A stretch of DNA of 36,871 nucleotides from Gemmatimonadales bacterium (GTDB lineage Bacteria; Gemmatimonadota; Gemmatimonadetes; Gemmatimonadales; GWC2-71-9), in the NCBI GenBank assembly GCA_036265815.1, contig DATAOI010000059.1:1-36871 (forward strand), written 5' to 3'. A model generated the notes under the pieces. That model ran no database searches. It saw only the letters and a program-made list of their open reading frames with translations, and was not told the DNA's origin. Of this stretch, positions 1 to 36,871 are shown piece by piece; position 1 is the stretch's first letter; every line of letters starts with the position of its first letter. Position numbers and translations under genes: made by a program.

Positions 1-4
1 TTCA

Positions 5-77
5 TTGCCCCTCCTGGGCTCGAACCAGGACTCTCCTGATCCAGAGTCAGGCGTGTTGCCAGTTACACCAAGGGGCA
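5..77 (-). tRNA. tRNA-Gln (anticodon CTG)
   Basis: Read on the minus strand, 73 nt fold as a cloverleaf. The acceptor stem TGCCCCT pairs with AGGGGCA, and the discriminator is A at position 5. The T-arm contains GGTTCGAGCC and the anticodon loop is CTCTGGA, giving anticodon CTG, which reads the Gln codon CAG. No CCA is encoded (TGAA follows), so it would be added after transcription. It lies 16 nt downstream of tRNA-Ala and probably shares its transcript. Confidence 0.95.
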
Positions 78-93
78 GTGCATTCGATTGTCA

Positions 94-166
94 TGGAGCT
101 GAGGGGGATCGAACCCCTGACCTCTGCAGTGCGATTGCAGCGCTCTCCCAGCTGAGCTACAGCCCC
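94..166 (-). tRNA. tRNA-Ala (anticodon CGC)
   Basis: On the minus strand the acceptor stem GGGGCTG pairs with CAGCTCC (one G-U pair), with discriminator A. The D-arm has TAGCTCAGCTGGGAGAGC and the T-arm GGTTCGATCC. The anticodon loop ATCGCAC gives anticodon CGC, which reads the Ala codon GCG, common in this GC-rich genome. CCA is not encoded. A promoter lies just upstream at 191-219. Confidence 0.95.
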
Positions 167-190
167 GGGGGACCCTCCCAACGGCCCGTA

Positions 191-219
191 ATACTAGCCG
201 CCGCCGCCCGTCAGGTCAA
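191..219 (-). promoter_or_regulatory. Sigma70-type promoter for the two tRNAs
   Basis: On the minus strand there is a -35 hexamer TTGACC (positions 219-214), a 17-nt spacer and a -10 hexamer TAGTAT (196-191). Transcription would start near 184, about 18 nt before tRNA-Ala. It is the only place in the window where both hexamers and the ideal spacing are clear. Confidence 0.75.
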
Positions 220-364
220 CGGAATCCCGCCCTGGCCTAGAGCCCCCGTCCAGCCTCCAACCCCTGACCGGAAGCCAATTTGCCAGGGGCCCCATAGATT
301 CCAGCCTTCGGACAGCCTGGGGCTCCGCGCCTCCGCACGACCCATCGCCCGACCCGCTCACCCC

Positions 365-1453
365 CTACTGATACTGGATGTACAGCGGCGCCGGATACAG
401 CTCCAGCACCCGCTTCGGCGTCATCATCGGGCGGTCGTTCCGGTAGAACAGCTTGAACCCGGCGTACTGCACCGGAAACGGCGAGATGTATCGCCGATAG
501 GCGTACTCCTTGTGCCAGGGTGCCCCGAACCCGTCCATGTCGATCACCACCTGCACCCTGGGGTCGAGTCGGATCCGGTCGGTGCCGGTGAGCATTCCCC
601 GGGTGAAGCGGTGCACCACCAGCACTTTCGGCGGCAGCTTCTCCTTGCTCACCAGATCGGACAGCCTCCGGATCGCGACGTTCACGTCCGTCGCGTCGAG
701 CGTACCGATCCGCCGGCCGGGCACCCCGCCACGGGTCATCGCGAACTCGGGATCTAGAGCCAGGTGCACGTACGGCCGCTGAAGGTAGGGGATCAGCGGC
801 TCCAATTCGGCGGCCACTGTGCTGTGCCCGATCTGGATGTCCACGAAAAGCAGCCATCCGCGCTGCTCCGCCCACCCAGCCACCCGCTCGATCAGGCTGT
901 CCGACATCCGGAGCCGGTGCTTCCCACCCGCCCCGGGCTTCCCCTGCGCCACCGTGGCGATCAGATGCAGCGCCGGTAGCACCTGACGGCTGGTGTCCGC
1001 CTCGGCCCACTCCTTCGCCGTACGCTCCAGCTTCGCGAGCATCTCCTGGCTAGGCAACCCGCCGAGCACGCCCATGCGCTTGGACAGCGGGTTCCCGTAG
1101 TAGGCGACGACCCGGAAGCGCGGGAGGATCGCCCCCGCGAGTGGGACCGGCCCCCTCACCGGCCACTTGGCCGAGTCGGCCGGGCTCAGGACGAAGTGGC
1201 TGCGCGCGACCAGCGGGACGGCACCGCTCCCGGTAGAGTCGGCCGCCGAGCTGTCCCCACGCGCTCTCGGGGCCGGATCCGGCGAGGCAGCGATCGGCCG
1301 GGGAACCCAGGTCCTGGCCACCGGGGCGGTGGCTTGTCTCGCGGCCGCGCCCGCGGGCGGTGGCGGCGCAGCCGCGCTGCGATCCCGGCAGCCGGCACCG
1401 CCGAGGAGCCCGGCGAGCAGCAGCCACCGGATGATCGAGCGGGTGCCATGCAT
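365..1453 (-). CDS. Secreted lipoprotein, probable TIM-barrel fold, function unknown
   Basis: The 362-residue protein begins with a lipoprotein signal: a short basic N-terminus, a hydrophobic stretch and a lipobox LGGAGC with Cys near residue 20. A Pro/Ala/Ser-rich linker to about residue 85 follows. The folded part (about 95-362) contains RFRVVAYYGNP, LPALHLIATVAQG, LLFVDIQIG, VHLALDPEFAM and KVLVVHRFTR. These evenly spaced beta-strands with charged ends resemble a glycosidase-like TIM barrel, but I recognise no catalytic signature. The start ATG is 8 nt after the yjdF stop, so it is the last gene of the mlaE-led operon. A cell-envelope role is inferred from the signal and the neighbours only. 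Confidence 0.8.
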   Translation of the reverse strand: MHGTRSIIRWLLLAGLLGGAGCRDRSAAAPPPPAGAAARQATAPVARTWVPRPIAASPDPAPRARGDSSAADSTGSGAVPLVARSHFVLSPADSAKWPVRGPVPLAGAILPRFRVVAYYGNPLSKRMGVLGGLPSQEMLAKLERTAKEWAEADTSRQVLPALHLIATVAQGKPGAGGKHRLRMSDSLIERVAGWAEQRGWLLFVDIQIGHSTVAAELEPLIPYLQRPYVHLALDPEFAMTRGGVPGRRIGTLDATDVNVAIRRLSDLVSKEKLPPKVLVVHRFTRGMLTGTDRIRLDPRVQVVIDMDGFGAPWHKEYAYRRYISPFPVQYAGFKLFYRNDRPMMTPKRVLELYPAPLYIQYQ

Positions 1454-1461
1454 GGGAGGAG

Positions 1462-2076
1462 TCAGCCGGCTCGCGCGAGCTGCCGGTCCTGCACCCGGGA
1501 GAGCAGCAGCAGCGAGACGATCGCCCCGATCAGCGCGAGCATCATGTCCCATTGCGTGTCCCACGGATCCCCCTGCGTGCCCAGGAAATCGGTCGCGGCG
1601 CTCCCTTCGGCCAGCGCCGTCCAGAACTCCACCAGCTCGTAGAAGGCGCTGAACGCGAGACAGAAGCAGATCACCATGAACGGCAGCCAACGGCTTCGCC
1701 CGAGCGGTGAGCGGCGGATGAAGATCTCCCGCGCCAGCATCGCCGGGATAAACCCTTGGGCCAGGTGACCGATCCGGTCGTAGTGGTTCCTGGTGAACCC
1801 GAACCACGACTCCATCCAGAACCCCAGCGGCACCTGGGCATAGGTGTAGTGCCCGCCCAGCATGAGGATGAGACAGTGGATCCAGATGAGGGTGTAGACC
1901 AGCGGCGTGAGACGGAGCCGCGGATAGAGCAGGATGAGCGCCGGCACGCCGAGAAAGATCGGCGCAACCTCGAGCCACCAGGTGAACCGGTCGTGGGGGT
2001 GGATGCCCGACCACACCAGCAGCGCCAGCATGCTCCCGAGCAGCACCAGCTCGTACGCCGACGGCCTCCGCTGCAT
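1462..2076 (-). CDS. YjdF/DUF2238-type integral membrane protein
   Basis: The product has 204 residues with about six hydrophobic helices, starting at VLLGSMLALLVWSGI. Motifs typical of the YjdF (DUF2238) family are visible: HPHDRFTWWLEVAP near the N-terminus, GGHYTYA, NHYDRIGHLAQG and the late QGDPWDTQWDM. The conserved His and Asp residues sit at helix ends. The family's biochemical role is not established. A Shine-Dalgarno GAGAGGAG precedes the ATG at a suitable distance. It lies 13 nt after rnz and 8 nt before the lipoprotein gene in the same operon. Confidence 0.9.
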   Translation of the reverse strand: MQRRPSAYELVLLGSMLALLVWSGIHPHDRFTWWLEVAPIFLGVPALILLYPRLRLTPLVYTLIWIHCLILMLGGHYTYAQVPLGFWMESWFGFTRNHYDRIGHLAQGFIPAMLAREIFIRRSPLGRSRWLPFMVICFCLAFSAFYELVEFWTALAEGSAATDFLGTQGDPWDTQWDMMLALIGAIVSLLLLSRVQDRQLARAG

Positions 2077-2089
2077 GCGACTCCTCTCG

Positions 2090-3004
2090 TCACTCGGAGA
2101 ACGGCACCTCCACGGTGAGGCCGTCCCGCGCGATCGTGGTCTCGGGAAAGACCGCCCTCGCCTCCGCCAGCAGCTCGGTGGCGTCGCGGTTGTAGCGTGG
2201 GCTGATATGGGTGAGCACCAGCCGCCGGACGCCGGCGTCATGCGCCACGCGCGCTGCTTCCGCCGCGGTGGAGTGGCCGGTCTCCTTGGCCCGCTCGGCT
2301 TCGTCTCCCCCAAAGGTGGCCTCGTGCACCAGCAGATCTGCGCCCCGAGAGGCCTCGATCACCCTGAGGGTGGGCCGGGTATCGCCCGAGTACACCATCG
2401 TGCGGCCTGGGCGAGGCGCGCCCACCAGGTCGGCGGCCGTGACGATGCGGCCGTCCTCCAGCAGCACGCTCTCCCCCCGGTGCAGCCGGCCCCACAACGG
2501 CCCCTCCGGAATGCCCAGCTCCTTGGCCCGATCCGGGTTGAAGCGGCCCAGCCGGATGTGCTCCACCAACGCGTAGCCCACCGTATCGGCCCGGTGCTCG
2601 GTCTCGAAGGCTACGATGTCGTATTCCGGGCGGGTGAGCCGGGTACCCGGGCCGATCTCCACGATCTCGACCGGGAACTTGTTCCGCTCGATCCCCAGCG
2701 TCGCCGCCGCGCCGAGCACGCGCTCGGCTCCCCGAGGGCCATAGAGCACCACCGGCGCGGTGCGGTCCTGCAGCCCCATGGTCCGCAACAGGCCGGTGAT
2801 CCCCAGCATGTGATCGGCGTGATAGTGGGTGAAGAACACTTCCGTGAAGGAGAAGCCCACGCCGTAGCGCATCATCTGCCGCTGGCTGCCCTCGCCGCAG
2901 TCGAAGAGGATCGTCTCCCCCTCACGCTGCACCGCCAGCCCGGCCACGTTGCGGTCGACCGTCGGGCACGAGGCACCCGTTCCCAGGAAGGTCACCGAGA
3001 GCAT
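2090..3004 (-). CDS. rnz: Ribonuclease Z (tRNA 3'-processing endonuclease)
   Basis: This 304-residue metallo-beta-lactamase-fold enzyme has the normal length of the short bacterial RNase Z form. The metal-binding HxHxDH is H60-Y-H62-A-D64-H65. Other conserved features are FLGTGASCPT at the N-terminus, FDCGEGSQRQ, YSGDTRP (metal-ligand Asp), ETGHSTAAEAA and LTHISPRY (late His ligand). It matures tRNA 3' ends in the cytoplasm, which fits the tRNAs here that lack an encoded CCA. It sits 17 nt after mlaD and 13 nt before yjdF. No clear Shine-Dalgarno is present before the ATG. Confidence 0.95.
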   Translation of the reverse strand: MLSVTFLGTGASCPTVDRNVAGLAVQREGETILFDCGEGSQRQMMRYGVGFSFTEVFFTHYHADHMLGITGLLRTMGLQDRTAPVVLYGPRGAERVLGAAATLGIERNKFPVEIVEIGPGTRLTRPEYDIVAFETEHRADTVGYALVEHIRLGRFNPDRAKELGIPEGPLWGRLHRGESVLLEDGRIVTAADLVGAPRPGRTMVYSGDTRPTLRVIEASRGADLLVHEATFGGDEAERAKETGHSTAAEAARVAHDAGVRRLVLTHISPRYNRDATELLAEARAVFPETTIARDGLTVEVPFSE

Positions 3005-3021
3005 GGGAGGAGCCTACCCGG

Positions 3022-3933
3022 CTAGAACAGCTTCACCGTCACCGGCACCTTGCCGGGATGCTTCTCCAGCTCGTTGAGCACCCGCTTGAGCGACTGCGAG
3101 ACGTCCCGCATGTCGTAATAGAACCCGCTGTCGGTGGCGAATCTGCCGATGGTCCCCCGGCCGCTGTTCACTCCGGCCAGCACACTGTCGAGTCGCGCAC
3201 TGGTCGTGGTGAGCTGGGCGGTCATGGCGGCCAGGTTGCTGGTGAGCGTGTCGGCCCGCCCGAGCGCGCGCACCAGCGAAGGATTGCCCAGGGTGCTGTC
3301 CAGCCGGGCGCTGAGCTGGCGGAAGGCAGCCATCGTCTTGGTCAGCTCCGCGGCCGGTCCCACGCGCGTGTCGCTCAACATCGCCATCGTCTTCTGCGTG
3401 GCCTTGAGCGTGGCCTGGAGCGCGTTCAGCGTCTCGTACAGCTCGTCGGCCGTCTTCTGATTCACGATGGTCTGGGCGCCCAGGAGGACGCTGTCAGCCC
3501 GGTCGCTCAGCGCGGTGGCCTTGTCGGTGAATCCCGCCTTCTGCGAGCCGATGACCACCCGATCGTGGGGGAGCGGCTCAGCCGCGTCGCCCGGATCGAA
3601 CTCGATGGCCGCGTCGCCCACGAAGCCCACGGCGACGACGGTGGCGGCCGCGTCCACCCGCGGCGTGATCTTGTCGGGCAGGCTCACCGACACCAGCACC
3701 TTGCCCACGTCGACCAGCGCGATCTTCTCCACCTTCCCGACCGGCACGCCGGAGATCCGCACCACCGAGCTGGCCTTGAGATTGGACGCGTCTTTGAACT
3801 GGATCTTGTAGAACTTGTCGCTGCCCCCACCCAGCGAGCGGCCGCTCAGCCAGGTGGTGCCCGTGAAGAAGAGCACGAAGGCGAGGATGACCAGGGTACC
3901 GACGGTCGCTTCTTGCTTGTAGGCCAGGTCCAT
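3022..3933 (-). CDS. mlaD: MlaD/MCE-domain lipid-transport substrate-binding protein
   Basis: The 303-residue protein has one N-terminal transmembrane anchor (about residues 12-31), then an MCE domain (about 41-115) with FKDASNLKASSVVRISGVPVG and VGFVGDAAIEFDPGD. A long alpha-helical tail follows (about 150-290). MCE proteins form periplasmic rings that move phospholipids between membranes, energised by MlaE and MlaF. The tail is longer than in E. coli MlaD and may form a coiled-coil extension. It lies 7 nt after mlaF. No mlaC or mlaB is present nearby, so the soluble carrier is elsewhere or not used. Confidence 0.92.
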   Translation of the reverse strand: MDLAYKQEATVGTLVILAFVLFFTGTTWLSGRSLGGGSDKFYKIQFKDASNLKASSVVRISGVPVGKVEKIALVDVGKVLVSVSLPDKITPRVDAAATVVAVGFVGDAAIEFDPGDAAEPLPHDRVVIGSQKAGFTDKATALSDRADSVLLGAQTIVNQKTADELYETLNALQATLKATQKTMAMLSDTRVGPAAELTKTMAAFRQLSARLDSTLGNPSLVRALGRADTLTSNLAAMTAQLTTTSARLDSVLAGVNSGRGTIGRFATDSGFYYDMRDVSQSLKRVLNELEKHPGKVPVTVKLF

Positions 3934-3940
3934 GGTCGTC

Positions 3941-4693
3941 TCAGGCGGCGATGATGGCGTTGTGGAAGTCGCGCTCCAGGAACTCCTGCACCCTCGGATC
4001 CTTCGAGGCCAGAAACTCCTTGGGCGTTCCCTGCTGGACGATCTTGCCGCCGGTGAGCAGCGCCAGGCGATTGGCCGTGCGGAACGCCCCCCGAACGTCG
4101 TGCGTCACCATCACGCCGGTGACCCCCAGCGTCTCGGCCAGGCCCTTGACCAGCTCGTCGATCACGTCGGCGTTCACCGGGTCCAGACCCGAAGTGGGCT
4201 CGTCGTAGAGCAGGTACTTGGGGCTGCCCGCGATGGCCCGGGCGATTCCCACCCGCTTCCGCATCCCGCCGGAGAGCTCCGCGGGGAACTTCTCGATCGC
4301 CTCCGGAGGGAGGTTCACCAGTCTGATGCACTCCGCCACCCGGTTCCGGCAATACTCGAGGTCGCGGTACTTCCTGTCGTCCGTGATGCCCAGGCGCACG
4401 TTCTCGAACACATCCATCGAGTCGAACAGGGCACCGTTCTGGAACACGTATCCGATGTGGGAGCGCAGCTCGGCCAGCTCCTGCCGCTTGAGACGGACGA
4501 CGTCCTTGTCGTCCACGATGATGGTGCCCGAATCGGGGTGGATGAGGCCGATGATGTGCTTGAGCAGCACGCTCTTCCCGGTGCCCGAGGGACCCAGGAG
4601 CGCCACCGTCTCGCCTTCCTGCACGTTGAAGTTCACTCCGTCGAGCACGATCTGCTTGCCGAAGCGCTTGTGGACGTCCTTGAGTTCGATCAT
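3941..4693 (-). CDS. mlaF: MlaF ABC-transporter ATPase (phospholipid transport)
   Basis: This 250-residue ABC ATPase carries Walker A GPSGTGKS (34-41), a Q-loop in YVFQNGALFDSM, the signature LSGGM (140-144) and Walker B LLYDEP (161-166), followed by the switch His in VTHD. GALFDSM and SGGMRKRVGIARA are typical of the MlaF/Ttg2A subfamily rather than of import ATPases. It would sit on the cytoplasmic face of MlaE. The start ATG overlaps the mlaE stop in an ATGA, indicating translational coupling. Confidence 0.95.
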   Translation of the reverse strand: MIELKDVHKRFGKQIVLDGVNFNVQEGETVALLGPSGTGKSVLLKHIIGLIHPDSGTIIVDDKDVVRLKRQELAELRSHIGYVFQNGALFDSMDVFENVRLGITDDRKYRDLEYCRNRVAECIRLVNLPPEAIEKFPAELSGGMRKRVGIARAIAGSPKYLLYDEPTSGLDPVNADVIDELVKGLAETLGVTGVMVTHDVRGAFRTANRLALLTGGKIVQQGTPKEFLASKDPRVQEFLERDFHNAIIAA

Positions 4694-5478
4694 TGATTGA
4701 GCAGCAGCTTGGTGAGCACGACGTCGAGGAGCAGAATCATGACCGAGCTGCTCACGACGGCGCCGGTGGTGGACCGCCCCACCCCCTCGGCTCCCTGTTG
4801 GGTGTTGAAGCCCATGTAGCACGAGATGACGGTGATGCAGGCGGCGAAGAAGAATGCCTTGACCACGGAGTAGGTCGCGTCGAACGATCGCCAGAAGGTG
4901 CGCGCGCCGTAGGCGAAGTCCGAATCGGTGATGGGGAGCACCAGCTTCATGCTGAACCATCCGGCGCCGATGCCCATCACGTCGGCAAACACGGTCAGCA
5001 CCGGAATCATGATCAATCCGGCGATGACCCGCGGAATGATCAGGTGCGAGGACGGTGACCGGCCCAGGCTCTCCAGTGCGTCGATCTGCTCGGTCACCCG
5101 CATGGTTCCGAGCTCGGCGGCATACCGGGCGCCGATCCGGCCGGCCAGGATGAGTCCCGTCAGGACTGGCCCCAGCTCCAGCACGATCGATTCGACGATC
5201 ACGCCCGCCAGGTAGTAGACCGGGATCGTGCCGGTGAACTGGTAGCGCGCCTGGAGTGCGGTCACTCCGCCGGCGAATCCGGAGATGAGGAGCACGATGA
5301 ACAGGCTCCCGACCCCGATGTTCCAGGCCTCGGTGAACATGCGGGGAACCCAGATGCGCACTTCATTCAGGCTCCGCACCAGGTCCGCCACCATCATCGC
5401 AACCCGCCCGACGTGGGAGGTCGCGTCCAGAAACCAGCGGCCGACATAACGAGGGAGAGCGAGAACTTCGGTGGCCAT
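4690..5478 (-). CDS. mlaE: MlaE-family ABC permease (phospholipid transport)
   Basis: The product has 262 residues with five or six membrane helices. MlaE-family hallmarks are ELGPVLTGLILAGRIG and RYAAELGTMRVTEQIDALE near the middle, and FGVxxCYxG-like ISCYMGFNTQQGAEGVG toward the end. I chose the ATG at 5478. The frame stays open upstream to 5589, but that part overlaps the divergent mutY start and lacks membrane character. It heads the operon mlaE-mlaF-mlaD-rnz-yjdF-lipoprotein. Confidence 0.93.
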   Translation of the reverse strand: MATEVLALPRYVGRWFLDATSHVGRVAMMVADLVRSLNEVRIWVPRMFTEAWNIGVGSLFIVLLISGFAGGVTALQARYQFTGTIPVYYLAGVIVESIVLELGPVLTGLILAGRIGARYAAELGTMRVTEQIDALESLGRSPSSHLIIPRVIAGLIMIPVLTVFADVMGIGAGWFSMKLVLPITDSDFAYGARTFWRSFDATYSVVKAFFFAACITVISCYMGFNTQQGAEGVGRSTTGAVVSSSVMILLLDVVLTKLLLNQ

Positions 5479-5558
5479 GATCGCAGTAGGCCTCTCGGCT
5501 GACGGCGACCCGCGCGCAGCAAGAGCTGAGACGGATGGCCCGGTTAGGAGTCGACCTC

Positions 5559-5564
5559 TATCTT
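5559..5564 (+). promoter_or_regulatory. Candidate -10 element for leaderless mutY
   Basis: TATCTT lies exactly 8 nt before the mutY ATG and there is no Shine-Dalgarno in between, so transcription would begin at or next to the start codon. No convincing -35 is visible. The same geometry occurs at nadE and crcB. Confidence 0.4.
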
Positions 5565-5572
5565 CACCACCA

Positions 5573-6274
5573 ATGGCTCCCAAGTCCACCCCTCAGCGCG
5601 GGCCGGCAACCCTCCGCGACATCGCCGACTTCCGCCGCCGGCTGCTGCGCTGGTTCCGCCGGCACGGCCGCGACCTGCCCTGGCGCCGCACCCGGGACCC
5701 CTACCGCGTGATCGTCTCCGAGTTCATGCTGCAGCAGACCCAGGTGGCCCGGGTGGAGGCGTACTATCATCGCTTCCTGGAGCGGTATCCCTCGATCGAT
5801 GCCCTCGCCGCCGCCCCGGCCGCCAGGGTGCGGGAGAGCTGGGAAGGCCTGGGGTACTACCGCCGGGCGCACAATCTCCACCGCCTGGCGCGGGAGGTCG
5901 TGGGAAAGCACGCGGGGATCATCCCCTCGGATCCCGCACTGCTGCTCGGGCTCCCCGGCGTGGGCCGCTACACGGCGGGCGCGGTGGCGAGCTTCGCCTA
6001 CCAGGTCGTCACGCCTGCGGTGGATACCAACGTGGCTCGGGTGATCCGGCGGGCCTTCCACCCGCGGCTCCGAAGCTCGGGCGCCGAGCGGCGGCTGTGG
6101 GAGACCGGCGCCATGCTGCTGCCTTCCAGCGGAGCCAGCGCCTGGACCTTCAACCAGGGCATCATGGAGCTGGGCGCCCTGATCTGTACCGCGCGGGTAG
6201 CGCACTGCTCCCGCTGTCCGGTGCGGACGGCATGCAAGACTGGACGGGCGGCGGATCGCGGGCGGGAGAGTTGA
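5573..6274 (+). CDS. mutY: Short MutY-type A/G-specific adenine glycosylase
   Basis: The 233-residue HhH-GPD glycosylase would remove adenine mispaired with 8-oxoG. The catalytic Glu is E50 in SEFMLQQTQV, the helix-hairpin-helix is LPGVGRYTAG (128-137) and the catalytic Asp is D151 in VDTNVARVI. A [4Fe-4S] cluster is bound by C205, C212, C215 and C221 (C-x6-C-x2-C-x5-C). The protein ends soon after the cluster, so the C-terminal MutT-like domain that recognises 8-oxoG in the ~350-residue E. coli enzyme is missing. It may be a minimal MutY or a related mismatch glycosylase. It is divergent from mlaE and convergent with the next operon, leaving 4 nt between stops. Confidence 0.9.
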   Translation: MAPKSTPQRGPATLRDIADFRRRLLRWFRRHGRDLPWRRTRDPYRVIVSEFMLQQTQVARVEAYYHRFLERYPSIDALAAAPAARVRESWEGLGYYRRAHNLHRLAREVVGKHAGIIPSDPALLLGLPGVGRYTAGAVASFAYQVVTPAVDTNVARVIRRAFHPRLRSSGAERRLWETGAMLLPSSGASAWTFNQGIMELGALICTARVAHCSRCPVRTACKTGRAADRGRES

Positions 6275-6278
6275 TGCC

Positions 6279-6737
6279 CTACCGCACCCACGCCCCCGCC
6301 ACCAGCGCCGCGAGCGCGAGCGTTCCGCTGATCGAGGTCACCAGCTTCTGCCGCTGGCGCAGCTCGTCGAAGTAGGCGGCGCCCGGACCCGAGGGGTCCA
6401 GCCGGCCGATACGCGCGGCGGTGGGAAGGGCGATGAGCAGCGTGAGCAGGGCGCCGAGCACCCCGGCGCCCTGCATGACGACCAGCGGCAGGCTGAAGCC
6501 GGTCAGCTCCCCGGTCCGAGCCGTCACCGAGAACGTGAGGATCAGCCCCGACAGCACTGTGAGCAAGGCGCCCGGTGCGACGACCAATCGCTGGATGGCG
6601 GCCTGGCCGCGAGCGACGATGCCGAGCCCGGCACGATCCGCGCTCTTCCCCGCGACCCCGACCACCATGCCGGCGAAGCCCCCGCCCAGCCAGAGAGTGA
6701 AGCCGAGCAGGTGGAGCAGGAGCCAGAAGCGGATCAC
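6279..6737 (-). CDS. Small four-helix membrane protein (CopD/DUF2269-like)
   Basis: The 152-residue protein has four predicted membrane helices. The first holds FWLLLHLLGFTLWLGGG, and a His in helix 1 recalls CopD/DUF2269-type membrane proteins. The GTG start overlaps the DUF2203 stop in GTGA, so the two are translationally coupled. It is the last gene of the nadE-led operon and converges on mutY. A specific function cannot be read from the sequence. Confidence 0.75.
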   Translation of the reverse strand: MIRFWLLLHLLGFTLWLGGGFAGMVVGVAGKSADRAGLGIVARGQAAIQRLVVAPGALLTVLSGLILTFSVTARTGELTGFSLPLVVMQGAGVLGALLTLLIALPTAARIGRLDPSGPGAAYFDELRQRQKLVTSISGTLALAALVAGAWVR

Positions 6738-7159
6738 GAGGAGATCGCCGAGAGGATCGCGCCGTCGATCGGCTGCCGGCCGGCGAACCCGGTGTCGGTC
6801 TCGTGCCAGTGGGTGATGCGATCCTCGCCCAGCTTCCAGCAGAGGAAGATCGGCCGATCCTCCCTGAGCGAGTAGAAGTCCACCAGTCCGACCTCGAAGC
6901 CCTTGACCACGCAGCCGATCGTCTCGAGCTCCTGGAGGTAGCGGTTGATCCGTTCGGCGTGCGCGGCCACCTCGTCGCGGGCCCGGATCAGCTCTGCGCT
7001 CTCGCCCCAGTCCGCCCGGGCCCCTCCGGTGAGCACCTCGAACCGTCCCACCGCCGCCCGCCACGCGGGGTATTCCACCGCCAGGTCCTGCACGATCCGT
7101 CGGACCAGCGGCAGGGTGCGCTCGGCCTCGTCCAGCGTGAAGAGCTTGAACTCCGCCAT
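6734..7159 (-). CDS. DUF2203 family protein
   Basis: The 141-residue soluble protein starts with MAEFKLFTLDEAERTLPLVRR, the usual opening of DUF2203 proteins. Its mid part has a helical stretch (RDEVAAHAERINRYLQEL), then GCVVKGFEVGLVDFYS and the typical end FLCWKLGEDRITHWHE with GFAGRQPI. Length and order agree with the family, whose function is unknown. The upstream CBS gene ends 16 nt before it and the downstream membrane-protein gene overlaps it by 4 nt. Confidence 0.9.
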   Translation of the reverse strand: MAEFKLFTLDEAERTLPLVRRIVQDLAVEYPAWRAAVGRFEVLTGGARADWGESAELIRARDEVAAHAERINRYLQELETIGCVVKGFEVGLVDFYSLREDRPIFLCWKLGEDRITHWHETDTGFAGRQPIDGAILSAISS

Positions 7160-7175
7160 CTCGCTCCTTTCGCTC

Positions 7176-7583
7176 CTATCCCGAGACGATCTCCACGCCG
7201 GGGATCTGCTCGGGATGGCTGATGAATCCGACAACGCGCCGGGCGGCGTCCACCACCGTGATGGTCGGCCGCAGATGGGAATCGCTGGCATCCAGGTCCA
7301 TGCGGATCCGGCACCCGGTGAGCTCCTGGTCCGGGCCGACCACCGGCGACCCGGTGCGCATCAGCTCGTCTGCCCGGGTGTGCCACGGATGCTTGCCCTC
7401 GGCGAGACACCGGGTGACCAGGTCGCGATCGCTCAGGGTGCCGAGGAACAGGCGCGTGCGATGATCATCCACCACCGGGACGACCGAGATGTTGCGGGTC
7501 TTGAGCATGATCGCCACCTCGCTCGCCATGGCGCCGGCCACCGCCACGTGAGGATCGGCCACCATCACCTCTGAAGCTTTCAT
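7176..7583 (-). CDS. CBS-domain protein
   Basis: This 135-residue stand-alone tandem-CBS (Bateman) protein has a first CBS motif at about residues 1-60, with MKASEVMVADPHV, ISVVPVVDD and GTLSDRDLVTR. The second, more divergent CBS is at about 68-130 (ADELMRTGSPVV, GFISHPEQ). Such modules bind adenosyl ligands and usually regulate a partner. None is fused here, so the partner is unknown. It lies between the patatin gene (31 nt upstream) and DUF2203. Confidence 0.9.
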   Translation of the reverse strand: MKASEVMVADPHVAVAGAMASEVAIMLKTRNISVVPVVDDHRTRLFLGTLSDRDLVTRCLAEGKHPWHTRADELMRTGSPVVGPDQELTGCRIRMDLDASDSHLRPTITVVDAARRVVGFISHPEQIPGVEIVSG

Positions 7584-7614
7584 GTGGCTCAATTTGCCCG
7601 GAACGAGATGCCGG

Positions 7615-8451
7615 TCAAGGGTTCGCTCGCCATCCAGCGAGCGCGGCACACGCGGCCTCGTGCCCGTCGGCCGCGTACTGCCGCATCCGGTCCACCCTGA
7701 AGGTGGCATTGCGCTCGACCCGGGGACGCACGTAGAGCAGCGGAGGCTTCGCGCCGTCCGCCCGCCATCCGGCAAGCTGGGCCGCGGTGTGCGCTGCCAT
7801 CAGTGTGCCCACCGCCTCGTCGTGCGCGCGGACCACCGGCGGGCCCGGCGCGGCACCCGCTCCGGGTGCGGCATCGAAGCCGGGGCCGACGTCCACCGCC
7901 ACTACCGGCTCGCTGCCCACCCTGGCCGCCGCCTCCAGCGGAAGCACCCCGCGCAGCCCACCGTCGCCGCAACGCCTGCCGGCCAGCGCCACCGCCGGGA
8001 AGTAGAGCGGCAACGCGCAGCTGGCGCAGAGCACGTCGATCAATCCCGCATCCTCGCCTTCCGAGCCGAAGAGGAGCAGCTCTCCGGTATCCAGATCGAC
8101 CACCGACACGGTGAGCGGCACGGCCAGGTCGGCGAAGCGCCGTGCCGGCACCAGCGACTCGATGGCGCGGCGGAGCGGCGCGGGCCGGAGCAGCGATCGG
8201 GCGAACAGCCCGGACACGGCCGCCAGCGGCTCGCGCACGATGCCCCGGCTGCCGACCTCGGTGAGCCGCTCCAGCAGCTCGTCCTCCCGCGCGCCACCGG
8301 CGAGTCCGGCCGCGATCACCGCGCCCATCGAAGTGGCCACGAATCGCCGGGCCGTGAATCCTCCCTCCAGCAACCCGCGATAGGCGCCGACGTGGGCGGC
8401 CGTTTTGGCGCCGCCCCCGCTCAACACCACCGTGACCTCGCTGGAGCTCAC
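7615..8451 (-). CDS. Patatin-like phospholipase (RssA-type)
   Basis: This 278-residue patatin-fold serine hydrolase has the oxyanion-hole motif SGGGAKTAAHVG (11-22). The nucleophile is S41 in ATSMG and the catalytic Asp is D163 in GDGG. The usual G-x-S-x-G elbow is A-T-S-M-G here, with the first Gly replaced by Ala. Since the dyad is intact I expect an active acyl hydrolase acting on lipids. The start overlaps the thioesterase stop (ATGA), which pairs two lipid-acyl enzymes in one operon. Confidence 0.88.
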   Translation of the reverse strand: MSSSEVTVVLSGGGAKTAAHVGAYRGLLEGGFTARRFVATSMGAVIAAGLAGGAREDELLERLTEVGSRGIVREPLAAVSGLFARSLLRPAPLRRAIESLVPARRFADLAVPLTVSVVDLDTGELLLFGSEGEDAGLIDVLCASCALPLYFPAVALAGRRCGDGGLRGVLPLEAAARVGSEPVVAVDVGPGFDAAPGAGAAPGPPVVRAHDEAVGTLMAAHTAAQLAGWRADGAKPPLLYVRPRVERNATFRVDRMRQYAADGHEAACAALAGWRANP

Positions 8452-8912
8452 GTCTCCCGCTTGCTCATCCGGTGGGTCTCGGCCCGGGCGTAGCGCGCCC
8501 GTTCCTCCGCGGTCTCGGGCACCAGGCGGGGCACCCGCTTGGGGAGGCCATGCTCGTCGATCGCGACGAATACGACGTGCGCCGTGTGGGTGTGGCGCCG
8601 CTCTCCCGTGCTCACCCGCTCGGCGTACACGTCGACCGAGATGTCCATGGAGGAGTTCCCCACGTAATCCACCGTGGCCTCCACGGTGACCAGCGCGCCC
8701 ACCGGAATCCGCTCGCGGAAGTCCACCCGGTCGATCGCCGCCGTCACCGCCGGCCCGCCCGCATGCCGGATCGCGGCCACCGCGGCCGCCTGGTCGACCA
8801 GCGCCATGAGCTCGCCGCCGAACAGATCGCCCCGAACGTTCTGCATGTGGGGCATGACGAACGTGGTGATGGTGCCGACCGAATGGGACATCGGGCGGGA
8901 GTCGGGGAGCAT
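8448..8912 (-). CDS. Hotdog-fold acyl-CoA thioesterase
   Basis: The 154-residue hotdog thioesterase resembles the YciA/BFIT family. The central helix NVRGDLFGGELMALVDQAAA contains the usual catalytic Asp, followed by RVDFRERIPVGALVTVEATV and SSMDISVDVYAE. It hydrolyses acyl-CoA to free acid and CoA. I prefer the ATG at 8912, which has GAGAG upstream and lies 8 nt after the nadE stop. An internal ATG at 8891 is an alternative. It overlaps the patatin gene by 4 nt. Confidence 0.88.
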   Translation of the reverse strand: MLPDSRPMSHSVGTITTFVMPHMQNVRGDLFGGELMALVDQAAAVAAIRHAGGPAVTAAIDRVDFRERIPVGALVTVEATVDYVGNSSMDISVDVYAERVSTGERRHTHTAHVVFVAIDEHGLPKRVPRLVPETAEERARYARAETHRMSKRET

Positions 8913-8920
8913 GGATGCTC

Positions 8921-10729
8921 TCAGTAATCGACCGGGCGGAGATAGTACTCCCCGATCGCCGTCGCGCTCAGCATTGCGACGGTGGGGAGCCGGCGCTTCC
9001 AATGGGTGGAGTCGAGGCGCTTGCGGACGATCGCGATCTCGGCCTCGGTGAAGCCCAGCGCCGCGACCTCGGGATCGCGATAGCCCAGGAGGATCCAGTG
9101 GAGAATGGCGTCCGCCTTGGGATAGCTGATCCCGAAGTCGCCCTCGTCGGTCTGGCCGGTGATGAGGTCGGCGCTGGCGGGTTTGGAGACGATCACCTCA
9201 GGGACCCCGAGGTGTCGGGCCAGCGTCCACACCTGGCTCTTGAACAGATCGCCCAGCGGATTGACCGGCGGCGAGTCGTCGGCGTGCCAGGTGAAATACC
9301 CCAGGAGACGTTCGGTCTTGTTGCCGGTCCCGAGGGGCAGGGCGCGGTGGGCCGCGGAGAGATCGAACAGCGTGATCATGCGGGTCCGCGCCATGATGTT
9401 CCCCAGGCGGCCGGGGTCGGGGGCGCCGCCGATCGCCGCGGCGAGCCCGTCCACGGCGCCGCTGATGTCGACCGTCACCCCGCCGATGCCCAACCGTTCG
9501 ATGACGAGCTGCGCATGGCTCAGGCTCTCCACGCTCGACGTGCGGTACGGCATCCGCACGCCCAGCACGTTCTCCGGTCCCACCGCCTCCGCCGCGAGGT
9601 ACGCCACCAGCGAGCTGTCGACGCCGCCGGAAAGACCGAGCACGACCTTGTGGAATCCCCGCCGCCGCTGGACCTCGTCCCGCACGAACTCGACCAGCCA
9701 CCGGCGGGTGAGCTCCGGCTCGATCGCGAGCGGATCCGACCCGGGGATCGAAGGAGGAGCGGCCGGCGCCGACCTCGCCCGGCTGTGACGCGGACGCGAA
9801 TCCTTGGCCGGTGGAACCGGGACAGCCGCGGAAGACGATGCGGGCGCGCCCTGGCGGGCGTGGTGCAGCGAGCCCAACAGGTGCGGCAGCCGCATCTCCA
9901 GATCCGCCAGCAGCGGCATGTCGGCCCGGGCGCGGGTGATCTCCTCGAAGTCGAGTACGGCCGGGAGCAGCGCTTCCTCGAAGACGGGTCCCTCGCTGAC
10001 CAGCTCTCCCCGTGGGTTCGCTAGGACTGATCCGCCAGGGAAGGCCTTCCCTCCCTCGAATCCGACCAGTTGAGCCACCGCGACGTAGACTCCGTGCTCT
10101 CCCGCGATGTCCTGCGCCATGCGGTTCCACCGCGCGAGGCTACTCGGCCGGCCCCCCGCCGCGTCCGTGGCGACGATCCCCCGTGCCGGGCTCGCGCTCG
10201 GGATGATGATCAGCTGCGCCCCGCCCAGCGCGGCCAGCATCGGGGTGAACGAGTGCCAGGCGTCTTCGCAGATCAGAATGGCGGCCCGGCCCCAGCCGGT
10301 GTCGAAGGCCTGCACGCTGCGACCGGCCTCGACGAATCGCTCCTCGTCGAACACGCCGTAGGTCGGGAGGAAGACTTTCCGGTGGACGTGCCGGATGCCC
10401 GCATCGGGTCCACCCAGTGTGGCGTACAGACCGGAGTTGAAGAGCCGGTTCTGATGCAGCTCATAGAAGCCGAGGGCGACATCGAGCGGGGGCGCCTTGG
10501 AGTCCCGGTGCTGCAGGCTCAGGTCCTGGAACAGCTGATCGGCGGAGAGGGCGAGATCACGGACCCCGCCCTCGACGAAATATCCGGTGAGCGCGGTCTC
10601 CGGCGCCACGACGAGATCGGGCGGCTCGGCCCAGCCGCCGACTTCGCGGAACAGCGCACCGAGACGGCAGAGGTTCTCTTCGTAGGCGCCCTTCCGGGGC
10701 CTGAGCTGGGCGATCGCGAGGCGGAGCAC
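8921..10729 (-). CDS. nadE: Glutamine-dependent NAD+ synthetase
   Basis: The 602-residue two-domain enzyme carries out the last step of NAD+ synthesis. The N-terminal nitrilase-type glutaminase (about 1-270) has a Glu in APETALTG, a Lys in HRKVFLP and the nucleophile Cys in LICEDAWH. The C-terminal ATP-PPi synthetase (about 330-602) has the PP-loop SGGVDSSLVAYL and later TGNKTE. I chose the GTG at 10729, which gives VLRLAIAQLRP, the usual N-terminus of this family. The frame could extend to another GTG at 10762. A TATACA 8 nt before 10729 supports the shorter form. It is the first gene of a six-gene operon. Confidence 0.95.
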   Translation of the reverse strand: MLRLAIAQLRPRKGAYEENLCRLGALFREVGGWAEPPDLVVAPETALTGYFVEGGVRDLALSADQLFQDLSLQHRDSKAPPLDVALGFYELHQNRLFNSGLYATLGGPDAGIRHVHRKVFLPTYGVFDEERFVEAGRSVQAFDTGWGRAAILICEDAWHSFTPMLAALGGAQLIIIPSASPARGIVATDAAGGRPSSLARWNRMAQDIAGEHGVYVAVAQLVGFEGGKAFPGGSVLANPRGELVSEGPVFEEALLPAVLDFEEITRARADMPLLADLEMRLPHLLGSLHHARQGAPASSSAAVPVPPAKDSRPRHSRARSAPAAPPSIPGSDPLAIEPELTRRWLVEFVRDEVQRRRGFHKVVLGLSGGVDSSLVAYLAAEAVGPENVLGVRMPYRTSSVESLSHAQLVIERLGIGGVTVDISGAVDGLAAAIGGAPDPGRLGNIMARTRMITLFDLSAAHRALPLGTGNKTERLLGYFTWHADDSPPVNPLGDLFKSQVWTLARHLGVPEVIVSKPASADLITGQTDEGDFGISYPKADAILHWILLGYRDPEVAALGFTEAEIAIVRKRLDSTHWKRRLPTVAMLSATAIGEYYLRPVDY

Positions 10730-10737
10730 GCAGGAAA

Positions 10738-10743
10738 TGTATA
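10738..10743 (-). promoter_or_regulatory. Candidate -10 element for leaderless nadE
   Basis: On the minus strand TATACA is followed by 8 nt and then the GTG of nadE, with no Shine-Dalgarno. It faces away from the equivalent crcB element about 100 bp away. No clear -35 is seen. Confidence 0.4.
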
Positions 10744-10793
10744 TCTCTCTGCATGGGTACACAGGGGACCGGGGCAGCGGCGGCCGGAAACTT

Positions 10794-10825
10794 TTCTCCG
10801 CTGAGCACCAGCTCCGCGCGGAGAA
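10794..10825. repeat. Inverted repeat between nadE and crcB
   Basis: TTCTCCGC (10794-10801) is repeated in inverted form as GCGGAGAA (10818-10825), separated by 16 nt that themselves include part of the palindrome CTCCGCGCGGAG. It lies between the two divergent -10 elements, about 20 nt upstream of the crcB one. It could be an operator or an RNA-free regulatory site. A folded RNA role is unlikely if both transcripts are leaderless. Confidence 0.45.
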
Positions 10826-10844
10826 GCGGCTCGTGCCGATGGGG

Positions 10845-10850
10845 TATACT
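10845..10850 (+). promoter_or_regulatory. Candidate -10 element for leaderless crcB
   Basis: TATACT matches the -10 consensus at five of six positions and lies exactly 8 nt before the crcB ATG with no Shine-Dalgarno. The transcript would start at or near the ATG. This leaves no room for the fluoride riboswitch often found upstream of crcB. Confidence 0.5.
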
Positions 10851-10858
10851 TTTGGTGC

Positions 10859-11248
10859 ATGCTCTGGTACATCGCCGTGGGCAGTGCCATCGGAGGCATG
10901 AGCCGGTACCTGGTGGGCGGGCTGGTCCAGCGCCTGCTGGACACCACCTTTCCCGCCGGCACGTTGCTGATCAACGTGACCGGGTCATTCCTCCTCGGGG
11001 CCGTTCTCCGGTATGGGGTCGAGACTCCAACGCTCACCCCCGAGCTGCGGGCATTTCTCACCGTCGGCTTCTGCGGCGGCTACACCACCTTCTCCACCTT
11101 CAGCTACGAGGCCGTCGCCCTGCTCGAGGACGGCGAGTGGGGGCGTGCCGGCGTATACATCGGCCTCAGCCTCCTGCTCTCGATCGCTGCCACCGTCGTC
11201 GGGTTCGCGTTGGCGCGCCAGGCGATCGTCTGGAGGGAGCGACTCTGA
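10859..11248 (+). CDS. crcB: CrcB/Fluc fluoride channel
   Basis: This 129-residue protein with four membrane helices exports fluoride as a dual-topology dimer. Family motifs are present: GGMSRYLVG near the N-terminus, the pore-lining Asn in INVTGSF, and GFCGGYTTFSTFSYE with the conserved Phe residues. The length is normal for one subunit. It is the first gene of a plus-strand operon and is followed 16 nt later by a DUF190 gene, a common partner of crcB. No fluoride riboswitch is seen upstream. Confidence 0.95.
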   Translation: MLWYIAVGSAIGGMSRYLVGGLVQRLLDTTFPAGTLLINVTGSFLLGAVLRYGVETPTLTPELRAFLTVGFCGGYTTFSTFSYEAVALLEDGEWGRAGVYIGLSLLLSIAATVVGFALARQAIVWRERL

Positions 11249-11264
11249 CCCGACGAGGCGCGTG

Positions 11265-11624
11265 ATGCATGGACTGACCGGCGAACGCACCCTGATGCGG
11301 ATCCACCTCGGGGAACGAGACAAGTTTCACGGGCGGCCGCTCTACGAAGCTATCGTGCATCTGCTGCGTGAGCGTCACTTCGCGGGCGCCACCGTGTTTC
11401 GCGGCATCATGGGCTTCGGGGCAAGCGCGGGGATTCACACCGAGAAGGTCCTGCGGCTCTCGCTGGATCTCCCCCTGGTGGTCGAGTGCGTCGATACGGA
11501 GGAGAAGATCCAGGCCATCCTGCCCGAGCTCGACCGGATGATCGGCGGCGGGCTCATCACCCTGGAGCGCGCTAACGTCATCATCTACCGGGGCGATCAG
11601 GATGAAGCTCAGATGAACCCATGA
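11265..11624 (+). CDS. DUF190 (PII-like) protein
   Basis: The 119-residue protein contains LMRIHLGERDKFHGRPLYEAIV and GATVFRGIMGFGASAGIHT, the hallmark of DUF190. The late part (PLVVECVDTEEKIQAILPEL, GLITLERANVII) resembles a ferredoxin-like PII fold. DUF190 genes often accompany crcB, so a role in fluoride response is plausible but inferred. GAGG lies about 8 nt before the ATG. The stop overlaps the next start in ATGA. Confidence 0.92.
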   Translation: MHGLTGERTLMRIHLGERDKFHGRPLYEAIVHLLRERHFAGATVFRGIMGFGASAGIHTEKVLRLSLDLPLVVECVDTEEKIQAILPELDRMIGGGLITLERANVIIYRGDQDEAQMNP

Positions 11625-12094
11625 CCGGGTCGGCGTTCCAGGCGTTCGCCGGAGTCACGAATGCTTGCCAGCTGCTTCCGACGGTGGTGACCGGGGGCCA
11701 GCCGACGGCTCCGAACCTCCAGGCGTTCGCGGAGGCGGGAGGCGGCATCCTGCTGGATCTGCGCGACCCGATGGAGCCCCGGCCGATCGACGAGCCGGCG
11801 CTCGCTGGCCACCTCGGCCTGGAGTATCGCAACGTCCCGGTCGCTCCCGGCACCATCGACGATTCGACGCTCGACCGGATCCTCGACGTGCTGCGCCAGG
11901 CCGGCGACCGGACCGTGTTCGTCCACTGCAACAGCGGCAGCCGGGTGGGGGGCGCCCTCATCCCGTTCCTCATGCTGGACCACGGCTTCGAGGAGGAGGA
12001 TGCCGTCACCCAGGCGATGCGGATCGGGCTTCGGAGCTCGGAGCTGCTCGAATGGGGCCTGGACTACGTCCGCCGCCACCGGACTGTGGGGTAA
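11621..12094 (+). CDS. DUF442-type phosphatase/rhodanese-like protein
   Basis: The 157-residue protein belongs to the dual-specificity-phosphatase-like DUF442 group, once called beta-lactamase-hydrolase-like. It has VVTGGQPTAPNLQAFAEAG at the N-terminus, GILLDLRDP, and the active-site loop HCNSGSR with Cys at residue 103 and Arg five residues later. This Cys-x4-Arg spacing is typical of DUF442 rather than of classical tyrosine phosphatases. It overlaps the DUF190 gene by 4 nt and is followed by a strong terminator. The physiological substrate is unknown. Confidence 0.85.
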   Translation: MTGSAFQAFAGVTNACQLLPTVVTGGQPTAPNLQAFAEAGGGILLDLRDPMEPRPIDEPALAGHLGLEYRNVPVAPGTIDDSTLDRILDVLRQAGDRTVFVHCNSGSRVGGALIPFLMLDHGFEEEDAVTQAMRIGLRSSELLEWGLDYVRRHRTVG

Positions 12095-12106
12095 GCTGGA
12101 CAAGCG

Positions 12107-12133
12107 AAGGCCCTCCGAATCTCGGAGGGCCTT
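12107..12133. terminator. Bidirectional intrinsic terminator
   Basis: AAGGCCCTCCGA and TCGGAGGGCCTT form a perfect 12-bp stem with a 3-nt loop between two convergent genes. A short T-run follows on the plus strand and, through the A's at the base, on the minus strand. It would end both the crcB operon and the DUF4384 gene. Confidence 0.85.
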
Positions 12134-12157
12134 TCACGGCTGAGCCACCCAACCGCG

Positions 12158-13816
12158 TTAGCGCCGGCGATACCCTCCGCCGTGGCCTCCGCCGTCGGAG
12201 GAGCGCGCGGGCGGGCTTCCACCGCTGTTTCCGCCACCACGGTCTCCGCCACCGGACCGGGCGCCGCCGCCATTGTCACTGCCGCGACGCTCCCCACCCC
12301 CGCGGTCTCCGCTGTACGTGCCGCTCCCACGATCGCTGCTACCGCGGTCATCGCCGCGATCACCCCGGTCCGCCACAGCTTGATCCCGTCCACTGGAGCC
12401 CCGGTCACCCCGATCGACGTCGGACCGTTCGGCTCCTCGATCGCTCGGTTGCGGCCGGTAGACTCCGGTCTCTTCCTCGCGCCGCGCTGGCCGGGCTTCC
12501 GGCTCCGGATCGCGCTCTCGAATCGGTGCGCGCTCGATCTGGGGCTGTACCTCGCGACGGGGCTCGGCCTCCCGCTGTGGCTGCGCGTCGCGACTGGGCG
12601 GCCGGATCTCCACCGGCATGTCGGTGCGCCGGGAACGAGTGTCCGACCCGGTACTGCGCGGCTGTTCCGGCTCCTGTGCGCGACGCGCCTCAATGGGACG
12701 CTCGAGCCGCCGCCGCTCGACGTTTGGCTCCGGTCTCCGGCCTGTCTCCCGCAGCGGCGTGCCCGCGGGCTGATCCGCCACCGTCCGATCCGCCACCCGC
12801 CGCACCGGCGACGAGGTGATCGGCTCGCTGCGGACCCGGCTGGTCGGCGGCAGGTACACCGTGTTCACCGAGCGCAGGTCGTAGCGCCGGTCGCGATAGC
12901 CGGCGAAGACCCCGTCGGTCGGCCGGAAGCGATACGGCCCAGACGGCCGGTTGTACCCCGGGAACCGCTGGTAGTAATTGCCGTAGTAATTGCCGTAGTA
13001 ATTGCCGTAGTAGTTCGCGTAGCCGTACGGATAGTCATAGAACGGCCGCAGCGGGTACCCGTATACCGGCCGGTAATAGAACGGATCGTAGAAGAACGGG
13101 TCGTAGAACGGGTCGTAGGCCACGGCGAACGGATCGTAGTAGCGCCGGTATGGCCGCCCGAAGAAGAGCCCGATCGACAAGCCGTAGCCCGATCCGTAGT
13201 ACGGCCGACCGCAGTAGTCGAAGTAGCCGCAGCCGCCGTAGTACCCCGAGCCGTAGTACCCCGAGCCGTAATAGGAGCTGGAGTAGTTATCGGCGTAGAC
13301 CACCCGCTCGATCACATCGTAGCTGAGGATATCGTAGTCGAAGCTTCCCGAAGCCATGCGGCGCACGATCTCGTTGAGATCGCTCTCCGGATCGCGCGGG
13401 AGCCGATTGGGAGCGAGGGTACGGTAGTCCCAGTGATCGCCCAGGACGACCTGATCGAAATGGAACGGATCGCGGGAAACCGCGGCATACACTGTCCCTT
13501 GCCCGTACCGGCTGTCGACGCTGAACGACTCACGGCCGGCTCGGCCCCGAACCTCGTATTTGCGTCCACCGCGGACGAAGTTGTCGTCCTTGGGATCGAG
13601 CGGGAACAGCACCCGCAGATAGCCGTCCGGGTCGACGTGGAGGACCACCAAATAGCCGTCTTCTCTCGCCCGCACCTGAACCTTGGCGCGGTCGCCGGGA
13701 AGGAACCGACGGTCATTATTGATCCAGAGTTGGACGGCGGGGTCATCGTTAGGCGGAGCCGCCCGATCGACAGGCGCACCGGCCAGGACGAGTGGAAGGA
13801 GCAGAGCGGATATCAT
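12158..13816 (-). CDS. DUF4384 envelope protein with Tyr-rich repeats and disordered tail
   Basis: The 552-residue protein starts with a hydrophobic signal (MISALLLPLVLAGAP). Residues ~27-150 form a DUF4384-like domain (VQLWINNDRRFLPGDRA, GYLVVLHVDPDGYLRVLFP). Residues ~180-290 are extremely rich in Tyr, Gly, Pro and Asp: YYGS repeats, DPF repeats (YDPFYDPFFYDPF) and YYGN repeats. From ~330 onward the chain is Arg/Glu/Pro-rich, then Gly/Arg/Ser-rich (GGGERRGSDNGGG), and is probably disordered. The domain order suggests a secreted or surface protein in which the sticky Tyr-rich part mediates self-association, but this is inference. GGGAGGG precedes the ATG. The gene ends at the bidirectional terminator. 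Confidence 0.85.
   Translation of the reverse strand: MISALLLPLVLAGAPVDRAAPPNDDPAVQLWINNDRRFLPGDRAKVQVRAREDGYLVVLHVDPDGYLRVLFPLDPKDDNFVRGGRKYEVRGRAGRESFSVDSRYGQGTVYAAVSRDPFHFDQVVLGDHWDYRTLAPNRLPRDPESDLNEIVRRMASGSFDYDILSYDVIERVVYADNYSSSYYGSGYYGSGYYGGCGYFDYCGRPYYGSGYGLSIGLFFGRPYRRYYDPFAVAYDPFYDPFFYDPFYYRPVYGYPLRPFYDYPYGYANYYGNYYGNYYGNYYQRFPGYNRPSGPYRFRPTDGVFAGYRDRRYDLRSVNTVYLPPTSRVRSEPITSSPVRRVADRTVADQPAGTPLRETGRRPEPNVERRRLERPIEARRAQEPEQPRSTGSDTRSRRTDMPVEIRPPSRDAQPQREAEPRREVQPQIERAPIRERDPEPEARPARREEETGVYRPQPSDRGAERSDVDRGDRGSSGRDQAVADRGDRGDDRGSSDRGSGTYSGDRGGGERRGSDNGGGARSGGGDRGGGNSGGSPPARSSDGGGHGGGYRRR
12971..13018 (-). repeat. 12-bp tandem repeat coding YYGN
   Basis: The unit GTAGTAATTGCC (plus strand) occurs three times without change (12971-13006) plus a degenerate fourth copy. 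Read on the minus strand it encodes the NYYG repeats of the DUF4384 protein. Perfect identity, including third codon positions, suggests recent expansion by slippage. Confidence 0.85.
13238..13267 (-). repeat. 15-bp tandem repeat coding GSGYY
   Basis: GTAGTACCCCGAGCC (plus strand) is repeated twice exactly, followed by a degenerate third copy. It encodes GSGYY on the minus strand within the same protein, independent of the 12-bp array. Confidence 0.8.
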
Positions 13817-14013
13817 GGCGCCCTCCCGATACTGCTGTTACAACGTGGAAGCTGCTACGGGACACGGGGTTGTGCTCCAACCGGCGAGCGCGTGACAGAC
13901 CGCGAACCCCGTGCCACCGTTTACTGTGTTGCCAGTTAAACAGTTACCTCTCGAGCAGGGTTCCCGGGCGTCCTCATTGGGCGACGCCTCCAGGCTCCGA
14001 TGTCATCTCCTGT

Positions 14014-14451
14014 CTACGACTTGCTCGTCTCCCGGCCACCGTTCCACCGGTGCCAGTACATCCGCATCTCGCCGATCTTTTCAGCCTCGGTCTCACAGAA
14101 AATGGCCCCCCTGGCGTCGACCCACTCGCCCGACCGGCGCCGCCGGAAGACGCACTTGAACTCGGTGGAGAACCAGGGGCCAGCCGCATAGATCTCGCCG
14201 GAGGTGAAGGTGATCTCCGACTGATTGTAGGGAACCTCGAGCCAGTAGCGACGGATCGCCTCCACTCCCCGAAGCGGCTCGGAGAACGGTGTCTCGATGA
14301 AGGTTGCGGAAGGCGCGTAGACCGACATCAGGAGATCGATGTCCGGCTTAGCCCACCCTCGACCAAAGGTGTCGATCAGGAGTCGACCGCGCTCCCTCGT
14401 GTCCGCCGCTTGCTCGGCCACGGGTACCTGGGGACCTTCCTCTGTCGACAT
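14014..14451 (-). CDS. SnoaL/NTF2-like domain protein
   Basis: The product is a small alpha+beta-cone protein of 145 residues. A helical N-terminus (RGRLLIDTFGRGWAKPDIDLLMSVYAPSATFIETP) is followed by GVEAIRRYW, WFSTEFKCVFRRR, GAIFCETEAEKIGEMRMYW. This is the classical SnoaL-like (nuclear transport factor 2) pattern. Family members are small-molecule-binding or enzyme domains, and the substrate is unknown. I chose the ATG at 14451, which has TATGTT 7 nt upstream. An in-frame ATG at 14463 adds four residues. Confidence 0.85.
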   Translation of the reverse strand: MSTEEGPQVPVAEQAADTRERGRLLIDTFGRGWAKPDIDLLMSVYAPSATFIETPFSEPLRGVEAIRRYWLEVPYNQSEITFTSGEIYAAGPWFSTEFKCVFRRRRSGEWVDARGAIFCETEAEKIGEMRMYWHRWNGGRETSKS

Positions 14452-14572
14452 ACCCTGGAACATACACGCTGGGCGCGCGCTCCGCCTCGTCGTGCTGGGA
14501 TTCCTGGTAGGCTCGCCCGGCTTGGCCCAGGCGACCTGTTCGCCTGGCGCGGCCGCGACCGTTGGCGGCGCC

Positions 14573-16033
14573 CTACCGCCGACGATAGGTCTCGAAGAAG
14601 CCGCTCCCGCTGTCGGCCACGGCCCGCCCCCCCACCTCTCCGTCCAATCGGAACCGGCCGCGCATCTGCAGGAAATATCGTCGGAACGAGCTCGCCGCCA
14701 TGTCGCTCGCGAGGGCGTGATCGACGTCGACCCGGAGTCGAACGGTATCGGGGCCGCGTGTCGCCAGGAGATGAAAACGAGTCGGAGCGGTGCTTCCGGC
14801 GACCCCAGCGGCCGGCAGTGCTCCCCGGTAATCGATCCCCTCGAACCGCAACACCTGCTGCACGCCGAGGGAGTCGACCAGGCTCAGAAAAAACGGCGAG
14901 GTGACCGGCGCGTCCCCCGCGCCGGCCCGCTCCGGGCCGTACACGCCGCCATAGAGTAGGCTCAGGCTGGTCCCGCGAGCGGCGCCCCATTCCCAGGTCA
15001 CGTCGCGCCACACCCCCCAGTTGTGGTCGTGATATGCCGGCGCGTCGCGCAGGTCGACACAATGCGCGCCCAGGCAGATCCTGCCGCTGGCGGATGCCGC
15101 CAGCGCCGGGACCACGTAGCCCGACACGAACGCCCGGTCGCGGAGCTCGACCGGCGGGAAGTAGCGATTGGGAAGTGGCTGGAGATGCAGATCCATCCGC
15201 AGGGCATCGACCTGGCCCCGGGCGCGCACGGCGAGCAGGTAGCTACCGTCCCGCTGGCGAACCGAGCTTCCGCCGATGGTCACGTCCGCGCCGGCAGTGT
15301 CGAAGCTGACGCCCGCGGCGTGCGCCTCGACCGTGAACCGCTCGGAACGTCCATCTCGGGCATGGTGGGTGACCAGCACACGGCCACCCCAGCGGCCGTC
15401 CGGTACCTCGCCCCCTACCAGGTACGTGAGATGCCACCACTCCTTCGGCGAGGTCAGCAGGTTGAAGTAGTGCCACTCGCCCCAGGCAGAATCGGGGTGA
15501 GGGGGAAGGTGAAAATGATCCAGCTCGTCGTAGAGCTGTTGCGGGGTCGGGTGGACGTAGGCGGAATCGGCGGGGGAGTCCTCCCAGCGGCCCTGCAGCA
15601 CGTCGAGTCCCGCTCCGAGCGCGCGCGTCCGGCTGGGGATCTCGCCGCCGGCGCGGACCGGAAGCGGACGGCAGGGTGCTGCCATCGGGCAGAGGTAGAG
15701 CAGCTTCCCCTCGATGGCGGGGGCGACGGTGCGCACCAGTGCGGCGTGCCTCGGGCCGCCGAGGGCCTGGCGGGTGAGGAATCGGGCTCGGTCGATCCCG
15801 AAATACATGGCGCCGAGCCCCCCGGTGCGCATCGCCTCGATGTCGATCCCCTGGGGGAGCACGGTCACCTCGCCACCCCCGACCAGCGATACATCGCGCG
15901 CCTGCTCCAGCATGGCCTCGCCCACCGAGAGCAGCACGACCATGACCCCCACGCCGAGGCTGAAGCCGAGCAGCAGGAACAAGGTGCGGAGCTTCCGGAC
16001 CCAGAGGTGGCGGAAGGCCAGCGTGAGGAGCAT
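14573..16033 (-). CDS. FtsX-permease N-terminal half fused to AttH/CrtC-like domain
   Basis: The product has 486 residues in two parts. Residues 1 to ~140 look like the start of a MacB/FtsX permease: [23 protein letters not shown], a first membrane helix, then GGGEVTVLPQGIDIEAMRTG as in the periplasmic domain. No further membrane helices follow. From ~160 on it is an AttH/CrtC-type (lipocalin-like hydratase superfamily) domain, with WGEWHYFNL, the hallmark YHDHNWG (334-340), WEWG, and an end typical of the family. The start overlaps the ATPase stop in TGATG. AttH-like proteins are the secreted partner in attEFGH operons. Here the domain is tethered to the membrane by a permease fragment. Confidence 0.82.
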   Translation of the reverse strand: MLLTLAFRHLWVRKLRTLFLLLGFSLGVGVMVVLLSVGEAMLEQARDVSLVGGGEVTVLPQGIDIEAMRTGGLGAMYFGIDRARFLTRQALGGPRHAALVRTVAPAIEGKLLYLCPMAAPCRPLPVRAGGEIPSRTRALGAGLDVLQGRWEDSPADSAYVHPTPQQLYDELDHFHLPPHPDSAWGEWHYFNLLTSPKEWWHLTYLVGGEVPDGRWGGRVLVTHHARDGRSERFTVEAHAAGVSFDTAGADVTIGGSSVRQRDGSYLLAVRARGQVDALRMDLHLQPLPNRYFPPVELRDRAFVSGYVVPALAASASGRICLGAHCVDLRDAPAYHDHNWGVWRDVTWEWGAARGTSLSLLYGGVYGPERAGAGDAPVTSPFFLSLVDSLGVQQVLRFEGIDYRGALPAAGVAGSTAPTRFHLLATRGPDTVRLRVDVDHALASDMAASSFRRYFLQMRGRFRLDGEVGGRAVADSGSGFFETYRRR

Positions 16034-16728
16034 CAGTCGCAGATGCTCCCATCGATCATGTGAACCACTCGCCGAGCCTCGCCCGCCAGGCGGTCGTCGT
16101 GGGTCACGACCACCAGGGTTGTGCCATCCGCGTTCAGTCGGCGGAAGAGATCGAGAATGCCTTGTCCGGTGGCCGCGTCGAGCTCGCCGGTCGGCTCGTC
16201 CGCCAGCACCATGACGGGCCGGTTGGCCAGCGCCCGAGCGATGGCGACGCGTTGCATCTCGCCGCCGGAGAGCTGGGTCGCGCGGTGTCCGGCCCGCTGC
16301 GCCAGCCCAACGTAGGCGAGCAGCTCGAGCGCCCGCGCGCGCCGCTCCGGCCCCTGCACCCCCGCTTCGGCCATCGGCAGCTCCACGTTTTCCCGTGCCG
16401 TGAGGACCGGGAGCAGATGGAAGCGCTGGAAGATGAAGCCGAGCCGGGTGAGCCGGAGCCGGGTGAGCTGATGATCGGAGAGGCCTTCCAACCGGGTCCC
16501 CAGGAGCTCGACCGTGCCGGCGGACGGGGTGTCGATCCCGCCGATGAGCTGAAGCAGCGTGGATTTGCCGCTGCCGGACGGCCCCACGACGGCGACGTAC
16601 TCGCCGGCATCGATCCTGAGCGACACGCCCCGGAGCGCATGCACCGTCTCGCCATTCATGGGATAGTCTTTGCGAAGCTCGCGGGCGAGGAGAATGGGGG
16701 CGGCACGACCCGCGTCCGGCGCGCTCAC
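16033..16728 (-). CDS. ABC-transporter ATPase, LolD/MacB type
   Basis: The 231-residue ATPase has Walker [10 protein letters not shown] (49-57), [23 protein letters not shown] containing the Q-loop, signature [15 protein letters not shown], Walker [14 protein letters not shown] and switch VTHD. The pattern is that of LolD/MacB/FtsE export ATPases, which work by mechanotransmission with FtsX-type permeases. It overlaps permease 2 by 4 nt and the AttH fusion gene by one base. It would power the Att-like complex encoded by these four genes. Confidence 0.93.
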
Positions 16729-17918
16729 GTCGCCTCTTCCCGGAGCGTCCGCGCGATCGGCGTCCGCGCGGCGAGCCAGGCCGGATAGAGCCCCGCGAGC
16801 GACCCGGTCAGGAGGAGCACGATGGCCGCGGTGCGCAGGGTATCGAACCGGGGCACGAAGAAGGAGAATGCGGCGGGTAACCCAGGAAAGCTGGTGAGAA
16901 TGGCGTCGAGCCGCCGGGCGGTGAGCAGGCCCAGCAGGATTCCCAGGGCGGCTCCGACCACCGTCAGGACCGTCCCCTCCGCGAGCACCTGACGCACCAC
17001 CGTCCCGCGGCTCACGCCGATCGCGCGGAGGGTGGCAATCTCGCCCAGCCGCTCGTGCACGGTGATGGTCATGAGGGTGGCGATGAGCAGCACGGTCACG
17101 ATCACGCTCATCGAGCCCAGGATGTAGGAAAGCTGCCGGAAATACACCAGCCGCCGCTTGAACTGTACGACCAGGTCGGCCACGCTGTTGACCTCGAGGC
17201 GTGGAAAGCGTTCCCGAAGTCGTGCGGCGACTCGGGGCACCGCGGCGTCGTCCCGCACCTTCACCACCAGCAGTGACGCCCGGTCTTCCGACTCCTCGCG
17301 GGCGAGACGCTGCATCAGGGGGAGCACGGTGCCCACCGATGGCTGTCCTCGGTAATCGTAGAGCCAGCGTACCACGCCGCGGACCACCAGCCGGCGGCCC
17401 ACCGATGCCGTGACCACCTGGGGATCGAGTCGGCCGACCAGCGTGACGGTGTCGCCCACCCCCGCCCCGAGGCGCTCGGCGGCGGCCGGGCTCAGCAGAA
17501 TTCCGCTGGTGTCTCCTGGAGTGAGATCCCGGCCGGCGCTCAGGCGGTAGAGTCCCTGAGCCGCCGGGTCGATGCCGTAGCCGAACAGAGTGACGAGCGA
17601 ATCAGGGAGCCGGCCGTAGATCGAGGTCCCCAGCACCGGACCGGCCGATGCGATCGCCGGGTCCGAGCGGAGCGCGGCGACGATCTCGGTGGCGTGAGAC
17701 AGCGTCGCCTCGGTGTCGAAGGGGAGGGTGCCCTTGGGGGTGAGCCGGATCTGATAGCCGCGGCCAAGCAGGAGATCGGTAAAGGACTTGTCGATGCCGC
17801 CGCTCAACATGACCATGTCGAGCAGCATGGCGGCAGCCACCGCGATCCCGGCCAGCGAGAGCCCGCTCCGGAGCGGCTGCCGCGTGAGGCTGCGGAGCCC
17901 CCACATGAGGCTCCTCAT
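16725..17918 (-). CDS. Complete FtsX/MacB-type ABC permease
   Basis: The 397-residue permease has the standard layout. TM1 lies at about residues 17-38 (LSLAGIAVAAAMLLDMVML), with a periplasmic domain at about 40-270. Three C-terminal helices follow, with the loop EIATLRAIGVSRGTVVRQ, typical of FtsX cytoplasmic loops. The C-terminus is ARTLREEAT. It starts within an ATGA overlap with permease 1 and ends overlapping the ATPase by 4 nt. It would pair with one other permease subunit in the complex. Confidence 0.9.
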   Translation of the reverse strand: MRSLMWGLRSLTRQPLRSGLSLAGIAVAAAMLLDMVMLSGGIDKSFTDLLLGRGYQIRLTPKGTLPFDTEATLSHATEIVAALRSDPAIASAGPVLGTSIYGRLPDSLVTLFGYGIDPAAQGLYRLSAGRDLTPGDTSGILLSPAAAERLGAGVGDTVTLVGRLDPQVVTASVGRRLVVRGVVRWLYDYRGQPSVGTVLPLMQRLAREESEDRASLLVVKVRDDAAVPRVAARLRERFPRLEVNSVADLVVQFKRRLVYFRQLSYILGSMSVIVTVLLIATLMTITVHERLGEIATLRAIGVSRGTVVRQVLAEGTVLTVVGAALGILLGLLTARRLDAILTSFPGLPAAFSFFVPRFDTLRTAAIVLLLTGSLAGLYPAWLAARTPIARTLREEAT

Positions 17919-18763
17919 CCGCGTCCCCAGAGGACCATCGGCCGGGTGCGGACCAGCCGCCAGGCGGCCACCGCGCCGGCCGCCAGTCCGAGCCCGAGAG
18001 ACAGTGCCACGCTGAAGACCACGATGGTGGGGGTGATGAGGGAGAAGGTCAGCGCGGTGTCGAAGAACCTGCGGTAGTACGCATTGGTGGCCAGACCCGC
18101 GCCCAGGGCGAGCAGCGTACCCAGCCCCGACCCCAGGACCGCTACCAGCGCGGCCTCCAGCACCAGCGCGCCGAAGATGGTCCGCCGCCGCACGCCGACG
18201 AACCGCATGACCGCGGCGTCCATCCGCCGCTCCTCCACCTTGAGCAGCATGATGCAGAGGAGGAAAACCGCGCTGGCCACGATGGTGATGACGGCGATGG
18301 CGCGATGGAAGCGACTCACCACCAGAAAGGTCTGGGAGGACTCGGAGGCGATCGCGTCCGACCGATAGACCTGGTAGCCGAAGGCGTTCCGCTGCAGCTG
18401 GGCCACCGCGGTGTCGGCGGATACACCGGGCACGAGACCCAGGCCGAAGCGGTCTACCTGGTCGGGAGCGCCGAGCAGGGCCGCGAGCTCGGGCAGGTGC
18501 AGGCGGACGTGCCGGTCGCGCTTGGTCACGTCGGCCGGGTCGGGTCGCGGCTCGTAGATGGCGGTGACCAGCGCCAATCCGCCCATCGAGTCCGGCGCGG
18601 TGCCCAGGCGAACCGTGTCCCCGACGGCGAGACCGAGCTCCTGAGCAAGGCGGCGCTGCAGCGCGATGCCGGAGGAGATCTGAGCGCGCAGACTGCCCGA
18701 TCCCAGGAGGAGAACCATTCCGGCGAGACACCCCGCCTGCCGCAACCGAATCCCGAATTTCAT
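17915..18763 (-). CDS. FtsX-type permease lacking its N-terminal half
   Basis: The 282-residue protein has the periplasmic part and three C-terminal helices of an FtsX permease (VEERRMDAAVMRFVGVRRRTIFGALV is the typical loop). It lacks the canonical TM1 and the first ~130 residues. Instead it opens with a signal-peptide-like stretch ending SGSLRAQ, and goes straight into SGIALQRRLAQELGLAVGDTVRLGT, normally found far into the periplasmic domain. The missing half corresponds to the N-terminus of the AttH fusion at the other end of the operon. It is the first gene of the operon and has TATCTT 6 nt before the ATG. Confidence 0.82.
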   Translation of the reverse strand: MKFGIRLRQAGCLAGMVLLLGSGSLRAQISSGIALQRRLAQELGLAVGDTVRLGTAPDSMGGLALVTAIYEPRPDPADVTKRDRHVRLHLPELAALLGAPDQVDRFGLGLVPGVSADTAVAQLQRNAFGYQVYRSDAIASESSQTFLVVSRFHRAIAVITIVASAVFLLCIMLLKVEERRMDAAVMRFVGVRRRTIFGALVLEAALVAVLGSGLGTLLALGAGLATNAYYRRFFDTALTFSLITPTIVVFSVALSLGLGLAAGAVAAWRLVRTRPMVLWGRG

Positions 18764-18769
18764 GCCGGC

Positions 18770-18775
18770 AAGATA
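18770..18775 (-). promoter_or_regulatory. Candidate -10 element of the Att-like operon
   Basis: TATCTT on the minus strand is followed by GCCGGC and the ATG at 18763. No Shine-Dalgarno is present. It is identical to the mutY hexamer. A leaderless start is possible. Confidence 0.35.
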
Positions 18776-18828
18776 CCACGCCCCGGAGACGCACCTCCCC
18801 CGTCAGGATCGCCCGAGGGCCGGCCTGA

Positions 18829-20187
18829 TCAGGCCAGCCAGGCCCGGAAGGTGCCGATCAGCAGCCAGGCATTGAGACCGATGATCGCCGCCGCCACGGC
18901 CCACGCGCCGGCGGCGAGCACCGGGTGGTTGACGAACTGGCCCATCTTGGACCGCTGGCCGGTGAAGTAGACCAGCGGGACCACCGCGAACGAGAGCTGC
19001 AGGCTCAAGATGACCTGGCTCAGAATGAGCAGCGCGCCCGCTCCCTTCTCGCCGTAGAGAATGGTGACGATGATGGCGGGAATGATCGCGATCAGCCGGG
19101 TGATCAGCCGCCGAAGCCAGGCCGGCAGCCGGATATTGAGAAATCCCTCCATCACGATCTGCCCCGCCAGTGTGCCGGTGATCGTCGAGTTCTGCCCCGA
19201 GGCGAGCAGTGCCACGGCGAAGAGCGTGCTGGCGATGGTGGTGCCCAGGAGCGGCGCCAGCAGCCGGTAGGCATCCCCGATCTCCGCCACCTCCTGGTGC
19301 CCGCTCTGGTGGAAGGTGGCGGCGGCCAGCATCAGGATGGCGGCGTTGATGAAGAAGGCGAACAGGAGCGCCACCGTGGAATCGAGGGTGGCGAACCGGA
19401 TCGCCTCCCGCTTGGACGAGTCGTCGGGCAGCACCTTCCGGGTCTGCACGATGGAAGAATGCAGGTAGAGATTGTGCGGCATGACGGTGGCGCCCAGAAT
19501 GCCGATGGCGATATAGAGCATCGCCGGATTGCTCACGATGCCGGTCGTGGGCACCAAGCCGCGCACCACCGCGCCGAGCTCCGGCCGGGCCATCAGCAGC
19601 TCGATCCCGAAGCAGAGGCCGATGGTGGCCACCAGCACGATCACCAGCGCCTCGAGGTAGCGGAACCCGCGATGCTGCAACAGCAGGATCAGCAGGACGT
19701 CCAGTGCCGTCAGGCACACGCCCCACACCAGCGGAATCCCCAGCAACAGATTGAGGGCGATGGCCGACCCGATGACCTCGGCGAGATCGCAGGCGGCGAT
19801 GGCGATCTCGCAGAGCACCCAGAGGATGAAGCTCACCGGCCGGGAATAGTGGTCGCGGCAGGCCTGGGCCAGGTCCCGCCCGGTGACGATGCCGAGCTTG
19901 AGGGCGAGCGCCTGCAGCAGAATCGCCATCAGATTGGAGATCAGGATGACGCTCAGCAGGGTGTACCCGAAGCGGGCGCCGCCGGCGAGATCGGTGGCCC
20001 AGTTGCCCGGGTCCATGTAGCCCACCGCCACCATGTAGCCGGGACCGGCAAAGGCCAGTGCCTTCCGCCAGAAGGAGACCCCACGGGGCACCTGGACCGT
20101 GTGGTACGACTCCGGCAGGCTCGGCAGCGTGCGGGGGAAGCGCCAGCCGGAGATCTGCTCCATCGGAGGGGTCGACGCGGCGCTCAT
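18829..20187 (-). CDS. mntH: Nramp-family manganese transporter
   Basis: The 452-residue, roughly 11-helix transporter imports Mn2+ (and possibly Fe2+) by proton symport. The Nramp signature DPGN is at residues 59-62 in [11 protein letters not shown], and the second metal site is the MPHN in [14 protein letters not shown]. The N-terminal cytosolic tail is about 45 residues. The start overlaps the regulator stop (ATGA), so it is co-transcribed and translationally coupled with its likely repressor. The 65-bp gap to the downstream operon contains a short palindrome (GGCCTGATCAGGCC at its stop), possibly a weak terminator. Confidence 0.95.
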
Positions 20188-20870
20188 CGGTCGACCTCGC
20201 GGACGCAGAGGAGCACCTGGGCCAGCTCCTGCCCGATCACGTGAGACTCGCCGCCCGCGTCGAGCGTCACCGGACCGCCGAACGGCTGGCGGTCGAGCAG
20301 GGTCACGACGACACCGGGCCGAAGGCCCAGCGAGGCGAGATAGCGGAGCCGCTCAGGCTCGCTCTCGTCCACCCGGCGGATCTCGACGATCTGGCCGACC
20401 TCGAGCTCTGAAAGTGGAGTGCAGAGGGGCTCGTGAATCGAACCGTCCGCCTCGGGAATGGGGTCGCCGTGAGGATCGGTCGTGGGATGGCCCAGCGCAG
20501 CCGCCATCCGCTCCACCAGCTGATCGCTGACCGCGTGCTCCAGCCGCTCCGCCTCCTGGTGAACCGTGTCCCAGGGGTAGTCGAGGAACTGGACCAGGTA
20601 TGCCTCGATCAGTCGATGGCGCCGCACCATCCGCAGGGCGGCCCGGCGGCCTTCCGGGGTGAGCTGCACTCCCTTGTAGGGCGCGTGCTCCAGCAGTCCC
20701 AGCTCGGACAGCCGCTTGACCATGCCGCTGACCGAGGGGGCGGAGAGCTCGAGCAGATGGGCGATCTCGCTGGTCGAGGCCGGGCGGCCTTCGGGCGAGA
20801 GCCGGTAGATGGCCTTGAGGTAGTCCTCGACGGAGCGAGTCAGCGATTCGGCGGCGGCGGCAGGAGACAT
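20184..20870 (-). CDS. mntR: DtxR/MntR-type metal-dependent repressor
   Basis: The 228-residue regulator has an N-terminal winged helix (about 10-75) with [22 protein letters not shown]. The DtxR dimerisation/metal-binding domain (about 76-145) has [33 protein letters not shown]-terminal SH3/FeoA-like domain follows (about 155-228: [26 protein letters not shown]). With metal bound it would repress its own operon. The neighbouring mntH argues for Mn rather than Fe sensing. The operator at 20882-20897 lies in its promoter. Confidence 0.93.
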
Positions 20871-20881
20871 GACCGATATGG

Positions 20882-20897
20882 TTTAGGTTGCCCTAAA
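20882..20897. promoter_or_regulatory. Palindromic MntR/DtxR operator
   Basis: TTTAGG-TTGC-CCTAAA is a perfect 6-bp inverted repeat with a 4-bp centre, 11 bp upstream of the mntR ATG. It resembles the TTAGG-containing boxes of the DtxR/MntR family. On the minus strand, TTGACG at 20924-20919 could be the -35, which would place the box over the -10/start region. Confidence 0.75.
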
Positions 20898-20947
20898 CTT
20901 GTAGTATGATCGGCCTAACGTCAAGGTTTCGAGCCGCGAATCCGCGG

Positions 20948-21538
20948 TCACCCGCCGAGATGCCGCAGCAACCCGCTGAGCACCCGCTCGGTCAGTCCCC
21001 AGACGATGGCGTCGTCGAGCTGATAGGCGTCGACTTCCCGGCTCTCGCCCCGGATCTCCAGCCGAACCGGATGGCGGGTTCCCGGATGGAGCAGCCGATC
21101 CAGCTCGACCCAGCGGGCGCCGGCCACCTCGGGGTTGAGCGTGAGTGGAAGCTGAGCGTGGAGCAGGAAGACGCAGGGGCGGATCGCGATCGGCGGCAGG
21201 ACCGGAGTGCGGGGGACCACGTCATCGAGGACGCCGAGCAGCTGGCCGCGTGAGAGCGGGAGGCCGACCTCCTCGCTGGTCTCCCGGATGGCGGTGGCGA
21301 CGAGGTCATCGTCGCCCGGCTCCCGGCGGCCGCCGGGAAGCGCCATGTGACCGGACCACGGGTCACCCACTCGCTCAGCGCGACGGATGAGGAGAACGGC
21401 GTCGGGGGCGGGCTTCAGCACCACTGCCACCGCTGCCCAGCGCAGGGCTTCGGCGTCGGGATCGGTCCACGGCCGGTGGGAGGCGAGGCGGTCCCGCAAC
21501 CGGTCGAGGCGGGGCGTCAGTGGTTGTGGGTATGACAT
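20948..21538 (-). CDS. NUDIX hydrolase, CoA pyrophosphatase type
   Basis: The 196-residue NUDIX protein has a box of the NUDT7/CoA-pyrophosphatase form, GGRREPGDDDL...ATAIRETSEEVGL, where the spacing between Gly and Arg is one residue longer than in the classical NUDIX box. VLLIRRAERVGDPWSGHMALPGG just before it is also typical. It would cleave CoA to phosphopantetheine and 3',5'-ADP. It overlaps the FmdB gene by 22 nt. The mntR promoter lies behind its 3' end. Confidence 0.88.
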   Translation of the reverse strand: MSYPQPLTPRLDRLRDRLASHRPWTDPDAEALRWAAVAVVLKPAPDAVLLIRRAERVGDPWSGHMALPGGRREPGDDDLVATAIRETSEEVGLPLSRGQLLGVLDDVVPRTPVLPPIAIRPCVFLLHAQLPLTLNPEVAGARWVELDRLLHPGTRHPVRLEIRGESREVDAYQLDDAIVWGLTERVLSGLLRHLGG

Positions 21539-21741
21539 CCGCCGCCGCAGCACCCGCCTCCCGGCGGGGGACCGAGGCGACTGTAGTCGGCGCGTGGCGT
21601 TCCGCTGGCGGGACGGGCCGTCAGGGACATCAGGCGCTCCAGCGTGCGGCCCTGGCACTCGGGACACGCCACCTCAGTGTCCGAGCGCACCAGTTGCTCG
21701 AATTCGGTTCCGCAGGCGCAGCGGTAGGTATAGATGGGCAT
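21517..21741 (-). CDS. FmdB-type zinc-ribbon protein with Cys/His tail
   Basis: The 74-residue protein has an N-terminal FmdB/CxxC_CxxC zinc ribbon: YTYRCACGTEFEQLVRS with C8 and C10, then CPEC (C26, C29). The C-terminus is PPPGGGCCGGGCHTHNH, with three Cys and three His in the last eleven residues, which may bind a second metal. FmdB proteins are putative regulators. The 3' end overlaps the NUDIX start by 22 nt. Confidence 0.9.
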   Translation of the reverse strand: MPIYTYRCACGTEFEQLVRSDTEVACPECQGRTLERLMSLTARPASGTPRADYSRLGPPPGGGCCGGGCHTHNH

Positions 21742-21772
21742 AAAGGGAGATTCGCCGGTCCCGCGCGAAGGG

Positions 21773-22657
21773 TCAAGGTGTGGCGACGCCGGCGAGGCCG
21801 GTGAGCCGTTCGCTCGCGTCCCACAGCCGTCGCGCCAGTGCCTCGTCGTATGACGCGGGCGAGCTGCGGCCGACACGGCGTCCGTCGAAATACGTTCCGG
21901 TGACCCGCTCCACCTCGGGCGACGCGGCGAGATGGACGATGGCGGTCGCCGCTTTCTCCGGGCTGGCGCCGAAGGTCCGGGCCAGGGCTCCGCCGACAAC
22001 GGGGACGTTCATGTAGTCGGACAGGAGCTTGGTGCCGATCACACCGGGATGGACGCAGTTGACGGTGACACCGGTGCCTTCCAGCCGGCGTGCCAGTTCG
22101 TAGGTGAACAGGATGTTGGCCAGCTTGGTACGGCCGTACACCCGGACCGGATCGTAGCGCCGCTCGCTCTGCAGATCGTTGAGGTCGAGCGTGCCACCCT
22201 GATGCGCCCCCGAGGACAGGTTGACGATTCGGGATGGAGCGCCGGCCTCCAGGCGGTCCAGCAGGAGCCGGGTGATCAGGAAGTAGGCGAGGTGGTTCAC
22301 CGCGAACTGGTGCTCGAGTCCATCGACCGTGACCTCGCGCTGGCGGACGATGACACCCGCGTTGTTGATCAGCACGTGGATCTGCGCATGCCGCTCGCGG
22401 ATGACGGCGGCGGCCGCTCGGACCGACGACTGGATCGAGAGATCGGCGGTTACCACCTCCGGCAGGGGCGCCCGCGTGTCACCGGCAATCGCTTCGGCAA
22501 CCGCCTCGCCGTCCTCGGCCCGGCGGCAGATCAGCACCAGAGTGGCGCCCAGCACCCCGAGCTGTTCGGCCACGGCCCGGCCGATGCCCCGGCTGGCGCC
22601 GGTGACGACGCAGACGCGCCCGGTGAGGTCCGCCAGCGGGGCCGTGGTGCTTCGCAT
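21773..22657 (-). CDS. Short-chain dehydrogenase/reductase (retinol dehydrogenase-like)
   Basis: The 294-residue Rossmann SDR has the cofactor motif TGASRGIG (19-26), NNAG in the middle, a catalytic Ser in VNLSSGAHQGG, and YGRTK as the YxxxK pair. HPGVIGTKL follows, as in the retinol dehydrogenase-like subfamily. An Arg after the motif (CRRAEDG) suggests NADP(H). The substrate is unknown. It follows the alpha/beta hydrolase by 2 nt. Confidence 0.92.
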   Translation of the reverse strand: MRSTTAPLADLTGRVCVVTGASRGIGRAVAEQLGVLGATLVLICRRAEDGEAVAEAIAGDTRAPLPEVVTADLSIQSSVRAAAAVIRERHAQIHVLINNAGVIVRQREVTVDGLEHQFAVNHLAYFLITRLLLDRLEAGAPSRIVNLSSGAHQGGTLDLNDLQSERRYDPVRVYGRTKLANILFTYELARRLEGTGVTVNCVHPGVIGTKLLSDYMNVPVVGGALARTFGASPEKAATAIVHLAASPEVERVTGTYFDGRRVGRSSPASYDEALARRLWDASERLTGLAGVATP

Positions 22658-22659
22658 CG

Positions 22660-23496
22660 TCAGCCCAGCTCCGCGGAGAAGGCGGCCACGCTCGCCTCGA
22701 CGGCGCGCTCGAGCTCGGGGGTGCTGCCCTTCCAGGGGTGGGCCGCGCCGAAGGTATGGCCGGCGTGCTCGATTCGGAGGAGGCGGCTGCTGCCCCCGGG
22801 CGCCGCGGCGGCCAGCCGTTCGCCCTCCTCGAGCGGGACCGATTCGTCGCTGGCCCCGTGCACGATCAGCCAGGGCACGCCGACACGCGAGGCGGCCATG
22901 GAGATGTCCAGCGCGGCGTGGTTGCACTCGATATCGTCGAGCACGTCCGGGTAGAGCGGGAGCACCTGGCCGGTTCGCGCATTCCGCACCTCCTTGACTC
23001 CCGCGTCGCGCCACTCGGCGCGCTCGGAGGCCGGCCAGCGATCGACGGTTGAGATGGCGGACCAGGTGACCAGGGCCTCGATCCGGGGATCCCGTGCGGT
23101 GTGCAGCACGGCAACCCCGCCGCCGCGAGAGTGGCCCAGCAGGCCCAGACACGAAGGCGGCGCCACACCCAGCTCTCCCCGCATCACGGCCTCCACCACC
23201 CGGCCCAGATCGGTGAGCTCGGCGGTAAAGGTGTTGTGCGCGAACTGCTCCGGAAGAGAGAACTCACCGACGTCATCCACTCCGCTGCCGCTCAGGTTGA
23301 AGGTGACGGCCGTGAATCCGGCGCGGGCGAGCCGCTCGGCCAGGGGAGGAAACATGCCCCAATCCTTGAATCCCTTGAAGCCGTGGACCACCACCACCGC
23401 GGGACGGGGCGATTCGCGTCCACCGCCGCGCACATCCACTAGAATGTCGCCCAGTGCGCCGTCCAGCCGGTGCTTGGTGAGGGTCGCGGTGGCCAT
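22660..23496 (-). CDS. Alpha/beta hydrolase (dienelactone hydrolase-like)
   Basis: The 278-residue alpha/beta hydrolase has VVVVHGFKGFKDWG (oxyanion region), the nucleophile S123 in GHSRGG, the acid Asp in HGASDESVP and the catalytic His in EHAGHTFG. The family resembles bacterial peptidase S9-like or dienelactone-hydrolase-like esterases. It is co-transcribed with the SDR, 2 nt away, and begins 17 nt after the LD-carboxypeptidase. Confidence 0.88.
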   Translation of the reverse strand: MATATLTKHRLDGALGDILVDVRGGGRESPRPAVVVVHGFKGFKDWGMFPPLAERLARAGFTAVTFNLSGSGVDDVGEFSLPEQFAHNTFTAELTDLGRVVEAVMRGELGVAPPSCLGLLGHSRGGGVAVLHTARDPRIEALVTWSAISTVDRWPASERAEWRDAGVKEVRNARTGQVLPLYPDVLDDIECNHAALDISMAASRVGVPWLIVHGASDESVPLEEGERLAAAAPGGSSRLLRIEHAGHTFGAAHPWKGSTPELERAVEASVAAFSAELG

Positions 23497-23513
23497 GCTA
23501 CAAGCTACACGGT

Positions 23514-24476
23514 TCAGGCCACCGCGGGCTCCAGCAGCGACACCTCCCCGGTATCTGCGTCGAGCCGGGCCTGGATGCCGAGTGGGAGGGTCCACTGGTC
23601 GTCGATGTGCCCCACGGGGAAGCCGAGCGCCACCGGAATACGCAGGGGGCCGAAGTAGGTCGCGAGCACCTCGTCGAAGCCGAGGGCGCCGTCGCCGGTG
23701 CCGCGCTGGAGCTCGCTGAACCGGCCCACCAGGACACCGGCCAGCCGGTCCAGCGCGCCGGCCATCCGCAGGTGGGAGAGCATCCGATCCACTCGGTAGA
23801 GGTCCTCGCCCACGTCCTCCAGCACCAGCAGCGCGCCATCGAGGTCGGGAAAGAATCCGGTGCCGATCAGGCACTGCAGCAGGCTCAGGTTGCCGCCGGC
23901 GAGTCTCCCCTCCGCCACCCCTCCCTGGAGCGTGACGATCCGATTCTCCCGAGCCACCAGCACGCCGGCCGGCTGGGGCAGCGGCTCCAGCGGACCGGCC
24001 GGCGCCGCGCAGGAGAGGACTCGCTCGAAATGGCGGCGGCTGAATCCGGGCATGCTGGTTCGTGCGTTGGGCCCGTGGAAGCCGACCACTCCGGCGCATC
24101 GGGTCACTCCGGCCAGCAGCGCGGTCACATCGGAGAAGCCGATGACAGCCTTGGGACGGCGCACCAGGGCCGGAAAGTCGACCCCACCCAGGATGCGGGT
24201 CAGGCCGTAGCCCCCGCGAATACACCACACCGCGTCGACGGCCGGATCCCGAAGTGCGGCATTGAGGTCGGCCAGCCGCTGCTCGTCGGTCCCGCCAAGG
24301 TAGCCGTAACGGGCGCCGGCATGGGGGGCCAGCAGCGGTTCGTAATCCAGCGCACGGCACAGCGCCTCCGCACGTGTTAAATCATCGCGGTCCAGCAACG
24401 GTCCCGCCGGCGCGACCAGCGCCACCCGACTTCCACGCGCCAGTCGGGGAGGACGAACGAGCGGTTTTGACCCCAT
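23514..24476 (-). CDS. LD-carboxypeptidase (peptidase S66)
   Basis: This 320-residue serine peptidase releases the terminal D-Ala from L,D-tetrapeptides in murein recycling. The nucleophile is S115 in GFSDVTAL, the acid is a Glu of LEDVGED (about 220), and the His is H290 in FPVGHIDDQ. CIRGGYGLTRIL and GGNLSLLQ are typical of S66. It is the first gene of a three-gene minus-strand unit with the hydrolase and the SDR, divergent from the 24523 gene. Confidence 0.92.
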   Translation of the reverse strand: MGSKPLVRPPRLARGSRVALVAPAGPLLDRDDLTRAEALCRALDYEPLLAPHAGARYGYLGGTDEQRLADLNAALRDPAVDAVWCIRGGYGLTRILGGVDFPALVRRPKAVIGFSDVTALLAGVTRCAGVVGFHGPNARTSMPGFSRRHFERVLSCAAPAGPLEPLPQPAGVLVARENRIVTLQGGVAEGRLAGGNLSLLQCLIGTGFFPDLDGALLVLEDVGEDLYRVDRMLSHLRMAGALDRLAGVLVGRFSELQRGTGDGALGFDEVLATYFGPLRIPVALGFPVGHIDDQWTLPLGIQARLDADTGEVSLLEPAVA

Positions 24477-24522
24477 GATGGCTCCGCGGTAGATTGTGCG
24501 ACACCTCAACGGGAGAACGGTA

Positions 24523-25086
24523 GTGCGTGCTTCGCAGCCCGCGTTGCTCGCCGCCGGTCGTGTGATCGCTGAATTGCGGGATTCGATGGTTCTCCAGTGG
24601 GCCGACTGGCTGGGAGACCGGATCACCGCCACACCCACGATACCGCGCCTGACGGTCGAGCGGGAGTTTCGGCTCCTGCTCGACGTCATCACCGAGATGG
24701 TTGGCCCGCTCCGGCGGGAAGTCAACAGCGTGTGGTTCCACGTCTGCGAGCACTACGGGCGGATGGCGTCGACCCGGGGGCTCGCGGCGGGTGAGGTGGT
24801 CGAGGAACTGCAATTTCTCCGCGAGCTCCTCATCCGTAACCTCGCACCTGTTCTGGTGGCGATGCGTGCCAGGCAGAGCATGGCCATCATGCTGCGCCTC
24901 AACCGAGTCATCGACAAGGGGGTCTCGGTGGCCGTGGTCGGGTACACCGACGCGCTCGTGGCCACGTTATTCGCCCAGAACGGCGTGCCCATGTTCGACA
25001 CCCAACAGGACACCGGCGAGATCGAGCGCCAGCTCAGCGCCCTGGAGCAGGAGCTGCGTGCCGTGGTCAAACAACCTCGGCAATAG
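24523..25086 (+). CDS. RsbRD N-terminal-like helical protein
   Basis: The 187-residue all-helical protein is similar in layout to the RsbRD N-terminal domain seen in stressosome and sensor-kinase proteins: WADWLGDRI, then FRLLLDVITEMVGPLRREV, HYGRMASTRGLAAGEVVEELQFLRELL. The C-terminus (EIERQLSALEQELRAVV) looks like a short coiled coil. Here it stands alone without an effector domain. I chose the GTG at 24523 because GGGAG lies 7 nt before it. An in-frame GTG at 24496 would add nine residues. It is followed 18 nt later by the glycosyltransferase gene. The function is not established. Confidence 0.7.
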   Translation: MRASQPALLAAGRVIAELRDSMVLQWADWLGDRITATPTIPRLTVEREFRLLLDVITEMVGPLRREVNSVWFHVCEHYGRMASTRGLAAGEVVEELQFLRELLIRNLAPVLVAMRARQSMAIMLRLNRVIDKGVSVAVVGYTDALVATLFAQNGVPMFDTQQDTGEIERQLSALEQELRAVVKQPRQ

Positions 25087-25104
25087 ACGTCTCCGCTGTT
25101 CCTC

Positions 25105-26238
25105 ATGGCGCCCGCCGACTTGCTGCCGGCCCTGCCCTGGCTGGCGCCGTTTGCAGCCCTTCCCCGGCTGGCCGACACCCATCCCAATCTTTCCGACGTC
25201 CACCCGATCTCGGGCGAGCTGGTGTCCGTCATCGTGCCCGCGCGAAACGAGGCAGCCACCATCGAGACGGTGGTGCGGTCGGTACTCGACTCCGCCTACC
25301 GGCCGCTCGAGCTCCTGGTCGTGGACGATCGCTCGACCGACGCCACCGCGGCAATCCTCCAGCGGCTTGCCGCGGAGGACCGGCGGGTCCGGGTGGTAGA
25401 CGGCGAGGCGCTGCCGGACGGCTGGTACGGAAAGCCCTGGGCCTGCCACCAGGGATACAGCCTCGCTCGCGGCGACCTTCTGCTTTTCACCGATGCCGAT
25501 ACCCGACACCATCCCGAGCTGCTGGGGCGGGCGGTCGCGGCGCTCCGGCGGGAGCGGGCGGGGCTGCTGACCGTGGCTCCGCACCAGCGCTGCGTCACTT
25601 TCTGGGAGCGGCTGGTCATGCCGCAGATCTGGCTGCTGCTCGGCCTCCGCTATCACCCGCAGCGAGTGAACCGGGCCCGGCGCGCGCGAGACGTGATCGC
25701 CAATGGGCAGTTCATCCTGGTCTCCCGGGAGCCCTACGAAGCGGCAGGAACCCACGAGGCGGTGCGGCACGAGGTGGCGGAGGATCTCGCGCTGGCGCAG
25801 CGGTTCCTCGCATCGGGGCGGACTATTCGCTTCGCATTCGCGCAGCGGTTCATGGAGACGCGGATGTACCGAAGCCTGGGCGAGCTGATCGAGGGCTGGT
25901 CCAAGAACATCTACCTGGGCGGCCGCCGCTCGTTTCCGGAGAACCCGGCGCTCCGCGCGGCCGCCCCGCTCATGGTGGCGGCGGCGCTCGGGTTCTGGCT
26001 GGTTCCTCCGGTGGCGCTCGCGCTGGGTGGAGGCCTTCGTTCCGCGGCGGGCGTGGCCGTCGGTCTCTCGGCGGTCTTCTGGATCCTCATCTCGATCGGC
26101 ATGCGGATTCCGTTCTACTACGGGCTGGCGTATCCGCTGGGCGCACTCATGGCCTTGTACATCGCGGCGCGCTCGACCTGGCGGGGTGCCCGGAAAGTCG
26201 AGTGGCGGGGACGACTCTACGGCGCCGCAGAGCGATAG
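25105..26238 (+). CDS. Family 2 glycosyltransferase, membrane-associated (HpnB/CrtQ-like)
   Basis: The 377-residue GT-A protein has SVIVPARNEAATIETVVRSV, the nucleotide-sugar motif DDRSTD, DGWYGKPWACHQG as in HpnB/CrtQ-type enzymes, the DxD-like FTDADTRH, and EDLALAQRF later. Three C-terminal membrane helices (about 285-360) anchor it. Relatives act on carotenoids or hopanoids, but the acceptor cannot be read from the sequence. It lies 18 nt after the RsbRD-like gene and converges on the next gene (15 nt). Confidence 0.88.
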   Translation: MAPADLLPALPWLAPFAALPRLADTHPNLSDVHPISGELVSVIVPARNEAATIETVVRSVLDSAYRPLELLVVDDRSTDATAAILQRLAAEDRRVRVVDGEALPDGWYGKPWACHQGYSLARGDLLLFTDADTRHHPELLGRAVAALRRERAGLLTVAPHQRCVTFWERLVMPQIWLLLGLRYHPQRVNRARRARDVIANGQFILVSREPYEAAGTHEAVRHEVAEDLALAQRFLASGRTIRFAFAQRFMETRMYRSLGELIEGWSKNIYLGGRRSFPENPALRAAAPLMVAAALGFWLVPPVALALGGGLRSAAGVAVGLSAVFWILISIGMRIPFYYGLAYPLGALMALYIAARSTWRGARKVEWRGRLYGAAER

Positions 26239-26253
26239 GGGGCCGGGTCCGGC

Positions 26254-26919
26254 TCAGCTCCCGCCGGTGCGGTCCACCACGAGGTTCTGGTTCGGAATTC
26301 GCCCGCCGAGCACCCGGCCGTCGGGCGCAACCCTGAGGTGGAACTCCACGGTTCCGATCGCTACGCGCAGCGAGTCGTTGCCCATGCCGGCGACCTTCCC
26401 ATCGACCGTCTGCCCCCCACCGAGGTTGAAGAACGGCACCTGACCGGCCGGCGTGCCGCCCGCCCGGGAGCGCCGCACCGCCTGCTCCAGGAGCGCGAAC
26501 GACAGGTTGAGGTAAGGGATCGCGCCCCGATGGGTGGCGATGACCCGGGTCTGCAGTCCCCCGCCATTGATGTCGTCCACGGACGCGCTGTCCTCCTTGA
26601 AGATGATGCGGGCCTGCTGGACGAGGTGGCCCTTGGTGTGTCCGCTGTCCACGTCCTCCCGCACCGTCACCTCGATCAGCGGCACCGTCGCGTCAGGAGC
26701 AATGACCGCGCGATACGCCTGGGCAGTGTTGCGGGCGCCGTGAATGGCCAGCGTGCCCTGGAGCATGGTGGGGCTGCGGGAGAATCGCTCCGTGGCCACG
26801 GTGTCTCCGGCGCGGCGGATGACGAACGTGCCGCTGTCGGCGGCGGACTGGGCGCTGAGGGCGGCCGGGAGGAGGAGCGTGGCGGCCAGCCCGAGGAGGC
26901 ATCGATCAGGTAGAGGCAT
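26254..26919 (-). CDS. Secreted protein of unknown function
   Basis: The 221-residue protein has a signal peptide (LGLAATLLLPAALSAQ, probable cleavage after SAQ), the style common in Gemmatimonadota. The mature part has TFVIRRAGDTVATERFSR and GRVLGGRIPNQNLVVDR, which gives repeated beta-strands, probably a beta-barrel or sandwich. I recognise no family. It is single, between two convergent or divergent neighbours. Confidence 0.8.
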   Translation of the reverse strand: MPLPDRCLLGLAATLLLPAALSAQSAADSGTFVIRRAGDTVATERFSRSPTMLQGTLAIHGARNTAQAYRAVIAPDATVPLIEVTVREDVDSGHTKGHLVQQARIIFKEDSASVDDINGGGLQTRVIATHRGAIPYLNLSFALLEQAVRRSRAGGTPAGQVPFFNLGGGQTVDGKVAGMGNDSLRVAIGTVEFHLRVAPDGRVLGGRIPNQNLVVDRTGGS

Positions 26920-27049
26920 GGCTGCAGGATAGTGGGCGCCGGGGGTGCCGTCCAGCAGGCCGGCATGATGCGCCCAGTGGCGTAGATCGGGTACCGCTAC
27001 GCCATGCTCCCGGGCCTATTCTGGCCGCTCCCCCACCGGAGCGCTGGGT

Positions 27050-30000
27050 GTGGAGCTCGGGCCGTTGCTGGGCGGACTGGATTCGTTGCAGGCGCTGCCG
27101 AACCTCATTGCCGCGTTGGGACACCAGCGGCTCTTCGACCAGGTCCCCGACCTGTTGGGACCCCGCAGGGTTCGGGACTCGGCGGCGCCGCTCGTTGTCG
27201 GTCGCGCGGGGGAGTTCCCCTGGTTCGCGGTGGCAGGCCCGGATGTCGAGCGGTCCGCGCGCGGGCTGGCTCGACGACTGGCATTGCGGGGGCGAGTCGC
27301 CGGCGTCCTGGCGCTCGACCCGGTAGGCCGGCGACTGGCGCTGGCGGTGGCGCTCGAGCGCAGTCCTTTGCTCACGATCGATCTGGACCACCCCGCCCCG
27401 GCCGCGCTGGCGTGTCTGGGTCGAATGTCGGGAAGCGGGTCCGGTGGTGCTCTTGCCTACGCCCTCCGGGTGGCTGATGCGCTCTCCGGTGAGTCGGCCG
27501 GGCGGCGGTTCTTTCAAACCTTCAGAAATACCCTGGAGCGAATGGCGGCCGGGCTGCCCGGGCCGCTCCGTGGCGAGGATCGCCGTAATCTCGCGCTGCT
27601 TCAGCTCACCCGGGTGCTCTTCCTCTACTTCGTCCAAGCCAAAGGCTGGCTCGCGGGGCGGGACCGCTTCCTGGCGGAAGAGGTGGACCGGTGCCTGAGC
27701 CGGAAGCGAAGCATCCAGCGCGATCTGCTGCAGCCGCTCTTCTTCGGAACGCTCAACCGACCGGCGCCGAAGCGGGGCTCCCGGGCGGCCGGTTTCGGTC
27801 CAATCCCGTTCCTCAACGGCGGCTTGTTCGAGCCGCATCCACTGGAGCGGTCCGTCCGCGCCAGCATTCCCACGCCGCTCTGGCGGGAAGCGTTCGACCA
27901 GCTCTTCGAGCGTTTTCACTTCACGGTGTCCGAAACGCCCGGAGAGGGAATCGCGCCCGATATGCTGGGCCGGGTGTTCGAGGGAGTGATGGCGCCGGAC
28001 CTGCGCCGCGCATCGGGCACGTTCTACACCCCCGCGGCTCTGGTGCGAAGCATGCTGGACGCCGCCATCCCGGCCGCCGTCGCCGGCCGGCTCAGGTGCG
28101 GTGAGGTCGAGGCAGGGCACCGTCTCGACAACGGTGAGCCGGCGGCGCTCGCTACCTTGGGCTCGCTCACGGTGCTCGATCCGGCAGCCGGCTCCGGCGC
28201 TTTTCTCCTGGGCGCATTGGAGCGTCTGTCGGAGCGGGGAGCCGGCAGCCCCGAGTCGCTCGCCCGACGCAGGCGGCGGATTCTGGAGCGGAACCTTTTC
28301 GGCGTCGATCTGAGCGCCGCGGCCGTGCGGCTGACCGAGCTTCGGCTCTGGCTCGCTGTCATCGCCGGCGAGGGCTCCGGCCGGCCCGAGCTGGTCCGTC
28401 CCCTGCCCAATCTCGATTGCCTGATCCGCCAGGGGGATAGCCTCCTCGAGCCGGTCGGCAGTGCTATCCGCCTGCGAGCTCCAGCGCGGGAGGCCTCCGG
28501 GACCATCGCCTCGCTCCGGCAGCGTGTGGTCGGGGCCACGGGGGGAGAAAAACACACCCTGCTGCGGGAGCTCCGGGAGGCCGAGGCGGCAGGGTTTTCC
28601 GAATCGCTGGCCTTGGCCGAGCGGGAGTTGGCGGAGGCGGTCAGCGAATGCCTGAACGAGGCGCGTGGGTCCGATCTGTTCGGCCGCCGCCGCGGGCTGG
28701 ACCACGCGCTCGGGGCACGGTTGCAACTCTGCCGCGCGGAATTGCGCGCGGTTCGCGCCGCCCGGCGCGCGGTCCTCCGAGAACGCGAGGTCCCCTGGTT
28801 CCATTATCAAAGCCACTTCGCGGACGTGTTCGCGGCGGACGGGTTCGATCTCGTCGCGGGCAATCCACCCTGGCTCCGCTCCGAGGACATCCCCTCGCAC
28901 CTGCGCCGGCGGCTGGCGGGCCGGTATCGCTGGTGGCGAAAAGGCGGGGGGTATGGTAACCGACCCGACCTCGCGGTCGCGTTCCTGGAGCGCTCGGTCG
29001 AGCTGGTCAGGCCGGGAGGGGTGGTCGCCCTGCTGGTGCCCGCCAAACTGGCCACCGCGGCTTACGGAACGGCGGCGCGCCACGCGCTTGCCACGACGAC
29101 CACGCTGAGCGTGGTGGCAGACCTCACGGGTCAGCCCGAGGCCGCGTTCGACGCCACGGTCTACCCGCTCGCCCTCATCGTGCGAAAGGAGCCGCCGCCC
29201 ACGGCTCATCGTGTCCAGACCCGGCTGGGCCAGAGGCCCGGCGGCGGTGTAGTGCAGTCGCGGCTCCGATCCGGAGGACCCTGGATTCTCCGGTCCGATG
29301 GAGCGCGCGCGGTACTCGGACGATTGGCACGAAGGCATCCTCTGCTGGGGGAGCAGCTCGCCTGCCATCTCGGTCTCAAGACCGGCGCCAACGCCATCTT
29401 CCTGAATCCGCCGCCCGACATCGAGCCCGAGCTCATGCGCTGGGCCGTTCGCGGCCGGGACGTGAGGCCGTTCCGGGTGGCAACCCGGGTGCGACTGCTC
29501 TGGACTCATGGGCAGGACGGACGACCGTTGCGGGAGTTGCCACCCAGGGCGGCGGAATATCTAGAGCCGCGGCTCTCCGCCCTTCGTGTCCGGGCGGACT
29601 ATCAGGGCGAGCGCGCCTGGATCCTGTTCCGCACCCGGGCCGCCACATCTGCTCACCGAGTGGTCTGGGCCGATCTCGGCCGGTCCCTCGCGGCCGCCGC
29701 GCTCACCGGGGCGCGCGATGCCGACCGGGTTCCACTCAACAGCTGCTACGTAGCCGCCGCCTCGACCGCAGCGGAGGCCGAGCGGGTCAGTGCCTGGCTC
29801 AACTCCAGCTGGATCCGGGCGGCGGCTCGGCTCGGTGCGGTGCCCGCCGCCGGCGGTTTCCATCGGTTCAGCGCCGCCACCGTCAGCCGACTTCCCCTTC
29901 CGCCGTCCGTGCTCTCCGACCCCGATCTGTCCCGGCTCGCTGGAGCCGGACGTCGAGGGGAGCCGGTGCAGGAGCAACTCGATGACCTCGCTGCGCGGCA

Positions 30001-30073
30001 CCTCGAGCTTTCGGCGGGCGAGCGGACCGCGCTCGGGCGGCTGGTGGCCCCAGGCACCGACCATCGTGGCTGA
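27050..30073 (+). CDS. Large N6-adenine DNA methyltransferase (Eco57I/DrmMI-like)
   Basis: The 1007-residue protein starts at GTG 27050. The frame is closed by a stop at 26966 and has no earlier start. Residues ~1-130 form an unrecognised alpha/beta domain (FPWFAVAGPDVERSARGLARR, VAGVLALDPVGRRLALAVA). Residues ~160-330 are helical (LLQLTRVLFLYFVQAKGWL) with NGGLFEPHPLE, as in Type IIG/BREX-like methylases. The methylase core has SGTFYTP, the SAM-binding motif I DPAAGSG (377-383) and the catalytic NPPW (605-608). The last ~350 residues look like a target-recognition domain. There is no PD-(D/E)xK or HNH signature. It would methylate adenine in a self/non-self system with the overlapping helicase. 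Confidence 0.85.
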   Translation: MELGPLLGGLDSLQALPNLIAALGHQRLFDQVPDLLGPRRVRDSAAPLVVGRAGEFPWFAVAGPDVERSARGLARRLALRGRVAGVLALDPVGRRLALAVALERSPLLTIDLDHPAPAALACLGRMSGSGSGGALAYALRVADALSGESAGRRFFQTFRNTLERMAAGLPGPLRGEDRRNLALLQLTRVLFLYFVQAKGWLAGRDRFLAEEVDRCLSRKRSIQRDLLQPLFFGTLNRPAPKRGSRAAGFGPIPFLNGGLFEPHPLERSVRASIPTPLWREAFDQLFERFHFTVSETPGEGIAPDMLGRVFEGVMAPDLRRASGTFYTPAALVRSMLDAAIPAAVAGRLRCGEVEAGHRLDNGEPAALATLGSLTVLDPAAGSGAFLLGALERLSERGAGSPESLARRRRRILERNLFGVDLSAAAVRLTELRLWLAVIAGEGSGRPELVRPLPNLDCLIRQGDSLLEPVGSAIRLRAPAREASGTIASLRQRVVGATGGEKHTLLRELREAEAAGFSESLALAERELAEAVSECLNEARGSDLFGRRRGLDHALGARLQLCRAELRAVRAARRAVLREREVPWFHYQSHFADVFAADGFDLVAGNPPWLRSEDIPSHLRRRLAGRYRWWRKGGGYGNRPDLAVAFLERSVELVRPGGVVALLVPAKLATAAYGTAARHALATTTTLSVVADLTGQPEAAFDATVYPLALIVRKEPPPTAHRVQTRLGQRPGGGVVQSRLRSGGPWILRSDGARAVLGRLARRHPLLGEQLACHLGLKTGANAIFLNPPPDIEPELMRWAVRGRDVRPFRVATRVRLLWTHGQDGRPLRELPPRAAEYLEPRLSALRVRADYQGERAWILFRTRAATSAHRVVWADLGRSLAAAALTGARDADRVPLNSCYVAAASTAAEAERVSAWLNSSWIRAAARLGAVPAAGGFHRFSAATVSRLPLPPSVLSDPDLSRLAGAGRRGEPVQEQLDDLAARHLELSAGERTALGRLVAPGTDHRG

Positions 30074-32288
30074 GACACTTGCGGCGGTGCCGCTGCCGAT
30101 CCTCACGGCGCTCTGCTCGGGAGCTCCAGCCTCCGCGAGCGCGGTGGCGCGAGCACTGGTCGCGAGCCTGCAGCCGGAGGAGGCACCGGATGCCCCGCCG
30201 GCGTGGCTGCGCGAGGAGCAGCGACGCAGCTTCCGTCGGCTGCTCGCGGCCGTCCGCCGACACCGAGGCGCGCTGCTGGCCGACCCGGTCGGGAGCGGCA
30301 AGACGTTTGTCGCGTTGGCCGTGGCGGCGGCACTCAACCCGAGGGGTCCGACGGCCTGTCTGGTCCCGGCGACGCTGGTGCCACAGTGGCGGTCGGTCGC
30401 GAATGGTCTGGGTGTCCGGGTGTTGGTGAGGTCGCACCAGCAAGCGAGCCGGGGCCGGCTTCCCCTCGGCACGCGCGGGCTGGTGATCGTGGACGAGAGT
30501 CATCACTTCCGAAACCCCCAGACGTGTCGCTACGGGCATGTAGCGCCCTGGCTGATCGGCCGGCCCATTCTGCTGGTCACCGCCACTCCGGTGGTGAATC
30601 GGCTGGAAGACCTGGCGCATCAGCTCCTCCTCGGCGTGCGTGACGACGCTCTGCTTGCCGATGGGGTGATCTCGTTGGGAGCCGCGCTCGGTGGGGGACA
30701 GGGCGCCGCTGCGCTCGGACGCCTGGTGGTCGAGGAACGCTCGGCGGGTGGGCGGCCTGCACGCCTCGTCCGGGTGAGCCCGGCCTGCCAGCGGGAGTGT
30801 GGGGCCGCGGCGCAGGCCATCGGGTGGATCGATCGGCTGTCGCTCTCCTGCCATACACCGACGGCTGCCCTGGTACGGGGAACGCTCGCCCGGGCCGCGG
30901 CCTCCAGCCCGGCGGCGCTGCTTGGCGCGCTTCGGCGCTACCGCAGGCTGTTGCTCCACGCACGCGATGCGGTGCGGACCGGGCGGACGCTCAGCCGCGC
31001 GGAGCTCAGGAAATTCGCGGGCGACCTGCAGGACCAGCTGGTGCTCTGGGAGCTGCTGCCGGAGAGCGGTGCCGGCATCGATCTCGACCTGGCAGACCTG
31101 GAGCGGACCAACGTCGTGATCGAGGCGGCTGTCGCGGCAAGCCGAGGGCCAGATGCCAAGCTCGAGCGCCTCCAATCCATTCTGGCGGACGGCCATCCCA
31201 CCATCGTGTTCGTGTCCCGCCGGGAAACGGTGCGCCATCTGCGGGAGCGGCTGGCAGGCCCGCCGATCGCGTGGTGCACGGGGGAGCGGGCGGGGCTGGG
31301 CCGCTCGACGGTGCCTCGATTGGTAGTGCTGGGTTGGTTCAGGACCGGTGGCTCACCGCAGATAGGGCCCGAACCGACCTGCCTGGTAGTGACGGACGTG
31401 GCCGCGGAGGGTCTCGACCTTCAGCGGGCCGCGCGAGTGGTCCACTACGACTTGCCATGGACGCCGATGCGGCTGGAGCAGCGGGAGGGTCGCGCGGTAC
31501 GGCTGGGGTCGGTGCACGGCGAGGTCGAGGTCGTGCGCTTCACCCTGCCCGAGCCGCTGGAGCGCGGGCTCCGAGTCGGAGAAGCACTGACTCGAAAAGC
31601 CACGCTCCCCATCAGGGCGGGGCTCGGACCGGAAGGCCGGCGCCTCTGGCGCTGGCAGTCGGAGATCGCCGACGAGCTGCACCCGGGCCCGATGAGGTTC
31701 GGCGTGGCGCTGGTGCCCGAAGGCCCGTCGGGAGTTCTCGCGGGCTTCGGTCTCTACGGGACGGTGGAAGGGCACACTGCGCGGCTCGCCGCGAGTGTGG
31801 TGTGGATCGACGGGAGCGGTGGCTCGACCGAAGCTCGAGAGGTGGTGGGCCCCAGACTGGCGGCCGCCGCCAGAAGCGAGTCGACCCGAGCCATAACAGC
31901 CGAGCAACTGGAGCTGGCGATGTCCTGGCTGGCGGCCCCGCTGCGGCAACGGCTGGGACTTCTGGGTGGCCACCGGTGGGCGGCGGGCGCATCCAGTCCG
32001 GCGGTTCGCGAGTTGGCCGAACGACTGCACGGCGAGGTACAGGCGGCGGCGCGGAGCCGGAACGCGGTCCTCCTCGCTCAGTTGGAGCGCGCGCTCGGTT
32101 TCATTACCGGCGGTCACACCGCCGGTGAGGCGCTGCTGATCCAACGGCTGATCGGGCTGTCGGCATCGGATCTGTGCAGGAGGATCCCAGGGCTTCCTGC
32201 GGGCACTGCGCGCTGGGGGGCAGTCGAGGCCCGGCTGACGGGTCTGGTGGTGTTCGAGGAGCCCGGCCGCAGCGAGGGAGTACCGTAG
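30066..32288 (+). CDS. SNF2-type helicase, DrmD-like partner of the methylase
   Basis: The 740-residue SF2 helicase starts at GTG 30066, 8 nt before the methylase stop. The N-terminal RecA domain has Walker A DPVGSGKT (73-80), DESH (143-146) and TATPVVN. The C-terminal RecA domain has TDVAAEGLDLQ (motif V, 443 on) and QREGRAVRLG (motif VI, 472 on). Thus ATP hydrolysis and translocation residues are intact. The C-terminal ~240 residues (500-740) show no known domain and no nuclease signature. The pair recalls DrmMI-DrmD of class 1 DISARM, or a split Type ISP enzyme, but is smaller. It ends 5 nt before the left copy of the direct repeat. Confidence 0.85.
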   Translation: MAETLAAVPLPILTALCSGAPASASAVARALVASLQPEEAPDAPPAWLREEQRRSFRRLLAAVRRHRGALLADPVGSGKTFVALAVAAALNPRGPTACLVPATLVPQWRSVANGLGVRVLVRSHQQASRGRLPLGTRGLVIVDESHHFRNPQTCRYGHVAPWLIGRPILLVTATPVVNRLEDLAHQLLLGVRDDALLADGVISLGAALGGGQGAAALGRLVVEERSAGGRPARLVRVSPACQRECGAAAQAIGWIDRLSLSCHTPTAALVRGTLARAAASSPAALLGALRRYRRLLLHARDAVRTGRTLSRAELRKFAGDLQDQLVLWELLPESGAGIDLDLADLERTNVVIEAAVAASRGPDAKLERLQSILADGHPTIVFVSRRETVRHLRERLAGPPIAWCTGERAGLGRSTVPRLVVLGWFRTGGSPQIGPEPTCLVVTDVAAEGLDLQRAARVVHYDLPWTPMRLEQREGRAVRLGSVHGEVEVVRFTLPEPLERGLRVGEALTRKATLPIRAGLGPEGRRLWRWQSEIADELHPGPMRFGVALVPEGPSGVLAGFGLYGTVEGHTARLAASVVWIDGSGGSTEAREVVGPRLAAAARSESTRAITAEQLELAMSWLAAPLRQRLGLLGGHRWAAGASSPAVRELAERLHGEVQAAARSRNAVLLAQLERALGFITGGHTAGEALLIQRLIGLSASDLCRRIPGLPAGTARWGAVEARLTGLVVFEEPGRSEGVP

Positions 32289-32293
32289 TCAGC

Positions 32294-32483
32294 CGGTCGA
32301 TCGCGCGCCCAGGGATAGGCCGGAGACCGGCGGCAGGCTGGCCGCGAGTCAGGGTCCCCCCAACGGGCGTTCGAGGTGCCGGATGCCGGGATCGCTCCAT
32401 TCCTCCATGGTGAGGTGCCAGAGCTGCCAGGCCTCTTCGACGGCGGATTGGCGGGTCTCCGGGCGAACCTCCTCGTGCTGGTC
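32294..32483. repeat. Direct repeat, left copy
   Basis: About 190 bp are repeated in the same orientation at 36683-36871, with four substitutions and one single-base indel (about 97% identity). The copy begins 5 nt after the helicase stop. It includes most of a small minus-strand gene and a downstream GC-rich hairpin (GCCGGAGACCGGC), a possible terminator for that gene. Confidence 0.9.
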
Positions 32484-32513
32484 CCGCCGGCCGCTGTAGA
32501 TGATGGCTGTCAT
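32349..32513 (-). CDS. Small repeat-borne protein (54 residues), unknown
   Basis: Starting at MTAIIYSGRRDQ and ending RHLERPLGGP, this small acidic/aromatic protein contains VEEAWQLWHLTMEEWSD, probably one helix. In the second copy of the repeat, the four substitutions include two synonymous changes and one Arg-to-His within the frame, with none breaking it. The ORF could extend to 32585 (MRRIKVHAG) but the conserved part starts near 32513. It is divergent from the amidohydrolase gene and converges on the helicase gene. I do not recognise it. Confidence 0.55.
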   Translation of the reverse strand: MTAIIYSGRRDQHEEVRPETRQSAVEEAWQLWHLTMEEWSDPGIRHLERPLGGP

Positions 32514-32600
32514 GATGGCCACGAGTGCTGATGGAGAGGCTGAGATGTTGACCAGCGGCCCGGCATGTACCTTGATTCTTCGCATCCTCACCGGACCCCC

Positions 32601-35564
32601 ATGCCGTCGCTTTGCCGCGCCGTCGCGTTGCCCCTGCTCGCTGGCCTCTTGGCCGGCTGCCCCGGCTCGCGCGAGGAGACGGTCCGGCTGCGGGTGCACG
32701 AGGGCACTACCCCCAGCTTCGACCTCTCACCCGACGGCCGCTCGCTCGTCTTCGATCTGCTGGGGCAGCTCTGGCAGCTGCCCGCCGCAGGCGGCACGGC
32801 GCGGCCGCTCACAGACGCCGTGCGCGACACGGCCGAGGATCTCGACCCCTCGTGGTCACCGGACGGCCGGCGGCTCGTCTTTCGCGCCGAGCGGGCCGGC
32901 CGCACGGGACTCTGGCTGCTCGAGCCGGGCGCGTCGCCCCGCCAGCTCACCCAGCTTCGCGATCCGGAGGGGTTCGACGGCAGAGCGGCGTGGGCCCCCG
33001 ACGGGCGGACGATCGCCTTCGCGCGACTGGTGCCGCGGGACAGCGCCACGGCCGGATTGCGGAGTCGCCTCGCGCTGATCGATCCCGCCGGCGGCGAGGC
33101 GCATGAGCTTCGGGTCGCGGACTCCACTGGCCCCGATCTCCGCGATCCGGCCTGGGCGCCCGACGGCCGCCGGCTCGCCGTTGTCGCGGCGTCCGCCACC
33201 TCGGAGGAGGGCGGGCCACTCTGGCTGGTGGATCGCGCCGGCGGCCGGGCGACCAGGTTCGGCACGCCCGTCGGTTCGGCCCTCGCGCCGGCCTTTGCCC
33301 CCGACGGCCGAGCCCTCGCGTTCTTCGCGCCCGATTCGGCGGAGCGGACTCAGCTCTGGGTCGCACCAGTGGACTCGCCCGGGGTGCCGCGTCGCCTCAC
33401 CGCCCAGGCCGACGTCACCCCGACCCGCGCGCGCTGGACGGCGGACGGGCGCTGGCTGCTCTACGGCGCCGACGGCAGGCTCTGGAGGATCCCGGCGGCT
33501 GGAGGCGCGCCGGCGGAGATCCCGTTCACCGCCGAACTCGCCATCCCTCGTGCCCGCCCGGCCCTGACACCGGTCCGCTTCCCCGAGCCGGGCACGCCCC
33601 AGCACGTGCACGGGTTCATGGGCCTGGCGCTCTCGCCCGATGCCCGGCAGGTGGCGATGCTCGCGCTCGGCCGTCTCTGGGTGATGAGGGTGGGCGACTC
33701 CGCTCGCCCGGTAGCCGACGTCCCGCTCGACGCGCACCACCTGGCGTGGTCGCCGGACGGCGGCAGGCTCGCCTGGTCGGGCGGGCGATGGCTGGAGGAG
33801 GACCTCTACGCGACCGACCTGACCACCGGTACCACCCACCGCGTCACCCGGTTGCCCGGGCGAGAGGACCACCCGATGTACTCGCCCGACGGCAAACACC
33901 TGGCGTTCATGCATGCGTCCACCGAGGACAGCACCGTCCTTCGGGTCGTGGACGCCCGGATCCGCGACCTGTCGGACCCCGGACGGACCCGCACGCTCGG
34001 CGCAGAGCCCGGCGCGGACGTGGCGTGGGGCCCCTCGTCCGACGGCCTCTTGTCTCTTACGGGCGGTTTCGCGCCGCGCCGGCCGTCACGGGCGGAGGTC
34101 CTGCTCCTGTCGGGCGGCCGACGGGCGGTGTCCGGCACGCCAGACTCGCCGCTCTTCCCCCTCTGGACGGCGGGCGCGCTGTTCTTCGTGCGTCACGCCC
34201 GGCTCTGGCGGGCGAGGTTTGCGAGACCCGACGCGCTGGCGCCGGCCGAGCCGCTCGGCGACGCGCCGGCGATCTATCCGTCGGCCGCGCGCGACGGCAC
34301 CATCCTCTTCGTCTCGGAGGGCGGCCTGCGCCTGCGCTCCCCCGATGGCCGGGAGCGCACGCTGGGCTGGCCGATCTCCTACACCACGCCGGCGGCTCCG
34401 CCCATGGTGATCCGGAACGCGCGCATCATCGACGGCACCGGCGCGGCCGCCACGCCGCCGCACGACCTGCTGATCGAGCGCGGGCGGATCGCGCGCATCG
34501 CGCCGGGAGGGACGCTGGCCGCCGATCCGGGGCGAGTGCTGGACGCCGGGGAGAAGTGGCTGATCCCGGGGCTGGTGGACCTGCACGCGCACGAGTACCG
34601 GCCCGAGCTGATGCCTGGATATCCCCGGTTCGGCGTGACCACCATTCGCGACCAGGGCTCACCGATAGGACCGCTGGCCGCCTACGCGGACGCGGTCGCC
34701 GCGGGGAAACTCCAGGGCCCTCGAGTAGACTACGGCGGTATCCAGATGTATACCGACTGGGCCTACGACCTGGAGGACGGCCAGGGTGTCGAGCCGGAGG
34801 CCGACCCGGACCACGTGAGGCGGGCGGTGGCGCTGGCGGCGGCCTTCGGAGCGGACCACGTGAAGACGCGCACCTTCCGCCGCTGGGACATCAACGCCCG
34901 GTTCATCGCCGAGTCGCACCGGCGCGGCCTCAGGGTTACCGGGCACTGCGCGCACCTGCTGCCGCTGGTGGCGGCCGGGATGGACGCGAAGGAGCACGCC
35001 GAGTTCTGCGAACCGCGCGGTGACGGGCTCATCTACGACGACCTGGTGCAGCTCTACCGGAGCGCCGGGATCGCTGTCATCCCGACGATCTCCTATACGG
35101 TGCTCGCCCTGGCGATGAACCGCCATCCCGACACGCTCTCGGCCGATCCGGAGCTCGCACCGATCCTCCCGCCGCGGAGCGCCTTCGGTTGGATGCTGGC
35201 GCTCGACTCGGTGGGGCGCCGACGCTTCGAGCGGTTCGCCGCGGTGTCTCGGCAGACCACGGCCAAGCTCGCCCGGGCCGGGGTGACGATCGGGACGGGC
35301 ACCGATATCTGGCAGATCCCGACCGGGGTGCACCTGGAGCTGGAGGAGATGGTGGCCGCGGGCGTCTCGCCGCTGGAGGCGCTGCACGCGGCGACGGGCG
35401 CCGCCGCCCGAATCATCGGCGCCGACCACGACCTGGGAACCATCGAGCCGGGGAAGTGGGCCGACCTCGTCGTGCTCGACGCCGACCCCTCGGTGGATAT
35501 CCGGGCGACGCGGCGGATCCGGGCGGTGGTGCTGGGCGGGCGAGTGCAGTACCAGGGCCGGTGA
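32601..35564 (+). CDS. TolB-propeller amidohydrolase lipoprotein
   Basis: This 987-residue secreted enzyme has a lipoprotein signal (LPLLAGLLAGC, Cys near residue 18). Residues ~30-590 hold a PD40/TolB-type beta-propeller with repeated SPDGRxLVF units. Residues ~600-987 form an amidohydrolase TIM barrel. The metal ligands are HAH (662-664), the carboxylated K755 in HVKTRTF, H782 in GHCAH, H799 in KEHAEF and D902 in GTGTDIW. EPGKWADLVVLDADP near the end is typical of imidazolonepropionase-like enzymes. It probably hydrolyses cyclic amides or peptides at the cell surface, but the substrate is unknown. I chose the ATG at 32601 because it directly precedes the signal. Confidence 0.92.
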   Translation: MPSLCRAVALPLLAGLLAGCPGSREETVRLRVHEGTTPSFDLSPDGRSLVFDLLGQLWQLPAAGGTARPLTDAVRDTAEDLDPSWSPDGRRLVFRAERAGRTGLWLLEPGASPRQLTQLRDPEGFDGRAAWAPDGRTIAFARLVPRDSATAGLRSRLALIDPAGGEAHELRVADSTGPDLRDPAWAPDGRRLAVVAASATSEEGGPLWLVDRAGGRATRFGTPVGSALAPAFAPDGRALAFFAPDSAERTQLWVAPVDSPGVPRRLTAQADVTPTRARWTADGRWLLYGADGRLWRIPAAGGAPAEIPFTAELAIPRARPALTPVRFPEPGTPQHVHGFMGLALSPDARQVAMLALGRLWVMRVGDSARPVADVPLDAHHLAWSPDGGRLAWSGGRWLEEDLYATDLTTGTTHRVTRLPGREDHPMYSPDGKHLAFMHASTEDSTVLRVVDARIRDLSDPGRTRTLGAEPGADVAWGPSSDGLLSLTGGFAPRRPSRAEVLLLSGGRRAVSGTPDSPLFPLWTAGALFFVRHARLWRARFARPDALAPAEPLGDAPAIYPSAARDGTILFVSEGGLRLRSPDGRERTLGWPISYTTPAAPPMVIRNARIIDGTGAAATPPHDLLIERGRIARIAPGGTLAADPGRVLDAGEKWLIPGLVDLHAHEYRPELMPGYPRFGVTTIRDQGSPIGPLAAYADAVAAGKLQGPRVDYGGIQMYTDWAYDLEDGQGVEPEADPDHVRRAVALAAAFGADHVKTRTFRRWDINARFIAESHRRGLRVTGHCAHLLPLVAAGMDAKEHAEFCEPRGDGLIYDDLVQLYRSAGIAVIPTISYTVLALAMNRHPDTLSADPELAPILPPRSAFGWMLALDSVGRRRFERFAAVSRQTTAKLARAGVTIGTGTDIWQIPTGVHLELEEMVAAGVSPLEALHAATGAAARIIGADHDLGTIEPGKWADLVVLDADPSVDIRATRRIRAVVLGGRVQYQGR

Positions 35565-35572
35565 ACATTCCT

Positions 35573-35700
35573 TCACATCAGCGCGCTGCCCGTGGGCCGC
35601 CCTGAGGCTCCGGCCGCCAGTTTGAGGATCAGGTTCAGCTCGCCGGCGTTGGGATCGCCGGTCTTGAGCATCAGGAACCTTGCCGTCGGGTTGCCCGTGG
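35573..35700 (-). pseudogene. Possible remnant of a TolB-like propeller C-terminus
   Basis: In one minus-strand frame a short run reads PTARFLMLKTGDPNAGELNL, resembling the last blade of TolB-like propellers that end receptor kinases (RFLMLK...LNLIL). It has no start of its own and overlaps the end of the DUF3291 remnant in another frame. It may be a chance similarity. It is the last part of the stretch downstream of the amidohydrolase stop. Confidence 0.3.
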
Positions 35701-36044
35701 TAGCTGCGGTACATAGCCCCGCTCGAAGCGCTCGAACCACTCCCGCCGACGCCGCATGTATCCGGCGTGATCGCTGCGGAAGACGTATTCCCGGAGAGCA
35801 TTCAGGTCGCGCCAGAGCGAGAGGTTGATCAGGATCAGCGGGTCGCCGCAGGGCCGGATCGCGGTCGCGTCCCCGTCCCGGTCTGGAGCCGCCACACGAA
35901 TCCAGGGCTCCGCTCGGCGAGGGCGTTGATCTCCGGGAGCGCGGTCATGAACTCGGCCATCACCGGCTCGTTGGGCTGCCCGCAGGCGCGGGCGGCGTTG
36001 ACCTGGGCGAGGTGAAGTCGGCGGTGGGCATGATCCGAAAACAT
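35671..36044 (-). pseudogene. Frameshifted DUF3291 gene
   Basis: Two fragments in different minus-strand frames together match DUF3291. The N-terminal one (to ~35877) reads HLAQVNAARACGQPNEP and INALAERSPGFVWRLQTG. The C-terminal one (from ~35877) reads DATAIRPCGDPLILINLSLW and YMRRRREWFERFERGYVP. Adding one base to the CCC run at 35877-35879 joins GFVWRLQTG to DGDATAIR, the normal family sequence. The end also deviates from the usual WWVPAGH. The gene is probably inactive unless the base is a sequencing error. Confidence 0.7.
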
Positions 36045-36116
36045 AGCGGCCGGTGGCCGACCCGGGGAACAGCCGCGGAGGACAGGTAAACGGCAGCTTA
36101 CGAGAGCAACCTTCGG

Positions 36117-36485
36117 TCAGTCCTCGCGGTCCCCACCACGTCCGTCATGCGAGTGGCTCCGCTCGCCGTCTTCGTCGGGCAGGTAGTACTTCCCTTCCCG
36201 CTGGTAGACGATCACGGCCCGAAATCCCGTCGGCGCGGCCTTCCCGCTGTAGTACCGGGTGCCGTCGGAGTACACCGTGACCTCGCGGTAGCCGTGCTGC
36301 TTCCACCAGCCGTAGGCATGCCCTCTCGGCACGTGGGTGCGCTCGACCACGATGACTTCCCGCGCCGGCTCGCGCCGCAAGGCCCGAGGCGGCGGCGTAA
36401 CCACGATCCGCTCCTGGCTCCTGCTGGAGCAGCCGGTGACCCGCGCCAGTGTCACGATCCCAGTTACCACGATGCCGCGCGCCAT
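36117..36485 (-). CDS. Small lipoprotein of unknown function
   Basis: The 122-residue protein begins MARGIVVTGIVTLARVTGC, a lipobox with Cys at residue 19. A Pro/Arg-rich stretch with IVVVERTHVPRGHAYGWWKQHGY follows, and then two beta-hairpin-like parts (REVTVYSDGTRYYSG, AVIVYQREGKYYLPDED). The C-terminus is Asp/His/Arg-rich (ERSHSHDGRGGDRED). The Shine-Dalgarno GGGAGGAAG is strong. I recognise no family. Confidence 0.75.
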   Translation of the reverse strand: MARGIVVTGIVTLARVTGCSSRSQERIVVTPPPRALRREPAREVIVVERTHVPRGHAYGWWKQHGYREVTVYSDGTRYYSGKAAPTGFRAVIVYQREGKYYLPDEDGERSHSHDGRGGDRED

Positions 36486-36536
36486 GACTTCCTCCCGGGG
36501 TTGGCAGACCGGGGAACCCATGCGCGAGGGGTGTGC

Positions 36537-36553
36537 CAACGGCTAATCCGTTG
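36537..36553. repeat. Inverted repeat upstream of the lipoprotein gene
   Basis: CAACGG-CTAAT-CCGTTG forms a 6-bp stem with a 5-nt loop about 52 bp upstream of the lipoprotein ATG. It may be an operator or chance. No regulator is encoded beside it. Confidence 0.3.
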
Positions 36554-36682
36554 CGGGAGCGCACCTCGGACCGAGGCGACCGGGGCAATCTCCGGCGCCC
36601 GGGGGTGAATGCCGACGGATGGCCGCGCTATCGGCCGTCACCGCCCGCCTGCCGGATCAGATCCGAATTGTCCGCGGGGCGT

Positions 36683-36871
36683 CGGTCGATCGCGCGCCCA
36701 GGATAGGCCGGAGACCGGCGGCAGGCTGGTCGCGAGTCAGGGTCCCCCCAACGGGTGCTCGAGGTGCCGGATGCCGGGATCGCTCCATTCCTCCATGGTG
36801 AGGTGCCAGAGCTGCCAGGCCTCTTCGACGGCGGATTGGCGGGTCTCCGGGCGGACCTCCTCGTGCTGGTC
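36683..36871. repeat. Direct repeat, right copy (cut by window end)
   Basis: This copy matches 32294-32483 with four substitutions and one missing G (CCCAGGATAGG against CCCAGGGATAGG). The window ends inside it, so the full repeat length is unknown. The repeats bracket about 4.2 kb. Confidence 0.9.
36737..36871 (-). CDS. Second copy of the small repeat-borne gene (partial)
   Basis: The last 44 codons and the stop of the small gene lie here, reading DQHEEVRPETRQ to RHLEHPLGGP. Relative to the left copy one residue changes (Arg to His) and two codons differ silently, so the frame is intact. The 5' end lies beyond the window. Confidence 0.5.
   Translation of the reverse strand, partial: DQHEEVRPETRQSAVEEAWQLWHLTMEEWSDPGIRHLEHPLGGP

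Follow-up and report, generated by a model that had tools for sequence, protein, structure and literature searches.

Dam, CcrM and CamA are well-known core m6A methyltransferases, and all are single genes of narrower groups. In a window of 36,871 nucleotides, the whole stretch of Gemmatimonadales DNA that was analysed, a gene for an adenine methyltransferase (MTase) overlaps a gene for an SNF2-family helicase (Table 1), and this pair appears to share with solitary core (epigenetic) m6A methyltransferases the trait of vertical core inheritance without a cognate nuclease. The closest fold to the MTase is that of CamA of Clostridioides difficile, an orphan m6A MTase (Z 28.2), and neither protein has a nuclease. 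CamA, however, is the product of a single gene and has about 577 aa, whereas the MTase described here is longer, overlaps an SNF2 gene and occurs order-wide.

Homologous MTase and SNF2 helicase genes also adjoin in systems made of a PLD-SNF2 helicase and a Type IIG-like MTase (PADLOC C3a139 'HKD+Snf2'; loci L141, L149 and L161). In those systems the helicase mostly lies upstream of the MTase and carries an N-terminal PLD nuclease domain, neither of which holds for the pair; their recognition domains are swapped and their distribution is patchy over many phyla, whereas the pair has a near-fixed target-recognition domain (TRD) and is found across the order. Class 1 DISARM combines an adenine MTase with an SNF2-like helicase, both from broad families to which the pair also belongs, but it also has DrmA, DrmB and DrmC, which the pair lacks, and the pair has a core-gene distribution. 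The DUF1998/MZB domain of DrmB had no match anywhere in the genome (98.99% complete), no family of DrmA helicases or DrmC PLD nucleases was common to the 49 loci compared, the helicase scored 73.5 bits with the DrmD model NF038317 (cut-off 610), and DrmMI matched the MTase partially, with 86 bits and a best stretch at aa 402-669. PglX/BrxX of BREX resembles the MTase in fold over aa 149-1002 (Z 25.6), but the curated PglX models of BREX types 1, 2, 5 and 6 gave the MTase 27-45 bits against cut-offs of 400-900, and neither PglZ nor BrxC was found among the identified neighbours in the window.

Type ISP (LlaGI, LlaBIII) and Type IIL (MmeI) enzymes are alike in the fold of their MTase and recognition domains (Z 22-24); they hold a nuclease in a single chain, whereas the pair has none and carries its motor on a separate chain, in two ORFs. 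The catalytic residues that a fused N-terminal nuclease of the Type IIG/IIL kind would show are not conserved in aa 1-146 of the MTase. Hma, like the pair, brings helicase and MTase genes together; its HmaB has been described as an m5C MTase, and a third, ATPase gene belongs to the system (PMC8565338). The pair differs in having no constant third gene and in the adenine MTase motifs DPAAGSG and NPPW. No earlier account of the MTase-helicase pair was found in the open-licence literature; its parts are of known kinds, and what is new is their arrangement, which is nuclease-free, order-wide and apparently vertical, with a recognition domain that seems stable.

The gene pair and its surroundings

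Both ORFs were found with the coordinates, strand, lengths and 8-nt overlap that the sequence-only reading had given, and the five motifs it named are all in place and invariant or nearly so among 49 MTases and 46 helicases (Table 1). Pfam names the first ORF Eco57I/N6_Mtase and the second SNF2-related/Helicase_C (Helicase_C E 6.7e-15), and the best named matches in PADLOC, all partial, were REase_MTase_IIG (1e-28), DrmMI (3e-25) and DrmD (1e-18). Chance can be ruled out for the gene pair, given the Pfam E-values and the occurrence of orthologues across some 40 genera within the window's family. The overlap GTGGCTGA probably couples translation of the two genes. A W-P-x-I-V-A-E-like stretch (30030-30075) lies in the helicase frame just 5' of the GTG and is kept in many loci, so that the helicase may start upstream of this codon, with a longer overlap with the MTase.

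Table 1 Positions in the window of the gene pair, its domains and motifs, and the genes upstream
Feature	Position	Strand	Details
Upstream neighbourhood, context only	18829..26919		Nramp 18829-20187 (-), DtxR/FeoA 20184-20870 (-), alpha/beta hydrolase
Upstream neighbourhood, rest	23514..26919	mixed	LD-carboxypeptidase 23514-24725 (-), GT2 glycosyltransferase 25105-26238 (+), 221-aa ORF 26254-26919 (-)
Adenine-specific DNA methyltransferase (MTase), Type IIG-like / Eco57I family	27050..30073	+	1007 aa, GTG start; Pfam Eco57I E 5.5e-19
MTase N-terminal accessory domain, aa 1-146	27050..27487	+	no conserved D/E/K
MTase SAM-binding motif I DPAAGSG, aa 377-383	28178..28198	+	D377, P378, A379, G381, G383 in 49/49 orthologues; S382 in 48/49
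MTase catalytic motif IV NPPW, aa 605-608	28862..28873	+	invariant, 49 orthologues
MTase target-recognition domain (TRD), about aa 736-940	29255..29869	+	boundaries by analogy with the CamA/BseCI/MmeI fold
SNF2-family DNA translocase/helicase	30066..32288	+	740 aa, GTG start; without N-terminal PLD domain
8-nt overlap GTGGCTGA	30066..30073	+	helicase start codon / MTase stop codon
Helicase Walker A GSGKT, aa 76-80	30291..30305	+	G76, G78, K79 in 46/46; T80 in 43/46
Helicase Walker B / DESH, aa 143-146	30492..30503	+	D143, E144, H146 in 46/46
Helicase motif VI QREGRAVR, aa 472-479	31479..31502	+	Q472, R473, G475, R476, R479 in 45/46
Helicase C-terminal region, aa 521-740	31626..32285	+	evolves fast, with 21-25% identity inside f1 and inside f2

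AF2 models of good quality were obtained, with a pLDDT of 86.9 for the MTase and 88.0 for the helicase. From residue ~147 onward the MTase model aligns best with CamA (rmsd 2.8, 506 aligned), followed by M.BseCI (Z 26.7), BrxX, MmeI (Z 23.7) and the Type ISP enzyme LlaGI (Z 22.8). The helicase core (about aa 36-534) has the SNF2 motor fold, matching INO80, ISW1, Chd1 and ZorD at Z 17-20; INO80 and ISW1 lead the structural ranking (Z 19-20), and RapA leads by Foldseek and by sequence. These whole-model searches aligned no solved fold to MTase residues 1-146 or helicase residues 535-740, and this does not prove that either is novel.

The MTase N-terminus and the helicase C-terminus had been suggested as possible hiding places of the effector activity, a suggestion that the comparison weakens. 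Both rank among the least conserved parts of the proteins, and hhalign relates aa 1-146 of the MTase to the N-terminal domain of the MTases of outgroups (95.2%, E 2.7e-8); no acid or lysine in aa 1-146 is conserved among the 49 orthologues. Pfam gave no match to MmeI_N in the MTase, homology between the helicase C-terminal region and PLD-helicases was not found (hhalign probability 3.8%), and no nuclease was recognised in the pair. A PD-(D/E)XK nuclease in MTase aa 1-130 was considered on account of a suggestive order of secondary structure and was rejected; conservation does not extend to the catalytic residues, and PLD-bearing relatives have the domain too.

The identified flanking genes in the window encode a GT2 glycosyltransferase, an LD-carboxypeptidase, DtxR, Nramp and a PD40-amidohydrolase; no nuclease, DrmA, DrmB, DrmC, PglZ or BrxC was seen among them, in agreement with the earlier statement that DISARM and BREX partners are missing near the pair. 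At least one of Nramp, DtxR, NUDIX, alpha/beta hydrolase, LD-carboxypeptidase, GT2 and rhodanese lies upstream in 30 of the 35 loci of the order with enough flank, where the names of families that were not profile-scanned were read from the sequences. Downstream of the pair, loci of family f2 often have genes for a sigma factor, an anti-sigma factor and DUF4097-like proteins. No third gene is always present beside the pair in the 49 loci. A HAD phosphatase (F2) was tried as a third gene and set aside, being present in 27/49 loci but absent or elsewhere in the others; it looks like an ordinary phosphoglycolate-phosphatase type and a mere neighbour. The pair is conserved across the order, in a housekeeping neighbourhood whose gene order also persists between families. 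Elsewhere in the window (5471-6274), an HhH-GPD base-excision repair gene stands close to MlaE and ABC-transporter genes and is ordinary.

Distribution and descent

The families compared are coded f1 (that of the window), f2 (which includes G131 and G229) and f3 of the same order, and f5 and f10 as other families of the class. In a profile search, the MTase was present in 157 of 172 sampled genomes of the order, a hand count of 159 matches less two weak ones (G305 and G334). The helicase was found in the same way in 244/288 genomes of the order, in 139/159 of the good ones and in 73/79 genera. All 13 genomes of the order without the MTase also lacked the helicase in a hand check of both match lists, and several MTase-less genomes are small (1.8-2.8 Mb). 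Within f1, the MTase occurs in 88/102 genomes and the helicase in most. Across the class, long orthologues were detected in f1, f2, f3, f5 and f10; in f4, f6, f7 and f8, matches were short, weak or none. Since the pair has been lost in several lineages, it is not essential.

For closer comparison, 48 loci and the window were assembled, giving 49 MTases and 46 alignable helicases; in two of the remaining loci (L080, L107) the helicase is cut by a contig end, and L091 (G229) has none. The MTase lies 5' of the helicase on the same strand in 46/46 loci with both alignable, the window included. The dN/dS of both genes among near relatives was 0.10-0.38, indicating purifying selection on both as judged from these sequences, and the helicase diverges faster than the MTase. 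In a maximum-likelihood tree of 76 MTases, f1, f2, f3 and f10 each form one clade (SH-aLRT 99-100) and the window falls inside its genus. Phage records gave no match to the pair, and plasmids no close copy, the best matches staying below 33% identity and covering under half of the protein. The pair would accordingly be described as core genes that are probably inherited vertically in the Gemmatimonadales, with a tree following taxonomy.

The nearest MTases outside the Gemmatimonadota mostly adjoin SNF2 helicases of about 1000-1160 aa. Both helicases of such relatives that were tested have a PLD-like N-terminal domain (PLDc_2; L138, E 2.2e-12; L161, E 1e-9) and match PADLOC 'HKD+Snf2', and in the set of relatives the HKD motif takes forms such as HAKAYIFD and HAKLYIFR, with GSSN after it. 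The f10 helicases have an N-terminal stretch of about 230 aa that aligns to the PLD region of the relatives (hhalign 96%), most strongly in the linker leading into the SNF2 core and weakly in the PLD part; where the relatives have FLHAKAYIFD, f10 reads FPESALIFTG, and H, K and D are gone. The helicases of f1, f2 and f3 lack the PLD region and begin directly with the SNF2 core, with Walker A at aa 76 in the window. The short form of the helicase also occurs in a few Myxococcota and Acidobacteriota MAG loci (L124, L126, L127). The tree and the degenerate f10 intermediate suggest that the PLD nuclease was lost rather than gained.

Two loci outside the phylum depart from the usual gene order. In L138 of Aphanothece hegewaldii (7942-9774), there are three genes, namely the MTase, an AAA/OLD-like ATPase and then the PLD-SNF2 helicase. 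In L144 of Brasilonema (2964-7568), one ORF of 1534 aa matches both the MTase and the helicase profiles and is possibly a fusion of the two.

Recognition domain, candidate motif and possible roles

In restriction-type enzymes, the TRD is commonly exchanged and the catalytic core kept. Direct pairwise alignments, compared at equal catalytic identity, gave ratios of TRD to catalytic identity of 0.87-0.90 in f1, 0.85-0.97 in f2 and 0.83-0.93 in f10, with TRD boundaries taken from fold analogy. In relatives outside the phylum, an outgroup control of more diverse taxa, the ratio was 0.39-0.68 at a catalytic identity of 0.45-0.8, and the outgroup pair L164/L170 has 70% catalytic and 24% TRD identity. 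Profile alignment gave the same outcome. With a TRD conserved almost to the degree of its catalytic core, the Gemmatimonadales enzyme appears to have a DNA specificity that is stable over the whole order.

G229 (f2, locus L091), a genome that fits Gemmatirosa kalamazoonensis, provides a natural deletion of the helicase, and together with a published methylome it already narrows the candidate motif. Its MTase is intact (profile score 1098 bits), the genome is missing from the matches of the order-wide helicase profile search, and a sigma-factor gene directly follows the MTase in place of the helicase of its near relative L096, the locus being otherwise collinear. That the MTase is kept without the helicase suggests that the mark has a value of its own. 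In the families searched, G229 has three candidate MTases, an HsdM, a full-length MmeI-like Type IIL enzyme (PDLC03598, E 3.6e-267) and the MTase of the pair, and no members of PF01555 or PF02086 were found. The MmeI-like Type IIL family has a one-strand 6-mer target. The methylome of Gemmatirosa kalamazoonensis contains the m6A motifs RGATCY, ATGCAC and CCAGN7TCA, each >99% methylated (PMC3974934). We infer that HsdM accounts for the bipartite CCAGN7TCA and the MmeI-like enzyme for ATGCAC; the latter motif was set aside as a target of the pair's MTase, since the MmeI-like enzyme fits a one-strand 6-mer better. With the other two motifs so assigned, RGATCY would be the best guess for the target of the pair's MTase, by elimination among the MTase families searched. 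Over- and under-representation of motifs, and GATC close to the contig ends of complete genomes, did not help to narrow the target.

We hold with moderate confidence that the pair is a DNA-modification module that belongs to the core genes of the Gemmatimonadales and is passed on vertically, and that, as part of this same reading, it descends from a two-gene restriction-type system of PLD-nuclease/SNF2 helicase and Type IIG-like MTase whose nuclease has since been lost. The basis, drawn from sequence comparison, is near-universal presence, synteny, a taxonomy-like tree, intact motifs, purifying selection, the missing PLD domain and a near-fixed TRD. The MTase would bind a fixed site through its TRD and write m6A at one lineage-wide motif; translocating on DNA, the SNF2 motor that the overlapping frame encodes would work with it. 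The ancestral motor presumably served the PLD nuclease; without it, the motor may strip DNA-bound proteins so that sites get methylated, or may patrol for unmodified DNA. The outcome would be a mark with an epigenetic or housekeeping role, not restriction. The SNF2 proteins DDM1 and HELLS help eukaryotic DNA methyltransferases to reach DNA (PMC10538959), a pairing that offers a mechanistic analogy only. Tentatively, and with less assurance than the modification module itself, the SNF2 motor and adenine MTase might together keep one order-wide mark, possibly RGATCY, as a nuclease-stripped restriction-type system and a prokaryotic counterpart of DDM1/HELLS-DNMT.

A less likely but still live alternative is a fixed, non-cutting immunity in which self DNA carries the mark of the MTase at a constant motif, and unmodified DNA that enters the cell is blocked or remodelled by the SNF2 translocase without a nuclease, as proposed for BREX. 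Immunity kept vertically with a fixed self-mark would leave much the same patterns as a modification module, the best named matches are defence proteins (REase_MTase_IIG, DrmMI, DrmD), the MTase fold is near BrxX/PglX, ZorD is among the SNF2 matches of the helicase, and the helicase accompanies the MTase in nearly all cases and disappears along with it. The core-gene distribution, synteny, housekeeping neighbours and lack of mobile copies speak against it, as do the unswapped recognition domains and the MTase of G229 without a helicase. Active ATP-dependent restriction, whose nuclease would be a domain that escaped recognition (MTase aa 1-146 or helicase aa 521-740) or the product of a gene elsewhere, seems improbable. 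The secondary-structure order of MTase aa 1-125 does resemble a PD-(D/E)XK core, the helicase C-terminal region lacks an assigned fold and the relatives have PLD nucleases; yet aa 1-146 shows no conserved acid or lysine in 49 orthologues and belongs to a domain that the PLD-nuclease relatives share, no part is less conserved than the helicase C-terminal region (21-25% identity), no third gene is conserved and the recognition domains are undiversified.

Drift could also have kept a lineage-specific DISARM-like or Type IIG-like remnant without a present role, which the distant DrmMI/DrmD similarity, the scattered losses and the truncated copies in G090 and G382 would fit; with catalytic residues kept order-wide, dN/dS of 0.10-0.38 and near-universal presence, this is very improbable. 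A new mobile defence system is ruled out as first choice by core distribution, synteny and the tree. What stands of the sequence-only reading is a two-gene unit of MTase and SNF2 helicase that belongs to none of DISARM, BREX and Type ISP and in which no nuclease is recognisable; the label of defence system is not supported, in view of its core-gene distribution and its TRD, near-fixed unlike that of nuclease-bearing relatives. A DNA-marking module seems a better description of the pair than a mobile phage defence. If the modification module is the true account, the order-wide MTase and the SNF2 motor whose gene overlaps its own, with an origin that can be followed back to relatives with nucleases, would clearly exemplify how a restriction-type system became a housekeeping mark. 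Gene content alone is a poor ground for calling each MTase/helicase pair defence.

Variant loci

Some loci differ from the common arrangement. L220 (G382) and L221 (G090) contain truncated, contig-internal MTase remnants without a helicase and with related upstream neighbours, which may reflect loss of the pair through local deletion. In three genomes of one genus (G150, G250 and G254; L226, L227 and L228), the MTase is split at about the same place; one ORF holds the N-terminal and catalytic parts and another the TRD, purifying selection acts on both, and the organisation is reminiscent of HsdM/HsdS. G193 has a full MTase on one of its two contigs C171 and C54 and a second MTase C-terminal piece beside the helicase on the other, either a contig break with variation or a duplication. 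In L104, L106 and L137, from f5 and a likely f5 relative, about 0.5 kb separates the MTase from the helicase and the genes do not overlap.
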